Virus record (IMG/VR): IMGVR_UViG_3300025809_002164
Span: 82,037 to 146,036 of that record
Strand: one strand, 5' to 3'
DNA length: 64,000 nt
Source of the DNA: a virus
In this document: positions 1 through 64,000 of the stretch, piece after piece
How positions within the stretch are numbered: the first letter of the stretch is position 1
Layout of the letters: each line of letters starts with the position of its first letter
Made by a program: the position numbers and the translations under genes
Notes under the pieces: model-generated
The model's database searches: none
What the model was told of the DNA's origin: nothing
Seen by the model: only the letters and a program-made list of their open reading frames with translations

Positions 1-636
1 TATCCAATAGTTTCTAATTAATATCTGCCTAGCTATATTGTAGTCGCATCCAGTTTTTTGACAAAGAAGATACATTTCTGTAAAAAATTGTACTTTAATT
101 GAATAAAAGCTATTGGCGAACAGTTTTGCTGACTCAGATTCCGTACTCTTACATTTAGTAATTCTAGCCCAAGGGTAGTTGATGGAGTGAAAATCAACGA
201 CTAGATTGTAGTGTTCACTTGAGCATAGCTTGGTCCTTCCTAAAACGATATGTTTTTGATTATGGTAATCTTCTTTGGCGGTTCTGGCTGTTAGAAATTC
301 TGGGTTATGAATTATATTTAAATTTGTATAGACCTCGGCAAACTCTTTACAAGATCCTGGTTCCAAGGTGCTTTTGCATATAACACTACCTTTAAATTTT
401 TTTTTATTTAAGTAATCTAGATTTTCCAAAATAGATTCTTTATTATAAGCTTGTAGTTTATTGTCGTAGGGTGTGGGTAGGCAAAGAAAAATTAATTCAG
501 ACACTAAAAGTTCTTCTAGGGTGCTGGCGCATTTTTTAAATTTATCATAAGATAGGACCTTTATTTTTTTCTTCTTAAAGCTTTCTGTCATTGCCCTTCC
601 GACGAATCCAGTTCCAATTACACCAACTGTAGTCAT
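1..636 (-). CDS. Nucleotide-sugar dehydrogenase (UDP-glucose/GDP-mannose dehydrogenase family), C-terminus beyond window
   Basis: The reverse strand reads open for 212 codons from the ATG at 634-636 to the window edge. The N-terminus has a Rossmann dinucleotide motif (GVIGTGFVG, residues 5-13). It is followed by family hallmarks: CLPTPYD, CKSTLEPGSCKEF, NPEFLTARTAKED, and a helix with SAKLFANSFYSIKVQFFTEM that matches the conserved Asn/Lys helix preceding the catalytic domain. Members oxidise UDP-glucose, GDP-mannose or related sugars to uronic acids with NAD. The catalytic cysteine and sugar-binding domain would lie beyond position 1, so the substrate cannot be assigned. The start overlaps the stop of the upstream glycosyltransferase (ATGA), which suggests translational coupling in a sugar operon. 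The family call is firm; activity is inferred. Confidence 0.85.
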   Translation of the reverse strand, partial: MTTVGVIGTGFVGRAMTESFKKKKIKVLSYDKFKKCASTLEELLVSELIFLCLPTPYDNKLQAYNKESILENLDYLNKKKFKGSVICKSTLEPGSCKEFAEVYTNLNIIHNPEFLTARTAKEDYHNQKHIVLGRTKLCSSEHYNLVVDFHSINYPWARITKCKSTESESAKLFANSFYSIKVQFFTEMYLLCQKTGCDYNIARQILIRNYWI

Positions 637-1253
637 TGTATCTTTTCGTAAAATTTATTCTGTCTTTCCTGGCGATCAATACTCTTAATGTGTGTTAATG
701 CATATTCTATTGTTTCGGGTAGCTTCACTCCGGTTTTGGCTCCAGTAATAATTTCGTGAACTTTGTTTTCCCATTTAATATTGAAATTATTCTTGAAAAT
801 TCTGTATTGATAATCAGGCCAGTTGACCCATTTATTCTCAGTGACCTTCCATTCCCATTTTTTAATATGAGCTTCAGTTAATCCATTAACTACATTGATT
901 CTTGGAACTAAAAATAGGTCAACATCTAGGTTCGACTCCAGTATCTTGTGCAAATTAATTACCGTTTCATCTGCAGGTATTTCGTCGGCATCGATTTGGA
1001 ATATATAATCTCCTTTGCATAATTTTTTTAGATTATTTTTAAATGCTGCAAAATTACCATTGAGCTTAAATGTGTTTTTTTTAAGTTTGAATTTTCTTAA
1101 AACGCTGGAAACTTCTTTTGTGTGATTGTCTTTATCTAATTGAACTACGATTTCGTCATCTTCTCTTTTTGATGAGGTCAGCATTTTGAGTAAAGACTCT
1201 AGTTCTGTGTGTTCATTGCATGCGGTAATTGCGTAGCTTATTTTAAAGTTCAT
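633..1253 (-). CDS. GT2-family glycosyltransferase
   Basis: This 206-residue GT-A-fold enzyme is short for the family. The N-terminal strand ISYAITACNEHTELESLL is the usual GT2 nucleotide-binding start, EDDEIVVQLDKDN is the second strand, and KGDYIFQIDADEIPAD carries the DxD metal/nucleotide-sugar motif (D-A-D). The region after it (VPRINVV, WVNWPDYQYRIFKN, KWENKVHEII) is typical of WaaE/KdtX-like GT2 members acting on surface glycans. It probably transfers one sugar from a nucleotide donor; the acceptor is unknown. It overlaps the downstream dehydrogenase start by four bases and lies three bases after the upstream glycosyltransferase, so the three genes form one minus-strand operon. No membrane segment is seen. 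Confidence 0.8.
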   Translation of the reverse strand: MNFKISYAITACNEHTELESLLKMLTSSKREDDEIVVQLDKDNHTKEVSSVLRKFKLKKNTFKLNGNFAAFKNNLKKLCKGDYIFQIDADEIPADETVINLHKILESNLDVDLFLVPRINVVNGLTEAHIKKWEWKVTENKWVNWPDYQYRIFKNNFNIKWENKVHEIITGAKTGVKLPETIEYALTHIKSIDRQERQNKFYEKIQ

Positions 1254-1256
1254 TAT

Positions 1257-2111
1257 TTATTGTATTTTGTGTCCTTGGGTTTTCAACAAAAATCTATTCC
1301 ATTTATTTTCTAACATATGCTCTTGATGTTTTACGACTTGATCCTCGTTCTCCCATTTTGTTTGATTGATTGTTACTGATGGGCGAATGGAGGGTATGAA
1401 ATATATTGGAGCTAACCCTCTCAACTTGTCACAGAAATGCCAATGCTCTAACTGACCTTCGGAAAACCATTCAGCCTGATTAAAGTATTCACTCTTAATA
1501 AAAACAAAACCTCCAAATGATCTGTACACATCGATTGGTTTATTCTGATTAAATAACTCTCTATCAAGCTTGCGGTAGAATGGGTTGGAGCTCCAAGTCA
1601 TGCATTGATTTAAGTCGTGATCAACTAGGCTCCAGCTATCATAGTACGAGGTTAAATCTCTTGATCCCATTTTACAAGGAACATTTTGTCTAATGTTTGG
1701 TGTAAGCATTGAGAAATTTAAATTCAAAAAATTGAAATAATCATTAATTATATTTGGACTAAACTCTACATCGCTATCGAGCACGATTGTAAAATCAGAA
1801 TCAACAGGTTTGCCTAGTGCGGCCATGCTATTTCTAATTTTAGCCATCTTTACAACCCTAGCTGACTCCATTGTTGAGCCGTAAGATTTTTCGTTTAAGG
1901 TTTCAGACTTTAGCTCGCCGTTCTTATTCTCAATCCACTCGGATAAAATTCTAGCAGTATTATCTTTCGAGTCATTTTCGTAAAAAAAATATTCAAATTC
2001 TGCATTTGTAATATCCTCCATCAAGTCTAGTGATGATAAAGTTTTATCTATGTAATCCTCTGAATCTCTAAATAAACTAAAAACGGAAATTCGGTATTTT
2101 TTTATTGACAT
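1257..2111 (-). CDS. Putative GT-A-type glycosyltransferase
   Basis: This is a 284-residue protein. It begins with a GT-A-like strand (YRISVFSLFRDSEDYIDKTL) and continues with FEYFFYENDSKDNTARILSEW, the END/S-D-T pattern of a subset of GT-A enzymes (it resembles the CAP59-type mannosyltransferase group). FTIVLDSDVEFSPN supplies a D-S-D metal motif. The C-terminal half (GGFVFIKSEYF, HWHFCDKL) looks like an acceptor-binding region. It is the first gene of the leftward sugar operon, and its start adjoins the iterated 11-bp elements of the divergent control region. The glycosyltransferase fold is likely; the exact family is uncertain. Confidence 0.6.
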   Translation of the reverse strand: MSIKKYRISVFSLFRDSEDYIDKTLSSLDLMEDITNAEFEYFFYENDSKDNTARILSEWIENKNGELKSETLNEKSYGSTMESARVVKMAKIRNSMAALGKPVDSDFTIVLDSDVEFSPNIINDYFNFLNLNFSMLTPNIRQNVPCKMGSRDLTSYYDSWSLVDHDLNQCMTWSSNPFYRKLDRELFNQNKPIDVYRSFGGFVFIKSEYFNQAEWFSEGQLEHWHFCDKLRGLAPIYFIPSIRPSVTINQTKWENEDQVVKHQEHMLENKWNRFLLKTQGHKIQ

Positions 2112-2115
2112 AATC

Positions 2116-2201
2116 TATAATCTATATATAATCTATAGTATTATATTACCAAGGACATATATAGTCTATTTATTATTAATATATATTATATATAACCTAT
2201 T
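2116..2201. repeat. Iterated 11-bp elements in a divergent control region
   Basis: Two exact tandem copies of TATAATCTATA occupy 2116-2126 and 2127-2137. Related copies TATAGTCTATT (2160-2170) and TATAACCTATT (2191-2201) follow at wider spacing, giving a consensus TATANYCTATW. They lie between the divergent genes starting at 2111 (minus) and 2301 (plus) and begin right next to the minus-strand start codon. Iterated sites in such a place commonly bind a regulator or an origin-binding protein. Part of the similarity could come from the extreme AT content, so the role is only suggested. Confidence 0.45.
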
Positions 2202-2219
2202 AAAGTACAGAGTACTTTA
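2201..2219. promoter_or_regulatory. Inverted repeat, possible operator
   Basis: TAAAGTAC and GTACTTTA form perfect 8-bp arms around the 3-base loop AGA. The site is about 40 bases upstream of the -35 box of the rightward promoter and next to the last iterated element. The stem is too AT-rich to be a convincing terminator, so a dimeric repressor or activator site is the more natural reading. Confidence 0.4.
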
Positions 2220-2259
2220 TTTTCCGATAATTGATTAATTGAAAAGCATGATTATAATC

Positions 2260-2288
2260 TTGACTTTACTTATTTTATGAGGTAATAT
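2260..2288 (+). promoter_or_regulatory. Sigma-70-like promoter for the rightward gene block
   Basis: TTGACT (2260-2265) is separated by exactly 17 bases from TAATAT (2283-2288). The ATG of the first gene is at 2301, so the expected transcription start leaves about six untranslated bases and no room for a ribosome-binding site. It would drive the dUTPase, sigma and SSB genes. Confidence 0.55.
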
Positions 2289-2300
2289 ATAAACCATATT

Positions 2301-2585
2301 ATGAATAACGAAATCAAAAACTATATTGTTTCTTCTGCAGGATGGGAGCTCACCGTTGACCACACAGATCATGAATCTGCGGCCACATCAGCATTGATAA
2401 TGGCAATGTCTATATTTGGTGACAACCTGAAGGTTTCAACCGTAATGATGGTAGATGTTGTGAATTCAGATGGAAATACAAACACTTCACTGACTGAGTT
2501 CGTTCCTACATATCTGGCATTCAAAAGAATGGGAGCCCTCGCTATATCTAAAGATTTGAAGGAAATAACTATATCGACTAATTAA
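2301..2585 (+). CDS. Small conserved-looking phage protein, function unknown
   Basis: This is a 94-residue acidic protein with no membrane segment and no motif I can name. Its central stretch AATSALIMAMSIFGDNLKVS looks helical, with conserved-looking FG and VS positions of the kind seen in small phage proteins of unknown function. It is the first gene behind the rightward promoter, so it should be expressed early. It ends three bases before the dUTPase start, consistent with co-transcription with nucleotide-metabolism genes. No Shine-Dalgarno precedes the ATG, in line with a leaderless message. Confidence 0.65.
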   Translation: MNNEIKNYIVSSAGWELTVDHTDHESAATSALIMAMSIFGDNLKVSTVMMVDVVNSDGNTNTSLTEFVPTYLAFKRMGALAISKDLKEITISTN

Positions 2586-2588
2586 TTA

Positions 2589-3128
2589 ATGAAATTAAAT
2601 ATATTGAAAAACTCAGGATCAATTAAGATACCTAAAAACAACGGAGATGCGGGGTACGACTTAATAGCTTCTAGTGACCCTAGGGTTGTAGGATCTATAT
2701 ACCAAGGTCTTTACTATACATCCATATCGCACATAGAATATGATACTGAAATTAAAATTCAACCAGAATTAATTAATGAAAAATACGAATTCTTCATGTT
2801 AATGTTCCCTAGGTCTAGCATCAATAAAACAAACCTACATTTAGCTAACTCTGTAGGGGTTATAGACTCTGGATATACCGGAACAATTAAAGTATGCTTT
2901 AAATATTCGATGCAACCTGAGGATATGAAAATAGTTGAAGGCAAAACCTTTAGGGGCAATAATTCAAAAGGTATAGTTTGTTCAATAAATCCTCAAAGAA
3001 TCTACCAAAAAGGGGACAAAATTTCTCAACTTATTCCTTGCAAACATGAAGATCTTTTAATAAACTATGTAGATGAACTTAATCAATCATCAAGAAGTAG
3101 TAATGGATTTGGGAGCACAGGAAAATGA
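2589..3128 (+). CDS. dut: dUTP diphosphatase (trimeric dUTPase family)
   Basis: This 179-residue protein shows all five dUTPase motifs in order: DAGYDLIAS (motif 1, residues 20-28), FPRSSINKTN with LANSVG (motif 2), GVIDSGYTGTI (motif 3, with the catalytic Asp), KGDKISQLIP (motif 4), and the glycine-rich C-terminal arm SSRSSNGFGSTGK (motif 5). It hydrolyses dUTP to dUMP and pyrophosphate, keeping uracil out of phage DNA and supplying dUMP. At 179 residues it is longer than the usual 140-150 because of an extended segment before motif 2 and another before motif 4. It overlaps the sigma-like gene by four bases (ATGA). Confidence 0.92.
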   Translation: MKLNILKNSGSIKIPKNNGDAGYDLIASSDPRVVGSIYQGLYYTSISHIEYDTEIKIQPELINEKYEFFMLMFPRSSINKTNLHLANSVGVIDSGYTGTIKVCFKYSMQPEDMKIVEGKTFRGNNSKGIVCSINPQRIYQKGDKISQLIPCKHEDLLINYVDELNQSSRSSNGFGSTGK

Positions 3129-3727
3129 ATAAACTAAAACAGCTAGAGGACAATGTGTTAATCTCTCATATTAAAAATCAGTCAAATACTGAAGAATGTC
3201 TTTCTGAGTTAGTGAATAGGCATTCAGGTTTATGTATATCAATGATAAATGGATATGTATCCAGTAAGGACAACGAGAGCTTAAGGCTTGAATTAATTAA
3301 AGAAAAAGAGTACCAAATCTACAATTCCGCATTAAAATTTGACCCACTAAAAGGATCTAAATTTAGTACATATCTTGGCAATGAAATAAAATGGAAATGC
3401 TTAAATATTTACAATAAAAATAAAAAACGAAAAACCATACAGGTTGAAGAGAACTTGATTAATTACTTAAATTATCACAATCAGGAAGAAAAAAGTGTTG
3501 ACAATAGTGAGATTTTTGGTAATATAATACAACAAGCAAAATCACACTCAGATCCAAGAGTGTTTGAGATTTTCACATTAAGATATGTCGAAGGAAAAAA
3601 CAATTCAGTAATGCCATGGAAGAATATAAGTTCAAAACTTAAGATGAGCATACAGGGTTGCATAAACATACACGACTTAGCACTAAAACAATTTTCTACA
3701 AAAATCAAAAGAGAGATAAACCAATAA
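3125..3727 (+). CDS. Sigma-70-like RNA polymerase factor
   Basis: The protein is 200 residues. The N-terminal half carries a region-2 signature: LISHIKNQSNTEECLSELV, then YNSALKFDPLKGSKFSTYL followed by GNEIKWKCLNIYNK, matching the FDP..G..F.TY core-binding and -10-recognition helices. The C-terminal part (FEIFTLRYVEGK, WKNISSKLKMSIQGCINIHDLALKQF) has the helix-turn-helix layout of region 4. It probably redirects host RNA polymerase to a class of phage promoters. It is divergent, and region 3 is essentially missing. It overlaps both neighbours (ATGA with dut, TAATG with ssb), indicating a tightly coupled operon. Confidence 0.75.
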   Translation: MNKLKQLEDNVLISHIKNQSNTEECLSELVNRHSGLCISMINGYVSSKDNESLRLELIKEKEYQIYNSALKFDPLKGSKFSTYLGNEIKWKCLNIYNKNKKRKTIQVEENLINYLNYHNQEEKSVDNSEIFGNIIQQAKSHSDPRVFEIFTLRYVEGKNNSVMPWKNISSKLKMSIQGCINIHDLALKQFSTKIKREINQ

Positions 3728-4161
3728 TGATGAACAAATACATAGCCATAGGCAACTTAACGCAAGATCCACAATGCAAGGATGTTGGAGAAACTAAAGT
3801 TTGTAACTTTGGTATAGCAATAAACGAATTCTTTTATAAGAATCAACAAAAACAAAAAACTACACTATTTATAGATATAGAAACATGGAGCAAGCAGGCT
3901 GAAAACTGTGTTAAGTTTCTAAAGAAAGGCAGCAAGGTTGCGGTAGAGGGTAAATTAAAAATGAACTCATGGGAAAAGAACGGCCAAAAGTTTACAAAAG
4001 TTTTTTGTTTGTCTGATAAGGTACACTTCTTAGGGTCTGACGAACAGAACTCAACGAAAGCTCCTAATGCTAAAGAAGCAAAGAAAGAGGTCTCCCTTTC
4101 CTCGAGCTCAACTAGCAATAATGATGTCGATGATGTTGATATAGACGACATACCTTTTTAA
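3727..4161 (+). CDS. ssb: Single-stranded DNA-binding protein
   Basis: An OB-fold starts at MNKYIAIGNLTQDPQCKDVG, continues with VCNFGIAIN and FIDIETWSKQAENCVKFLKK, then GSKVAVEGKLKMNSWEKNGQ, which is the SSB layout. It ends in an acidic tail with the canonical tip DDIPF, used to recruit replication and repair partners. The frame is open upstream to an ATG at 3658, but that extension lies inside the preceding gene, whereas ATG at 3727 (or 3730) gives the normal SSB N-terminus and a TAATG coupling to the upstream stop. The total of about 144 residues is normal for phage SSB. Confidence 0.93.
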   Translation: MMNKYIAIGNLTQDPQCKDVGETKVCNFGIAINEFFYKNQQKQKTTLFIDIETWSKQAENCVKFLKKGSKVAVEGKLKMNSWEKNGQKFTKVFCLSDKVHFLGSDEQNSTKAPNAKEAKKEVSLSSSSTSNNDVDDVDIDDIPF

Positions 4162-4163
4162 TA

Positions 4164-5255
4164 ATGGAAAACATAATATACAAAGGTGCAATAAACTCAT
4201 TAAGCTTTGGTAATGTATCTTACAATATACTAAGAGAACTTTACAGAAAGAAAACAAATGTTGCCTTTTTTCCAATAGGAGAAAACTTAGACTTTAGTGC
4301 GTTTGATAAAGTAGATCAAGGGTTTAGGGATTGGGTTATATCTATCTCTCAGAATAGATTCCATTTAGTAAATAAAGATTATCACACATTAACTCAGTGG
4401 CATATTAATGGGGCAGAAAATAGAATATCTAAAAGCCAGACATTATTCTCTTTTTATGAGACAGACCAACCCACCCCAACAGAGAAAGCTCTAGTCGGCC
4501 TCCAGGATAACTGTATATTTTCCAGCAAGCATGCATACGACTCGTTTAAGAGTGTTGGCTGTGATAACATACACTATGTACCTATCGGCTTCGACGAAGA
4601 CTTTACAGCTAGCAATGATGAGTACCTACCCAATAAGGTACACTTTGGTTTAAGTGGCAAATTTGAGAAAAGAAAAAATACCGCCCAGATAATTAGAAAT
4701 TGGGCCAAAAAATATGGAAATAATTTTGACTACCAACTCTCATGCTGTATAACTAATCCGTTCTTTAAACCAGAGCAAATGAACCAAGTTATCAATCAAA
4801 CCTTAGAGGGTAAAACTTATGGCAACATAAACTTTTTACCTAGATTAAAAACCAATTCTGAGGTTAACGAATTAATAAATGCGGTAGACATTGACCTTAC
4901 AGGGCTTAGTGGAGCTGAAGGCTGGAACCTTCCAGCCTTTAATTCGACCGCTTTAGGTAAGTGGAGCATAGTGATGAACCACACATCTCACAAGGATTGG
5001 GCTAATAAGAAAAATTGCATATTGGTCGAGCCAGACAATGTGGTTGATATATACGATGGATCTTTCTTTACTAAGGGTTCGCCGTTTAATCAAGGAACCA
5101 TGAATATGATTTCAGATGAAAAAATGTTAGACTGTTTCGAGAAATCTGAAAAGTTTTATGGAAAAAAGAATAAAGAAGGTTTAAAATTACAAGAACAATT
5201 CACATATAAACAAACATTAAATAATATATTAGAAATTATAAACAATGAAAAATAA
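4164..5255 (+). CDS. GT4-like (GT-B fold) glycosyltransferase
   Basis: This is a 363-residue protein. The N-terminal half begins YKGAINSLSFGNVSYNILRE, a typical GT-B opening with a glycine loop. The C-terminal half has KVHFGLSGKFEKRKN (the start of the donor domain) and DIDLTGLSGAEGWNLPAFNSTALGK, the counterpart of the E-x-F-G-LP donor-binding motif of GT4 enzymes. The first Glu of the usual EX7E pair is present (AEGWNLP) but the second is replaced by Asn. No transmembrane segment is seen. It follows ssb by two bases and overlaps the next small gene by eleven, so it is part of the rightward operon although it is not a replication gene. Confidence 0.75.
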   Translation: MENIIYKGAINSLSFGNVSYNILRELYRKKTNVAFFPIGENLDFSAFDKVDQGFRDWVISISQNRFHLVNKDYHTLTQWHINGAENRISKSQTLFSFYETDQPTPTEKALVGLQDNCIFSSKHAYDSFKSVGCDNIHYVPIGFDEDFTASNDEYLPNKVHFGLSGKFEKRKNTAQIIRNWAKKYGNNFDYQLSCCITNPFFKPEQMNQVINQTLEGKTYGNINFLPRLKTNSEVNELINAVDIDLTGLSGAEGWNLPAFNSTALGKWSIVMNHTSHKDWANKKNCILVEPDNVVDIYDGSFFTKGSPFNQGTMNMISDEKMLDCFEKSEKFYGKKNKEGLKLQEQFTYKQTLNNILEIINNEK

Positions 5256-5451
5256 TTACACACTAAGAGAAGAGGGTAACAGAATATTCATGTGCTGCGG
5301 CAAGGCTGGATGCCCGAGCGTAGCTCTAAGCGATGAAGGTCTTATTGAAATTACTGATGATTTTGGAAACACAGTTAAAATGAAAACTCAAGAGGCTGAA
5401 CTCATTAAGGGTGCGGTAGAAAAACTTTCCAAAAGCACCAGCAAAGATTAG
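5245..5451 (+). CDS. Small Cys-containing protein, paralogue of the next gene
   Basis: It is 68 residues. MCCGKAGCPSVALSDEGLIE is followed by ITDDFGNTVKMKT and a helical tail. The core pattern CC-x4-CPS-x(n)-I-x-ITDD-x4-T recurs in the neighbouring protein, so the two are probably an old tandem duplication. Three clustered cysteines could bind a metal, but no fourth ligand is obvious. It overlaps the glycosyltransferase stop by 11 bases. Function unknown. Confidence 0.65.
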   Translation: MKNNYTLREEGNRIFMCCGKAGCPSVALSDEGLIEITDDFGNTVKMKTQEAELIKGAVEKLSKSTSKD

Positions 5452-5452
5452 A

Positions 5453-5671
5453 GTGAAAAAGCCTAGCAACGAAGTTATATTATGCTGTCCTTCTGTACCA
5501 TGGAATCCATGTTGCCCGTCTCTAAAAATAAATGAAGAGAAGAGTAAGTTTACAATAACTGATGACTATGACAAGACCATAACAATAGACAATAAAGATA
5601 TACCTAAATTAATAAATGACATTAATAGAATTACTAGCATGCATATCCCTAATGTGGATAATCAAGGATAG
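5453..5671 (+). CDS. Small Cys-rich protein, paralogue of the previous gene
   Basis: It is 72 residues and starts at GTG. The segment ILCCPSVPWNPCCPSLKINE and then FTITDDYDKTITIDNKD aligns with the preceding protein (CC...CPS, ITDD, T, hydrophobic LI). Two CCPS blocks are present here against one CC and one CPS there. It starts one base after the previous stop. The likely role is unknown; a small metal-binding or assembly factor is possible. Confidence 0.6.
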   Translation: MKKPSNEVILCCPSVPWNPCCPSLKINEEKSKFTITDDYDKTITIDNKDIPKLINDINRITSMHIPNVDNQG

Positions 5672-5951
5672 TTATATAACTTTAAAACCTAGAGAATTTT
5701 TAAAATCTAAATCTAAATTCTTAAATAAATTATTAAGCTGTTCACTATGCCTTGGATTCTGGATAGGCTTTATACCAGTATTAGTAGATATGTTCTTATT
5801 AAATTTCCAGCCAACAAATAAAGAAATTGCAAGAGTAAGCTTTTACCCTCTAGCGACAGCAGGAGCATGCTGGGTTGCCGATTCATTACTCAATATGGTT
5901 CAAGAAATATGGGTATATTACAAGAACATAAGAGAAGAAAATAATAAATAA
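5616..5951 (+). CDS. Small membrane protein (DUF1360-like pattern)
   Basis: It is 111 residues with three hydrophobic stretches: LIELLACISLMWII near the N-terminus, LCLGFWIGFIPVLVDMFLL, and YPLATAGACWVADSLLNMV. The segment LLSCSLCLGFWIGF, with a C-x-x-C followed by GFW, is the pattern of DUF1360-type membrane proteins found in phages and bacteria. The first ATG (5616) overlaps the preceding gene by 56 bases; an internal ATG at 5652 would remove most of the first helix, so I prefer 5616. Function unknown. Confidence 0.6.
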   Translation: MTLIELLACISLMWIIKDSYITLKPREFLKSKSKFLNKLLSCSLCLGFWIGFIPVLVDMFLLNFQPTNKEIARVSFYPLATAGACWVADSLLNMVQEIWVYYKNIREENNK

Positions 5952-5985
5952 TTTGAAAAACAAAACATAAAAAATATTATAAAAT

Positions 5986-6414
5986 ATGAACTTAGAAATC
6001 GACCCAAGATACAGTACATATTCACTCTCTATAATACTTCACTTAATTCACAATAATGAAGATTACAAGAATGAGTGGATTAAAAAATACCCCAAAACAG
6101 AAAGCTTCGCTACAAACTTTTTTAATAACGAAAATTGCGGATGCAGACCCAAGCTAGTAAGTCAATACAAAAAAGACAGATTTCATGCAGACGTAATGAC
6201 GGTAAATTTTATAAATTCAAACGAAGATGTAATTGATTTCGATAAGTTCTGCGAAGAGAATGGGGGGCAAGATTTAACTGGTCATGTTTTTGCAATTCCA
6301 GCATCAGAAGGTCACTATCAGGATTTTCTTGCAGCAATTCAACAAAAAAATGCAACTTTCTCTCATTTTAACACAATCCAGATTAACGAAAAGATATTGT
6401 TAACATTTTTCTAA
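5986..6414 (+). CDS. Unknown phage protein
   Basis: This 142-residue soluble protein has no family I can recognise. Visible features are a helical N-terminal half (YSLSIILHLIHN, EWIKKYPKTESFA), a CGC motif and GHVFAIPASEGHYQDFLAAI, which resembles a small alpha/beta domain. It starts 34 bases after the membrane-protein gene, with no ribosome-binding site, and overlaps the next start by one base (TAATG), so it is co-transcribed with the following two genes. Confidence 0.55.
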   Translation: MNLEIDPRYSTYSLSIILHLIHNNEDYKNEWIKKYPKTESFATNFFNNENCGCRPKLVSQYKKDRFHADVMTVNFINSNEDVIDFDKFCEENGGQDLTGHVFAIPASEGHYQDFLAAIQQKNATFSHFNTIQINEKILLTFF

Positions 6415-6794
6415 TGCCTATTTATACATTTTCTCACCCCAAGAGCGGAAAAACTATTGATTTATTCTTCTCTATGAAGGATGAAAAAAAATATACCGAC
6501 AGCGATGGAACTAGCTGGATAAGGGAGTATTTATCACCACAATTAAACACTAGCGGATCAGTGGACCCATGGGACAGTAAGAGTTTTGTAAGTAAAACTA
6601 ACAACAAAGGAACATTAGGAGATTTACTAGACAGAAGCTCCGACCTGTCAAGTGCTAGAGCCCAGCAAAACGGCGGGGTGGACCCTGTTAAGGAAAAATA
6701 TTACGAAAACTATTCTAAAGAACGTAATGGAGCAACTCATAGAGATAAAATCCCAAAAACTTTCGAAAATAAACACATAAAAATAGATACATGA
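6414..6794 (+). CDS. FmdB-like protein lacking the zinc cysteines
   Basis: It is 126 residues. The N-terminus MPIYTFSHPKSGKTIDLFFS followed by MKDEKKYTDSDGTSWIREYL follows the plan of FmdB-type zinc-ribbon proteins (MPxYxF..., SM.., two turns), but neither CxxC pair is present: Ser/Pro and Asp/Gly occupy those places. The C-terminal part (TLGDLLDRSSDLSSARAQQN, VDPVKEKYYENYSKER) matches the helical tail of such small phage proteins. It overlaps the next gene by four bases. Function unknown. Confidence 0.55.
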   Translation: MPIYTFSHPKSGKTIDLFFSMKDEKKYTDSDGTSWIREYLSPQLNTSGSVDPWDSKSFVSKTNNKGTLGDLLDRSSDLSSARAQQNGGVDPVKEKYYENYSKERNGATHRDKIPKTFENKHIKIDT

Positions 6795-7339
6795 GTATAC
6801 AAATATATAAGCCCAATAAAAGTAACTCAGGGTTTGCTTTCAGTTTTTATACTGGAGAAAACTTCAAAGATAAATCTCCGATATTATTTATTAATGCCAT
6901 AGCTCAACACTCTTGGGACGATTCAAGAAAGGTTGGTTCATTTTCTGGGAACAAAAAAAACCAAGAAAAAAATATAAGTATTAAATTCAATCAATTCGAG
7001 TGCGGGTCAATAGTTAGCTCTATAATCAACAGGTTCGAGTGGAATACATATCACTCATTTGAAGATAATAGAACCCAAATAAAGCTATCTCCATGGGATA
7101 AAGAAATATCAACAACTAGAATTAATCAAAAGACAAAAGAATCATATCAAGAAAAGTATAAAGTTCCCGCATTCGGTCTATCTATAACAAGAAATGGAAG
7201 CCAGACATTTAAAATACCGCTAGAGCCTGGAGAAGCTCAATGCTTAAGAATTTTATGTGAAGAAATCGTAAAAAAATCTTGTGAGCATAATGTTTATAAA
7301 TCTACAAAAAAGGTAGAGCCAGAAGAATACGAATTTTAA
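6791..7339 (+). CDS. Unknown phage protein, possible ssDNA-binding fold
   Basis: This is a 182-residue basic protein. The N-terminal part (IQIYKPNKSNSGFAFSF, FINAIAQHSWDDSRKVGSF) alternates strands and turns; FNQFECGSIVSSIINRFEW and the acidic tail VEPEEYEF follow. The beta-rich layout with an acidic end recalls whirly/PC4-like single-strand binders, but no diagnostic motif is present, so this is only a suggestion. It overlaps the upstream gene by four bases and abuts the downstream glycosyltransferase directly. Confidence 0.5.
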   Translation: MSIQIYKPNKSNSGFAFSFYTGENFKDKSPILFINAIAQHSWDDSRKVGSFSGNKKNQEKNISIKFNQFECGSIVSSIINRFEWNTYHSFEDNRTQIKLSPWDKEISTTRINQKTKESYQEKYKVPAFGLSITRNGSQTFKIPLEPGEAQCLRILCEEIVKKSCEHNVYKSTKKVEPEEYEF

Positions 7340-9253
7340 ATGAAAAAATTAAAAGTATTAATTCACAGCAATCACTCTCGAGCTAAAACAGGTTTTGGTA
7401 AACATTTAAAAAACTTAATCACATATTTGTATAAAACAAAAAAATACGATATCATAGAATTAGCAAACGGCAAACAAGAAAACGATCCTTCTCTTGCTAC
7501 TATGCCTTGGAAATGCCTAGGCTCTCTACCTAGTGACCCTAGATTAATACAGGAATGTAACTCAGATCCCAACAAGGGCAGGCTGGCCAGTTACGGCCAC
7601 TACATGATAGATCAAGCGATCAAGAATGAAAAGCCTGATGTGTATTTAGGGGTAGAAGATATATGGGGCTTAGAGGGGTTATGGAAAAAAAAGTGGTGGA
7701 AAAAAATACACTCAATAGTATGGACCCCCATTGATAGTGTTCCGTTATTGGATAAACATATAGAGGGTGCATTAAATTCCAAGAAGATGATAGTTCAAGC
7801 TTCCTTTGCGATGAAAGCTCTAGAGGAAAAGGGTATAAAAAATACAGAGCTACTCCCGGTACCCCTAGACCCATCTAATTTTTTCAAGATAAGCGATACT
7901 GATAAACTAAATCTAAGACTTTTAAATAGTATAGGCAAGGATGACTTTATAATCGGTTTTGTTTTTCGCAATCAACTGAGGAAAAGTGTACCAAACCTAC
8001 TAGAAGGATTTAAAACTTTTATTAAAAATAATCCTGGAACAAATGCAAAATTATTATTCCACACACACTGGAATGAAGGCTGGGACATTCCGAGGTTATT
8101 AAAAGAAAAAAACATAGATCCTAAATTAGTATTAACCACTTACTTTTGTGATAAATGTAATAAATATGAAATAAAACCATTCTCAGGCCAGGAACTAGAC
8201 TGCAAGTTTTGCGGATCTAAAAAGTCCCAACAGACATCTCAAATAAACAGGGGAGTTTCCGAGTCTCAATTGAATGAAATTTACAATTTAATGGATGTAT
8301 ATTGCCATCCATTTACATCAGGAGGTCAAGAGATACCAATCCAAGAAGCGAAACTTTGTGAAATTATAACCCTAGTTACTAATTATTCATGCGGAGAAGA
8401 TTACAGTTCTATAGAATCTGGAGGCCTACCATTAACTTGGAGTGAATACAGAGAGCCAGGGACTCAATTCATTAAAGCTTCAACCGATAGCTCTAGTATA
8501 GAGTCTCAGTTAAAAGTTGTTTTTAATATGAGTAAAAAAGATAGAAGTTCCATGGGCAAGATTGCAAGAAAATTCACTATAGATTTTTGCTCAATTGATT
8601 CCGTTTGCTCTAAGTTTGATGATATTATATCTACAGTCACTCCCTCCGATTGGGATTTCAATCTAGATTACGAAGTTAAGAACGACACATACAATCCCCC
8701 TGAAATCAAAGAGGACAGAGAGTGGGTTATTGATTTGTATAAAAATATACTTAAAATTAATGCAGAGGAGGAGGATGTGGCTGGAATAAACCATTGGGTC
8801 TCCAGGCTTAAATCAGACTTAAACAGGCAGGCAGTCTATAATTATTTTATAGATGTAGCCAGAAAAGATAACTCAGAAAATAATAAAGTTCCATTTGAGG
8901 AGACCTTAGATCCAGAAGATAAAGGCAAAAGGATACTATTTGCCTTGCCCGGCTCAAGTATAGATGTATTTAATTCAACATCTTTATTGAAATATATAAA
9001 AGACAAGTACCCAGATAATAATATTTATTATGCCACTGATAAAGAAAATTTTGAAATTCTTTTTGGTAACCCATATATACATAAATTAATTCAATACGAC
9101 CCAATAATGGAAAATTTTTCATGGGCAGAAGGTCAAGGATCTCACGAAGGGTTCTTCAATTTTGTATTAATACCCCACACCAACACCCATAAGGCTCCTA
9201 ACTTTATACACGGAGATAAACATAAAATAGAATACGATATAAATTATGCATAA
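7340..9253 (+). CDS. Multidomain glycosyltransferase: GT4 with zinc-ribbon insert, DUF4214, GT9-like N-terminal part
   Basis: It is 637 residues. Residues 1-430 are a GT-B enzyme: a glycine-rich start (HSNHSRAKTGFGKHLKNL), the donor-domain strand IGFVFRNQLRKSVPNLLEGF and CHPFTSGGQEIPIQEAKLCE, the E-x7-E donor motif. A zinc ribbon is inserted at residues 270-291 (C270-x2-C273, C288-x2-C291). Residues about 457-515 (EWVIDLYKNILK, AGINHWVSRLKSDLNRQAV) match DUF4214. From residue 530 a Rossmann-like unit (RILFALPGSSIDVFNSTSL) resembles the N-terminal half of GT9/heptosyltransferases. The following gene, overlapping by eight bases, continues this pattern. Acceptor and sugars are unknown. Confidence 0.7.
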   Translation: MKKLKVLIHSNHSRAKTGFGKHLKNLITYLYKTKKYDIIELANGKQENDPSLATMPWKCLGSLPSDPRLIQECNSDPNKGRLASYGHYMIDQAIKNEKPDVYLGVEDIWGLEGLWKKKWWKKIHSIVWTPIDSVPLLDKHIEGALNSKKMIVQASFAMKALEEKGIKNTELLPVPLDPSNFFKISDTDKLNLRLLNSIGKDDFIIGFVFRNQLRKSVPNLLEGFKTFIKNNPGTNAKLLFHTHWNEGWDIPRLLKEKNIDPKLVLTTYFCDKCNKYEIKPFSGQELDCKFCGSKKSQQTSQINRGVSESQLNEIYNLMDVYCHPFTSGGQEIPIQEAKLCEIITLVTNYSCGEDYSSIESGGLPLTWSEYREPGTQFIKASTDSSSIESQLKVVFNMSKKDRSSMGKIARKFTIDFCSIDSVCSKFDDIISTVTPSDWDFNLDYEVKNDTYNPPEIKEDREWVIDLYKNILKINAEEEDVAGINHWVSRLKSDLNRQAVYNYFIDVARKDNSENNKVPFEETLDPEDKGKRILFALPGSSIDVFNSTSLLKYIKDKYPDNNIYYATDKENFEILFGNPYIHKLIQYDPIMENFSWAEGQGSHEGFFNFVLIPHTNTHKAPNFIHGDKHKIEYDINYA

Positions 9254-10388
9254 ACTAGAAAGCTTCGCTCTATCATCTGGGTCTAAAATTGAAAAACCTT
9301 TCATAGAACAGTGCTTCTTTCCTATATTGGAAAAGAAATTTATATGTATTAGTCAGAAATCAGAAAGCGAATCTAAGAAATACAACTTTTTTGATGATGT
9401 AATTTTTCATATAAAACCTTTCTTGGAAAGAAACGGAATATCTATAGTTGAGATCGGGAGTAATAAATCTAGGCCAACTTTTTATTCTAAGACTTATTCA
9501 AATTTAACCACACTTCAGTCTAGTTATTTAATTAATAAATCAATATTATATCTAGGCAACTATAATTTGCATGCGAACATAGCTGCTCACTTTAATAAGA
9601 AAGTAATATTTCCATCAAACAATGATTTCACTGAGACTTTTAAACCTTATTGGTCTAAGAAAGATTTGTGCAGCATAATCACTCCAGACCTTAAAATTAA
9701 GCCTACCTTCCAGAACGAAGAAAGCCCTAAGACTATAAATAAAATCAACCCAGAAGATGTCGCCTGCGAAGTTCTAGACCTACTAGAAATACCTCACAAC
9801 CTTCAGAACATTCGTACAGTTTTCCTAGGGGAACTATACAAAGATCCGATCATAGATTTAATTCCCGAAGAATTCAACGTTAATGCAATGAATATATCTG
9901 GTCCAGTAAACATCAGGTTTGATAAAGTTTTTAATCCCCAATTTCTGAATCTTTGCGAGTCTCTTAAATTAATTAATATAATAACAGATAAAGTTATACC
10001 TGTAGAGTATATTAAAAATATAATAAACAACATAAACTCAATAACATTTTTTGTAAACTCAAAAACCACAGAAGACGAAATGAATATCATGCAGTCCATA
10101 GGTAAACCTTTAGTTTTATTATGTAAAGAATCTAAAAACATAGACAAACTCAGGCTCAAATTTATAGACTACCCCATTAAACTATTTACGACATTAACAA
10201 AAAAAGATTTAAACCAGCCGGTTCTTAGTGATTTAAAATTTCTAAGCAAGAAAAACATAATAAGCAAAGGTAATGTATTCAACTCTTATTTATCATTAAG
10301 TTTAAATAAAAACGTTTCATCTATAACTAATTCTAAAGAAGTCTGGGAAGACTTGCCATATTTTAGAATTTTTAGAGAAAAAGCTTGA
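9246..10388 (+). CDS. GT9-like glycosyltransferase part, probably continuing the preceding gene
   Basis: It is 380 residues. Residues 1-140 contain ILEKKFICIS, then LTTLQSSYLINKSILYLGNY and LHANIAAHFNKKVIFPS, the arrangement of the C-terminal half of GT9/heptosyltransferases (H-x-A-A near the donor site). The missing N-terminal half is at the end of the upstream gene, and the two reading frames meet in an ATGCATAA overlap. The second half (residues about 190-380: TVFLGELYKDPIIDLIPEEF, VVPVEY-like strands) is another alpha/beta domain I cannot assign. A split enzyme, a programmed +1 shift or a sequence error could explain the arrangement. Confidence 0.55.
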   Translation: MHKLESFALSSGSKIEKPFIEQCFFPILEKKFICISQKSESESKKYNFFDDVIFHIKPFLERNGISIVEIGSNKSRPTFYSKTYSNLTTLQSSYLINKSILYLGNYNLHANIAAHFNKKVIFPSNNDFTETFKPYWSKKDLCSIITPDLKIKPTFQNEESPKTINKINPEDVACEVLDLLEIPHNLQNIRTVFLGELYKDPIIDLIPEEFNVNAMNISGPVNIRFDKVFNPQFLNLCESLKLINIITDKVIPVEYIKNIINNINSITFFVNSKTTEDEMNIMQSIGKPLVLLCKESKNIDKLRLKFIDYPIKLFTTLTKKDLNQPVLSDLKFLSKKNIISKGNVFNSYLSLSLNKNVSSITNSKEVWEDLPYFRIFREKA

Positions 10389-10413
10389 CCTAACAATACA
10401 TATGTGGTATTGT
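10385..10413 (+). promoter_or_regulatory. Promoter with internal inverted repeat
   Basis: TTGACC (10385-10390) and TATTGT (10408-10413) are 17 bases apart. The perfect 7-bp inverted repeat ACAATAC / GTATTGT (10393-10399, 10407-10413) covers the spacer and the -10 box, as a repressor operator would. The ATG at 10420 lies only six bases after the -10 box, so the transcript would be leaderless. Confidence 0.55.
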
Positions 10414-10419
10414 ATTTAG

Positions 10420-11181
10420 ATGCCTAAGAAAAAAGAAACTACAGTAGATAATTCCTCCGGCCCATTATTATTTAAGAGAGATGAAAACGGCCTACTTATT
10501 AATAACCAGTATGAATTCAACGAAGACGGTTCCGTTAATTGGAGAGCAATGATAAGAGAAGAATATCTATTTCCTAATAAGTCTTGGTTTGATTTGCGGA
10601 AAAAAGATATGCCAAGATCTATAACTGGGCTACAAGATCACCAATTATTAATAAAGCTAGGAGGAATAAAAGAGCTTGCTAGAATGAGAGGGTTTTCTAA
10701 AATTTCTTACGATTTAATAAAATCTGAAATAGATCACGTAGCAGTAGTGTGTAGTATATTATACATTCCTAACTATGAGACCTCAGGAGAGCCAGTTTTA
10801 TTTCAGGATGTAGCTAATGCAACAATTGAAAATACTAGTAGTTTTGCCAAAAAATTTCTAGAAACAATAGCTTGCAATAGGTCATTCGTTAGGTGTGTTA
10901 GGAACTTCTTAAATGTGCATATTGTAGGAGACGACGAAATAGATAAGTCAGACAGTCAAAAGCCTCAACAAAACAACGAACTTTCTCCCGTCGGATTCCT
11001 AAAAAAAGAACTTTCAGAGAATCACGGAATATCTTCCTACGAAGAATTTTTACCAGAATTAAGGGAAATGCACAAAGCAGGAAACCTTAATATAACAACA
11101 GACATAATTAAAACTTGGAGCGGCTTTAATGACATATCCCCCAAAGATTGCAGGGTGCTACTTTCAATTTTAAAAAAATAA
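10420..11181 (+). CDS. Putative single-strand annealing protein (Rad52/Sak-like)
   Basis: This is a 253-residue protein. Residues 65-170 include GLQDHQLLIKLGGIKELARM, RGFSKISYDLIKSE, VAVVCSILYIPNYETSGEPV, and a terminal helix FLETIACNRSFVRCVRNFL followed by VHIVGDDEI. The beta-sheet then basic helix order (A-x-x-RAxxRxxRxxL-like) is what phage Rad52/Sak-type annealing proteins show, and ssb is nearby; I assign it on pattern only. A flexible Asp/Gln linker leads to a C-terminal helical domain (GFLKKELSENHGISSYEEFL). It has its own promoter and meets the leftward operon tail to tail. Confidence 0.45.
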   Translation: MPKKKETTVDNSSGPLLFKRDENGLLINNQYEFNEDGSVNWRAMIREEYLFPNKSWFDLRKKDMPRSITGLQDHQLLIKLGGIKELARMRGFSKISYDLIKSEIDHVAVVCSILYIPNYETSGEPVLFQDVANATIENTSSFAKKFLETIACNRSFVRCVRNFLNVHIVGDDEIDKSDSQKPQQNNELSPVGFLKKELSENHGISSYEEFLPELREMHKAGNLNITTDIIKTWSGFNDISPKDCRVLLSILKK

Positions 11182-11184
11182 TAT

Positions 11185-13299
11185 CTAACCTTTAATCCCA
11201 GCGGGCCCAGTGTCCAATACAGATTCTATATTAAAAATAGATTCTTTATCTAACTTCTTAATAGTAACTATCATATCCTTCATATCTAAGTCGTGTAAGA
11301 TTTTGGCCTCACCATTAACTTCAACCACTGGAACTTTTTCTTTTAACTTAGCTTTAATTTTACCATTAGCTAAGCACCAAGTGCCCCTAGTCTGCACGGT
11401 ATTTCCCTGTTCGGGTTGACACTTAAAGTCACTTTCACTAGTGTCATGATGGTAGCTTAAGTGTGAATTTTCATCAAGATCTTCATAAAATTCATCCTTC
11501 TCATAATATTCTTTACTAAATTGATTTTGTGAAGGTTTGTGTAAATTACTAGGAGTGCTATTACTATCGGAATGAGAAAAAGTAACTATGGATTCAGCGA
11601 ATATAGTTATTCCATCTGGATCAGATTTAGAAGTCTTAAACTCCTTGGATGATCCATTAACAGTAGGAACTATACCGTCTTTAGTAGGATCTTGTACCCA
11701 GTTAAACTTAATATTTTCATCATCTATATCGTCTTTACTCCAGAAAAACCTTTTACTTTTTGAGAGTATATTACCCTCAACATTTATCTCAAACGTTTCG
11801 TCAAACCCAACATTTTGCTTCTCCGCTTTAACTGCAGCATTATCGCAAAAGCATCTCACAGCTAAGAAATAATCAGACTGTGTCATTGATATTGAGCTTC
11901 CACCACCAGCATCTTCAGAGCTTATCCCCGTCCATGTACCATCTCTTTTTTGATAACTAAGGATATTAGCATCTTGTGAATTTTCTACTTTTATTTTCTT
12001 TGGGTTCTTTGGATTAGGAGGACCTATTGAATTACCCCCTGGAGAGTAGACATGAACTAAGACTGGCAAGAAATTAGTAGGAGCTAAACATTTAATTTTC
12101 CCAGAACTAGAAACCCTTACTATTTTTTTATCATCATTCCTAGAGAAAACAGGCCCTCTGCTATCTGAATCCCATCCCGCCCCCCTGACTCCATCTTTAC
12201 CTCCATCAACAGATCTAGCTAGTCTGGCCCTATATCTCAATCCTACATCTGGAAAATTGATATTAGCTTCCTCCCCCACTCCTAAAGTAATAGCCTGAGT
12301 TACTTCAAGAGCGGTATTTTCATTATCCATCTTAGAAAGATCAATAGACCTAGTTCCATAAACAAATTCTGCATCCTCATAAACATCCGAAGAGGTCAAG
12401 CCTCCCGTTAAGCCTGAGGATAATTTTATTGTTTTGTTAAAGCTATCTCCTTTTTCTATATCACAATTACAATAGTGCCCATTTTTATGGTATCCTAAAT
12501 TTTCATCTTTAATTTTTGAATCAACTCCGTCCTCTTTTACATTAGAATTGTCTAGATCATCAAAACCTTGATCTCCTGCCCCAGCAGCGCATAAATTAAC
12601 AGGTACATCTATAGGTATTTGCCAGCTACAGTTAGCTTGGTCCTTGAATATTACCATAGTTTTACCTGGCTTTGTTGCGGTCATGGTAAAAGTATGTGAG
12701 TCTTCGTCAAAATTTTCATCAACATTGAAGTTATTTCTTCTTACTTGTTCTGCCCCCATCGTTCTCATCTCTGGTCTAAAATTGTTAGCAGCTACTGAAA
12801 CAGGAGGGTCAATATTAATTATGTCAGGGTTAGCGACAACAGCAAACCTCATATTTCCCAACCCCCCTATAATCTTTATTTTAATTTCTTCTCCCTTAGG
12901 TATTGCCACTCCATTTAATTTTCCAAATTTTCCGGCAATCTTATTAACACAAGATCCTCCACCAAATGCAAGTTGACCTCTACCCGCAATAGCGGCAGCA
13001 AGGCCCCCAACCTGTATTGCTTTTATTCTATTGTCTACTACTCCATTACCTTCAGCCTCGACACAATAATCAACACATCTTCTAGTTATTGTTAATGTAC
13101 CTTTTATTTTATTATCGTTGCCAATAAAATTTTCACCATCAATCCAAATATGACTTTCTGGATTATTTCTAAACACAGTGTTTTCAACAAAATTTATATT
13201 TCCACCACCATCTCCTGGTTGATAGTTCCATGAGATTATTTTATTAATCTTACCCGCAGGGCAACACTGTTCGTTAAATTTGAATATATATTCTGCCAT
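11185..13299 (-). CDS. Large virion-type protein with Ig-like (BIG2-type) segment
   Basis: This 704-residue protein is glycine- and cysteine-containing and beta-rich throughout. Residues about 155-235 (RFAVVANPDIINIDPPVSVA, HTFTMTATKPGKTMVIFKDQ) have the repeat plan of bacterial Ig-like BIG2 domains, ending in a T-A-x-K-P-G-x-x-x-V strand. Further segments contain GHYCNCDIEKGD, repeated short acidic linkers and a final strand-rich region. No signal peptide is seen. It is the last gene of the leftward structural operon, two bases after the previous gene, so a tail-surface or fibre protein is likely. Its stop lies three bases from the convergent gene's stop. Confidence 0.6.
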   Translation of the reverse strand: MAEYIFKFNEQCCPAGKINKIISWNYQPGDGGGNINFVENTVFRNNPESHIWIDGENFIGNDNKIKGTLTITRRCVDYCVEAEGNGVVDNRIKAIQVGGLAAAIAGRGQLAFGGGSCVNKIAGKFGKLNGVAIPKGEEIKIKIIGGLGNMRFAVVANPDIINIDPPVSVAANNFRPEMRTMGAEQVRRNNFNVDENFDEDSHTFTMTATKPGKTMVIFKDQANCSWQIPIDVPVNLCAAGAGDQGFDDLDNSNVKEDGVDSKIKDENLGYHKNGHYCNCDIEKGDSFNKTIKLSSGLTGGLTSSDVYEDAEFVYGTRSIDLSKMDNENTALEVTQAITLGVGEEANINFPDVGLRYRARLARSVDGGKDGVRGAGWDSDSRGPVFSRNDDKKIVRVSSSGKIKCLAPTNFLPVLVHVYSPGGNSIGPPNPKNPKKIKVENSQDANILSYQKRDGTWTGISSEDAGGGSSISMTQSDYFLAVRCFCDNAAVKAEKQNVGFDETFEINVEGNILSKSKRFFWSKDDIDDENIKFNWVQDPTKDGIVPTVNGSSKEFKTSKSDPDGITIFAESIVTFSHSDSNSTPSNLHKPSQNQFSKEYYEKDEFYEDLDENSHLSYHHDTSESDFKCQPEQGNTVQTRGTWCLANGKIKAKLKEKVPVVEVNGEAKILHDLDMKDMIVTIKKLDKESIFNIESVLDTGPAGIKG

Positions 13300-13301
13300 A
13301 A

Positions 13302-16052
13302 TTAAAGATTTTGAATAAATACTACATCACATTCTTGATTTCCTGGAGTTAAGCTTACCGAAATACTAGGAGTAATAGTAGAAGTAACCGTAATGCTAGG
13401 AGTAATAGTAGGAGTAGTCGTAATGCTGGGAGTAATAGTAGGAGTAGCCGTAATAGTAGGAGTGGTCGTAATGCTAGGAGTAATCGTACTCGTTGGAGTA
13501 ATCGAAATAGTACAGGTAACACTAGGAGTGATTGTAATACTAGGAGTAATAGTGGGAGTGATAGTAGGAGTAATCGTGCTCGTCGGAGTAATCGTACTAG
13601 TCGGAGTAATCGTGCTCGTCGCAGTAATCGTACTCGTTGGAGTAATCGTACTCGTTGGAGTAATCGTACTCGTTGGAGTAATCGTGCTCGTCGGAGTAAT
13701 CGTGCTCGTCGGAGTAATCGTGCTCGTCGGAGTAATCGTGCTCGTCGGAGTAATCGTGCTCGTCGGAGTAATTGTGCTGGTTGGAGTTGGCGACAGCCCT
13801 GGGGTAACGCTCTGTGTAGCAGTGGGAGTAGGGCTTTTATCTTGAGTGCTAGTTGGAGTAATTGTGCTTGTCGGAGTAATCGTGCTAGTTGGAGTAATTG
13901 TGCTAGTCGGAGTAATCGTGCTAGTCGGAGTAATTGTGCTTGTCGGAGTAATCGTGCTAGTCGGAGTAATCGTGCTAGTCGGAGTAATCGTACTAGTCGG
14001 AGTGATCGTGCTAGTTGGAGTAATCGTACTAGTCGGAGTAATCGTACTAGTTGGAGTAATCGTACTAGTTGGAGTAATCGTACTAGTTGGAGTAATCGTA
14101 CTAGTCGGAGTAATCGTGCTAGTCGGAGTAACTGTCGGAGTAATCGTACTAGTCGTAGTAACTGTTGGAGTAATTGTCGGTGTTGGGGTGGAACTCAGGC
14201 TAGGTATCGGCGGAGCACAAACATCCACTCCACACATAGCCCCACTCCAATAATTAGGCAATGTATTGTAATTCCATATTCTATCATAGTCTATCTCGTA
14301 ATTTCCTTGGCCGTCCGCATTTTTAACAGGATATCTATTTAAATAAATTTTATAACAACCAGTAGGTATTCCAGTGTAACCACCCCCATCTAATTCAACT
14401 TGTTGCTGGTCGTATAAATAAGATTTATAATTGCCACTAACAGCAGGCCAGTTATTATCTATGTATTTAACATTTCCTTCCATACCCTCATACATACCCT
14501 TAACTTCATCATGCTGATAATTAAACAAATAATAAACACCCTCCACTGAGTCTCCTACAATATTATTAAGAAATAAGTTTTCACTTGCAGGAACAGTATC
14601 ATGAGCGTTTGGGTTTACAGCATAATTTAAATATTGAAAAATTCCTCTAATACTGTAATCATAAAATTCATTAGGGTATGTATAAAAAACGTCTCTACCA
14701 TCACAACTGATTAATTTCCACACAGTAGACGACATCAATTTTCTATCCGAGTAATATCTACCAGCCTTAGTTACATCCACTCCATCGTTAGTCCCAAAGC
14801 TTTGTTTCACTCCAGCCGAAACAACATCAGGCTCCGGTATATTGTATCGCAAAGATATAAGCTCTGTAAACCCATCTCCTATAGCACTAACCAGGTCAGC
14901 TATCTCTTTAGACCTAAAGTCTATTGTTCCTACACTAACAAAAGATGTTGTCCCTTTTTGTATAGCTAGGGCTATTATATTTTTAACTATAGTTATAACT
15001 CTAGGGTTTTTTATTGTAACAATATTATGGTGCAAATATGGTATATCTTTTTGAAAATCAAACCGAGTAGCTATTCCATTATTTCCGGTGGCATAAGTGC
15101 TAGTTATCTCGCTAGAACCAAAATCTATCGGGTCATATGTCGCATGAATTTCAGGTGAAATATTAATCGATACATCATTGATTTTATCCACATATGCATT
15201 AATCTCTCCATTAACTTTTGTGAAAATTCCACTAGCATAAATCTTATTTTTTTCTAGCATTTCAGATGCAGAGTCTGATGTTTTATATAAAAAATTATCT
15301 CTATGAAGCTCAAGCTCTGGAGCATGAGAGGGAACATTAAATGACGAAATTACTTCGGCTGGAGAATATATGGCATTAACTTTCTTAATTAAAGGCATAT
15401 ATGGAAGATCGGCATTATCCAGAGGAAATGCTTTATTTAAACTCCTAGAAGTATCAATATCATATATATAGCAATTATTTAAAATATTATAAAAAATATT
15501 TGAATTATTATCGTCTATAGAAAAATCATATACGTTTTGATCTGCATTAACTGCAGGGATCCCGACAGACTTAACTTTACCGGAAATCAACCTTTTAATC
15601 TTAGATGCAGATAGCCCACTATATATAGTGTTGTTATAAGTAAAACTAACAGGAAAAAGTTCATTGTCTGACCTGCTTTTTCTGTAATCACTACGAAACT
15701 TAGTAAAGCTCCGAACCACCTCGCTCTTTTCTAGAAAAGCCTGAAGAATTGCTTGCCTATCTTGTTCCAGTATTTGCGACCATTTAATGGTAGTCCCACC
15801 GGCCAAATTTATATCTTGGTTAAATGCATCGGTAACAAAATTAGCCTTATCCACCCTATCTTCATACTCTTCGTGAAGATGGACTCCTATGGAAAAGAAT
15901 TTTAAATCAAAATCATTAACATCCCCATCCCCGTCGACATCCCATACATTTAAATTTCCTTTTTTTTCGATGGCTGCATTAAGTTGATTTACAGGTATGC
16001 CTTGATTTACTAAATTAAAAGAAGTTGAAAATTTTATTCGCTTTATTGGCAT
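13302..16052 (-). CDS. Tail-surface protein with dockerin-like Ca loop and TSTITP stalk
   Basis: It is 916 residues. Residues 35-50 (NVWDVDGDGDVNDFDL) form a dockerin/EF-hand-type calcium loop with Asp/Asn at the ligand positions. Residues about 60-610 are a beta-rich domain of unknown family with many Tyr/Asn strands (NGIATRFDFQKDIPYLHHN, GCYKIYLNRYPVKNADGQGN). Residues about 616-895 are almost pure Thr/Ser/Pro/Ile in TSTITP hexapeptides, split into two blocks by the linker QDKSPTPTATQSVTPGLSP. A short end, GNQECDVVFIQNL, follows. The size and the stalk suggest an extended adhesin or decoration fibre. Confidence 0.7.
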   Translation of the reverse strand: MPIKRIKFSTSFNLVNQGIPVNQLNAAIEKKGNLNVWDVDGDGDVNDFDLKFFSIGVHLHEEYEDRVDKANFVTDAFNQDINLAGGTTIKWSQILEQDRQAILQAFLEKSEVVRSFTKFRSDYRKSRSDNELFPVSFTYNNTIYSGLSASKIKRLISGKVKSVGIPAVNADQNVYDFSIDDNNSNIFYNILNNCYIYDIDTSRSLNKAFPLDNADLPYMPLIKKVNAIYSPAEVISSFNVPSHAPELELHRDNFLYKTSDSASEMLEKNKIYASGIFTKVNGEINAYVDKINDVSINISPEIHATYDPIDFGSSEITSTYATGNNGIATRFDFQKDIPYLHHNIVTIKNPRVITIVKNIIALAIQKGTTSFVSVGTIDFRSKEIADLVSAIGDGFTELISLRYNIPEPDVVSAGVKQSFGTNDGVDVTKAGRYYSDRKLMSSTVWKLISCDGRDVFYTYPNEFYDYSIRGIFQYLNYAVNPNAHDTVPASENLFLNNIVGDSVEGVYYLFNYQHDEVKGMYEGMEGNVKYIDNNWPAVSGNYKSYLYDQQQVELDGGGYTGIPTGCYKIYLNRYPVKNADGQGNYEIDYDRIWNYNTLPNYWSGAMCGVDVCAPPIPSLSSTPTPTITPTVTTTSTITPTVTPTSTITPTSTITPTSTITPTSTITPTSTITPTSTITPTSTITPTSTITPTSTITPTSTITPTSTITPTSTITPTSTITPTSTITPTSTITPTSTQDKSPTPTATQSVTPGLSPTPTSTITPTSTITPTSTITPTSTITPTSTITPTSTITPTSTITPTSTITPTSTITATSTITPTSTITPTSTITPTITPTITPSITITPSVTCTISITPTSTITPSITTTPTITATPTITPSITTTPTITPSITVTSTITPSISVSLTPGNQECDVVFIQNL
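13366..14205 (-). repeat. Two 18-bp tandem arrays coding TSTITP
   Basis: The plus-strand unit is ggagtaatcgtactagtc with a few variable positions (mainly c/t and a/g at wobble sites). The array runs about 13366-13775 and 13848-14205, separated by a non-repetitive stretch of about 70 bases. The leftmost units are degenerate (Ser/Ile/Thr variants), the central ones nearly identical. Confidence 0.9.
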
Positions 16053-16069
16053 TTTATTTTAATGTTAAA

Positions 16070-18253
16070 TTATTTCTCATTCCATCTTATAGGAGTCATA
16101 TTAAAATCCATGAAGGGAAAGTTATCATATACTGTGTATTCTTCACCTCTATACGAGAAAGTTGAATCAAAAGCATAAAGTTTTCTCATGAAAGGAGGAT
16201 TAAATACCTGACTTTTAATGCTTCCGTCAGTGACGGAAGATGGAATTACGTTGGTTATTTTTTCTCCAGGAATAGGGCTAGTCCAATTTTTCAAAAGGGT
16301 GTTAGTGTCGGAGACACTATTGCTAGAACTCATGTAGAGCCCCCACTCAATAAATTGATGAACCCACGGATATCCGTCCGACTCTTTAAACATTATACTC
16401 CATAGCTTTCTTCGTATTACATTCCCGTCACCATTTATGCCCATGTATAAACCTTTTCCACACCTCGAATAGTTCTGCATCATTATATCGCAAACCCCGA
16501 CAGCCTCTTCTCCGCCAAGCTCCATTATTTCTCTTAAGTTAGAATCTTTCTTGTCTAGGAAATCTAAAAGCCCCGAGTCAGCAAAAAAACTACTCATCAT
16601 AAAGCCCAACGAGATGTCCCCGCCCCCTATGCTTTCAATACTTGCAGCTATATCCTTAAATTGCCTCCAAAAACCCTCAGATGTAAGATTCCCGAAGTAT
16701 CTATAGTCCTGACCCAATTCCTTTCCATTGATTAAATCATAATGGGGCATGCCAGGATTATAATGCTCTCCAAAATCAAGGAAATCTCCGAATTCATTTT
16801 GTACTGGTAAAAAATCATTAATATTTAAGTTATTAATAAAGTTATAATTGCCATGAAGCTTACTTGAATTAATTTTTTGCTCAGAATATAAATCATAAAC
16901 CTCTTGCTTTGGCCTCCAATTTTTAAGAAATCCATTATCACTATCAATTCCAGGATATGTTGCATATAAAGGCTTGTTATTAAATGTCAAATTGAGCGAG
17001 TCAAAATCTTCAAAAGAGTGGTCTCCAGCTTCAGGAAATTGATTCATAGCATAAGCTTCATTCTTGTACCATTCTGGATCCCCGAAATCTAAACCTTTTT
17101 CCGTCATCGCTGTCGAAATATATGCAACTTCAGATCCAGCCTCATAGCATCTAGCTAAATCTCCAACCTTAGACGAAATAAAATTTAATCCATCAGAAGT
17201 AATTGACGAGTTCGCCCCGAAAGTGAAACCTCCGCTATTAGCAAAACCCGACTGAACCCATTTTCCTAGATACTTATAAATAAAAACCTCACCAGTATTT
17301 CCATTGGATATTAAAAGAGAAGCCCCACTATGATCTAATGACAAATTGGCTCCAAATTTACTATTTCTAGTCGGCCTATTATCTAATATTGCCCCCCCAA
17401 TTTGCTGCCATCTATTGAACATTTTGTTGAGCCTGAATACTTTTACATTATTCCTAGATGGCTCATAATTACCAAATGCAAATGTCAATCCATCGCCACT
17501 TATAGATACAGAGCTTTTTGAATTAACCATGTCCCAAGATTGAACCTCTAAGTTGAGTCCACCTAGAGAGTTAACCCATTGGCTTCCATTAAAATCGCAC
17601 AAAGTGACTTCAGAAATTAGCCCCAACTTAGAAGATCCTAGTGAAACTATTCGGCTTCCCTCGTCGTTCATTGAAACAGATCTTCCCAATTTAGAATTTT
17701 TTTGCTTGCCCTCTATTCTTGACCCCATCCTTTGCCATACATTTAATGAATTATTAAACTCATAAACCTCAACAAAGCCTGCAGATTCCTGAAAAATCTC
17801 TCCAGAAGATTCTAAATATTCGTAATCGTTAATCTTTTCCTGATAATCCCCAACCCTATCGTCATAATAAAGAGGAATCCTAAACTCTGGGTCTGAGCTT
17901 GAAAAATCATACCCACCCATTGGAGCTCCTATAACTATAGTTTCTCCACTTTCATTCATATCTATAGATCGACCAAATTCATCTAACTTATGATCGCCAG
18001 TCATTACTTGCCCAATCATATTCCATATTCCACTGTCCTCCCTAAAGACTGCCACACTATTTGTGTCAAAGCTTACTGCCAAAATATCGCCAGCTCCATT
18101 CATTACTACTGTTTCGGGATTTTTAATTGGTATTCTGTAAGAACTAATCCAATCGCTTTCTTCTAATTTGAAAACAGAAACTCCAGATTCATCCGAGCAT
18201 GCGGATATTGTTGCTGAATTATTAACTGTTACTGATTTTGCGAAATTTTTCAT
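16070..18253 (-). CDS. FG-GAP/beta-propeller-type virion protein
   Basis: It is 727 residues. Residues about 1-385 contain repeated blades with the pattern FG-x-S/I-x-M/S-x3-G-x3-I/A-x-G: LDEFGRSIDMNESGETIVIG, SKLGRSVSMNDEGSRIVSLG, SSVSISGDGLTFAFGNYEPS, SKFGANLSLDHSGASLLISN. Each is followed by V-x-V-Y/F and W-x-x-x-G strands, as in FG-GAP/integrin-alpha-like propellers, whose blades often bind Ca or surface ligands. The C-terminal 340 residues are a separate domain (MNQFPEAGDHSFEDFDSLNL, YLGINGDG-like turns) I cannot name. It sits four bases after its neighbour in the leftward virion operon and probably contributes to host binding. It has no TP stalk. Confidence 0.65.
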   Translation of the reverse strand: MKNFAKSVTVNNSATISACSDESGVSVFKLEESDWISSYRIPIKNPETVVMNGAGDILAVSFDTNSVAVFREDSGIWNMIGQVMTGDHKLDEFGRSIDMNESGETIVIGAPMGGYDFSSSDPEFRIPLYYDDRVGDYQEKINDYEYLESSGEIFQESAGFVEVYEFNNSLNVWQRMGSRIEGKQKNSKLGRSVSMNDEGSRIVSLGSSKLGLISEVTLCDFNGSQWVNSLGGLNLEVQSWDMVNSKSSVSISGDGLTFAFGNYEPSRNNVKVFRLNKMFNRWQQIGGAILDNRPTRNSKFGANLSLDHSGASLLISNGNTGEVFIYKYLGKWVQSGFANSGGFTFGANSSITSDGLNFISSKVGDLARCYEAGSEVAYISTAMTEKGLDFGDPEWYKNEAYAMNQFPEAGDHSFEDFDSLNLTFNNKPLYATYPGIDSDNGFLKNWRPKQEVYDLYSEQKINSSKLHGNYNFINNLNINDFLPVQNEFGDFLDFGEHYNPGMPHYDLINGKELGQDYRYFGNLTSEGFWRQFKDIAASIESIGGGDISLGFMMSSFFADSGLLDFLDKKDSNLREIMELGGEEAVGVCDIMMQNYSRCGKGLYMGINGDGNVIRRKLWSIMFKESDGYPWVHQFIEWGLYMSSSNSVSDTNTLLKNWTSPIPGEKITNVIPSSVTDGSIKSQVFNPPFMRKLYAFDSTFSYRGEEYTVYDNFPFMDFNMTPIRWNEK

Positions 18254-18257
18254 ATTA

Positions 18258-20453
18258 TTAAGATAACTGGTCGGCAGTCACGCCATATGCATAATTCTCA
18301 TTCCCATCATTATCTAAATATGATATATTGTATGTGCATAAGCTTGAATCGTCATATTCAAAAGTTGAAGCAATCGTGTAATCGCTCGCTCCTCCGCCTG
18401 GACTGTACATCATAGGCCAAGTGCCATCGGGATCCCATGTACACGAACCTCCTCCGCCAGGAGAACTATCATTACATGTTCCATTTTCATCCATAGAAAC
18501 ACATTCCTGCCTTAAAAATAAAGTCCAGTAATCCTCATAACTATTCCCCATCGCATTAAATTTTGTTTGATATTTACAATCGCTAGTTATACCTTTTATT
18601 GTTATTGAGGTACCTTCATAGAAAAAATCTGCATCAATTCCGTAGCTACAATCATTTCCACCATAATCACCCAAAATTCCTGCCTGCTTTGGCCCACTGT
18701 ATGTTCCAGTGTAATGAGTCGCATAGACATCTTTACCCATGTAATATCTTGGATTACTACCAGCATCCCAAGATCCTAATTGAGTTTGATTAACATCTTG
18801 CTCTTCCCCCTGATCGTTCGTATATATTAAATTCCCAAATTGATTTATCGTTCCTAAGTATGCAGTTATTTCTTGTCCGGAAGTTATAACTCCTAAATTA
18901 AAATCAACAAAAATCTCATCTCCCTTATGAATTGGATACACAGGGCCGGCATTCTGATGCGTCATCGACGACTCCAGCAATCCAATGTATGTGTTATTAG
19001 TATTTAATACATCTTCCACCGTCCATGAGCATGTTGCTGGATCCTCTGCCAATAGTTTAAATAACCTCTCGAATTGATGATCCGAGTCAGCAGCATCGTA
19101 GTACCAAACAAGATCATTAGTACTATATTGAGTCTGGCATCCAGGAGTAGCCGACGGAGTTATTGAAATTGTTGGAGTAATCGTACTCGTCGGAGTGGTT
19201 GTAGGTGTTACAGTTCTGGTCAAACTTACAGTTGGAGTGACACTACTAGTAGGAGTAGCAGTTAATCCTACCGTCACTGAGGGAGTAATTGTTGGTGTAT
19301 TCGTAGGAGTAATCGTGCTGGTAGGAGTGATCGTACTAGTCGGAGTAATCGTACTAGTTGGAGTAACCGTTGATGTTGGAGTTATAGTAGGGGTTGGAGT
19401 AGAGCTCTGACTTGGGTAAACAATATCCCCACCCAGCTGAAACATTCTTACAACATTCTGCTTAACAAACCCGTCTGGAGCTTGAGTAGAAGTCAAACTC
19501 GGAGTTAATGTCGGAGTAGGACTACTACTAGCCCCCGGAGTCGAAGTTACAGACACAGTAGGAGTTGGAGTTTTAAAAGGGGTAGTAGTTGGGGTCAGTG
19601 TAGGGGTAAAGCTAGGAGAAGCAGAGACACTAGCAGTAACACTTTGAGTTATCAATGGAGGATCTACAGCTGGAACCCTGACTTCAGCTATGTCATAATC
19701 TCTTACCGAAAAACTGCCATCGCTTGCCTCTGAGCCTTTTTTTATAAAAAAATATTGATCCTGGTAGAAAGATATATCAAAAAAATCTTCAACCTCATAC
19801 CTGCTTACATTAAAATTAGAACTATCTGAGACAAGAAAATATTCAGGATTTTCTGGAAATTCTTCACTGGAAAAGAAATATGAAAATGGAGGTTGATCAG
19901 CTACAGAAACTCTCCATCCATCAGAATAAGGATACCCCAACCCTTCGTCTTCGAATTCCTCCAAAGATAAAGCCCTAACAACTTCAATATTTCCTGTAAT
20001 CTTATAACTTAAATCAGACACTCCTATATTAAATATATCAGATTGGTGCAATTTATCATTAATCAAAACCTCGAATTCATATTCTTCAAATTCAGAATTC
20101 CAATTATACGGCAAATATATATCCTTATTAAATAAGTTTGAACCCTGGGCAAAAACTTCAGTATTCCCAAACACTCCTGCAGCTTGTTCAGCTGCAAAAT
20201 ATATCTTAAACATTTCATATCGATCACTATAACCGATAGCCCAGTTGTCAAATTCAAAATATTCACTAGTTGAATTAGTTCTGGATACATATACATACTC
20301 AGAGTCTCCTAAATCCCCTATCCATGGAAAACTGCTTCTTTTTTGTATTTCATACAGCCCAACAGGAGAAACATAATCTCGATTGCCGAAACTTACCGAT
20401 TGAAATCTTTTTTCCGAAAAAGCTAAATACAACTGACCCGCGCTTAGCTCCAT
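18258..20453 (-). CDS. Virion surface protein with TP-rich linker
   Basis: This 731-residue protein has three parts. Residues 1-270 are an acidic, aromatic beta-rich domain (SVSFGNRDYVSPVGLYEIQK, FFSSEEFPENPEYFLVSD). Residues about 271-434 are Thr/Pro-rich: first a degenerate block (ASPSFTPTLTPTTTP), then the island QAPDGFVKQNVVRMFQLGGD, then regular TSTITP units. Residues 435-731 are a Gly/Asp/Cys-rich domain (GCQTQYSTNDLVWYYDAADS, SYGIDADFFYEGTSITIKGI, CTWDPDGTWPMMYSPGGG). The start codon shares one base with the upstream stop (TAATG), so the two are coupled. No recognised enzyme motif; a stalked decoration protein is the best reading. Confidence 0.6.
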   Translation of the reverse strand: MELSAGQLYLAFSEKRFQSVSFGNRDYVSPVGLYEIQKRSSFPWIGDLGDSEYVYVSRTNSTSEYFEFDNWAIGYSDRYEMFKIYFAAEQAAGVFGNTEVFAQGSNLFNKDIYLPYNWNSEFEEYEFEVLINDKLHQSDIFNIGVSDLSYKITGNIEVVRALSLEEFEDEGLGYPYSDGWRVSVADQPPFSYFFSSEEFPENPEYFLVSDSSNFNVSRYEVEDFFDISFYQDQYFFIKKGSEASDGSFSVRDYDIAEVRVPAVDPPLITQSVTASVSASPSFTPTLTPTTTPFKTPTPTVSVTSTPGASSSPTPTLTPSLTSTQAPDGFVKQNVVRMFQLGGDIVYPSQSSTPTPTITPTSTVTPTSTITPTSTITPTSTITPTNTPTITPSVTVGLTATPTSSVTPTVSLTRTVTPTTTPTSTITPTISITPSATPGCQTQYSTNDLVWYYDAADSDHQFERLFKLLAEDPATCSWTVEDVLNTNNTYIGLLESSMTHQNAGPVYPIHKGDEIFVDFNLGVITSGQEITAYLGTINQFGNLIYTNDQGEEQDVNQTQLGSWDAGSNPRYYMGKDVYATHYTGTYSGPKQAGILGDYGGNDCSYGIDADFFYEGTSITIKGITSDCKYQTKFNAMGNSYEDYWTLFLRQECVSMDENGTCNDSSPGGGGSCTWDPDGTWPMMYSPGGGASDYTIASTFEYDDSSLCTYNISYLDNDGNENYAYGVTADQLS
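19150..19400 (-). repeat. Short 18-bp repeat block coding TP-rich linker
   Basis: About a dozen units of the same 18-bp family are present, more diverged than in other arrays, with an older degenerate Thr/Pro stretch at about 19500-19640 on the other side of a unique segment. Confidence 0.8.
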
Positions 20454-22387
20454 TATTTTTTCCAGCTAAGTTGAAAGGTTAATGATTTTAATTCAAAAGC
20501 CTGATCGATGTCAGTTGGATCTTCTGCTAATGTCTTAACTATTAAAGTGTCATCTATATGCAGGGCATTCCCAGAATCAGTCAAAGGGAATGCCGGCCTA
20601 ATATCAAAAGGCTCAACAAAGGTATTAGTTGGAGCTGAAGGTTGGTTAATTAAATCCACCATCGAGTTCGTACCAGCAGCAGTTAATCCATAATTCTCGA
20701 ACCTATCAAGATCAAATTCATCAACTCCATCTTGATGTCTAAATTTAAACCCTGATCCATTAAATCCAAATTCATAATTTTTTGCACTATTGAAATCAGC
20801 GATCACATTAAAAAATTCAGGGGTTGCAGTATTAATTGGAAAGTTTCCAGATTTTATATTCCAATATTTTAATGGATTACCCATGTTAATCGGACCGCTA
20901 TTCTCGACTATTGATCTATAGTGATTATGAATTTCTTCATCCACGTATTGGCCCGTCATGAATCCATAATACCCAGTAAGATTATTAAGGGAAGATTTAT
21001 CTCCCGATTTATACCATTGATATACAAAAACTCCAGTAGAAAAATCTTGTGGCGGAAGTGTGCTAGAGATGAATGTTGAATATTCTTGAGCAGTGCCTGT
21101 TACTATACCGCTAAAAGACATTGGTGAATATGTCCCATTCTTAAACAAGCCATCAGCAAATTCGCTAGCTTGATAACATCCAGTATAAGTATCCCCTATG
21201 TTTGTACCCGGAAATTGCATTTCCGCAAAAGCATTTCCACCTAAGTGTCTATAAAATACATTAAAATCTGAATCTATAATGCTACTGTCAAAACAACCGG
21301 TTGGTCTATTATATCTTATTCCATGTTTTTTACCAATGTCTTCAGAATAATCAAAATCGGTATCAAGTCCATCCGTGCCATAATAAAAATTATCCATTGG
21401 AGTTGTATAGCTGGTGGTAAATTGATTAATTAAATCCTTGAAGTGTTTTGACCCAGTAACTGAATACTCCTTACTAAGGTCGCTTCCAGCTTCGCCCATT
21501 AGTATTGGCATATTAACTACATCTATTGATCTAGGAGACAAGGAAACTTTATAAGTTGCAGGAATATTTACATCATATCCATCTAGAAAATAATCAGTAA
21601 AATTAAATCCAGTTCCACTAGGCATGCATTCTACAATCTGCCCTGGAGTCACAGGAAGCCCCGTACATGTAGCATAAATCCAAGAAGAGGTTTTGCCGTC
21701 ATACTCGTTCCCTAAATTTAAAAAATTTGCAGTTTCATAAATATCCCCCCTTATTCTAAATGTTATATCCTGAGTGCCGCAGTCAAAGTCGCAATTATTA
21801 TAAAATTTTATTGTGTTTATTTTATTTGCTATTTTAACTTCGTCGTATAAATTAGTATAACTAAAATCAGGCTCGGTTACAAATCCCCCTGTAGCTGCAA
21901 AACTTTTAAGCTCCTGCCTTTCGTATAAGTCTGACTCTACTACATATTTAAAATAAGCTATTTCAGCACCTCGGTCCTCAAACGATGCATGTATGCCTGA
22001 CTGCATGTCAATTTTTCTATCAAAGCAGGAAATTTGTGTTGGCTTAAAATTAATGCTTGGGTCATTCTGATTCAGAAATCCAGACTCTATGGCGATTTCC
22101 TGCCATCCAGTTGAGTATGTCTGTATAGTGATTTTAGACTCGTGAAAAGAAGGGGTGCCATCAACATATTTAAAGCCGCCTACAATAAAATCAATATCTT
22201 TACCACATACACAACTATTACAATCCAAGCAATCGTCAAAAGATCCATATATAGTCCTAGTAGCAATTACTCCGTCTGGAATAATAACACTTTCTGCTAT
22301 TTTCTTATAACAATATCCACTAACCTGAACGAAATCCTTACCTGCTGCATCAGATATAGGGACATATAATGAATTATTTATAGCCAT
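20453..22387 (-). CDS. Large virion-type protein, no TP stalk
   Basis: It is 644 residues. The N-terminal domain has DAAGKDFVQVSGYCYKKI and YGSFDDCLDCNSCVCGKDID, a cysteine cluster (C-x2-C-x2-C-x-C) that could bind metal or form disulfides. The rest is beta-rich with many Gly/Tyr/Phe (TYKVSLSPRSIDVVNMPILM, NFYYGTDGLDTDFDYSEDIG). No enzyme motif or membrane segment is seen. Upstream, TATATA lies five bases from the start codon, a possible internal leaderless promoter. By position and composition it is a tail decoration or fibre component. Confidence 0.55.
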   Translation of the reverse strand: MAINNSLYVPISDAAGKDFVQVSGYCYKKIAESVIIPDGVIATRTIYGSFDDCLDCNSCVCGKDIDFIVGGFKYVDGTPSFHESKITIQTYSTGWQEIAIESGFLNQNDPSINFKPTQISCFDRKIDMQSGIHASFEDRGAEIAYFKYVVESDLYERQELKSFAATGGFVTEPDFSYTNLYDEVKIANKINTIKFYNNCDFDCGTQDITFRIRGDIYETANFLNLGNEYDGKTSSWIYATCTGLPVTPGQIVECMPSGTGFNFTDYFLDGYDVNIPATYKVSLSPRSIDVVNMPILMGEAGSDLSKEYSVTGSKHFKDLINQFTTSYTTPMDNFYYGTDGLDTDFDYSEDIGKKHGIRYNRPTGCFDSSIIDSDFNVFYRHLGGNAFAEMQFPGTNIGDTYTGCYQASEFADGLFKNGTYSPMSFSGIVTGTAQEYSTFISSTLPPQDFSTGVFVYQWYKSGDKSSLNNLTGYYGFMTGQYVDEEIHNHYRSIVENSGPINMGNPLKYWNIKSGNFPINTATPEFFNVIADFNSAKNYEFGFNGSGFKFRHQDGVDEFDLDRFENYGLTAAGTNSMVDLINQPSAPTNTFVEPFDIRPAFPLTDSGNALHIDDTLIVKTLAEDPTDIDQAFELKSLTFQLSWKK

Positions 22388-22421
22388 ATTTATATATACA
22401 CTTTTTATATTTAGTTTTCAT

Positions 22422-25400
22422 TTAAAAAATTCCAGTTTGCCCGTAAGTAAAAATGCCGCCAGTGTAAGATAGTCCGGTAGAGAAATGGTTCAACTCCCAA
22501 CTAGGCTGCGGGAGTTGCTGCATTCTTTGATAGCCTTTCGCAGAATTCAAAACTCCAGTTAGATCTATTGGTATGCATATCTCATAAATTGATACAGATT
22601 CTGGGCATTTTTCATAAATAGATACTTGAGCTCCAGGAGTTCTTGATGGAGTAATCGTACTAGTCGGAGTAATCGTACTGGTCGGAGTAATCGTACTAGT
22701 CGGAGTAATCGTACTGGTCGGAGTAATCGTACTGGTCGGAGTAATCGTACTAGTCGGAGTAATCGTACTAGTCGGAGTAATCGTACTGGTCGGAGTAATC
22801 GTACTAGTCGGAGTAATCGTACTAGTCGGAGTAATCGTACTGGTCGGAGTAATCGTACTGGTCGGAGTAATCGTACTGGTCGGAGTAATCGTACTAGTCG
22901 GAGTAATCGTACTGGTCGGAGTAATCGTACTGGTCGGAGTAATCGTGCTAGTTGGAGTACGGCTAGCTCCTGGAGTCATAGTATTCGTAGGAGTAATCGT
23001 ACTAGTAGGAGTCAATGTCACACTGGGAGTAACAGTAACTGTTGGAGTTCTGCTTGAAGGAGGACAATACGGAGGTTGATCATTATCAACGATTAAAACA
23101 TTGTATGGATTTTTATATAAAATCCTAGATGAAACACAATTTATTTGACCTATATTATATAATGTAATATTAAAAAATTCAGACTCTTCATGAATAAGAT
23201 CTTCTTTTGTGTTTATTGCAATATACTGAACATTTTCTCCGCCTGCAAAATTCAGAACCCCTGTGGTTCCAAAAAAGTCTATACCCTGATCTGCAGAAAA
23301 TAGGCTAGACGATGTTTTATATCCTACGGAAAAAGGCCCCGAGTAATCTTTGTCAGAGTAAGTTAATTCCCTATAAACCCTGACTCCAGTAGCTTGACCC
23401 TCAACGACATAAGTTGATGGATATTGAAATCTAATAGAGAGTTCTTTTTGAATACAAGTCGGAGTCGGAGTAATCGTATTAGTCGGAGTAATCGTGTTAG
23501 TCGGAGTAATCGTATTGCTCGGAGTAATCGTGCTTGTTGGGGTAATCGTACTGGTCGGAGTAATCGTATTGCTCGGAGTAATCGTGCTTGTTGGGGTAAT
23601 CGTACTGGTCGGAGTAATCGTACTAGTCGGAGTAATCGTACTAGTCGGAGTAATTGTACTAGTCGGAGTAATCGTACTGGTCGGAGTAATCGTACTAGTC
23701 GGAGTAATCGTACTAGTCGGAGTAATCGTACTAGTCGGAGTAATCGTACTAGTCGGAGTAATCGTACTAGTCGGAGTAATCGTACTAGTCGGAGTAATCG
23801 TACTAGTTGGAGTAATCGTACTAGTCGGAGTAATCGTACTAGTCGGAGTAATCGTACTAGTTGGAGTAATCGTGCTTGTTGGAGTAATCGTACTAGTCGG
23901 AGTAATCGTACTAGTCGGAGTAATCGTGCTTGTTGGAGTAATCGTACTAGTCGGAGTAATCGTACTAGTCGGAGTAATCGTACTGGTCGGAGTAATCGTA
24001 CTGGTCGGAGTAATCGTACTAGTTGGAGTAATCGTACTAGTCGGAGTAATCGTGCTAGTCAAGGTCGGAGTAATCGTACTAGTCGGAGTAATCGTGCTAG
24101 TCGGAGTAATCGTGCTAGTCAAGGTCGGAGTAATCGTACTAGTCGGAGTAATCGTGCTAGTCGGAGTCGCTGTCTGACTGCTTGTTGGAGTCGGAGTTGG
24201 GGTTCTTACTGCGATATTAATAACTCCACACTTAGATTTCCTATTAGTATTCAAGTTATCTATAAAAACAAAAGCATTGTAATTACCTAAGCTACTATAA
24301 GTATGACTTACTGTCGTATAATATCCGACTTCATTATCCCATGATAATTTTTGATTGCTCAGAATAGTACCATCTCCAAAGTTAACACTATACCTCAAAT
24401 CATTACTTACATTAAATTGATCTTCAGCCATCAAACCTAAAGAAAAAGTAGAAGCTCCATACTCAACCCTAGAACCAAAAGGAATACAGCAACTTCCCGA
24501 TAGTAAAGATGTCGATGGCGTTATAGTTGGAGTAATCGTACTGGTCGGAGTAATCGTACTAGTTGGAGTAATTGTACTGGTCGCAGTTGGAGTAATCGTA
24601 CTGGTTGGAGTAATCGTACTAGTCGTAGTCGGAGTACTGGTCGCAGTCGGAGTAATCGTACTGGTCGGAGTAATCGTACTAGTCGGAGTAATCGTACTGG
24701 TCGGAGTATTTGTCGGAGTAATCGTACTGGTCGGAGTATTTGTCGGAGTAATCGTACTAGTCGGAGTATTTGTTGGAGTAATCGTACTAGTAATCGAAAT
24801 AGTCGGAGTATTCGTCGGAGTAATCGTACTAGTCGGAGTATTCGTCGGAGTAATCGTACTGGTCGGAGTATTTGTCGGAGTAATCGTACTGGTCGGAGTA
24901 TTTGTCGGAGTAATCGTGCTAGTCGGAGTATTTGTAGGAGTAATCGTACTAGTAATCGAAATAGTCGGAGTATTCGTCGGAGTAATCGAAATAGTCGGAG
25001 TATTCGTCGGAGTAATCGTACTAGTAATCGAAATAGTCGGAGTAATCGTGCTAGTCGGAGTATTTGTAGGAGTAATCGTAGGGGTGGCTGTACTACTCGG
25101 ACTCGGAGGCGGAACTTCGCCCTGCACGATATTCATTGGAGCGGGAGAACCCGCCATCGAAATCGGACTAGAAGCATAAGTTAAAGTAAGGCTCGGAGTA
25201 AATACTGAAGATTTCTGAATTGTCCCGTTAGTAATCTGCTCAGACCTAGAAAATCCTCCATCTCCTACTAGCCTGACTTGTATCAACTTGTCTCCTGGGT
25301 TTAATGCATCGTCATGAAGAGAAATCTCAAAAATTTTTCTTCTTCCAAGATTATTTAATGCCGCAACATTCGTAGTTGGAGGATTCATGTGAGTTCCACG

Positions 25401-25964
25401 AAACGTAGTCGCTACTGCGGATCCTTTGTATGTATTAAAATGATTCTCGTTTGTAAAAATTGGATCCTGACCATCCAGCTTTTCATTGTAACCCATGTAA
25501 TAATAGATTCCAACTGGAGACATCTCCACAATATTTGAAATGGCAAACAATTTAGTGTATATCTTTGTTACCAAACCAGCCCGAGTTTCACCCGCTGCAA
25601 TATTAATATTTGCTATATTAAAATCGAAGGTGTGGGATGTTGGGGGGTTAGTAACACTTCCAGAAAACAACCCATTGAAGCCGCGAGCTGTGCTGCCATT
25701 CTGGAGCTTATAGTAACCCAAACTTGTCGCAGTCCTTCTCTCTGAAGGCCAGGATCGAACACCTCCAACTATTTTTTTTGATAATTGCTGAAGGGCCGGT
25801 AAAAACCCAACAATACTGAGCTCTCCAGAAAAAACTCCCCCTATTGCCAAGCTAGCGGCAGCAGGCAGCCTGAATAAATATTTCTTATCATAAGAACTGG
25901 AGCCGTTGTAGATATGTTTATTCCATCTATCTGTATGAACTACCGACATACTAACTAGGCTCAA
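22422..25964 (-). CDS. Giant adhesin-like protein: three TSTITP stalks, PKD and Calx-beta domains
   Basis: It is 1180 residues. Residues 1-285 form a unique N-terminal domain ([40 protein letters not shown]). Stalk A is about 286-480, mixing TNTP and TSTITP units. Residues about 481-590 are a PKD domain (VNFGDGT, then [17 protein letters not shown]). Stalk B is about 590-835, the most regular array. Residues about 835-965 are a Calx-beta domain ([51 protein letters not shown]). Stalk C is about 973-1108. The C-terminus contains [19 protein letters not shown] and Calx-beta modules are common in adhesins. It overlaps the upstream gene by 14 bases. Likely an extended tail fibre. Confidence 0.7.
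22640..23045 (-). repeat. 18-bp tandem array (stalk C)
   Basis: Near-perfect repeats of ggagtaatcgtactagtc (variants differ mostly at tactagt/tactggt) run from about 22645 to 22950. A non-repeat island encoding TMTPGASR follows, then three degenerate units. Confidence 0.9.
23460..24195 (-). repeat. 18-bp tandem array (stalk B), the longest in the window
   Basis: About forty units in register are present, most identical except at one or two wobble positions. Two units near 24056-24125 are interrupted by an extra in-frame segment coding TLTS. This is the most homogeneous stretch, consistent with recent expansion or homogenisation. Confidence 0.92.
24525..25105 (-). repeat. 18/30-bp compound tandem array (stalk A)
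   Basis: Here the 18-bp unit alternates with a 12-bp ggagtatttgtc unit, so that [12 protein letters not shown] is the commoner period (30 bp), with TISIT variants. This higher-order structure shows that the array has expanded by duplication of multi-unit blocks. Confidence 0.88.
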
Positions 25965-28170
25965 CTATAAATACCGAGTAAGGATTAACTCCTAGGATCT
26001 GAACGTTAGAACTTACACTAACTGGGTTAGATAAGTAAATATTAAAAAACTCATCGCTCTCCCTAGGGTCATTATCTCCAGGAATCGGCAAGCCAGTAAC
26101 TGTTATTTCTTTGAAAAGTTCACCCTTATTGAAAGATAGTGTGCCTGCCCCAGAAGCATAGTCATATTCATACCCAGCAATCGCAAAAACACCGGAGCCG
26201 GAAGCACTATTTCCCGCATCCCTAGTGGAGTAATCAACAGAAAATGCTTCTAAAGATTGATCGCTCCTGAACGAATCTCTTACAACTCTTAAAGTCGCAA
26301 CTGTTCCTTCTACTAAATAAGTGGAAGAATATTGAAACCTTACATACTGATTATTTATCCGGCTCAAAGTCGGAGTAATCGTAGTAGTCGGAGTAATCGT
26401 AGTAGTCGGAGTAATCGTACTAGTCGGAGTAATCGTGCTAGTTGGAGTAATCGTACTAGTTGGAGTAATTGTGCTGGTCGCAGTTGGAGTGATCGTACTA
26501 GTCGGAGTAATCGTACTAGTCGGAGTAATCGTACTAGTTGGAGTAATCGTACTAGTCGGAGTAATCGTACTGGTCGGAGTAATCGTACTGGTTGGAGTGC
26601 GGCTAGCTCCTGGAGTCATAGTATTCGTAGGAGTAATCGTACTAGTTGGAGTGATCGTACTAGTCGGAGTAATCGTACTGGTTGGAGTAATCGTACTGGT
26701 CGGAGTAATCGTACTAGTCGGAGTAATCGTACTGGTCGGAGTAATCGTACTGGTCGGAGTAATCGTACTGGTTGGAGTAATTGTGCTAGTAGTAGTAACA
26801 GTCGGAGTAACCGTGCTGCTAATCGTAATGCTCGGAGTAATAGTCGGAGTGATTGTACTGGTTGGAGTAATAGTTGGGGTTAAGCTACTCGTAGGAGTAG
26901 GGCTTAAAGCTATTACCGGAGGACAGAAAAGAGCTTCGTCAAAATCTGAAGATGACGGATTACCTGGGCACGGCTTTGGGTCGTTAGATCCTGGAGCAGA
27001 GGCTGAGTTGAGGCAACCCCCACTCACCAGAAAACCATTAGTGGTTGTTAACGTAAAATCAAAGCCAACATCAACACTAGCAGCTCCGCCAATCTGCATG
27101 TTCGTATTTTTGCTTTTCAATACAGCATTATCAATAACATAAGTCATTAACGTTCTTCTCGAGGTATCGTCTCCCTGACAAAAGGAAGAGGATGGCGGAC
27201 AATTATCCTTACAATCTATTGTTATCTTGTAAGGCTTATCGTAACCTAATATTTTATTCAAATTACCCGTCTCTAAATTTCTTTTAATTATATTCAGATT
27301 TAAAGATCCCCTAGCGGGCAAACTTAATTTCCTATCATACGGATACATAGATCCAAACCCATACAGATTTCTACGATTTAAGTCAACACCAATATCAAAG
27401 CCTACAGCATTAGCATTATCCTTAGATACTACAGATCCTCCGATATTTAATTCTTCAATTTTAATATCTATATAATTAGGAAGCAAGGCTGGAGCGGAAT
27501 ACTCATCAGCGAAGTCCTGAGGTCCAAATTGATATTTATGACGATCCTTGTACTCTCCGTCGTATAAATGAATTGCAGGTATATAATTATTGGAGTTATA
27601 TTCATCCAGCTTAATATTTGAAGCTTGATAATCCATTGAGACCACAGCTGGCGAGCCAACTTGCACCGATAAATTATAACTTGTAGCGAATGCATTGCCT
27701 ACACCCATGACATAATGCCCAATAAAGTCAGACTCTTTCAGTAAATAATTAGCTTGCTTACCTACATCACTCCTAAGGACCAGGAAAAAGTTTTTATCCC
27801 CAAAGTGTCTAGATATAAAGCTATTTTCCGCAATACCTCCGTTAGGGACAACATTAAAATTTAAAAGGTATTCATTAAGCCCACAAGTAGGTAGGTAGCT
27901 GAAACTAAAATTAACAGGAACCGGCTCTATGTTTACATCAATATTACTTCCAGGGCTAGGAACTGCATTGATTACATTAATTCTCCGAGTAAGCAAGTCT
28001 TCATGACCTATCTGCTTAATCTCTTCTCTATTTATATCAAAACCATAAGAAACGGACTGAACTTTTGTTATTTGTCTAAGAAATGATTGGTCGACATCAA
28101 AATGCGGCCTGAATGCTGGAGCTGGACCAACAAATAAAGCTGCATAATCAGACCTAAAAAAATTCCTCAT
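25951..28170 (-). CDS. Tail-tube-like protein with TSTITP stalk and Calx-beta domain
   Basis: It is 739 residues. Residues 1-395 align in order with the probable major tail protein upstream: [80 protein letters not shown]. This indicates a duplicated tube-type fold. Residues about 421-601 are a TSTITP stalk with the GASR island. Residues about 608-737 are a Calx-beta domain ([51 protein letters not shown]). An AAGG lies just before the ATG. It would place a stalked adhesion module on or near the tail tube, perhaps as a minor tube subunit. Confidence 0.7.
26365..26905 (-). repeat. 18-bp tandem array coding TSTITP
   Basis: Regular units occur on both sides of the GASR island (26600-26627), with the usual wobble variation. 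The segment 26600-26646 is identical to 22960-23006 in the neighbouring gene. Confidence 0.9.
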
Positions 28171-28183
28171 ACCTTAATAAACA

Positions 28184-28214
28184 ATTACACCACAACCGGA
28201 GATTGTGGTGTAAT
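28184..28214 (-). terminator. Strong hairpin between tail genes, terminator or processing site
   Basis: ATTACACCACAA and TTGTGGTGTAAT form a perfect 12-bp stem around a 7-base loop (28196-28202). In the minus-strand direction the stem is followed by TGTTTATT, a weak U-tract, then AAGG and the next start codon. It lies directly after the probable major tail protein gene. Such a position fits partial termination or an RNA-stabilising hairpin that keeps major tail protein in excess of the downstream genes. Confidence 0.6.
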
Positions 28215-28253
28215 ATAATAAAATATATATACTTTATTTACATTCTTTTAAAA

Positions 28254-29876
28254 TTAAAAGTGTTTTGTGTGTTTAGCCACTTCGGAATTCCAACCTTCAG
28301 ACTCTTTTCCGGAGTAGTATCCAGATGTTCCAAGGTGTCCATATCTGAAATATTTCAGCCCGTCCCCTGTATTCTCAATAGTTGGGAAAGATTTATTCTT
28401 GCCATCAGCCCCTGTCTGGTTTTCATAGCCAGAAAAGAATACTCCAACCGCTGATTCTTCAGGGCCTCCTATTTGAGTTGAAAATGTAAGGTCTACGGTT
28501 TTATTGTCTCCTATTGATGAACTAAAGCTTTCTGAATCTAGTACGGCTTTTTTGAAATCAATCACAATAGCATCAGGTTTTGCGTTAGGATCACATACAA
28601 CACATGAAGGATTTTGAATTCTAACCTTAAGGTCGTAAGTTCCTCCGCAAATAAGATCAACTAAATTTCCATCTTTTAAATCTGCTACTAATGCATTAAC
28701 ACTCAAAGAGCAAGTTACAGGAAAATCTACTTCTTTAGCATATGCATATGTACTACCCAATCTCTGTAATGCTGATCTACCGAGAGGAGTAGATAACGAA
28801 AAGCTTTGAATGTGAGCACTACCAAAATCGGCAGGATTATTATACCCAACAGAATTTCCAGATAATTGCCTAGAAATTAATGCAGAATCTTGAAGATCTA
28901 TAGTTATATCTCCAGGCTTTAAGACGCTTTGACCTTGACCACTTTCAGTGGGGGGTAAAGTGAAGCATCTATCACAAATTAATGTGCCATCTGTTGGATC
29001 AATTGCTGGTATATTTTTGTAATCTGTACCCACGTCAGATTTTAAATTCATTCCTTCTACGGTAACTGAAGCTGTTGGAAAGGATCCAACACTTCCTTCT
29101 ATAGAATAATCAGTAACATAACCGTTTCCAAGACTAATAGATGTTTTCTCTGCCTCGGTTACCATTTGGTCACCCTTGAGAGCATCTCTGCCTTCTGGCA
29201 CAGTTAATATAAAAAAGTTGTTTCCAAATTCATTTTGAGATCGAGTCATCATTCCTGACAAGCTCTGAAATGAGCCATCAGTTACCATCCCCATTAATCT
29301 TTCATTTTCTCCATCCGTCAAGTAGTAAGAAAAATCCAGACTTACAGTTGGAGCCTCAAGGACCACAGAGTCGATTCTTGCTAAATGTCCAAACTGATTG
29401 ACATCTTGCCTATTTATAGTAAAGCTATAATTAGCGCTTTGAACTCTTTTAAGTTGCTCAACAGTTGTTCCCCATGAACCTTTAACATTGACGTCTCCAT
29501 AGTGCTTCATGTATTTCAAGCCATTACCCGTAACACCACTTAGCATACCAAGGTCAGCGAGTACTGGATGCCCCACCGCTTTGTAACCAGTATTCCCTGT
29601 AAGATTAAAGCCTGTAAAAGTTCCAGTACAGTCGTAAGTTTTATATTTAAAGTCAGTCCAAAGACCTCCTCCAGTTGTTCCGGATCCCACACAAGCATTA
29701 AAACCAAACGTGGAGTCATTCACACCACTTCCGGTTATCATACATTCATTTATCGTTGTTGCCCCGGTTACCGACTCGGGTGGCATGTAGTAAAGATGAT
29801 GACCTGTCGTGTCTGGTGATATGAATAAAGCTTCACTTTGATAAATTACTCGATTTCTTGCTGGTAGTTTGCTCAT
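28254..29876 (-). CDS. Probable major tail (tube) protein
   Basis: It is 540 residues. Conserved blocks shared with three other tail proteins here are VQSANYSFTINRQDVNQFGH, VSLDFSYYLTDGENERLM, FGNNFFILTVPEG, GYVTDYSIEGSVGSFPTASV, NIPAIDPTDG, PGDITIDLQDS, and the second half IQSFSLSTPLGRSALQRLGS with VDFPVTCSLSVNAL. The double beta-domain plan, own promoter upstream, and hairpin downstream fit a highly expressed tube subunit. It is larger than typical tail tube proteins, so an N-terminal and C-terminal extension (GTSGYYSGKESEGWNSEV) may be surface exposed. It lacks a TP stalk. Assignment is by paralogy and position; no tube-specific motif is diagnostic. Confidence 0.6.
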   Translation of the reverse strand: MSKLPARNRVIYQSEALFISPDTTGHHLYYMPPESVTGATTINECMITGSGVNDSTFGFNACVGSGTTGGGLWTDFKYKTYDCTGTFTGFNLTGNTGYKAVGHPVLADLGMLSGVTGNGLKYMKHYGDVNVKGSWGTTVEQLKRVQSANYSFTINRQDVNQFGHLARIDSVVLEAPTVSLDFSYYLTDGENERLMGMVTDGSFQSLSGMMTRSQNEFGNNFFILTVPEGRDALKGDQMVTEAEKTSISLGNGYVTDYSIEGSVGSFPTASVTVEGMNLKSDVGTDYKNIPAIDPTDGTLICDRCFTLPPTESGQGQSVLKPGDITIDLQDSALISRQLSGNSVGYNNPADFGSAHIQSFSLSTPLGRSALQRLGSTYAYAKEVDFPVTCSLSVNALVADLKDGNLVDLICGGTYDLKVRIQNPSCVVCDPNAKPDAIVIDFKKAVLDSESFSSSIGDNKTVDLTFSTQIGGPEESAVGVFFSGYENQTGADGKNKSFPTIENTGDGLKYFRYGHLGTSGYYSGKESEGWNSEVAKHTKHF

Positions 29877-29911
29877 TATATTATATATTTTAGTAAATTT
29901 GTAGTTGAAAT

Positions 29912-29940
29912 TAAATACACAAGAAAAATATTTTTGTGAA
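29912..29940 (-). promoter_or_regulatory. Promoter for the probable major tail gene
   Basis: On the minus strand TTCACA (29940-29935) is followed after 17 bases by TATTTA (29917-29912), with TGTG just before the -10. The same arrangement, TTTCACA then 15 bases then TGTAT, occurs at 63664-63693 before another structural gene. About 30 untranslated bases would precede the ATG at 29876. Confidence 0.45.
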
Positions 29941-29942
29941 AT

Positions 29943-31544
29943 TTATTCCCAAATTCCAGTAAACCTAATTTCCATTTTTGGAACACTGGAGGTTCCGTAG
30001 TTTGTGCTGACGGGGTCACTACTATAAAGGCCTACTCTTAGGTGTATGCTTTGATTATGCGCATCTTTAGTTATGGTCTTAACTTGAGTAAATGTCCCGT
30101 TATTATTTTTCTGCATCAGTCCAAAATCATATAAAAGAAAATCTGACAGTGTACATCCCGCAGGGTTTGCGAAATAATCAGGAGCAGATGTAAATTTATC
30201 ATCCGCAGCATTATCCATATTCAAGTAAGGCCACGGATCATCTGAACCTTGGTACACCCATCCGTACCCATCATCATGAGCCCCGTTACAACCTGCAGTA
30301 GATTTAATATTCATTGGATCTGCCGGTAAGATTGTAAATTTAGTTTTACCTTCAGGCCAAGCGATATTTGATTTACTCGAATTAAAGGCTGAACCTTGTG
30401 TATCTAATCCCCCATCGATTAAGGCTACGACTCCTCCTCCGCCTGCTCCAGTTAATTGTATGTAAGAATATTCAGGGTCAGCCTGACTTGGTGGTGAAGA
30501 CGTCGCTGTAGGAGTTACCGTAGCAGTCGGAGTGATAGTACTGGTAGGAGTAATAGATGAAGTAGCAGTCGGAGTGATAGTACTGGTAGGACTCACTGAA
30601 GATGTTATTGTAGCAGTCGGAGTGATAGTGCTGGTAGGAGTAATAGATGAAGTAGTAGTCGGAGTAGTAGTGGTCGTTGGAGTCGGAGTTTCACTAGCTC
30701 CAGGACTAACGCTAGCAGTCGGAGTAATCGTGCTCGTTGGAGTAATAGAGTTAGTCGGAGTTATTGTCTGAGTTATGGTCGGAGTTATTGTGCTAGTAGG
30801 AGTAATGGATGAGGTAACAGTCGGAGTTATCGTACTGGTAGGAGTCACTGAAGATGTTACTGTGGCAGTCGGAGTTATTGTGCTAGTAGGAGTAATGGAT
30901 GAGGTAACAGTCGGAGTTATCGTACTGGTAGGAGTCACTGAAGATGTTACTGTAGCCGTCGGAGTAATCGTACTGGTCGCACTCGGAGTAATCGTGCTAG
31001 TCGGAGTAATACTTGGAGTAGTCGTAATAGTCGGAGTAATACTCGGAGTAATCGTAATAGTCGGAGTAATACTTGGAGTAGTCGTAATAGTCGGAGTAAT
31101 CGTACTAGTCGGAGTAATCGAGCTGGTAGCAGTCGGGGTGATAGTGCTAGTGGGGGTAATAGTATTAGTTGGCGTAACACTTGCAGACATTAGCATTGAA
31201 GATGTCGGAGTTGGAGTCGGAGTAGTCGTGCTAGTTGGAGTAACACTAGGGTCAGGAGGGCAATTAAATTTTATCCCCGACAGCATTGGACTGATTCCAA
31301 ATACTTCTCCCTGCTCATTATAAGCGGAAACTTTATAATTATAAAGCACTGTATCACAATATTCTACTTCGTCAACCCCAGTAATAAGTATAGGGTTTCC
31401 TACTCCGGAAGGAATTAAAGTCTTAATGTGATTAAAATCTCCATAAGTAGATCCAGCGACTTCCTGCCTGTACAGCTTATAACCGTCAGCCAAGTAAGGC
31501 TCCTCGTTTTTGTGCAAAAAACTATAATATACTTTATATGCCAT
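29943..31544 (-). CDS. FN3-like domain, TSTITP stalk and C-terminal domain
   Basis: It is 533 residues. Residues 1-100 are FN3-like: YKVYYSFLHKNEEPYLADGY, KLYRQEVAGSTYGDFNHIKT, then TVLYNYKVSAYNEQGEVFGI. Residues about 101-348 are Thr/Ser/Pro repeats with more variants than elsewhere ([20 protein letters not shown]). Residues 349-533 are a Gly/Asp-rich globular domain (YIQLTGAGGGGVVALIDGGL, GYGWVYQGSDDPWPYLNMDN, MEIRFTGIWE). It is expressed from the leftward operon just before the major tail gene. The domain order resembles a base, a stalk and a head, so a tail or capsid decoration fibre is likely. Confidence 0.65.
   Translation of the reverse strand: MAYKVYYSFLHKNEEPYLADGYKLYRQEVAGSTYGDFNHIKTLIPSGVGNPILITGVDEVEYCDTVLYNYKVSAYNEQGEVFGISPMLSGIKFNCPPDPSVTPTSTTTPTPTPTSSMLMSASVTPTNTITPTSTITPTATSSITPTSTITPTITTTPSITPTITITPSITPTITTTPSITPTSTITPSATSTITPTATVTSSVTPTSTITPTVTSSITPTSTITPTATVTSSVTPTSTITPTVTSSITPTSTITPTITQTITPTNSITPTSTITPTASVSPGASETPTPTTTTTPTTTSSITPTSTITPTATITSSVSPTSTITPTATSSITPTSTITPTATVTPTATSSPPSQADPEYSYIQLTGAGGGGVVALIDGGLDTQGSAFNSSKSNIAWPEGKTKFTILPADPMNIKSTAGCNGAHDDGYGWVYQGSDDPWPYLNMDNAADDKFTSAPDYFANPAGCTLSDFLLYDFGLMQKNNNGTFTQVKTITKDAHNQSIHLRVGLYSSDPVSTNYGTSSVPKMEIRFTGIWE
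30500..31240 (-). repeat. Diverged Thr/Pro repeat array
   Basis: 18-bp-derived units mix with longer periods: the block around 30785-30860 recurs almost unchanged at 30868-30945 (coding [20 protein letters not shown]). The higher-order repeats point to segmental duplication inside the stalk. Confidence 0.85.
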
Positions 31545-31605
31545 CTTTAATGTTACACTATTTTTTAACCTAGATAAAATATAAACCTATTTTTTATTAT
31601 AGAAG

Positions 31606-32637
31606 CTATTCCTTCAACTGTAAACCATAAGGAGCCTTTGGAGCTCTGGACTCTAAAATTAACCCATACGGAGACTGAGGTTTGAATGTAGTCTTTAAAG
31701 TTAGCGAGTATGGAGCTAAAGGAATGTATGCTGTCCTTGGAGCTCTAGAAGCTACCGGCTCAACTAATGGCTGCCTGGGAAACCTATGACTCCTTACATC
31801 AAAATCAACAAACCCTATATACAATCCAGGGTGAGCTTTTTTAGCAATTCTGTCATTGAGTTTAGATACAGTTACATTATCTATATAAAAAGAGCTTTGA
31901 CTATTATTTATATTAAAATACCTATCACTCAAATCCTTATACTCGTAGGTACCAAATTTTAAGTCACCAAATTCATTCAATGGATGCTCATTAAAGCCCA
32001 CGTTAGCCACATTCGTAAGCTTAGTATCTTTCAGTATTGAGAAAACCCCATCCAGCTGATATGAATTTTCCGCAAAAACAACACATCTAATCTTACTTTC
32101 GGTTGTATCTTCTCCGCCAAAAGCAAAAGGGTTATTCACTCCAGCCTCATAAGAGCAAAATATAGCAGGAACAACTTGATCGTATGGCTTAATTCCCTTA
32201 AAAATTTCTTGATCAAATCGACTATTTTTATCAAATTTAGTTTCAATTAATAATTCTTCTTCAGTTTGGTCTGTGATATATATATTAAAATCCTTAACAG
32301 AATACAACCCATCAACTTTCGATGACTCGTTAGCCATTTGCCTAGGTATTAATACTCTTCCATTATTGAAGTCATACTTAACTCCCATTTTATTTCTATC
32401 GATAAAAAAATTATCCAAAGTTATTCCCTTTATTATTTCAGCTCCCTCTACAGAAGAATCTGTGACCCATTGCTTGTGAGGCGAGGCAAATGCATAAAAA
32501 TTATCATCCAACCTTCCGTCATTTTGGAAATAAAAACTAGACTCTATGTTCTGGTATGCTTCTCCCTTACATAGTATTGCATGATCTAACCATAATACGA
32601 AACTTGTTATTATTTGGTGCTGGAATTGAGGTTTCAT
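31606..32637 (-). CDS. Structural protein of unknown function
   Basis: It is 343 residues. The N-terminal part looks helical with hydrophobic patches (HQIITSFVLWLDHAILCKGE), then a beta-rich body (VKYDFNNGRVLIPRQM, FNIYITDQTEEELLIETKF). The C-terminus has three copies of a short Pro/Tyr repeat (IPLAPYSLTLK, SPYGLILESR, APYGLQLKE). Its start shares one base with the upstream stop. By position, between connector-like genes and the tail tube, it may be a neck or tail-completion protein. The 61 bases between it and the next gene show only AT-rich sequence. Confidence 0.5.
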   Translation of the reverse strand: MKPQFQHQIITSFVLWLDHAILCKGEAYQNIESSFYFQNDGRLDDNFYAFASPHKQWVTDSSVEGAEIIKGITLDNFFIDRNKMGVKYDFNNGRVLIPRQMANESSKVDGLYSVKDFNIYITDQTEEELLIETKFDKNSRFDQEIFKGIKPYDQVVPAIFCSYEAGVNNPFAFGGEDTTESKIRCVVFAENSYQLDGVFSILKDTKLTNVANVGFNEHPLNEFGDLKFGTYEYKDLSDRYFNINNSQSSFYIDNVTVSKLNDRIAKKAHPGLYIGFVDFDVRSHRFPRQPLVEPVASRAPRTAYIPLAPYSLTLKTTFKPQSPYGLILESRAPKAPYGLQLKE

Positions 32638-33233
32638 TATATTTTCTTTAAATTTATTTTTTTGATATCTATTTCAAATTGATTTATTATACTAGATATA
32701 TATTTAGTATTGCTAAATTTAGCAGACCTAATATTCTTATTTGTCTGAATTCCTTCTCCAGATCTACTAACATCTGATTCTGTGTGTAAGAATTTACCCA
32801 ATCCAGGCAGTCCAGACTCAATGCCTTTAGCCCAGCTTCTCCCTTCAGCCCAAGGAAGTGGGGTAATTTTAAATATATCAGAAGCTGAGGGATACATTAT
32901 ATAAGTTTGAGAGTCTCCATTTCTTTTAACCATGGTCGAAGTAAGTCTTATAGCATTAAAAGCAGACCTTATTGCATCTATAGGTCGATCATTTCTCTCA
33001 AAACCTATAAAGGTAAACAAATTGCCAACACCACCCAAGGTTCCAGAAGAGTTTAGAGAGTCCACTCCACTTTCAATCTCTTTAGTTACTGGGTGATTAT
33101 TAAATTCTCTCAATAAATCTTCCTTAATTTTATTAAATTCCGAATTAACTATTCTTTTTACCTCATTTATATATTCAATAGACTTACTGAAATCCGCGCC
33201 CTTCAAGGCTTGCTTTGCTCCTCCCATTCTCAT
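32637..33233 (-). CDS. Putative tail-completion/neck protein
   Basis: It is 198 residues. A helical N-terminus (YINEVKRIVNSEFNKIKEDL) leads to HPVTKEIESGVDSLNSSGTL and GGVGNLFTFIGFERNDRPID, a glycine-rich segment that resembles small siphovirus neck proteins of the gp10/tail-terminator type. The end is basic and helical. It starts one base before its upstream neighbour's stop region and overlaps the downstream gene by one base. The assignment rests on size, gene order and general pattern. Confidence 0.4.
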   Translation of the reverse strand: MRMGGAKQALKGADFSKSIEYINEVKRIVNSEFNKIKEDLLREFNNHPVTKEIESGVDSLNSSGTLGGVGNLFTFIGFERNDRPIDAIRSAFNAIRLTSTMVKRNGDSQTYIMYPSASDIFKITPLPWAEGRSWAKGIESGLPGLGKFLHTESDVSRSGEGIQTNKNIRSAKFSNTKYISSIINQFEIDIKKINLKKI

Positions 33234-33234
33234 A

Positions 33235-33693
33235 TCAGCCTTCGTCTACAGCTTTTAAGTAGAAAGTATAATACCTTGGAGAGAATAACCCATGAGGCAT
33301 TTCGTCACTAATTACAGAAAACTTCCTTCCATCAAATTCGCATCTTTTGGTTTCCTTTAAATAAGAATATCCGTCTGGCCCCACCTTGATTCGAACCTCT
33401 CCTACATGCTTCTCTACCTTAATTTGAGCTCCCGCTTCTCCATCAAAAGCCTCATCATTCTGCCTTCCCATATATAATATTCTAGCTTTAAATGTAGCTT
33501 CAACTATCTTTCTAGTTATTGATGTAACTGAACCTCTTACATTTTTATATAAATAATTATAATAAGGATCCGTACTTAAGATTACTCTCTGAGCATCTTT
33601 AATAAATTTTATATCCCTAGCAAAAGTATCGTGTATATCATCAAATACAGACTCCATTGATTCCTTGTCGTCATCATTAATTAGTGATCCCAT
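33235..33693 (-). CDS. Putative head-tail connector protein
   Basis: This is a 152-residue protein from MGSLINDDDKESMESVFDDI. The frame is open upstream to an ATG at 33822, but that extension runs antisense through the start of the divergent gene, and the ATG at 33693 is preceded by AGGTG at suitable distance. The sequence FARDIKFIKDAQRVILSTDP, NYLYKN, then EKHVGEVRIKVGPDGYSYL has the helical-then-beta plan of small head-closure/connector proteins. It is the first gene of the 22-kb leftward structural operon. Confidence 0.45.
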   Translation of the reverse strand: MGSLINDDDKESMESVFDDIHDTFARDIKFIKDAQRVILSTDPYYNYLYKNVRGSVTSITRKIVEATFKARILYMGRQNDEAFDGEAGAQIKVEKHVGEVRIKVGPDGYSYLKETKRCEFDGRKFSVISDEMPHGLFSPRYYTFYLKAVDEG

Positions 33694-33748
33694 TATATTT
33701 TTTACACCTAAACCAAGAATAAGTGTATCATTAATTGTAATAAGGTTT
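33694..33748. promoter_or_regulatory. Divergent promoter region
   Basis: Fifty-five bases separate the leftward start at 33693 and the rightward start at 33749. On the plus strand TTTACA followed by TGTATCAT resembles the TTTCACA/TGTAT elements elsewhere, though spacing differs by one or two bases. TAAGG before the rightward ATG may be a ribosome-binding site. Both large structural transcription units must start here or nearby. Confidence 0.4.
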
Positions 33749-34030
33749 ATGGAAGCTAAAGATTTTTTATCGGATAGGGTTAACGGAAGTACTAAAAGTT
33801 TGTTTAAACACTTTTTAGTCATTATCGAGGATTTGCACGCAGAAAACGAAATCTGTTTCGCTAAATTAAGAAGAGCTATACCCGAACATAAAGACTTAAT
33901 AGTTCAAGCCAATTACCTGGACGAGGATAAGATGAAGTACCTAAGGAAGAAGATTTTAGACATAGGTAATGAATCTATCAGGGGAGCTAATTCAGATTTA
34001 GAAAAATTTACTATAAAATTTAATTTTTAA
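33749..34030 (+). CDS. Small helical phage protein, unknown function
   Basis: This is a 93-residue protein from MEAKDFLSDRVNGSTKSLFK. The frame extends upstream to 33665, but that part would lie over the divergent gene's N-terminus and reads as low-quality sequence; TAAGG lies just before the ATG at 33749. The protein is charged and helical (HFLVIIEDLHAENEICFAKL, YLDEDKMKYLRKKILDIGNE). It is the first gene of the rightward tail operon, so an assembly factor is plausible, but there is no motif to prove it. Confidence 0.55.
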   Translation: MEAKDFLSDRVNGSTKSLFKHFLVIIEDLHAENEICFAKLRRAIPEHKDLIVQANYLDEDKMKYLRKKILDIGNESIRGANSDLEKFTIKFNF

Positions 34031-34067
34031 TATTATTATATTAATAATCTATTAAATAATTCACACT

Positions 34068-34913
34068 ATGTATACTAAGTCTAATAAAGAAATATATCGC
34101 TTTACTATTAATCTCGAGCAAGAAATTGAAAAAGAAGTTGATGTCGAAAAAGAAATAGAAGTCGAAAGAGAAGTTGAGGTTACTAAAACCAGAAAAGACG
34201 ATTCAGGCAAAACTGAAAAATATAAAGAAAGTGTGCTTAAAAAAGTAAAAGAGAAAGAAGTAGTTAAAGAGAAAAGAACCTCCAAGGAAAAAGTCCCACA
34301 TGTCTTCGTAATTAAACAACCGAATCGCCGGCAGATGGAAGAAGCCGACATGGAATTTAGTATTGAAATGAGCAGGTGTGTGAAAGAGGGGATACTAACT
34401 AAAGCTATGCTCTTAAATAAGTATACAGACACTGGAGGAATTATGAGCGAGTCTGAAGCTAAAGAATTATCTAAGCTTTATTCTAAACTATCAGAGAAAC
34501 AAACAGAATTTACTGCCTGGAAAATTTCTGATAAATCAAACTTTACTGAAAAACAAAAAGCTGTTATAGAGGAAATATCCTCACTCAGAAGAGTGATCGC
34601 TCAAACTGAAACTAATTATTCCGCACTACTCAATCACACAGCAGATCATAAAGCTCAAACTCGAGTGATAGGTTGGTATTTATTATCTCTCGCCCACATA
34701 GAAAAAGACGGAGAACTTGAGCAGTTCTTTAAAGGAACAGGTTATGAAGAGAAAAAAGAAAATTTGTATAAACTAGAGGAAGAAGAGGATGACCTACTAG
34801 CGGCCGTATACGACAAACTAATAGCATTTATTAGCTTTTGGTATTTCAGTGTCTCGACCAACTTTGACGACTTCGTTGATCTAGAAAAAGACATAGAGGC
34901 AGGCAACCTATAA
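34068..34913 (+). CDS. Putative tail-assembly protein upstream of the tape measure
   Basis: It is 281 residues. A highly charged N-terminal coil with Val/Glu/Lys repeats (residues 15-60) is followed by VIKQPNRRQMEEADMEFSIE and MSRCVKEGILTKAMLLNKYT, then long helices (TGGIMSESEAKELSKLYSKL). The position, two genes before the tape measure, is where siphoviruses encode tail-assembly chaperones (lambda gpG/gpGT). No slippery frameshift site is evident between it and the next gene, which begins in another frame one base after the stop. The role is inferred from order. Confidence 0.45.
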   Translation: MYTKSNKEIYRFTINLEQEIEKEVDVEKEIEVEREVEVTKTRKDDSGKTEKYKESVLKKVKEKEVVKEKRTSKEKVPHVFVIKQPNRRQMEEADMEFSIEMSRCVKEGILTKAMLLNKYTDTGGIMSESEAKELSKLYSKLSEKQTEFTAWKISDKSNFTEKQKAVIEEISSLRRVIAQTETNYSALLNHTADHKAQTRVIGWYLLSLAHIEKDGELEQFFKGTGYEEKKENLYKLEEEEDDLLAAVYDKLIAFISFWYFSVSTNFDDFVDLEKDIEAGNL

Positions 34914-34914
34914 T

Positions 34915-35919
34915 GTGGAATCAACAGAGTACAGGAAGATATTTAGAGATATAATTAAAGGCCGAACCGATGTAGAAATAGGCGGCACTAAATATTACAT
35001 TAAACATCTTAGCTCTTTAGATCAAGTTGATATTGATGAAATTAGAGATTCCTATATAGAAATAGCCTTATCAAGAGGTATTCCCAGCATGAAGGAAGCC
35101 CTTCAATCCATAAAGGATCAAGGTTTATGGACAGACAAAGACGAAAGAGAAATTAAACGTCAAGAAAACTTCATATCACAATTACGAGATAACAAGACTG
35201 AACTAGTCTTAAAGTCTCAAATAGACTTACAGAATAAAGAGATAGAAGAAACTCGCGCAAAAATAAATGATCTTGAATCCAAGAAGCAAAGGTTACTTGG
35301 AGTTAATGCAGAGGATTATGCCAGTAAACGTGCTAGTGACTACTACATAATTAAGTCATTTTACTTAGACCTCGAGTTAACTAAACCATTATTTTTAGAG
35401 GAGGAAGACTTCAATGAATTATATGCGGAGGAAGTTTCTGAGTTTATCCTTGGATACAATAAAGCTTTTAATGATTTTGATGAACTTAAAATTCAAGAAA
35501 TGATACTTCAAGATTTTTATTATATATATTTTCCCTTTAGCGATGATACTGTTGGCTTTTTTGGTACTCCCGTAGTCGAATTAACTCATAATCAATTAAA
35601 GATGATAGTTTATACTAAAATATTTAAAAATATATTTGAAAATAATAAACATATTCCAGAAAAAATTAAAAAAGACCCTAAAGCATTACTTGACTATGGT
35701 AGCATATCAGATGATGCCAAATCAAACTTACAGGATAAGTTTGGAGAAGATAAAGATGGATCAACTTTATTTAATGCCACGGAAGAAGATTTTGAGTATG
35801 CCGGCCTAGAAAAACCTTCAGATAAAGCTGGAATTTCCCTTCATGACGCCGCCAAAAAGAAAGGCGGAAGTTTATCAATGGAAGATCTAATGGAATTAAG
35901 TGGTTTACCCAAAAAATAA
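34915..35919 (+). CDS. Putative second tail-assembly protein
   Basis: It is 334 residues and starts at GTG within TAATGTGG; the overlapping ATG at 34913 is in a frame that closes after 14 codons. The N-terminus FRDIIKGRTDVEIGGTKYYI looks like a small alpha/beta domain. A coiled coil follows (residues about 80-125, LQNKEIEETRAKINDLESKK), then an acidic helical domain (FLEEEDFNELYAEEVSEFIL), and a disordered tail ending MEDLMELSGLPKK. The acidic helical character and position immediately before the tape measure fit a chaperone of tail assembly. Confidence 0.45.
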   Translation: MESTEYRKIFRDIIKGRTDVEIGGTKYYIKHLSSLDQVDIDEIRDSYIEIALSRGIPSMKEALQSIKDQGLWTDKDEREIKRQENFISQLRDNKTELVLKSQIDLQNKEIEETRAKINDLESKKQRLLGVNAEDYASKRASDYYIIKSFYLDLELTKPLFLEEEDFNELYAEEVSEFILGYNKAFNDFDELKIQEMILQDFYYIYFPFSDDTVGFFGTPVVELTHNQLKMIVYTKIFKNIFENNKHIPEKIKKDPKALLDYGSISDDAKSNLQDKFGEDKDGSTLFNATEEDFEYAGLEKPSDKAGISLHDAAKKKGGSLSMEDLMELSGLPKK

Positions 35920-35949
35920 AGTGTACTTACCTGCAACAAGGAATAAGGT

Positions 35950-38900
35950 ATGTCACTAGGATTAAGAACTCATGTAATAGATTTAGAACAAAACATTAAT
36001 CGTATTGTTCGAAAAGTAAATGCAGGTGGAGGTATAGTAGTTAAAGTGCGAGCGAGCGACTTTACTCAACCACTGGGCAGAATGTCGGCGAAAGCTAATG
36101 AATTCACAAAGTCTCTTGAAGCTTCCAATGCTCGAGTGATAGCCTTCGGAGCATCTGCGGCAATTATAGGGGGAGTAACCTTAGGATTCACCCAACTAGT
36201 TGTTCAGGCCACAAAAGTAGAAAAGATCTTAACCGACATTAATGTAGTTCTTAATACTTCCACACAGAATTTAGAAAAGTTCGGAAACAGCTTGTTTAAG
36301 GTTGCTCGAAATACATCCCAAACTCTAGAGGTCGCAGCAGAAGCAGCTCTGGAGTTTTCCAGACAAGGATTAAGTATGGAGGAGACTCTAAAGAGAACGA
36401 ATGATGCCCTAATCTTGACTAGGCTCACTAGTTTAAAAGCTGCCGATTCAGTAAAAGGTCTAACTGCTGCGGTTAACGGTTTCGCTGATGCAGGCATGAC
36501 TACAGCCATGGTTATCAATAAATTATCCGCAGTAGATATTAAATTTGCCGTAAGTACAGACGACTTAATTAACGCTCTATCTAGAGCTGGAGCTGTAGCT
36601 CAAGATGCGGGGGTTAGTTTTGATCAATTAATGGGAGCAGTAACTTCAGCTCAGCAGATTACAGCTCGAGGAGGAGCCGTAATAGGTAATAGTTTTAAGA
36701 CTATCTTTACAAGAGTACAAAGAGGATCAACATTACAATCCTTAGAGGATTTAGGTATTGCGGTCAGAGATATAAGAGGAAACACACTTCCTGCTATGAC
36801 GGTCCTTCAGAATTTATCATCAACTTACGAAAAGTTAGGAGCAACAACTAAAGCTGCGGTAGCCGAGCAAGTGGGTGGAGTTTTTCAAATCAACATACTT
36901 AAAGCGGCAATTAAAGACTTAAATGCCGAAACTTCAATATATAGTCAGGCGACCAAAGCATCATCGTCAGCGACAAATGAAGCTTATACAAAAAATGCAC
37001 AACTACAAAAAACTCTATCATCAATAGCCAATCAAACATTAACTACTGTTAGGGAATTAACAGCCAACCTAGGAAGCTTGACTATAGCTCCAGCCTTACA
37101 AGATTTCCTAAGCTCAGCTAACGAAGTTTTGGGGTCATTCAATAAGCTCTTTGGGGACACAGAGGGCGAATCTATTGGGGGTGACTTCGCTAAAGGTTTT
37201 GCAAGAGGTCTGGGCTCAGTACTCATGGGCCCCGGAATGATGGTTGCAGTTTTAGTGTTTGCAAAATTATTTAGTCAAGCTTTCAAATTTGCCAAAAGCT
37301 CAGTTAAAGATTTATTGCAGATTCAAAGCATTAAAGAAAAAGAAAAAGCAATACAAGAGTCTATCGTTGATGCTATGATCAAGAATGTAGCCTTAAGTAA
37401 AGAGCTAGTAAAAATAGACGGAGACCAAGTTAAGCAAGAGCAAATAGTATTAGCTTTACTAAAAGAACAGACCGCACACATAGAACAGCAAAGAAGGATT
37501 GCTTCAGATATATCTCCGGCACTTAGAAGAGCTGGAGTTCAACCTAACTTGATAGTCTCAAAAGGTTCAAAACATGGATCTGACGGCCTTATTCCAAATT
37601 ACTCAAACACAACACCCCTTGAGAGAGAAAGAGAAAGAAGCGGAGCACAGAAGGGTGGGTACACAGCTGGAGCCATAGCTAAAATGCATGTGCCCAAATT
37701 AGGTGAAGTTGTCTACAACAAAAGAGAATCAGTTAGGAAATTCCCAGGAATGCAGCAACCCGCAATTATTCCACCAATCAGCAGTAAGGCTGGTAAAAAA
37801 TACCAAGACAATTTTTCCGAGAGGCATGGCTTTGATCCATACGGCAGTTCTAATAACTCAACCTATAATGGCGGCTTAATTCCTAATTTCGCATCCAATA
37901 CAACTGAGAAGTCTGCAATTCGAGCAATCCTAGATACACTAAAGAAAAGAAAGGTAAAAGTCTTACCCAACGACCCGAAGCTCTCTTTCGCTGCAAATAG
38001 ATACATGGAGGCGACCAAAGACAGGGAGTATCCTGGAGGTTCTGTTAATTTTGGCAAACATAAAATAAGCATGAATGAAATCACCCTAGCCTTAAAGAAG
38101 CATGGTAATTATATGGGTGACGAAGATTTCTATGGAAATAAAGCTGGAGGCCTTATTCCTAACTTCGCACTTGGAGCCTCGCAACTCGCAGGTACAAATA
38201 TTCTGAAATTGCCAAAAGCGAAAATGGCAACGCAAACAACTAAATCAGACTTTAGAGGAAATAGAGTTAAGGGTTGGAAAAATTTAGAAGCTCCACTTGA
38301 CAGCATACAAAAAAGTGCCGCTAGTTATGCAGACGAGTTTAATGTTTTAAAAGGTCTAGGTATTAATGTGCTACAAAGAAAAATGTTCTTCACAAACAAA
38401 GAAGACGGAGGGATACGAAAATCTATAAATACTACTGATAGAAAAATGGCTAAATCCCGAGGATTTCAGAAAAACAATAGAGACAACATAGCCGGATCTT
38501 CATACGAATCAGGACTTTACAAAAATCATTTAAAAGATAAAGGCTATAATGAAACTTGGACTGGAGGCTACACCCCTAAAGGTTTCCAGAAAGGCACAGG
38601 GGACCCTCAATCTACGGTTGATTTTTTTAAGGCTGGAAGGCTTCCAATAGAAGCTAAGTATGGGAAATTTACTCAAGCGAACTTAATAGCAAAAAGCATA
38701 AGGCTGTCTAGCGATAGATACATAGAAGACTTTTTATCAAGCAGGGGCGAGGGCGATATTGCTAACAATATGGCTAATAAAAAATTTCAAGATGCATCAA
38801 GCACTCTTTCTAGCCTAGGTCATAAAAACGTAGATAAATCTATGGTGAAAAAATTCGGACTATCTTCAGGATTAGTACCTAATTTTATGTCTATTGGTTT

Positions 38901-41900
38901 AGGGCCTCATATGAACAGTAGCGATTGGCTAACCTCAAGTCTTAACCTAACCCGACAAAACTGGGACCAGGGCCAAAACCTAAAAGATGGTAGCTTTAGT
39001 GACTGGGTAGATTTCATAACAAAAGATCGCCAAATAGGCGTCCCGCTTCATTACAGAGACCGGCCGAGCAAAATAGACGAGATAGCTCAAAATAAATCGA
39101 ACTCGAAAAGAGCTCGTCAGGCCAAAATACTCTACAATGACTACCTTAAAAATTTCACGAACACAAACACTAAGAAAATCAAGATGTCTAAATTTGGAAA
39201 TGTTCTTGAAATGGCTTTGGCTCAAAATTTCGGCAAAAAACCTACGTCAGCTTCATACCCAATGGACTTCACACATAATCCAATACATAAGCTTGACGGG
39301 AACCCTATAGTGAGTAGACAAACTTTAGGTCTCAACTCGCAGGTGGGAGATGCCGTTGTGACTTCTTCGGGACACGAAAAAAATAAGTTTTTCTCAAAAA
39401 TTTTAGCTCACCAAATTAAATCAGGGTCAGCCGTCCTTGGAAAAAGAGGCAAATTTCCAGCAAGAATTAAAAACACAGGAGGATACAATGACTTAATCGG
39501 ACACTCAGGCAAGACGAAACTTGATAAAACTGTTACAAACCATACAGCTACAGGAGCACAGTTAACCAAAAAAAACGGCATCTTAGGGAAGTACTTAAAT
39601 CCTAAGCAAAGTTATAAGTTAGATAAGTACAAAAAAGACTTCTGGAGTTACGACGAACTAGGCATAAAGGCAGGTCAGGCTGTATCCAATTCGCAAGGTT
39701 TTATTCCAAATTATCTAAACACTGAAGAATTCGGCGACACCAGCACTAGCGCTGCCCAATTTAATCAAAATAACGGACTCGACCTACAAACAGCTCTCTC
39801 AGGAGGCAAGGGTTTCAAGCTTACAAAATCTAACTTTCAAAAAGTAAGGCAATTCCTTAATAGTGCAGAATTCAGAAGTCTTCCTGCAGGAATTAAAACT
39901 CAATTAACAAACAAGCTCAGGATTCAATCAAAATTTCTAAAAATGGGAGATGTAACTAGACCTTACTTAAAAGGCAAAACATCTTTTCCAGGTCGAATCG
40001 CAGTCTCTGGAGGTCTCATTCCGAATTTCTCCAACCCCTTGGCTGAAGCTATAGGTAGAGAAAAAGCAGCACTTTCAAGCCAGGGATCTACAGCTAAAGT
40101 CTATGTAGATCAGGATCAGAGACTTAAAGACACACTAAACCCTATGGGGCTAATGGTAGCAAACAGAAGAGATGAGCCAATATCTGGTGCTCAAGGAGTT
40201 AATCGAGCAATTAATCAAGGGCTTAATCCGAAAACTCACGGCAGTTCAAATAATTCTACATATGATTCAGGGCTAATTCCTAATTTCAACAGCCCAGTAG
40301 TAACGGGTACAGGCGGCAGTGTGTTCGCACCAGGTATTAAGGAATTAGATAAAGCAGCTAAGGATACTGCTTCCAAAGTTAAAGATCACGGTAAATCTAG
40401 CAAAGAAGCATCAGGATCAGGAATGGATATGATGGGAGCAATGTTTGCTCTGACTAGTGTCTCATATGCAGTTGAGGGAGCTTTAGGAGATGTCGACAGC
40501 TCCGCCGGAGCATTGGTTAAAACTCTCAATGCGGGAATAATGGGAGCTTCTCAGGGAGTAATGGTCTGGCAAGGCCTAAGTTCTGTAGGGGATAGCCTTA
40601 TTAAGAAAAACACAAAGATGGGAAAAGCTATGGGTGTCGGAACAAAAATTCTCGGAGGTCTTGGCGCAGCTGTCGGAGTCCTAGTTCCAGTATTTCAAGC
40701 TTTAGGGGAAAATACCAGCATGCTGGATGGTCCGTTTGAAACTTTAGCTAAAAGTGTAAAAGAAACATCGAAATCTATAGGGGCTCTAGGTAATGCCATA
40801 ACTGCCCACACAGATCTAGAGTCTACTCGTAGTGAAATTTCACAATTAAATAATTCTCAAGATAAAAATACTTACGACGGAAGGATGAAACTATTAACCC
40901 TGCAGACGAAAGAAGCCAAAAATAACTCTGATTTAATTAAATCTGCTGGAGAACTTGGTAAAGCTTTAAACCTAACAGGAGCGGATCTTATGACAATGAC
41001 ATCTGGAACTGCTTTGGGCATGGAAAAACTACAAGAAAACATGTTAAAATACCAACAAGCACTTGCCGTAGAAACCGCGATGATGCAATTTACTAAAGGG
41101 CTAGGTAGTGGTGGGTTTGCTGGAATGTTCAAACAAGAAGGTACTGATTATGAAAGAAGGGCCGGCCAAGTGGGTGTAGCTCAGCAAATAGCTAGTCAAT
41201 CAGAAAATCCCAAACAGTTAGACGAACAACTAAAAGTGTTTATGAAGGCCTTTTCTACCCTCAAAGAAGACTCCCAGCCCCTAAGAGACTCGGTCAGTAC
41301 CTACCAGAATGTGTTGGCAGCAGGTAATAAAACAGGATTTGGAAGGTCCGCCGGATCACTTGCTATGATGGCGAACAGTGCTAAGAATGAGCTTGGGATG
41401 GGAGTTGACGTGAGCAAGATTACTTCCACCTTTGAGAGTTCCGTCTCTAAGCTTCCTGTAGCCTATCAAACTTTAGCATCCCAAATCATAAAGAACGCGC
41501 AATCAATGGAAATAGGGGATATTGAATCGCTCCTTAAAGGAGTTGAGAGTAATGCGAGGCTTTTAGTTAAAGATTCTAAAAAGTCAGCAGAACAACAAGT
41601 AATTAATTATAAATACCTAAGAGAGACTACTAGACTTAATCGAGAACTGGCCAACCGAACACAACTATCATTAAATCAGGACAAAATAAACCTATCCTTA
41701 GGAAAAGAAAAGCAGGGAGTTCTAAAGTCAGCTCGAGCACACAATATAAAATACCTTGCAGCCCTGGGTGCGACAACTAAAGCCGCCACGCTTGAATCAG
41801 AGATGCTCGAAAAAAGCAAACAAATTGATCAAGATTTAATGAACAAAAAAACGGAAATAAATAATAAATACAAAGCCGAAGGAATCAAGTATATTGACAC

Positions 41901-44900
41901 ATTATTTAACGATAAAAAAAATAGCCTTATCGATCCAGTATTAACTCAGAGCCAGGGGGGCAAGGATTCGAGTGGAAAGAGCCTTTCTGCTGAAAAAACA
42001 TGGGAAAAATCTCAAAAAGAGCTACAGTCACGAATGATAGCAGCATCCTTCAATAACAAGGGCATTGAAGAGGGCGGCACACAAGATCCAAAACTTCTAA
42101 AACTCAAGAAAGATTTAGGCCTTGCCCAGAACCAAGAACGAGTAAGCTTTCTATTTAAAGAGTACATCCATTCCTTGAAGGATTCAGTAAAACAGCAAGA
42201 GGCCCTAAATAACTTTCAAAAAGCAAAGATAATACCAGAGCAGATAGACCTGGCAACGTTCTTCAGTCATTCCGTAAATCTTAAGAACCAAGAAATCAAG
42301 ACGGAAGAAGACTCCGCTAAGGTTAAGAAAATCAACCTGGATGTAGTGAGAGCACAGCTCAATATGGAAAAAGGAACTCTATCTCATGCCCAGAAAAGGC
42401 TTACAGATATCAAAGCTATCCCTTACCACCAATTAGACGAAGTAACAAAGGAACAAATAGACACCAATAAAACTGTAGCTCAGGCTGACTACGAGATCCT
42501 TAGAAATAAAGAAATATATCTTTCCTTCGGAGAAGGTCTTGCATCCCTACAATCAGAGCAGCTTGAGGTTGAAAGGTTAAGAGTAAAAAAAGAATCGGAT
42601 TCGCTCAATACTCAATCTAAAAGGCTAGATGCAGAAGAAAAGCTTAGAAAATCGACGGATGATTATAAAAACATAATAAGGCTAAAGGTAGAAAATGAGC
42701 TTAAGACTTTAAGGAATTCTACTGATGATGATATTACGACTTTAAAAGAGGAGAAAAAACAGGGTGCCTTCGGAAAGCGAACTGAAGCCGGGAACAGTCA
42801 GTTGGTTAGGGACGAAGAAAGGGCGATGCTCAATCACATAGAAGCCTTAAAGCAAGGCACTTATTCTCTCGGAGCTCTGCACAGCATGGCTGAGAGTACC
42901 AGATCTTTCGAAAAAGCCCTAATAGAAGCTAAAACAAAACTCGAGAACGGAGGCGACTTTCTAGAGGGTCAGCAAGGAGTAATTCTGGATACAGCTCACC
43001 AAAAAGGGGGCATAGAAAAACTTAAAGGAGAAAAATCAGTATTCAACGACAGAGGAGCAACAGTAAGAGTTGCAGAAACAGACCTGAAGATAGCTCAAGC
43101 GCACAAGGAGTTAAATTTAACAATGGGTGAAGGGAGTTTATTTGCGGACTCAATGAGAGTAAAAATTGCTGAAGCAAATGTAGAAATGTCCAGGTTTGGC
43201 GAAACAATGGCCAACACGGCATTTGATGCGACCAAGGAAGGCTTTAAGGGGCTTATTCAAGACATGGGAGACGGAACTAAATCTCTAGGTGACGTAGCCG
43301 CTAATTTCTTTGGAACTATAGTAGACAGAATGAATGAGAAGTTGATAGATAGAGCTGCAGGTCAATTAACTGCAGGCCTAATGGAAGCCGCAGGCTTCAA
43401 TCAAGGTGGCCATGTGGGATTCAATCAGGGAGGTCATGTCTCTAGGTATTCATCTGGAGGCACAACTCGCCAAGTTCCAGCCATGTTGACCTCTGGAGAA
43501 TATGTTGTACAAAAAAGAATAGTCGACAGGCTTGGAACTAACGAACTTAATAAAATTAACGACTCTGGATCCCTCGAGGAACTATATGATAAACCAAATA
43601 ATGAGTCTTTTTCATTATTAAATGAAGGAGGCATAGCAAGCCCTCCAATCATAAAACTAAAAGAGGGAGGAGTTGCTAAAAATTATCTTTCAGGAATAGT
43701 AGGAACAATTAATAAATTCATGGGGGGCATAGTAAAAATGGCAGGGGGCGGAATACTATCCTCAAGCCCAGACGATAGTGCAGGTATGAAAATGGCAAAA
43801 GGGGCGGGCTACTTAGCAGGCTCAAGCCTCCATGCATATCAAAACAGAGGAGAAGGCAACCAAGGCCCTAGCGCTCCTAAAGCTCCGACCGCGCTCAACA
43901 CACACTCCTCCTTGAATATTGACCCAACAGGAAACAGGATGAGTGCTAAATATAAAGCTAATGATTCCTATCGTCAAGATTATGGGAAATATCTACTAGA
44001 TAAATACCAGCATGATGTTGACACTAATAACCAAAAAGTAAAAAGTAGGGCATCTACAGCTCAAGGAATAGTAAATGGCATTGGATTCATGGGAATAGGA
44101 ATGGCAGCTAGTGCAGCCGGAGATTACGCTAAAGCGGGAGGCTTTACCAAAGAGGGGCGAATGGCCATGCGTGCTGAAAAAGATGCTGCTGAATATGCAG
44201 CAAACCCTCAAGCTTACGCTCCTCCAGCAAAGGGCTCCGAAAGAATGCCCTACCATACAGGGGGTATAAACTTTAATTCTCCAGGTTCAGCAAACTCAAA
44301 CCCAGCAGGAATAGGGGGAGGAGTCACAAATAATGTAAGCAATTCCACTCAAGCTGGAAACAATTATCATACCGGTGGCATGAATTTCAATTCATCTCGC
44401 TCCACCCAGTCAAACTTAAATAAAGTTAATGACTACTCATGGACAAAAAATAACAACTTATCCTCAGGGCTCAAAAATCCATATCAACTGAATCAAGGAG
44501 GAATGATAAAGATGAGCTCCGGAGGTAAAGTTCACGGCCCAGGAGGTATTGATAAGGTTGGGCCAGTTATGCTCGATAGAGGTGAATTTGTGATAAAATC
44601 TTCCAGTGTTAATAAGATTGAAAAACAAAGTCCAGGATTCTTCAATAGGCTTAACTCAATGAAGATGTATGAAGGAGGAATAGTTGACCCTTCAGCCAAA
44701 GCTGTGGCTAGCACCACAGAGAGTGGGAATACTCAAAACTCATCAAGCAATGTAACCATCAATATCAACGTTTCTTCTGGAGGAGAAACTTCAGTTAGTG
44801 GCGGAGAAGCGAAGCAGCAAGCATTTGCATCCAAAATTAAAGAAGCTGTGGTTGGCATTATATCTCAAGAGAAAAGAGTAGGAGGCATGCTCAGTGGCAA

Positions 44901-44904
44901 CTAA
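35950..44904 (+). CDS. Tape measure protein with embedded nuclease-like modules
   Basis: It is 2984 residues. Residues 40-400 are the conserved core (SRQGLSMEETLKRTNDALIL, GRGGAVIGNSFKTIF-like, VGGVFQINILKAAIKDLNAE), with a hydrophobic helix at about 415-440. Residues 546-1446 carry seven GLIPNF-type motifs around inserted modules. One (about 740-973) has D891 and E901-A-K903; another (about 980-1249) has E1087, D1134 and Q1155-I-K1157, both PD-(D/E)XK-like. Residues about 1480-1590 are hydrophobic, 1640-2390 mainly coiled coil. The end has the usual GG-rich GEYVV/GEFVI motifs. If wholly helical it would span roughly 450 nm, an upper bound. AAGG precedes the ATG. Confidence 0.93.
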   Translation: MSLGLRTHVIDLEQNINRIVRKVNAGGGIVVKVRASDFTQPLGRMSAKANEFTKSLEASNARVIAFGASAAIIGGVTLGFTQLVVQATKVEKILTDINVVLNTSTQNLEKFGNSLFKVARNTSQTLEVAAEAALEFSRQGLSMEETLKRTNDALILTRLTSLKAADSVKGLTAAVNGFADAGMTTAMVINKLSAVDIKFAVSTDDLINALSRAGAVAQDAGVSFDQLMGAVTSAQQITARGGAVIGNSFKTIFTRVQRGSTLQSLEDLGIAVRDIRGNTLPAMTVLQNLSSTYEKLGATTKAAVAEQVGGVFQINILKAAIKDLNAETSIYSQATKASSSATNEAYTKNAQLQKTLSSIANQTLTTVRELTANLGSLTIAPALQDFLSSANEVLGSFNKLFGDTEGESIGGDFAKGFARGLGSVLMGPGMMVAVLVFAKLFSQAFKFAKSSVKDLLQIQSIKEKEKAIQESIVDAMIKNVALSKELVKIDGDQVKQEQIVLALLKEQTAHIEQQRRIASDISPALRRAGVQPNLIVSKGSKHGSDGLIPNYSNTTPLERERERSGAQKGGYTAGAIAKMHVPKLGEVVYNKRESVRKFPGMQQPAIIPPISSKAGKKYQDNFSERHGFDPYGSSNNSTYNGGLIPNFASNTTEKSAIRAILDTLKKRKVKVLPNDPKLSFAANRYMEATKDREYPGGSVNFGKHKISMNEITLALKKHGNYMGDEDFYGNKAGGLIPNFALGASQLAGTNILKLPKAKMATQTTKSDFRGNRVKGWKNLEAPLDSIQKSAASYADEFNVLKGLGINVLQRKMFFTNKEDGGIRKSINTTDRKMAKSRGFQKNNRDNIAGSSYESGLYKNHLKDKGYNETWTGGYTPKGFQKGTGDPQSTVDFFKAGRLPIEAKYGKFTQANLIAKSIRLSSDRYIEDFLSSRGEGDIANNMANKKFQDASSTLSSLGHKNVDKSMVKKFGLSSGLVPNFMSIGLGPHMNSSDWLTSSLNLTRQNWDQGQNLKDGSFSDWVDFITKDRQIGVPLHYRDRPSKIDEIAQNKSNSKRARQAKILYNDYLKNFTNTNTKKIKMSKFGNVLEMALAQNFGKKPTSASYPMDFTHNPIHKLDGNPIVSRQTLGLNSQVGDAVVTSSGHEKNKFFSKILAHQIKSGSAVLGKRGKFPARIKNTGGYNDLIGHSGKTKLDKTVTNHTATGAQLTKKNGILGKYLNPKQSYKLDKYKKDFWSYDELGIKAGQAVSNSQGFIPNYLNTEEFGDTSTSAAQFNQNNGLDLQTALSGGKGFKLTKSNFQKVRQFLNSAEFRSLPAGIKTQLTNKLRIQSKFLKMGDVTRPYLKGKTSFPGRIAVSGGLIPNFSNPLAEAIGREKAALSSQGSTAKVYVDQDQRLKDTLNPMGLMVANRRDEPISGAQGVNRAINQGLNPKTHGSSNNSTYDSGLIPNFNSPVVTGTGGSVFAPGIKELDKAAKDTASKVKDHGKSSKEASGSGMDMMGAMFALTSVSYAVEGALGDVDSSAGALVKTLNAGIMGASQGVMVWQGLSSVGDSLIKKNTKMGKAMGVGTKILGGLGAAVGVLVPVFQALGENTSMLDGPFETLAKSVKETSKSIGALGNAITAHTDLESTRSEISQLNNSQDKNTYDGRMKLLTLQTKEAKNNSDLIKSAGELGKALNLTGADLMTMTSGTALGMEKLQENMLKYQQALAVETAMMQFTKGLGSGGFAGMFKQEGTDYERRAGQVGVAQQIASQSENPKQLDEQLKVFMKAFSTLKEDSQPLRDSVSTYQNVLAAGNKTGFGRSAGSLAMMANSAKNELGMGVDVSKITSTFESSVSKLPVAYQTLASQIIKNAQSMEIGDIESLLKGVESNARLLVKDSKKSAEQQVINYKYLRETTRLNRELANRTQLSLNQDKINLSLGKEKQGVLKSARAHNIKYLAALGATTKAATLESEMLEKSKQIDQDLMNKKTEINNKYKAEGIKYIDTLFNDKKNSLIDPVLTQSQGGKDSSGKSLSAEKTWEKSQKELQSRMIAASFNNKGIEEGGTQDPKLLKLKKDLGLAQNQERVSFLFKEYIHSLKDSVKQQEALNNFQKAKIIPEQIDLATFFSHSVNLKNQEIKTEEDSAKVKKINLDVVRAQLNMEKGTLSHAQKRLTDIKAIPYHQLDEVTKEQIDTNKTVAQADYEILRNKEIYLSFGEGLASLQSEQLEVERLRVKKESDSLNTQSKRLDAEEKLRKSTDDYKNIIRLKVENELKTLRNSTDDDITTLKEEKKQGAFGKRTEAGNSQLVRDEERAMLNHIEALKQGTYSLGALHSMAESTRSFEKALIEAKTKLENGGDFLEGQQGVILDTAHQKGGIEKLKGEKSVFNDRGATVRVAETDLKIAQAHKELNLTMGEGSLFADSMRVKIAEANVEMSRFGETMANTAFDATKEGFKGLIQDMGDGTKSLGDVAANFFGTIVDRMNEKLIDRAAGQLTAGLMEAAGFNQGGHVGFNQGGHVSRYSSGGTTRQVPAMLTSGEYVVQKRIVDRLGTNELNKINDSGSLEELYDKPNNESFSLLNEGGIASPPIIKLKEGGVAKNYLSGIVGTINKFMGGIVKMAGGGILSSSPDDSAGMKMAKGAGYLAGSSLHAYQNRGEGNQGPSAPKAPTALNTHSSLNIDPTGNRMSAKYKANDSYRQDYGKYLLDKYQHDVDTNNQKVKSRASTAQGIVNGIGFMGIGMAASAAGDYAKAGGFTKEGRMAMRAEKDAAEYAANPQAYAPPAKGSERMPYHTGGINFNSPGSANSNPAGIGGGVTNNVSNSTQAGNNYHTGGMNFNSSRSTQSNLNKVNDYSWTKNNNLSSGLKNPYQLNQGGMIKMSSGGKVHGPGGIDKVGPVMLDRGEFVIKSSSVNKIEKQSPGFFNRLNSMKMYEGGIVDPSAKAVASTTESGNTQNSSSNVTININVSSGGETSVSGGEAKQQAFASKIKEAVVGIISQEKRVGGMLSGN
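37585..40287 (+). repeat. Seven GLIPNF-type motifs bounding inserted modules
   Basis: Motifs G-(L/F)-(I/V)-P-N-(F/Y) occur at 37585, 37873, 38149, 38869, 39697, 40012 and 40270 (residues 546, 642, 734, 974, 1250, 1355, 1441). Two of them are also preceded by GSSNNSTY. The DNA under the motifs uses different codons, so it is protein-level conservation, not recent DNA duplication. Confidence 0.85.
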
Positions 44905-45697
44905 AAATGCCGTATTAAACTACGAGCAACAGTTCTATCTGTCTGGAGCTTTACTATCTGGAGTTACATCAATAGGTGGAGGCTACTCGATACAGGAAGA
45001 GCCTATAAACATAATAGGAAAAGGGCATAGCATGCCAGTCAGACAAGGGCCCCTGGTAGGTAATTTCGACATATCGAGATACTACATAGGCGAAGATCCC
45101 CTTCTGTTCTACACTGGAGATAGCCCTATTAGTGGAAGTATCAATTTTAACGATAAAAGTTTCGGGTTCAATAGTGGATATTTAAGCGAGTATAGTATGT
45201 CTGCAGGCATAGGTCAAATACCTCAAGCTAATGCATCCTTAATAGTATATGGAGACATAGGATCCGGAATCGATGGTTCAGGATCCAACCCTCACCCTAT
45301 AATTCAGATACCCAATCAAGGATCAATATCCCTAAATGCCAGCGGATATCAATCCAATAGGATAACAAATTTTTCATACACATTAAGAATAGATAGATCT
45401 CCTGTCTACGAAATAGGTTCGCCCTTTCCAGTTCAAGTAGATAGAAAGTTTCCCTTAGTCCAGGAATCTTCATTTACTCTAGAAGTTGACGACCTAGAGG
45501 TGTCAAGAATGCGCGAATACTTAATAAAACCTAAACAGCAAAAAATTGAAATTAAATTTAAAAACCCAATAGATTCATCTAAGATAGAAAGCTTTATCAT
45601 ACCAAAAGCAAGACTACTCTCTCAAGAAATCTCCTCAAGCAGTGAAGATCTCCTCACCGTAAACCTAACCTATCGAGGTTACATTAATAAAAAATGA
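44894..45697 (+). CDS. Tail-tube-like protein
   Basis: It is 267 residues, with a GTG start inside the end of the tape measure gene (11-base overlap). It shows the same plan as the probable major tail protein: GYLSEYSMSAGIGQIPQANA, IIQIPNQGSISLNASGYQSN, ITNFSYTLRIDRSPVYEIGS with FPVQVDRKFPLVQESSFTLE, and RLLSQEISSSSEDLLTVNLT. It is compact and lacks N-terminal extensions, so it may be the distal tube ring or a second tube subunit. It follows the tape measure, where lambda-like phages place the distal-tail gene. Functional assignment is by paralogy. Confidence 0.55.
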   Translation: MATKNAVLNYEQQFYLSGALLSGVTSIGGGYSIQEEPINIIGKGHSMPVRQGPLVGNFDISRYYIGEDPLLFYTGDSPISGSINFNDKSFGFNSGYLSEYSMSAGIGQIPQANASLIVYGDIGSGIDGSGSNPHPIIQIPNQGSISLNASGYQSNRITNFSYTLRIDRSPVYEIGSPFPVQVDRKFPLVQESSFTLEVDDLEVSRMREYLIKPKQQKIEIKFKNPIDSSKIESFIIPKARLLSQEISSSSEDLLTVNLTYRGYINKK

Positions 45698-46863
45698 CCT
45701 TTTTACCCTACGAAGACGTTCCTCTATATCTGGCGGTGGATGGGCATTCCGGCCAGTATATTTTCGCTGAAAATGCATCACTGTCCGTGTCTCAATCTTT
45801 ACAAGTAAACAGACAGATAGATGATAATATTATAAGTGTATGTAATTGGAGTGATGGAGGCTTCACTAATTATATTCCCCTAAATATGGTCGCCAATACA
45901 GCAACCACAGCCCTATTAGGGCCAACGAGTGGTCCTCCATCTCCACTAGCTACATCTATATATAAAATACCAGCAGACACCAAAGTTACATTCCCCAACG
46001 GAAAACATCTCTATTTTGAATCAGATGTATTCCCTGACGGTCACGACTACCTAGTCTCCCTCTATCCGAAAAGCGGAGGTTGGACTCTTCTTGAGGGTGA
46101 AGCTCAAAGTGGGCACTTTGATCCAATATTTAACTACAGATCAGAAAGTCCAATCAAAGGCTCTCTTAGTGTTAATTTTTATATTAATACAGGAAACCTT
46201 AATAATTTCTTTAATATCACTGGTCTGTCGGATCCTAATGTTTATCCAGCTATAGACGAAACTAAAGTCACGGGCCATTTAGGGGATTTTATTTTTTCCG
46301 ATGCATACTTAACCTCTTTTAGTTTTGGCCTATCTCCAAACTCTATATCTCAAGCCTCAGCCTCTTTTGATATCTATGGCGAAATTAAGCTTGACCCGGC
46401 GGTATCTAGTGATTATTACTCGTCAAGCCTATATTCCCAGCAATCAATAGCTCATGGTCAAAATAGCCAAATACTTTCGACATCAAGTGCAGGAATAAAT
46501 CACCCAATTCAATTCAATTACTCTATGGAGACATCACGGTCAGCAAGGTACGAAGCTCCTACAGGGTCTAGCCTTGATACAGTCGGGCTTGTTCCTACTA
46601 GAGTTTCCAAGGGAAGGACTTTAATAAATATGTCAATAGAAGGAGAGGGAATAGATCCGAACATACTGAGTGAAGGTTTCGGAGGAAAAAGGGCAAATTT
46701 AACAGCTCAAGTTTACGATCTTGCATACAACTCTTTCGACGATAACTCCAATGGGTTACTTAATGAGTTTCATTGTAGCGGAGTAATTACATCTCAAAAC
46801 CTTTCGGTTGACTCCGCCGGGTATCTCAATGGATCTATATCAGTCAAGCAGGATTTAAAATAA
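45694..46863 (+). CDS. Tail-tube-like or distal tail protein
   Basis: It is 389 residues. The first half contains YIFAENASLSVSQSLQVNRQ and SPIKGSLSVNFYINTGNLNN, then AYLTSFSFGLSPNSISQASA-SFDIYGEI, again the tube-like fold. The second half has IQFNYSMETSRSARYEAPTG and VDSAGYLNGSISVKQDLK, matching the second tube domain. An extra insertion (residues 65-130) separates the blocks. It overlaps the preceding gene by four bases and shares a TAATG with the following one. It may be a minor tube ring near the tip. Confidence 0.5.
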   Translation: MTFLPYEDVPLYLAVDGHSGQYIFAENASLSVSQSLQVNRQIDDNIISVCNWSDGGFTNYIPLNMVANTATTALLGPTSGPPSPLATSIYKIPADTKVTFPNGKHLYFESDVFPDGHDYLVSLYPKSGGWTLLEGEAQSGHFDPIFNYRSESPIKGSLSVNFYINTGNLNNFFNITGLSDPNVYPAIDETKVTGHLGDFIFSDAYLTSFSFGLSPNSISQASASFDIYGEIKLDPAVSSDYYSSSLYSQQSIAHGQNSQILSTSSAGINHPIQFNYSMETSRSARYEAPTGSSLDTVGLVPTRVSKGRTLINMSIEGEGIDPNILSEGFGGKRANLTAQVYDLAYNSFDDNSNGLLNEFHCSGVITSQNLSVDSAGYLNGSISVKQDLK

Positions 46864-47978
46864 TGGAAATAAAAGACAATAATAATAGAGCCATGCCCAT
46901 ACTCCCATCGTTTGGGTCTACAGCATCTTTTTCCTCGCTCACTGACTCAGTTAAATACGGAGATAATCACTCGCAAAGATCCCTGAAGGGAATAAATGGA
47001 TTAAGCATGTCTATGAACTTAAATTTTAGTGAGCTTACTGATGTAGAGTCCCAGAGTTTAATAAGCTTCCTACAGAGCCACTTCTACTATCAACCTCAAA
47101 TTTACTCCCCAGACGGAAGTTTCTCTAATAAAAGAATTAACCCGTTTGACTATCAACCCTTTTACCCCTATAAGTCAAACAAGTTTTTCTGCCTTGACTT
47201 TTCTCACGATAAGTCTTATTTTAATATTAATGAAGTCTCAGTCAGTTTGATTGATGCCTCTTGCAGCATACTTAACTCGGTAGAGTCGGGAGCTGGGCAT
47301 AATCCTAATATAGATTCATTAATTAATTTCGTACCAGGAGCTGGCACCTCGTCAGTTCAGAATTTAAATGTAAACCTACCTGAAGGCAGCTTGATTTATC
47401 ACTCGGGAGACTATAGAGTCGCTAAAATAAACTCCGATACTTCGGTTGTGGCAGGTAACTCAGTTAATTTCAACTATACAGCTGACTTTGGGTTTCCTGC
47501 TTCTACGGCTTCGAGCAATCAAACCCCCCTCAGGAATTCCATATACATAAATAACCCTAATGATTGCTTCTATTATCCATACCAACCTATAACAGACTTA
47601 GGAACTTTAGATCATAGAATGTTTGATTTCAGGCCAAGCGATTCTATCAATCTAAGGAATTCTCCAAAGCACAGAGTGTCCGATGCCTCAGATTTTTATA
47701 AAAAATATCATAAATACGGATTCAATCCGAACTTAATGAATTTAAATTTGTCATTCAATGGAAGGTCTGATCTAGAAGCTAAAAGAATACTCTTATTCCT
47801 GGAGTCTCATCTTGGGTATAAAAAATTCGGATTTAACGTATCAAGGGATTATACCTCATCCAATTATGACCCCAGAAAAACACTGTCTTCTTTCTACTGT
47901 CCAGAATGGAAGCACTCCTACACCTATAAAGATAATCACTCAATATCTGCTACTTTCATTGAATGTATTGATTATTAA
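46863..47978 (+). CDS. Minor tail protein with two gpM-like domains
   Basis: It is 371 residues. Two related halves follow the lambda gpM plan. The first (about 15-140) has LKGINGLSMSMNLNFSELTD with ESQSLISFLQSHFYYQPQIY and FSHDKSYFNINEVSVSLIDA. The second (about 255-371) has NPNLMNLNLSFNGRSDLEAK with RILLFLESHLGYKKFGFN, YCPEWKHSYTYKDNHSISAT and a final FIECIDY. The centre is a Ser/Asn-rich insert. It sits between tube-like and gpL-like genes exactly where gpM belongs in lambda-type tails. The duplication would build both tandem rings, or double the number of contacts, from one chain. Confidence 0.65.
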   Translation: MEIKDNNNRAMPILPSFGSTASFSSLTDSVKYGDNHSQRSLKGINGLSMSMNLNFSELTDVESQSLISFLQSHFYYQPQIYSPDGSFSNKRINPFDYQPFYPYKSNKFFCLDFSHDKSYFNINEVSVSLIDASCSILNSVESGAGHNPNIDSLINFVPGAGTSSVQNLNVNLPEGSLIYHSGDYRVAKINSDTSVVAGNSVNFNYTADFGFPASTASSNQTPLRNSIYINNPNDCFYYPYQPITDLGTLDHRMFDFRPSDSINLRNSPKHRVSDASDFYKKYHKYGFNPNLMNLNLSFNGRSDLEAKRILLFLESHLGYKKFGFNVSRDYTSSNYDPRKTLSSFYCPEWKHSYTYKDNHSISATFIECIDY

Positions 47979-47992
47979 TTTAATATATAAAT

Positions 47993-48862
47993 ATGGAAAA
48001 AACAATTCACGAAGAAATCTTCAAGCTAGAGCCTTCAACTTTAGTCACTCTTTATGAATTAGTATTAAAAGGTTTTGGAGAAAGCTACTATTTTCACTCT
48101 GGAGAAAACGGTTTCACTAATGAGATTATATTTAAGGGTAATAATTATAACTACATACCAATGAAGACTCATGGTTTTGACTCTACAGAGTCTCAGCTTC
48201 CAAGGCCTCGCATTACAGCAGATAACAGCGATTCGTTTTTTAGTCTCAAAACTAGATTCTTTAAAGATTTTATAGGATTTACCTTTAAAAGAACTCGAAC
48301 TTTTGTAAAATTTTTACATAAAGACAACTTTCCTGGCGGAGTTAATCCCCACGGTTCGGACACGGAAGTATCTTTCCCTGAAGAAAAATATATAATAAAC
48401 CAAAAAACCGTTGAAAATCAAAACATAATTGAGTTCGAATTGGTATCAGTTCTAGAAAAAGAGCAAGCTTTCATACCTAATAGAAAAATAGTATACAATA
48501 CATGCCAGTGGAAATACAGGCATAGTATAGGTTGTGGATATGCAGGAGCTCCTGTTAGCGACGCAAGGGGAAATCAGATAAACTTTACTCCAGCAGGACC
48601 ACCTCAAGAATTTGATGAATCAACCACATACAATTCAGGGAATTATGTTAAATTATCACCCGCACCTTTGTCCTCAGACCCAGATAGAGTTTTCGTTTGT
48701 GTGGTAAATGGAACTTTAGGCAAGAACCCGCAAAACGATAGAGACTCGTGGATCATGGACTCTTGCCCAAAAAACATAAGCGGCTGCAGGTCTAGATTTG
48801 GAGTAACAGAAACACTTAATGGACTACCTTTCGGAGGATTTCCTGGGACTTGGGAATACTAA
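47993..48862 (+). CDS. gpL-like minor tail protein with iron-sulfur cysteines
   Basis: This 289-residue protein follows lambda gpL: an N-terminal beta domain (LVTLYELVLKGFGESYYFHS, MKTHGFDSTESQLPRPRITA), EFELVSVLEKEQAFIPNRKI, then a four-cysteine C-terminal domain with C171 and C181 (NTCQWKYRHSIGCGYAG) and C258 and C265 (SCPKNISGCRSRFG). In lambda these ligate a 4Fe-4S cluster. Between the pairs an insert of about 55 residues resembles a CBM5/12 chitin-binding-type module (TTYNSGNYVKLS, VFVCVVNGTLGKNP). It adapts the tail tube to the tip and overlaps the gpK-like gene by 44 bases. Confidence 0.85.
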   Translation: MEKTIHEEIFKLEPSTLVTLYELVLKGFGESYYFHSGENGFTNEIIFKGNNYNYIPMKTHGFDSTESQLPRPRITADNSDSFFSLKTRFFKDFIGFTFKRTRTFVKFLHKDNFPGGVNPHGSDTEVSFPEEKYIINQKTVENQNIIEFELVSVLEKEQAFIPNRKIVYNTCQWKYRHSIGCGYAGAPVSDARGNQINFTPAGPPQEFDESTTYNSGNYVKLSPAPLSSDPDRVFVCVVNGTLGKNPQNDRDSWIMDSCPKNISGCRSRFGVTETLNGLPFGGFPGTWEY

Positions 48863-49568
48863 ACCCATCCGAAGCTGCCTTCGTTTCGCTTTAGAAAGTT
48901 GCGATAATGAGCGTTTTGGAATTTTCGTACACAAGGACAGTGATTACGATTATGAATTTATACCTATTGATAATTTAGATAAATCAAATCCAAATCATTT
49001 CAATATTAATAATAAATTATTTTATAATTACTATAAACAGTCAAAAGTTATATCTTTATTTCATACACATATAATTGACTCTCCAGAACCGAGTCCTATA
49101 GATATAGCTTTATCTCAATCTTTAAATCTACCTACTTATATATTGTCATGTTCGAGCAAGAAGAGCTCTCTGTACTACCCGCCTGTACACAATCGAGCAG
49201 AGCTGTATTCAAGGATATTCATACCTTTTTTTCAAGATTGCATTACATTTGTTAAAGATTTTTTATATTTAAAATTTAATATTAATTTAGTAGAACTTTT
49301 TAAAAATTGGGCCAGAAGATCTAAAGACTCAAACTCTTACTTAATTAACGAATTGGAAAAACATTTCAACGAAGTTAAAAAAACAGAATTAAAATACGGG
49401 GATGTGGTTATATTTAAACCCTCAATGACAAACTTATTTCATGCTGGAATAATTGACGAAAAACTAATGCTATCCCATCACCCAATGGGCTACCAACCTA
49501 CCAGCGAATTATTTACCCCTCAACTACTTAATAAGGTGTATAAAGTATATAGGAGTAAGGTTTTATGA
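48819..49568 (+). CDS. gpK-like tail-tip peptidase (JAMM + NlpC/P60)
   Basis: It is 249 residues. A JAMM/MPN+ metallopeptidase motif is intact: H82-x-H84, seven residues, S92-x-x-D95 (HTHIIDSPEPSPID). An NlpC/P60 domain follows with C141 as likely nucleophile (FFQDCITFVKDFL) and H208 (LFHAGIID). Lambda gpK has the same two-domain order and is required for tail assembly; NlpC/P60 domains cleave peptidoglycan peptides. No ATG lies closer to the conserved start than 48819, so the long overlap with the upstream gene appears real. It overlaps the I/J-like gene by four bases. Confidence 0.85.
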   Translation: MDYLSEDFLGLGNTKPIRSCLRFALESCDNERFGIFVHKDSDYDYEFIPIDNLDKSNPNHFNINNKLFYNYYKQSKVISLFHTHIIDSPEPSPIDIALSQSLNLPTYILSCSSKKSSLYYPPVHNRAELYSRIFIPFFQDCITFVKDFLYLKFNINLVELFKNWARRSKDSNSYLINELEKHFNEVKKTELKYGDVVIFKPSMTNLFHAGIIDEKLMLSHHPMGYQPTSELFTPQLLNKVYKVYRSKVL

Positions 49569-52500
49569 AGAGATTTATTTTATATGGAGAAATGGCTGAT
49601 CTATTTTGCAAAGAAATAGAATTAAGAGCTAGCACCATGAGGGAAGCTATAGAGGGTCTATCTGCCAATTTCCCTAAGTTTAGAAGTTATTTTATTAATA
49701 AATTAAATAAAGGGATCCATTATCATTTTGTATGTCCAGATAAAAACTCCATGGAAATGTACTGCCTGGACATGCCTTTAGCTGCAGACGAGTACGACAT
49801 ACTTCCATCCGTAGAAGGATCCGCAGCTGGTGCGACAGCATTTGCAGGAAATGCTTTACTTGGATACGGAATGTCCTGGCTTTCTGATAAATTAACCCCA
49901 AAGGAACCTCCTGAAAACGAAATAATTACAACCAACTCTTTCATATATTCAAACAACGAAAACAGGGCAGAGCAGGGCACACCAGTTCCCGTGGTATATG
50001 GACAACTAAGAGTCGGATCTAAAGTAATACATTCCAGCATTCATAACTATGATTACGATTATGACGCCGGAAGCATACACGAAGGCAAGCCAATCAACAC
50101 AAGACTATCTAGACTAATAGGAGGAGCTGACTATAATTTCATAAATCCGACAGATATAACAGATCTGAGAGCAGGAACTTCAGAAAGTTTTAAAGGCCTC
50201 AAAGATTCTGCCTCAGACATCACGAAGAGGTTTGCTGGAATAGGCATGTCAATGCATGCGGGGAATGGCACTAAAAACCTCAGCTCCAAATTGGAGAATG
50301 AAGCAATGAACGAAGTCTTTGAAAATAATAAAGATAGTTCGAATAAAAAGATGCATTTCGGACCTTCAGAAAATACCGCAACCCACACTGAGGCTAGAGA
50401 AGGCTGGTGGGATATCGGTGCATCAAAAAACGCAAGACCCTTTTTATATCCAATAGCGGGAAGCGTTGACATTAACATGAGGCCGGCAGGACCAACCACC
50501 TTATCTGTAGAAAGAGAGTCTAAAGCCGGATTAGTGCCTGTAAATATAGATGAAAAATGCTTATCGTTTGTAAGTCCAAGGGTCGTATCAACAGTAGGAA
50601 CCAGGACAGCTTACAATAAACTGGAATCTATAGGCATTCATAAATCTCTAGATATTATATCCGAAGGCCCAATTGCAGGCCTAGCTAACCCGATAACTGG
50701 CCTTGATGCAGACAACGGATTAGTTAATTACCCTTATTCTAAAGCAGACCCTGTTCGCTCTACAAGATCAGCATTAGTCCAAAATATTGATTATGCTAAC
50801 CTGCAGACACCAAACTTCCCCTTAGTTATCTCGAACGCGGGATCTGATTATCCAAATGGAGTATACAATAAAACGGGTAACGATCAGTCTGATCCAAGTT
50901 TTTTTATAACAATTAAAGGTCCATCTTCGCTAAAATCAGCAAGCATTCAAGATTCATCTTTCTATAAGGGAGACCAGAATAATGACGGCCTGCCAGATAA
51001 TACAGTTTTCTTCAAAAATAATATTGCAACCACTGAACCTTTATTCTTTTCAGACAATAGAATATTCTTACTCTCCTCGGGGGACGGTAGAATATGCCTA
51101 AACGACAACGATAACAATGCAATAAACGGTTCTCTACCTGCAGTATACACAACCGCTGAGAATCCAGGAGCCGGTGTCACGGGGGTTATTGATTTAGCTC
51201 AACTTGAATCTGACTCAAACATACTACCAGGATTTAATTCGAACTTTAAAATAGGAAAAGGCTACGGTTCTCCACCTGCAGGCCTAACATACAACATCTC
51301 TCCCCACAACGAGAGCTTGGAGTATGATGTAGAAATTGAAAAACTTTCGAGTTCTAAAAGGATATCAAACTCGGAAGTGATGGATTATGGTTACTTTTTT
51401 TTAGACAGAGAATCAAATCCCACTTTTCAAAACGAATTTAATGCTGTCCACAATTCTACAGCTCCGATCATCCCTAGGACGAATTTAAATTGGTCAGCCT
51501 CAGTAAGGAATTCTATTTATTCAACGGCATTTAATGCAAATTCAAGTATAACCATAGTGGTTGGAACTTGGAGGCAGAATTTGCGATTTGGCAGCCGAAT
51601 AAACAACGTTAGCCTTACTATAACTATGCAGCAATACATAGATTGCAGTAATGTTACTGCATCCAATACCAATGCAACGGCAACAGCGACACCTGGTTTT
51701 AATTCATGGAATAATGATCAAGCCTCTATTACGAATGAATTTCAAAATTTAGTCACAGGATCAGCCGTTCCTCTAGGTTTTTTACTGCGAAATGCAGCCT
51801 TCGCAAACACCGTTTTTAATCAATTTAACTCTCAAGCTGGCAACACATTAACGTCAATAACTATTCCCGCCGTAACTATAACGAGAGCTCAGAGTATTCA
51901 ATCCGGCGGAGGAAGGTACTTAAAGTTCGGTCCAGGCTCAGGAAGCAATACAGCAAGCGGGACAACAGCTGCAGGGTGGACCACTCCGTCGCACATGCTA
52001 GAAGTAGGTAATAATAATTTCGCCACTGTATCTATAATGAGCGATGGAGCAATACCTGAAGATTTAAGCCCAACTCCTAGAGGCTTTTATTGCCCAATGC
52101 TACACCCAAGAATAACAGTGTTTGTCCTAAGAAAGACAACAGGCTCAACGGGATCATCATTCAGGTTTCTACCTACTAATATTGATGCTGTAGCTACAAT
52201 TTCGGCCACAGGAACGGTTTCAAGTGTGAACCTTCTGAGGGTTCCGGATCTACCCGTTTACGAGTCGACATTTAATGGTGGAGACTGGACTCCTATTTTA
52301 GTCAATAGTTCGACAGATACACCTGTAGTTCTTTTTCCTAATTCGCCAGATTTTTCGTACCAAGATTTAGGATACTATTGCCAAATTGATCCTAGTAATG
52401 CCGCCATCAGTGCGGACTTCGAAATTGACAACGGAACATTAACTCATGATGCTATAGCGGGAAGTAGGAGACATTTATGCACTATGGAGGCCAACTGGAA

Positions 52501-55500
52501 CAACCATATATCGAGAAACAGAATCACTCCAGGTAGGACACAACATGGAGCCGGAATGTTCCCCTCTATATTAAACAATGCATCTATACTTTCGGCAACC
52601 CCCACTATAGCTTTCAATATTGAAGCTGGTAATAAATTCAACACCCCTACAGCTACAGCTCAAGCTCAAGTTACAGTCGAAAGCATAAACCTTACGGGTG
52701 CGGATTTTTTAATCAATGCCCTTACAAACCCTACATTAGGTGCGGCATCCACCATAATATGCACAGGAAGGCCAGCCTCACTTACTGTGCTAAATGCCGG
52801 AATAGGTTATACTTTCAAATCAGGAAACGCAAACGGCTCCAGAATATCTCAAGATATATATAATTTCCAATACGGAATCAAAAAATTCGATCTTAAAAAT
52901 ACAGGAAATAAGGGGTACAAACCTGATCAGACCTTTTATGCATATGGAGTAAGCAGAACTAAGAATTTCGCCGCAGCAACAGCCAATCCCAATAATGCTA
53001 TATATAACTCATGCAAGCTTAAAATTTCGACAGACAATGCCGGTTCTATCTCTGACATAGAAATTTTGGATCCAGGATTTGGTTTTTCTACAGTACTTGA
53101 TCCAGATGATTTTATATTTTCTAACGACTCTCAATTTTTTAATAATCCTCCGGATGCCGCATTTTTAGCAGGAAGCTCGACTGAGTTCATAGACCCGGCT
53201 ATTCACTTTTTGAAGCAAGATCTTATCGTATCAGTAGCCAACAATCATCTTAATATTCTTAATAATGAAGGCTCAATCAGTAAGTTCTACATAAGCCAGG
53301 AAGGGTTAGGATTCAATCGATTTCAAGACATCTTTAACCCTTTTTCGAGCATCTCCTTTAATCCTCCAGTTTTTCAAATAACTATAGTCAACGGAAGCAT
53401 TGCCTCTATCCTCGTACAAAACCCTGGATCTGGATACTCAAACTTAGACTCGTCTATAAAAATAAAAATTTCAGACCCTCCTACATTTGCCCTGCCTCAA
53501 GTTAACAATGCAGCCATAGATCCCGATTCATGGGCTAGATCTATATATCTAAACGATGTTCCAATGAGAGACAAGAATGGAATGTTTAACTTTTCTAAAT
53601 TTCACTTCGATACAAGAATAGGTCACGGAAAAAACGGACTAGGTGAGAGCAATTTAATTCCAAGCCAGGTCGACCTTATCGCCACCAAATCGAGACCCAA
53701 TATGATAAGTTCTGAATTCAAGCTGCCCTCGTATACTAAAGTGATTGATTATCCTCTATATGGGCCCAGGAATGAAAATGAAAAGGACTACTACTACGCC
53801 CACACGATCAAAAACCCAGAAGTCTCTGTGATAGGAATTTCTATCAACATTAAAGAGCTTCACTATATTTATGAAGGAGATGAAGCTGCTGTTTATGTAA
53901 ACTTGATCCCATTGATGATGGCTGGAGTTGGTTTTATGGCTGCAAAAGCAATGAAGGACGCAATTTCAGCAGCCTTCATACAAGACCCAATATCGCTATA
54001 CTCAAAAGGAATGGGTTCTGGTACTGGAGTAGGGGCCTGCATGGGAGCCCCGATAGCCACTCAGAATCGAGACGGCGGACAGGGAATGGGTACGACCGTC
54101 GCAAAAGTTGGAGAAATGGCTAAATCGGCAATAATGGCCGGAATAGGTGCCGCGATTCTCGGAGGAGCGGCTGGAATGGTATTAACTTATTTACTGGTTA
54201 AAATATTTCCTTGTAGTAAAATTCCCTGGCTATGCTTTAAAATTGGAGAAATAATCAAGAATAGTGGAGAGATCTGGCCCGCGAAAGTAAGAATAGCTAT
54301 AGAGTATGGAGTCGAGGGAGAGACTCTTGAAAAAGATGTAATCTCATTCAACGGCTGTGCTACCAACGAATATGTAAAAGATGTATTGATTGAAAACCTC
54401 CCCAAAGCCGAAGGCTCTAGCAATAACTTTAAAAATAGGATTGTAAAAGTCTACAGAACAACTCGTAGCTTGGACCCAATCTCTGGAGGTATAGTTGAGG
54501 CTAGATATAAAATTCAAACATCACTACACTCGATAACAGAATACGTCGAAGGCTTTTTTAGTTACCCAAATACAGCGATAATAGGAACTAGAGTAAATTC
54601 AAAAGATTTTCCACAACAACCCAAAAAAGAATTTTTAATAAAAGGCCGAATGATCAGAGTGCCGCATAACTATAACCCCTCAATTGGAACGTACAATGGG
54701 GACTGGGACGGAAACTGGAAATACATAGACTCGAACGCTGATAATCTAGCTCAGACTAGCGAAATTTTGCTAGAATGGACAAGTAATCCAGCATGGATAA
54801 TTTTCGACCTATTAACTAACGAGAGATACGGGATGGGAAAATATGGAATAAAAGAATCAGATATTGATGCCTGGTCTTTTTATACTTTTTCAAAGTTTTG
54901 CGATGAGAAGGTCGATGTAGTTATAGATGGAGTTAAGTCAAGTGAGCGCAGGCATATGTGCAACCTTTATATAGACTCAGAACGTCAAGCATACGATTAC
55001 ATAAAAGACTTGATGTATATTTATAACTCCTCAATTAGTTTTAACGGGGGGAAAATATACATAACTACAGATTCATCTGTCTTAGGGAAAAATGAATCGA
55101 TAATGATATTTAACAATTCAAATGTAGATGAGTCTGGCTTTTCTTATTCTAGTACTCCTGAGACTTCAAGGATCACTTCTGCGACTGTAGATTACCTAGA
55201 CGAAAGAGATAATTACATGCAAAAAAGCGAATACGTAGAAGATGGCGAAGGAGTTAAAGAGCACGGATACTCTCACATAAAAATAGCAGGAATGGGAGTA
55301 ACAAGGAGGGGAGAGGCTCACCGCCTGGCTTGGCATAAAATTTTAACAAAGCAATTAGAAAAAGAAATAATACAATTCAAAACTGGACTCCAAGGATCAT
55401 ACTTAAGGATTGGCGACGTTATAGATGTAGTTGATAATCATAAGATAGAAAAACATTCAGGAGGTAGAATTACCAGGATCGTTTCGGCCACAGAGATTGA

Positions 55501-55915
55501 AATCGATATCCCTGCAGCAGCCATAGCTTCTTCAGCCCTACTTCTTGAAGTGCCCAGCCCATCTGATTCAGATTCCGATACTATAGATTCCTCTAATATA
55601 CTCAATCGCAGATCCAGCCAATTCAAAGAGTATTCTATATCTATAAAGCAAAATTTTTCAATCACATTCTCTTCACCCATAGATCCAGAAATCGTGAAAG
55701 GCTTAATATGGATCATTAAAGAAGATGCCGCAAGTGAAATATCTCCAAAAAAATATCGAGTGAAGGAGATTAAAGAGTCTTCCTCCATGAACTTCGAAAT
55801 TATTGGCACAGAATATCTGGAAGGTAAATACGAGCAAATAGACAAAAGCTCTTCATCTAAAGATGGTATTCTCCTCGAAGAGAGGGAGTATTATGGGCAC
55901 AACATAATAGTATAG
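49565..55915 (+). CDS. Fused gpI-gpJ-like central tail-tip protein
   Basis: It is 2116 residues. Residues 1-170 match lambda gpI (FILYGEMADLFCKEIELRAS, NRAEQGTPVPVVYGQLRVGS). J begins near residue 355 (SLDIISEGPIAGL), is interrupted by an insertion of roughly 940 beta-rich residues, and resumes at about 1323 (ARSIYLNDVPMRDKNG). A second, hydrophobic insertion lies at about 1447-1560. J proper continues with FFSYPNTAIIGTRVNSKDFP, VPHNYNPSIGTYNGDWDGNW and FDLLTNERYGMGKYGIKESD. It ends where lambda J turns to FN3 domains. It is the baseplate hub and host-recognition platform. AAGG lies upstream of the ATG. Confidence 0.9.
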   Translation: MKRFILYGEMADLFCKEIELRASTMREAIEGLSANFPKFRSYFINKLNKGIHYHFVCPDKNSMEMYCLDMPLAADEYDILPSVEGSAAGATAFAGNALLGYGMSWLSDKLTPKEPPENEIITTNSFIYSNNENRAEQGTPVPVVYGQLRVGSKVIHSSIHNYDYDYDAGSIHEGKPINTRLSRLIGGADYNFINPTDITDLRAGTSESFKGLKDSASDITKRFAGIGMSMHAGNGTKNLSSKLENEAMNEVFENNKDSSNKKMHFGPSENTATHTEAREGWWDIGASKNARPFLYPIAGSVDINMRPAGPTTLSVERESKAGLVPVNIDEKCLSFVSPRVVSTVGTRTAYNKLESIGIHKSLDIISEGPIAGLANPITGLDADNGLVNYPYSKADPVRSTRSALVQNIDYANLQTPNFPLVISNAGSDYPNGVYNKTGNDQSDPSFFITIKGPSSLKSASIQDSSFYKGDQNNDGLPDNTVFFKNNIATTEPLFFSDNRIFLLSSGDGRICLNDNDNNAINGSLPAVYTTAENPGAGVTGVIDLAQLESDSNILPGFNSNFKIGKGYGSPPAGLTYNISPHNESLEYDVEIEKLSSSKRISNSEVMDYGYFFLDRESNPTFQNEFNAVHNSTAPIIPRTNLNWSASVRNSIYSTAFNANSSITIVVGTWRQNLRFGSRINNVSLTITMQQYIDCSNVTASNTNATATATPGFNSWNNDQASITNEFQNLVTGSAVPLGFLLRNAAFANTVFNQFNSQAGNTLTSITIPAVTITRAQSIQSGGGRYLKFGPGSGSNTASGTTAAGWTTPSHMLEVGNNNFATVSIMSDGAIPEDLSPTPRGFYCPMLHPRITVFVLRKTTGSTGSSFRFLPTNIDAVATISATGTVSSVNLLRVPDLPVYESTFNGGDWTPILVNSSTDTPVVLFPNSPDFSYQDLGYYCQIDPSNAAISADFEIDNGTLTHDAIAGSRRHLCTMEANWNNHISRNRITPGRTQHGAGMFPSILNNASILSATPTIAFNIEAGNKFNTPTATAQAQVTVESINLTGADFLINALTNPTLGAASTIICTGRPASLTVLNAGIGYTFKSGNANGSRISQDIYNFQYGIKKFDLKNTGNKGYKPDQTFYAYGVSRTKNFAAATANPNNAIYNSCKLKISTDNAGSISDIEILDPGFGFSTVLDPDDFIFSNDSQFFNNPPDAAFLAGSSTEFIDPAIHFLKQDLIVSVANNHLNILNNEGSISKFYISQEGLGFNRFQDIFNPFSSISFNPPVFQITIVNGSIASILVQNPGSGYSNLDSSIKIKISDPPTFALPQVNNAAIDPDSWARSIYLNDVPMRDKNGMFNFSKFHFDTRIGHGKNGLGESNLIPSQVDLIATKSRPNMISSEFKLPSYTKVIDYPLYGPRNENEKDYYYAHTIKNPEVSVIGISINIKELHYIYEGDEAAVYVNLIPLMMAGVGFMAAKAMKDAISAAFIQDPISLYSKGMGSGTGVGACMGAPIATQNRDGGQGMGTTVAKVGEMAKSAIMAGIGAAILGGAAGMVLTYLLVKIFPCSKIPWLCFKIGEIIKNSGEIWPAKVRIAIEYGVEGETLEKDVISFNGCATNEYVKDVLIENLPKAEGSSNNFKNRIVKVYRTTRSLDPISGGIVEARYKIQTSLHSITEYVEGFFSYPNTAIIGTRVNSKDFPQQPKKEFLIKGRMIRVPHNYNPSIGTYNGDWDGNWKYIDSNADNLAQTSEILLEWTSNPAWIIFDLLTNERYGMGKYGIKESDIDAWSFYTFSKFCDEKVDVVIDGVKSSERRHMCNLYIDSERQAYDYIKDLMYIYNSSISFNGGKIYITTDSSVLGKNESIMIFNNSNVDESGFSYSSTPETSRITSATVDYLDERDNYMQKSEYVEDGEGVKEHGYSHIKIAGMGVTRRGEAHRLAWHKILTKQLEKEIIQFKTGLQGSYLRIGDVIDVVDNHKIEKHSGGRITRIVSATEIEIDIPAAAIASSALLLEVPSPSDSDSDTIDSSNILNRRSSQFKEYSISIKQNFSITFSSPIDPEIVKGLIWIIKEDAASEISPKKYRVKEIKESSSMNFEIIGTEYLEGKYEQIDKSSSSKDGILLEEREYYGHNIIV

Positions 55916-55922
55916 TTTATTT

Positions 55923-58793
55923 ATGACCGTGCTACCTAAAACCGGAATATTGGATTTTTCATGGAACAACATTCCTGATGTAGACGGATACTATGCAAGG
56001 ATGAGTAAAAATGGATTATTGATTGACACTTTCAATACTTCACTCAACTACTTATCTATAAATAAACTGTCGGAGTCTGACTACGTGCAAGGGGTAGTTT
56101 ATCCATACATTGGAGACAATATTTATCCAACTGGCATTGAGCTTCAAAAACAAAGCATGCCAATAACAAATTTCCACGAACAAGGAAAGACTTTTGAATT
56201 TAATTCAATAAAAATAGACGGCCTTGAAGTTCCTCTGGTTAAAACGTCAAGCGGTTATTACAGCACAGGAGAATATCAGAACGGTAATGCTAATATTACA
56301 TTCGAATTAACTAATCCAAGAGACTCAAAAGTCTTAACCCATCCGCTTCAAGAGCCGTTTCTTGATAAAATAGAGTACGAAACTTCAAGCACAACTAACG
56401 AATTAAGCAATTTCTCATTTTCGTTTCTTAATGAATCGACTGTAAGCTCGAGTCAGGAGCCTGATTTGGGAATATTCAATGAAGGTATTACGTTTAACGA
56501 AAATGGAGGTTTCACTACCAATACGATACTAGGCCAAGACGGAGTATTCAGTAGTGAATACATCTCTGATGACTCACAATTTAAAATTACATTTGTGGAG
56601 GCAGGCCAACCAATAGAAGCCAAAGCGGCAATCACTTTAATACATGTTGATAGTGGCTGGACTCTAGATCTTGGAGAGTACAGTTTTGATGGTATATCAA
56701 GCACCATGCCACTAAGTTCCGACCTTGGGTTTATGCCTAACGAAGGTGGTATTATTATGGGAAATTTCGATAAAATAAGTTTACTTTACTATCCACCTTT
56801 CGGAGAGGAAGTTTCTCAAGAAATCTCAAGAAATATCGACTTAAAAATTAAGGCATACGATATACTGGGATCAGGAATTACCGGAAATATCACATTGCTG
56901 AATGAACCCGTATCAATAAACGGGATACATATGCAGTCTCAACCTTACGATGTTCCCGGCTCGGGACTGTTCAATATAATCCCCAGCTTCGACTTAAGGC
57001 CCAGTTCAATTAAATATGTTCTTCTAAATAAGGACAAGACTTCACATATAGTTAGCGGTCACTCAATAGATGTAGACAATTTTCAAATAACTATCCCACT
57101 AAGAGAGTCAGGATACTTATCACTAACTCCTTACGACTGGCTCGGATCCGGATCCACGTTTAATCGTCTCGAGCCAATCTTCATAGAGGAACCTTCCTTA
57201 ATTGATAGTAATAAAATCACAAACTTTGAGTCTAACCTGTCGGACTCACACTTAAATATTGACTGCAATTATAAAGCAAATAATGAAATTGGAAGCTTTT
57301 TTGAATACTCCGTCGACTCCACAGACACTTCGTCTTTTTCCTTAAACTCTTATTTAACCGGCCAGTCGGAATCCTTAGTACAACTATCCTTCGATCATTT
57401 CTCGCAAAGAACGGGCATTCACACCGATTTTTACATATCCTTAAATCTATACAGAAGTGGGTCGAGAACTCTGGATGATTCTGCGAAATCCATAATAAAA
57501 ATACCTAAACCAAAAATATCAAAAGCTGATCTTAATTTTGACCACTATAATGGTAGTTATTCTGCAGAATTAGAATCAACCCCCAGCTTTACATTTTCAG
57601 GATTAGAATTACTCATCTCCACAGGAGAAAGCTCAAGCTTTGAAGTTTCTCCTGAAGGGCTCATAGAGATGTCGGGATCATCGGCATATATTCATTCTAA
57701 ACTGGTAAACTCTCACGACAACTCATTGATTTATGATGAGAGCTTATTAACAGGTAAGGGCTTGACTCCCTCTATTGATGTCTCAACATACACACCGACT
57801 GAACTAGATGGTAGTAATTTTTTCTTTTTCAGCAATTCCGACGGAATACCAATAAATGAAATTAAAGTTCACAGAAAAGAATCTTTTTACCTAACTAGTG
57901 GAAACTTAAATGCGACCATGTCTGGGCTACAGCAATTTGAAGATTATGACAATTTTCATACAAATTCTTCAAATTTAGGATTATACTCAGACTCGGCTCC
58001 ACCAAGTATAAAGAGAGCTTCAGAATTTTCAACAACTGGCATTAATTTTTCAGGGTATTACAGCTCAGGTAGGGAGTACATTTATAGATTCACCCCGATA
58101 GGAGCCTTCGGTTCTGGATCAACTACTGACCCCATCATCAAAGCCTTCACTCAAAACGAAATAAGCGTGTCAAGTGAATCTAGTTTAATTGTCGCAGAAA
58201 AGCAAATAGAATCAATACAACATACAACAGTATTTACTAGCGGCAATCAAGATATTTTTGGGGAAAAAACATTCTTAGAAAATATATCCACAATCAACCC
58301 AACAGAGCCCGACCATGCGGCAACCAAAGAGTACACAGACGGACTGCTCCAGCAATACCCTGTAATGCCGCCGTCAATTAGGGATACATTCAGTCAGATT
58401 AATACAGGAGTTAATAAAATAACCGGATCCAAGCTTTACTTGACTAATATATTATATGACGGCTTTATCTTCATAAATGGTCATAGTGGAGACTACTCGC
58501 TTAATTCATTTTTTTATCCAATAGAATGCACTGGATTACAGGCTCAAAACTCAGGGCAACTTTCTTATTTTTCTGGAGAATCAATCGATAGTTCAATTCC
58601 GAGCCCGTCACCCTCTTCGACCCCTACTGTCACACCAACTCAGACCCCCACGACGACACCAACTCCGACCTTAACTCAAACACCAAGCATGACTCCGTCC
58701 AGGACTCCAGGGGCTCAAGTTGCAATGTACGAAAAATGCCTACCCACACCGACCGCAACTCCAACCATAACACCATCTTTAAGTCAAAATTAA
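55923..58793 (+). CDS. J C-terminal/tail-fibre-like protein with Thr/Pro tail
   Basis: It is 956 residues and starts seven bases after the hub gene in another frame. Residues 1-90 (LDFSWNNIPDVDGYYARMSK) are FN3-like, as in the part of lambda J that is absent upstream, so J appears split in two. Many beta domains follow. Residues about 780-815 have SGNQDIFGEKTFLENISTIN and HAATKEYTDGLL, a signature of phage tail fibres. Residues about 895-956 are a Thr/Pro stretch containing [16 protein letters not shown], almost identical to a segment of the 1180-residue adhesin-like protein. Probably the receptor-binding spike. Confidence 0.75.
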   Translation: MTVLPKTGILDFSWNNIPDVDGYYARMSKNGLLIDTFNTSLNYLSINKLSESDYVQGVVYPYIGDNIYPTGIELQKQSMPITNFHEQGKTFEFNSIKIDGLEVPLVKTSSGYYSTGEYQNGNANITFELTNPRDSKVLTHPLQEPFLDKIEYETSSTTNELSNFSFSFLNESTVSSSQEPDLGIFNEGITFNENGGFTTNTILGQDGVFSSEYISDDSQFKITFVEAGQPIEAKAAITLIHVDSGWTLDLGEYSFDGISSTMPLSSDLGFMPNEGGIIMGNFDKISLLYYPPFGEEVSQEISRNIDLKIKAYDILGSGITGNITLLNEPVSINGIHMQSQPYDVPGSGLFNIIPSFDLRPSSIKYVLLNKDKTSHIVSGHSIDVDNFQITIPLRESGYLSLTPYDWLGSGSTFNRLEPIFIEEPSLIDSNKITNFESNLSDSHLNIDCNYKANNEIGSFFEYSVDSTDTSSFSLNSYLTGQSESLVQLSFDHFSQRTGIHTDFYISLNLYRSGSRTLDDSAKSIIKIPKPKISKADLNFDHYNGSYSAELESTPSFTFSGLELLISTGESSSFEVSPEGLIEMSGSSAYIHSKLVNSHDNSLIYDESLLTGKGLTPSIDVSTYTPTELDGSNFFFFSNSDGIPINEIKVHRKESFYLTSGNLNATMSGLQQFEDYDNFHTNSSNLGLYSDSAPPSIKRASEFSTTGINFSGYYSSGREYIYRFTPIGAFGSGSTTDPIIKAFTQNEISVSSESSLIVAEKQIESIQHTTVFTSGNQDIFGEKTFLENISTINPTEPDHAATKEYTDGLLQQYPVMPPSIRDTFSQINTGVNKITGSKLYLTNILYDGFIFINGHSGDYSLNSFFYPIECTGLQAQNSGQLSYFSGESIDSSIPSPSPSSTPTVTPTQTPTTTPTPTLTQTPSMTPSRTPGAQVAMYEKCLPTPTATPTITPSLSQN
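58590..58790 (+). repeat. Degenerate Thr/Pro-coding tail
   Basis: The last 65 or so codons are Thr/Pro/Ser-rich without the strict 18-bp DNA period of the minus-strand arrays. The only rightward gene with this composition is the fibre-like protein. Confidence 0.75.
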
Positions 58794-58802
58794 AATACAC
58801 AT

Positions 58803-59168
58803 ATGAACATACACAGCCAAAAAGAATTCATTAACGATATAATGTCAATGGGAAAATCATTCAAAAGTTCGGAGCATCAAGATTTTTACTCCAGCACAGT
58901 ATCAGACTTTTCGAGCGAGACATTCAAAACTCTAGGCATATCCGGATCAATTAAGGATTTCGACATTGACTCAATGTTTAAAACTTGCGAAGAGCAGGGG
59001 GTCGAGCCTATAGAAATTATAGACTGGGCTTTCGACATGCTCTCAAAGTGTCCTACTATTAACACGGGAGGTCAAGAAATAGACATGTCAAGCTCCAACG
59101 ATATCTTACAAGATCTTAAATCTAAATTTTCAGGACATCAAGACTCGCAAGATATAAATAAATTCTAA
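58803..59168 (+). CDS. Small acidic protein, unknown function
   Basis: This 121-residue acidic helical protein (FINDIMSMGKSFKSSEHQDF, EEQGVEPIEIIDWAFDMLSK) has a disordered Ser/Asp tail. It starts nine bases after the fibre-like gene and is followed by 34 untranslated bases and then the glycosyltransferase cluster. It may be a chaperone for the fibre or tail tip, a common job for small genes in this place, but nothing in the sequence proves it. Confidence 0.5.
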   Translation: MNIHSQKEFINDIMSMGKSFKSSEHQDFYSSTVSDFSSETFKTLGISGSIKDFDIDSMFKTCEEQGVEPIEIIDWAFDMLSKCPTINTGGQEIDMSSSNDILQDLKSKFSGHQDSQDINKF

Positions 59169-59202
59169 ATAACATGCTTCACTATTGGTGTAATCATAAT
59201 TA

Positions 59203-60273
59203 ATGAATATACTATTAACTGCCTCTTTTGCTAACGGCCTATTTTGTAATGGACTTCAGCAAAACATTGTCTTCCTAGCCGAAATGTTAAAAGACATGAA
59301 CTACAATGTAGCTATCTGCATAAATCATCCTATCAGCGAGTGTAGCGATCCTCCAACTGGAATCTTAATAATGGAAGAGGATGAAATAGATTCTGAATTT
59401 AATCCTGACTTTGTTCTTCAAACTGGATTTGTATTAAGAGACTCTACGATTGATGGAATAAAAAATAAAAATCATAGATGCAAAAACATTCATGTTCATT
59501 ACGGAAACAGAATGCTAGCAGATATAGAGCAGTGCAAGTGGGATACTATGGCGATCACCGACCACAAAGTCGATGAAATTTGGGTCTCCCCTCATTATGA
59601 AATCTCAATACCATACTTTAAGGCATTCTACCACACTCAGAAGGTTCACATTATACCTTATATTTGGAGCCCTAAGTATATAGACATTCATAGATCTATA
59701 TACATAAAACGAGGAAAGGATTGTAAATACATCCCAGGTCAAGAAAAAAACATTGCAATAGTTGAGCCTAATTTAAACATGACAAAAAACTGCTTGCCTG
59801 CAATACTTATAGCCGAGGAGTTAATTCAAGACCAGCCTGACTTGTTTAATAAACTTTATGTGTATTGCTCTAGCTCGATAATGGAAAAGAGATATTTTAG
59901 AGGGTGGATGTGGAACTTAGATTTACCAAAGCTCGGTAAAGTTCAATTCTCAGGAAGAAATAAAATCTCAGACATCTTTGCGAACGATGCGAATGTCGTC
60001 ATCTCTCACCACTTAATGAATGCTTTAAATTACACTCATTTAGAATCTATATATTTAGATATACCCTTAGTGCATAACTCTGAATACATGAAAGACTCCG
60101 GGTACTATTACCCAGATTACGATATACAGAAGGGAGCGTCAAGATTAATGGAAGCCTTAACTTATCACGATGAAAGCCTTGACGAATATAGAAAAAAAGC
60201 TAAATCGACATTGCATCGTTTCTCGCCAGACAACGAGCTAGTGAGAGCTAAATACCGACTACTGTTCTTATGA
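59203..60273 (+). CDS. DUF2827-type glycosyltransferase, copy 1
   Basis: It is 356 residues and follows the DUF2827 pattern: NGLFCNGLQQNIVFLAEMLK near the start, VDEIWVSPHYEISIPYFKAF, then VHIIPYIWSPKYIDIH, NIAIVEPNLNMTKNCLPAIL, SHHLMNALNYTHLESIYLDI, and PLVHNSEYMKDSGYYYPDYD near the end. The family is GT-B-like and usually found in polysaccharide gene clusters. It stands in tandem with a paralogue and overlaps it by four bases. The substrate is unknown. Confidence 0.75.
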   Translation: MNILLTASFANGLFCNGLQQNIVFLAEMLKDMNYNVAICINHPISECSDPPTGILIMEEDEIDSEFNPDFVLQTGFVLRDSTIDGIKNKNHRCKNIHVHYGNRMLADIEQCKWDTMAITDHKVDEIWVSPHYEISIPYFKAFYHTQKVHIIPYIWSPKYIDIHRSIYIKRGKDCKYIPGQEKNIAIVEPNLNMTKNCLPAILIAEELIQDQPDLFNKLYVYCSSSIMEKRYFRGWMWNLDLPKLGKVQFSGRNKISDIFANDANVVISHHLMNALNYTHLESIYLDIPLVHNSEYMKDSGYYYPDYDIQKGASRLMEALTYHDESLDEYRKKAKSTLHRFSPDNELVRAKYRLLFL

Positions 60274-61370
60274 AAATAGGAATTACAATAGACATGTCTA
60301 AAGCTTTCTGGGTCAACGGAATGCAACAAAACATCGTATTTCTACACGAGCTACTAAAGCAGGAGGCAAGCAATGACGTCTACTACATAACTCCCGAGAA
60401 ACCAAAGCACATTTTAAATAAAAAGCATAAAGGTATAATTCTTGAAGATCTACTATCTGACCCATTATTTAATTTCGATGTATTAATTGTAGCGGGAATA
60501 GACTTGCTTCCCGAGCATTACGAAAAGCTCAAATTAAGGAATTCAGATTTAAAAATAATTTTAGTTCATTTCGGAAACAAACTAATGGACGACATTCACT
60601 TTAGTGTATCTGAAAAAAATCCAACAAGACTGCCAATAATGAGGCCAAAATATTTATCTCAAGTATGGATCTCCCCTCATCATAAATTCGCAAAAGAGTA
60701 TATAAAGGCTTACTACAATTTAGAAAATGTACAAGTCTGCCCCTACATCTGGGATCCATTCTTGCTTGAGTCAGAAGTTAATAAGCTTAAGAAGAAAAGT
60801 TTATCCCCATTCTTTAATGGCGGTAAGTCTAGGAATATATGTATATTTGAACCAAATATATCTCATATTAAAAACTGCATAATACCATTAATGATATGCG
60901 AAAAGTTCGAGCAAAGAAATCCAGATCAAATAGAGTCAATAAATAGTTTTTCCTGTGAAGATTTAAGGGAAAATAAATACTTCAAAAAGTTGATGTCCAA
61001 CCTAGATATAGTAAACAAGGGAGACTTGTGTTTCTTTAATAATAGATGGGGGAGTTTAAATGCATTGAGTAGATTTGGAAAAACTATAATATCTCACCAA
61101 ATAAACAACGAGTTAAACTATTCACATCTCGAAGCTTTATATATGGGGCTACCCTTGATTCATAACTCTCCAGAGCTTCAAGAATTTGGTTACTACTATC
61201 CAGATTTTGATATATCTATGGGAGCCAACCAATTAATGAGCTCATTCCTTAACCATGAAGAGACACTGCAGGATTATATGTTTCATTCTAGAGAATTTCT
61301 TAAAAAGTATAGCCCTAAGAATGATTTAAATATTTACAAATACTGTAAGCTTATAAATGAAATTAAATAA
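60270..61370 (+). CDS. DUF2827-type glycosyltransferase, copy 2
   Basis: This 366-residue paralogue of the upstream gene has the same ordered motifs (WVNGMQQNIVFLHELLKQ, LSQVWISPHHKFAKEYIKAY, VCPYIWDPFLLES, EPNISHIKNCIIPLMICEKF, LNYSHLEALYMGLPLIHNSP, FGYYYPDFDISMGANQL). The two copies have diverged widely, so they probably transfer different sugars or act at successive positions. It overlaps the following triple glycosyltransferase gene by 14 bases, indicating one operon. Confidence 0.75.
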   Translation: MKIGITIDMSKAFWVNGMQQNIVFLHELLKQEASNDVYYITPEKPKHILNKKHKGIILEDLLSDPLFNFDVLIVAGIDLLPEHYEKLKLRNSDLKIILVHFGNKLMDDIHFSVSEKNPTRLPIMRPKYLSQVWISPHHKFAKEYIKAYYNLENVQVCPYIWDPFLLESEVNKLKKKSLSPFFNGGKSRNICIFEPNISHIKNCIIPLMICEKFEQRNPDQIESINSFSCEDLRENKYFKKLMSNLDIVNKGDLCFFNNRWGSLNALSRFGKTIISHQINNELNYSHLEALYMGLPLIHNSPELQEFGYYYPDFDISMGANQLMSSFLNHEETLQDYMFHSREFLKKYSPKNDLNIYKYCKLINEIK

Positions 61371-63648
61371 AATAGATAAATCTTACTTTATTAATTTAAA
61401 TAGAAGGACCGACAGGCTTAATCATATATACAAAACTCTACCATTTTATGCGAATAAATCTCAAGCAGTAGATTCAAGAACTTTAAACTTAACAGATGAA
61501 GTCCTCGAGCTATTTCCAGAAACATATCACTCGCTATCTAAGCCCGAAATCTGCTGTGCATTGAGCCATTATAAGCTTTGGCAACAATTAATTCTAGATG
61601 AAAAATGTGAAAGTTATTTAATAATGGAAGATGATGTAGTCTTTTCTCCAGGGTTCGCGAACTTCTGGAATAAAGCTTTCTCAGAGCACATACCTCTAGA
61701 CTTTTCTCTTATATACTTAGGGGGCTGTCAACCTTGGAATAAAAGTCAATACAATAAAGTCCTCAAGTCTAGAAATAAATACTTCAACAATATCAAGGAA
61801 AATAATTTCTTTTCTAAGGGTGATTATTACTGGCACATGAATGCATCTTCGTATATAATAAGTAAAAAAGCAGCTACTCAATTATGTAATGAAGTAAGCA
61901 AATCGGGAATCAATTCAGCGATTGATCTATTTATGATCAATACAATTAACTCTATTGACGATAAATCTTTATACCATCTTCACCCCTTAATGTCCCACCA
62001 AATACATGAAGAAGGCAATAACTCAGGACCGGACACAAATTCCGACATCAGGGAAAGTGTTGATAAATTTAATAAAATTCAAAAACAAGATTCAATTAAA
62101 AATCAAATTTTTCCTAATTTAAAACCTATATCATCAAGTGAAATACCAAAAAAGATTCACTTGTCTTGGAGTAATAAAAATATATTAGATTCAGACTACA
62201 GCTTAATTAATAAAGGAGCGAAGCAGTTGGAACTACTTAATCCTAATTGGGACATTGAGGTTTATGATGACGAGGATATAAATCGCTTACTACGAGACTC
62301 AATTGGCATAGATAATTGGAACTTAATAAAAGATAAAAAAATTACTGAAAAAACAGATCTCTGGAGATTAATTAAAACATACAAAGAGGGTGGCCTGTAT
62401 GTGGATATTGACAGATATATAGACACTCCACTGTCAGAGATAATGAATGATAAAACTTCTTGTGTTCTACCTACATATAAAGATATTGACTTTTCTCAAG
62501 ATTTCGTTTTAACCTGCCCGAAGAACCCAATTATTGGGCAGGCAATTGTTAATAATTTAAAATACAGAAAGCAAGGCAAGTCTTTATTTTTTATTGCCGT
62601 CTATTCATACATCGAGTCTGTTAGTGGTGTATTAGGTCGCAAGATTATAGATAGAATAGATAGGCCTGATTACTTCAATAAAGTAAGGTCAGACATTAGT
62701 CAATGTCCGTACCTCGAAACTTATAGGGAAACAGGGCCCGACAATCATGCCTTATTTAGAAACATCAATAACAACTTCAATATTGAGAACTTTAATAATG
62801 ACAAGGCCGATCTTTACAATTCTTCAGGAGTCCCCCATTGGAATGCCGACACTAGAAGCCAGTTCGTGAGCTCTAAACTAAAAAAAGAATCCTCAATTAA
62901 ACTAAAGCAAGAAGAATTTATAAATATAAAAGATAGTCTAGCCTCTTTTGTGGATTATGATATATTTAATCATTTTAGTAAAAATTTAAAACATAAAAAA
63001 ACTACTAATGATAAATTTAGCACATTTAATCCAGGTAAAAAGATAGCAATAGTAAGCTTATATACTCCTGACACTTCAGATTACTCTAAGCATTCAGAGG
63101 AAAGCATTAAGCAATATTGCTTCCTTCAAGGGTACACATTTCATATGTATAGAGACTCAATCAAGAAAGACTGCAGCCCTAATTGGTCAAAAGCTCAAGC
63201 TGTGCTCAATCACATCCTGGATCACGATTATATAATGTGGATGGATTCAGACACATTAATATTCAATCCTAACAAAAGAATAGAAAGTATAATAGATAAA
63301 TGTACAAAAATGAAGCAAATTATAGCCTGCAAGGATATAGGGGTTAACGGATCAATGATTAATTCTGGAGTTATAATTTTTAAAAATCATAATTATACGG
63401 TAAACATACTCAAAAGGTGGAACAATTACAACGGAGATAAATCGAGCCTGTATTCTGATGGTGGAGATCAAGAAGTTCTATGTTCTATTATTAAAAAGTC
63501 TGATCCATTTAAATATAATATAAAAATATTCCCCATGAACGAGTTTAATACCGAGCCTAGACTTGTAGATAAAGATACATTTATATTACACTTTATGGCT
63601 TTCCCCGAAAAGCTCAAGATATGCTTAATGAGCTATTGGAATTGCTGA
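61357..63648 (+). CDS. Triple glycosyltransferase: GT25 + GT32 + GT34-like
   Basis: It is 763 residues. Residues 1-250 are GT25 (YFINLNRRTDRLNHIYKTL, EICCALSHYKLWQQLI, YLIMEDDVVFSPGF with the EDD motif). Residues about 258-500 are GT32/DXD type (IPKKIHLSWSNKNILDSDYS, EKTDLWRLIKTYKEGGLYVD with D-I-D). Residues about 560-763 resemble GT34/GMA12-MNN10 (IAIVSLYTPDTSDYSKHSEE, LDHDYIMWMDSDTLIFNP with D-S-D, GSMINSGVIIFKNHNYTVN, GGDQEVLCSIIKKS). Each domain keeps its metal motif, so all could be active. A chain able to add three sugars in series is the natural reading. Confidence 0.8.
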   Translation: MKLNKIDKSYFINLNRRTDRLNHIYKTLPFYANKSQAVDSRTLNLTDEVLELFPETYHSLSKPEICCALSHYKLWQQLILDEKCESYLIMEDDVVFSPGFANFWNKAFSEHIPLDFSLIYLGGCQPWNKSQYNKVLKSRNKYFNNIKENNFFSKGDYYWHMNASSYIISKKAATQLCNEVSKSGINSAIDLFMINTINSIDDKSLYHLHPLMSHQIHEEGNNSGPDTNSDIRESVDKFNKIQKQDSIKNQIFPNLKPISSSEIPKKIHLSWSNKNILDSDYSLINKGAKQLELLNPNWDIEVYDDEDINRLLRDSIGIDNWNLIKDKKITEKTDLWRLIKTYKEGGLYVDIDRYIDTPLSEIMNDKTSCVLPTYKDIDFSQDFVLTCPKNPIIGQAIVNNLKYRKQGKSLFFIAVYSYIESVSGVLGRKIIDRIDRPDYFNKVRSDISQCPYLETYRETGPDNHALFRNINNNFNIENFNNDKADLYNSSGVPHWNADTRSQFVSSKLKKESSIKLKQEEFINIKDSLASFVDYDIFNHFSKNLKHKKTTNDKFSTFNPGKKIAIVSLYTPDTSDYSKHSEESIKQYCFLQGYTFHMYRDSIKKDCSPNWSKAQAVLNHILDHDYIMWMDSDTLIFNPNKRIESIIDKCTKMKQIIACKDIGVNGSMINSGVIIFKNHNYTVNILKRWNNYNGDKSSLYSDGGDQEVLCSIIKKSDPFKYNIKIFPMNEFNTEPRLVDKDTFILHFMAFPEKLKICLMSYWNC

Positions 63649-63664
63649 TTTTTTAAAAAAAAGT

Positions 63665-63693
63665 TTCACAAAATTAATAAAAAGCTGTATATC
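63665..63693 (+). promoter_or_regulatory. Promoter for the following fibre-like gene
   Basis: TTCACA (63665-63670) and TATATC (63688-63693) are 17 bases apart, with the same TTTCACA/TGTAT arrangement as before the major tail gene. The ATG at 63699 is five bases after the -10 box, again predicting a leaderless transcript. Confidence 0.5.
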
Positions 63694-63698
63694 ATAGT

Positions 63699-64000
63699 AT
63701 GGCAAAGATATTCTCAACCGAGCAATTATCTCTTAATGGGGACAGTATCCGCATTAAATCGTCAGCTGCTGGAGCATTTGAAATTACAGATGCTAATAGC
63801 AACGTATTAATGAGTCGTGATGGAATCGAAACTAATTTTTCGAGTCTACATTCAAGCTCTAGCCTTGAGGCTGGAGCTGTTGATGGTGAAATCTCTAGCT
63901 TACAAGCTAAAGGAGTATCTGATCTCTCAGGTGCTGTTGGAACCAAAGACACTGAAATCTCTAGCTTACAAGCTAAGGAAGTATCTGATCTCTCAGGTGC
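63699..64000 (+). CDS. Fibre-like protein with 22-residue repeats, C-terminus beyond window
   Basis: An ATG at 63699 opens a frame that stays open for 100 codons to the window edge. The N-terminus MAKIFSTEQLSLNGDSIRIK is followed by FEITDANSNVLMSRDGIETN and then helical Ser/Leu-rich repeats with a 22-residue period (EISSLQAKGVSDLSGAVGT, then again EISSLQAKEVSDLSG). Such repeats form trimeric coiled coils in phage fibres. Function as a fibre or whisker is inferred. No terminator hairpin is visible in the 50 bases upstream, only a T6A8 stretch. Confidence 0.7.
   Translation, partial: MAKIFSTEQLSLNGDSIRIKSSAAGAFEITDANSNVLMSRDGIETNFSSLHSSSSLEAGAVDGEISSLQAKGVSDLSGAVGTKDTEISSLQAKEVSDLSG
63888..64000 (+). 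repeat. 66-bp direct repeat in fibre-like gene
   Basis: The segment starting at 63888 (gaaatctctagcttacaagc) recurs at 63954 with two mismatches visible before the window ends, giving a period of 66 bases, or 22 codons. Confidence 0.85.

What the first reader, a model, noticed from the sequence alone, without database searches (positions are those of the whole stretch)
49565..58793. Tail-tip hub is rearranged: gpI fused to J, J split before its FN3 domains, and about 940 residues inserted
The order of recognisable lambda segments is I, start of J (SLDIISEGPI), a long foreign beta-rich block, core of J (FFSYPNTAIIG..., RYGMG), then a stop. The FN3 and fibre part starts as a separate gene seven bases on, in a different frame. 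The insertion lies early in J, where it would project from the hub.
Basis: partly seen in the sequence, partly recalled or inferred. Interest (0 to 1): 0.62.

Follow-up and report, generated by a model that had tools for sequence, protein, structure and literature searches.

The report
Marine phage hub with giant insert
In a family of uncultured marine phages the core protein of the tail tip has absorbed its plug protein and grown two inserts, one huge and one membrane-like, that change together between sister phages, which suggests that host recognition and membrane entry are built into the hub itself.

Summary
ORF 49565-55915 (2116 aa) is a gpI-like domain, a linker, the start of J, a 940-aa insert (aa 381-1320), then J hub domains and a stop. 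A separate gene starts 7 nt on in another frame. In the 21 hubs of this clade read from gpI into J, the fusion and the insert (910-2135 aa) are always present; a separate downstream gene follows in the 16 non-window loci that show the junction. Hubs reach 3777 and 5109 aa.

It is also fixed. A sister clade shares the fusion and the hydrophobic insert but carries a different ~290-aa insert in the next loop.

Between sister phages 96% identical over ~14 kb, divergence is concentrated in two patches: the middle of the giant insert and the loop of the hydrophobic insert. The downstream fibre gene is 97% identical. The sister clade repeats the pattern.

Best reading: a lambda-type hub that works like a GTA/roseophage 'megatron', with a recognition module grafted on the hub. 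Binding and membrane insertion are inferred, not shown. New variant of a known kind.

The parts
47993..48862 (+). gpL homologue (supplies hub domain HDI in lambda)
   Evidence: PF05100 Phage_tail_L 4.7e-35; phrog_18 7e-58
48819..49568 (+). gpK-like tail peptidase (JAB + NlpC/P60)
   Evidence: phrog_30 4.6e-22; weak NLPC_P60 and Prok-JAB, below Pfam cut-offs
49565..55915 (+). Fused gpI-gpJ tail hub, 2116 aa
49565..50059 (+). gpI-like domain, aa 1-165 (plug/tripod protein of lambda)
   Evidence: phrog_32 9e-19, phrog_4554; PDB 8iyk_I 2.9e-12
50060..50629 (+). Linker, aa 166-355, between gpI and J start; clade-specific
   Evidence: pairwise identity 29%; 160-202 aa in full-length relatives
50618..50704 (+). 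J start (KLESIGIHKSLDIISEGPIAGLANPITG), aa 352-380
50705..53524 (+). Giant insert, aa 381-1320, beta-rich
   Evidence: AlphaFold2 of aa 355-1440: mean pLDDT 75, 809 of 1086 residues >=70; no Pfam hit for the window, no PHROG, PDB-sequence or PDB-fold match
51491..52417 (+). Hypervariable patch 1 of the insert (window aa ~643-951, by projection from L006/L008)
53525..53884 (+). J resumes: HDII-insertion domain and first strands of FNIII-A, aa 1321-1440
   Evidence: register to lambda J 42-74
53885..54262 (+). Hydrophobic insert, aa 1441-1566; predicted helices aa ~1448-1471 and 1517-1547 inside FNIII-A
   Evidence: PF24801 FNIII-A_GpJ matched only from after the insert
53972..54169 (+). Hypervariable patch 2, loop of the hydrophobic insert (window aa ~1470-1535, by projection)
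54263..55912 (+). J core (rest of FNIII-A/HDII, HDIII, HDIV), aa 1567-2116
   Evidence: phrog_31 1.6e-102; PF13550 7e-16; Foldseek to lambda gpJ 8k35 E 6e-39
55913..55915 (+). Stop codon ending J after its hub domains
55923..58793 (+). Separate downstream gene, 956 aa, putative central fibre with Thr/Pro-rich C-terminus; FN3 identity unproven
   Evidence: synteny in relatives; no FN3 match

Best explanation
This is the tail-tip hub of a lambda-type siphophage. The plug protein gpI is covalently joined to the N-terminus of J, and J carries two lineage-fixed inserts in its HDII-insertion/FNIII-A region. The giant beta-rich insert is a host-recognition (adhesin) module held at the rim of the trimeric hub rather than on the end of a fibre. 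The hydrophobic helical hairpin is the membrane-active element that lambda keeps in gpI. On contact the insert recognises a surface structure; the HDII domains swing out as in lambda and T5; the joined gpI part unplugs the tube; and the hairpins enter the outer membrane around the DNA channel. Shown by sequence: fusion, both inserts, early end of J, fixation in the clade, linked hypervariability, and the shift of hydrophobicity. Inferred: receptor binding, placement on the trimer, membrane insertion, order of events.
For: gpI+J in one frame in all 21 distinct window-clade hubs read from gpI into J. Insert of 910-2135 aa at one site. The hub model matches lambda gpJ, T5 pb3 and RcGTA by fold. 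Separate gpIs have a hydrophobic peak in 25/25 and separate J N-terminal parts in 0/23; in this clade the peaks lie in the J insert of 21/21 hubs, while gpI keeps one in 2/21. In L006/L008, 65% of all differences fall in two patches covering 19% of the hub (8-fold enrichment); synonymous changes there are near saturation, against ~0.1 over most of the rest; flanks are 96% identical and the fibre gene 97%. The sister clade L053/L054/L055, with a different insert, shows the same two-patch pattern. Literature: the gpI helices H1/H2 of lambda are proposed to cross the outer membrane and HDII-ins2 sets the narrowest part of the opened hub (PMC11101478); T5 pb3 corresponds to gpL+gpI+gpJ in one chain (PMC10721106); RcGTA and R4C megatrons join a penetration domain to a hub with a large peripheral domain (PMC7296036, PMC10276861).
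Against: No direct evidence of binding. The insert has no PDB fold match at E<=1e-3, and the weak CBM5/12 matches are confined to L017 and L021. The hub model is only pLDDT 61, with low values in parts of the inserts. Hydrophobic helices might serve packing or channel closure rather than membrane entry. In the sister clade an upstream tail gene also varies strongly (57.9%), so the hub is not the only variable tail gene there. A fibre gene still follows J and might hold the main receptor-binding tip.
Confidence: 0.6

Rival explanations
1. The insert is a structural collar or docking platform for side fibres and has no direct role in recognition; its variation follows the fibres that dock on it.
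For: R4C/RcGTA megatrons bind fibres through a dedicated domain (PMC10276861, PMC7296036). Other large unannotated genes lie in the window at 11185-29876 and could encode such fibres.
Against: In L006/L008 the other shared tail genes seen on the contigs are about 97-100% identical while only the two hub patches are replaced. The fibre-type genes at 11185-29876 are not on those contigs, so this is not excluded.
Confidence: 0.2
2. The insert is a surface-polysaccharide-binding or -degrading element used for capsule passage, not the specific trigger receptor (overlaps in part with the best explanation).
For: Weak CBM5/12 matches in the inserts of L017 and L021; carbohydrate-binding domain in the R4C megatron (PMC10276861); glycosyltransferase-type genes next to the hub.
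Against: No enzyme family or fold match in the window's own insert.
Confidence: 0.35
3. Artefact: misassembly or a frameshift error created the fusion, insert and split.
Against: The same gene at 100% in two other metagenome contigs and the same architecture in 20 divergent relatives.
Confidence: 0.01
4. The insert is a removable element (intein-like or cleaved out), so that the mature hub is an ordinary J.
For: It is a clean insertion in a conserved motif region.
Against: No Pfam hit of any kind in the window insert; length varies from 910 to 2135 aa; the sister clade places a different insert in another loop. Proteolysis cannot be excluded from sequence.
Confidence: 0.04

Closest known systems
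Lambda gpI + gpJ (PDB 8iyk, 8k35, 8xcg)
   Same: J core E 3e-62 and gpI E 3e-12 by profile; gene order L-K-I-J; gpL separate
   Different: I and J fused; 940-aa insert at lambda J ~41; ~126-aa hydrophobic insert within FNIII-A; J ends after the hub domains, without its fibre part
RcGTA g15 / roseophage R4C gp16 'megatron'
   Same: Order hub (L-like), peptidase, then penetration element joined to a J-like hub with a large peripheral domain; separate fibre gene (PMC7296036, PMC10276861)
   Different: Weak structural match only (6tba E 6e-6, 8gtc E 1e-3); no match of the insert to the megatron peripheral domain; gpI-like domain is lambda-type; extra hydrophobic insert within FNIII-A
T5 pb3 baseplate hub protein
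   Same: Plug and HDII-HDIV in one chain (PMC10721106); fold match 7zhj E 2e-11; fibre (pb4) in a separate gene
   Different: HDI is still in a separate gpL gene; T5 plug becomes a beta-hairpin leg (PMC10038345), not a hydrophobic helical pair
Salmonella phage Jersey hub
   Same: Extra domain on the J N-terminal region proposed as the antireceptor; J lacks a C-terminal receptor-binding part (PMC13243795)
   Different: Single Ig-like domain there; not compared by sequence here
Nearest cultured J proteins: Pseudomonas phage ZQG1, Rhizobium phage RHph_I4
   Same: ~27-29% identity over the J core
   Different: Separate tail assembly (I) gene and J gene; no database match to either insert

Membership tests
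Lambda-type tail hub (gpJ family) | J hub core (HDII-HDIV) homologous to lambda gpJ | tested here: met
   phrog_31 1.6e-102; 8iyk_J 3e-62; Foldseek 8k35 6e-39
Lambda-type tail hub (gpJ family) | gpI present | tested here: met
   phrog_32 9e-19; 8iyk_I, but fused to J
Lambda-type tail hub (gpJ family) | I and J encoded separately | tested here: not met
   single 2116-aa ORF, conserved
Lambda-type tail hub (gpJ family) | J continues into FNIII-1/2, helical shaft, fibre and RBD | tested here: not met
   stop after the hub domains; next gene shows no FN3 match
RcGTA/R4C megatron | N-terminal penetration/plug element joined to the hub | tested here: met
   gpI-like N-terminus in frame with J
RcGTA/R4C megatron | Homologous peripheral domain | tested here: not met
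   no match of the insert in PDB by fold or sequence
T5 pb3 | HDI in the same chain | tested here: not met
   separate gpL gene 47993-48862
Receptor-binding protein | Binds a host receptor | not testable with these tools
   only indirect: linked hypervariability

The most novel reading that the evidence does not exclude
Receptor recognition and outer-membrane penetration are both built into the body of the hub as two coupled modules that are exchanged together between sister phages, so that host range is set by the hub and not by a tail fibre; expansions of this hub reach 5109 residues.
Probability: 0.4. Interest if true: 0.7.

Novelty: new variant of a known kind. Interest (0 to 1): 0.52.

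Why it matters
Tail-tip structures so far place host recognition mostly on fibres or C-terminal tips. Here a clade of uncultured marine phages keeps a normal lambda hub core but puts its fast-changing sequence in two inserts of the hub. This gives a testable case of recognition directly wired to the gate, a natural series of hubs linking the three-chain lambda type with the one-chain T5 and GTA types, and a sequence marker (two patches) that could be tested as a predictor of host range in marine viromes.

Tried and rejected
Frameshift or assembly error: rejected. Intein or other removable element: no family match, variable length, different loop in the sister clade. Known fold for the insert: no PDB match at E<=1e-3; BFVD gave three weak matches with E<=1e-3 but probability <=0.41, the best a Synechococcus phage structural protein. 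Diversity by point mutation only: rejected for L006/L008, since synonymous sites are near saturation in patch 1, which points to allele replacement; in L009/L010 patch 2 shows mostly amino-acid changes at low dS. Insert alone as bait found only the 100% copies. FN3 identity of the next gene: not significant. Relatives in bacterial or archaeal genomes: none. Terminase (Terminase_6N/6C) and photosystem gene in the record: none, so host and taxon remain unknown. A vWA-like stretch in the same loop of L098 was seen by eye but not confirmed by Pfam.

Full report
OBSERVATION. The ORF 49565-55915 encodes 2116 aa. Its first 165 residues are a lambda gpI (phrog_32, phrog_4554; PDB 8iyk_I). J begins around aa 352 and holds SEGPI at 366. 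Residues 381-1320 match no Pfam, PHROG or PDB sequence. From aa 1321 the J sequence resumes in register with lambda J residue ~42, and apart from the hydrophobic insert described next it runs to aa ~2100 as an ordinary J hub core (phrog_31 1.6e-102; PF13550). The stop is followed 7 nt later by a 956-aa gene in another frame.

WHAT WAS MISSED. A second insert, aa 1441-1566, sits inside the J domain called FNIII-A or HDII-ins2. Pfam's FNIII-A_GpJ model matches only from just after it (for the sister clade, for this one). AlphaFold2 predicts two long helices there (aa ~1448-1471 and 1517-1547) between beta strands. Both overlap strongly hydrophobic stretches.

NOT AN ERROR. Two other metagenome contigs carry the gene at 100%. 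Twenty further distinct hubs, 34-51% identical, have the same order. The first insert is 910-2135 aa long, the hydrophobic one 104-137 aa. In the 16 loci other than the window and identical copies where the junction is visible, a separate gene follows J; in 15 of them an ATG lies -4 to +15 nt from the stop, and in L007 the next frame is open but has no nearby ATG. Two members have hubs of 3777 and 5109 aa because, besides longer inserts, J is extended at its C-terminus by Thr/Pro-rich stretches and other domains, one with a weak Calx-beta match. Retrieval used motifs near the inserts, so 'all' means all that were found. A search with gpI and J-start motifs alone gave the same result for every relative aligned over the whole gpI-linker-J-start region at 34% or more, as far as each contig reaches.

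EVOLUTION. Ten loci from a sister clade (L048-L057) also have I fused to J and the hydrophobic insert, but only some 35-50 aa at the giant-insert site; instead they carry ~290 aa in the next loop, between LYGPR and the equivalent of EKDYY (read from the sequences). A tree of the J core puts both fused groups together against J proteins with separate gpI (100/97), but it is midpoint-rooted and has long branches. So fusion and hydrophobic insert are most simply shared by both clades, while the big inserts arose separately. Separate gpIs have a hydrophobic peak in 25 of 25 and the N-terminal parts of separate J proteins in 0 of 23; in the window's clade 21 of 21 hubs have it in the J insert and 2 of 21 in gpI, and the six distinct sister-clade hubs listed have both. 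This looks like relocation of the hydrophobic element from gpI into J.

VARIABILITY. L006 and L008 share about 14 kb at 96% nucleotide identity outside the patches. In their hubs 65% of the differences fall in two patches, L006 aa 641-953 and 1474-1540, covering 19% of the columns. Synonymous divergence in patch 1 reaches saturation in places, against about 0.1 over most of the rest (a short stretch at 2021-2080 is also raised, 0.72), which points to exchange of alleles. An independent contig, L062, supports the L006 allele of patch 1 at 99.6%. The downstream fibre protein is 96.8% identical. L009/L010 differ mostly in the same two regions; the first is only partly covered because L010 starts there. 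In the sister clade L053/L054 differ in their own insert and in the hydrophobic insert (66% of differences in 24% of columns), and L053/L055 show the same more weakly. The patch borders were chosen after looking, so the binomial p-values are descriptive. In the sister clade an upstream tail gene also varies (57.9%).

STRUCTURE. The hub model (pLDDT 61) finds lambda gpJ first (8k35, E 6e-39), then T1, Sf11, T5 pb3 and RcGTA. The insert model (pLDDT 75) is beta-rich and confident over most of its length, but has no PDB match at E<=1e-3 and only weak similarity to predicted phage proteins, the best a cyanophage structural protein.

MECHANISM. In lambda the gpI tripod plugs the tube and its two hydrophobic helices are proposed to enter the outer membrane, while HDII-ins1 and HDII-ins2 move on opening (PMC11101478, PMC10721106). 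In RcGTA and the roseophage R4C a penetration element is joined to the N-terminus of a J-like 'megatron' that also carries a large peripheral domain (PMC7296036, PMC10276861). The present hub has the same logic with different parts. I therefore propose that the giant insert recognises the host surface and that the hydrophobic hairpin enters the membrane. The linked change of the two patches suggests that they act together. These functions are inferred.

MEMBERSHIP. It is a member of the lambda-type hub family by its J core and gpI domain. It fails two lambda features (separate I and J; J continuing into the fibre). It works like a megatron, but its insert is not a megatron peripheral domain by any match found here.

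SCORE. The architecture is a new variant of a known kind. The linked hypervariability makes it more interesting than a size oddity, but binding and membrane entry are untested.

Noticed in passing
window 35950-44904: Tape measure protein of 2984 aa, which would imply a very long tail (roughly 0.45 micrometre at 1.5 angstrom per residue, my estimate).
   Followed up: partly
window 11185-29876, minus strand: Run of eight large ORFs (540-1180 aa); the three scanned in one library each show no clear family except a weak Calx-beta domain in 22422-25964. Possible side-fibre or adhesin genes.
   Followed up: partly
window 59203-63648: Two DUF2827 genes and a 763-aa protein with several glycosyltransferase domains shortly after the fibre gene; start motifs of the DUF2827 genes recur beside the hub in L006, L007, L008, L010 and L024.
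   Followed up: partly
L099-L104: Two tandem gpI-like genes; in L103 and L104, where J is reached, its core begins only at residue ~1370 of the J frame, so J is expanded there too, in a different region.
   Followed up: no
L107:1881-5204: Von Willebrand factor A domain (Pfam VWA_2 3.8e-13) with DTSGSMSG motif inside the J core.
   Followed up: no
L098:10471-18003: About 390 aa with a vWA-like look (by eye, not confirmed by Pfam) between SEGPI and the next J motif, the same site as the window's giant insert.
   Followed up: partly
L027:4184-19516 and L021:9995-21331: Hub proteins of 5109 and 3777 aa with Thr/Pro-rich C-terminal extensions.
   Followed up: partly
window 58600-58793: Thr/Pro-rich low-complexity end of the downstream fibre protein.
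   Followed up: no
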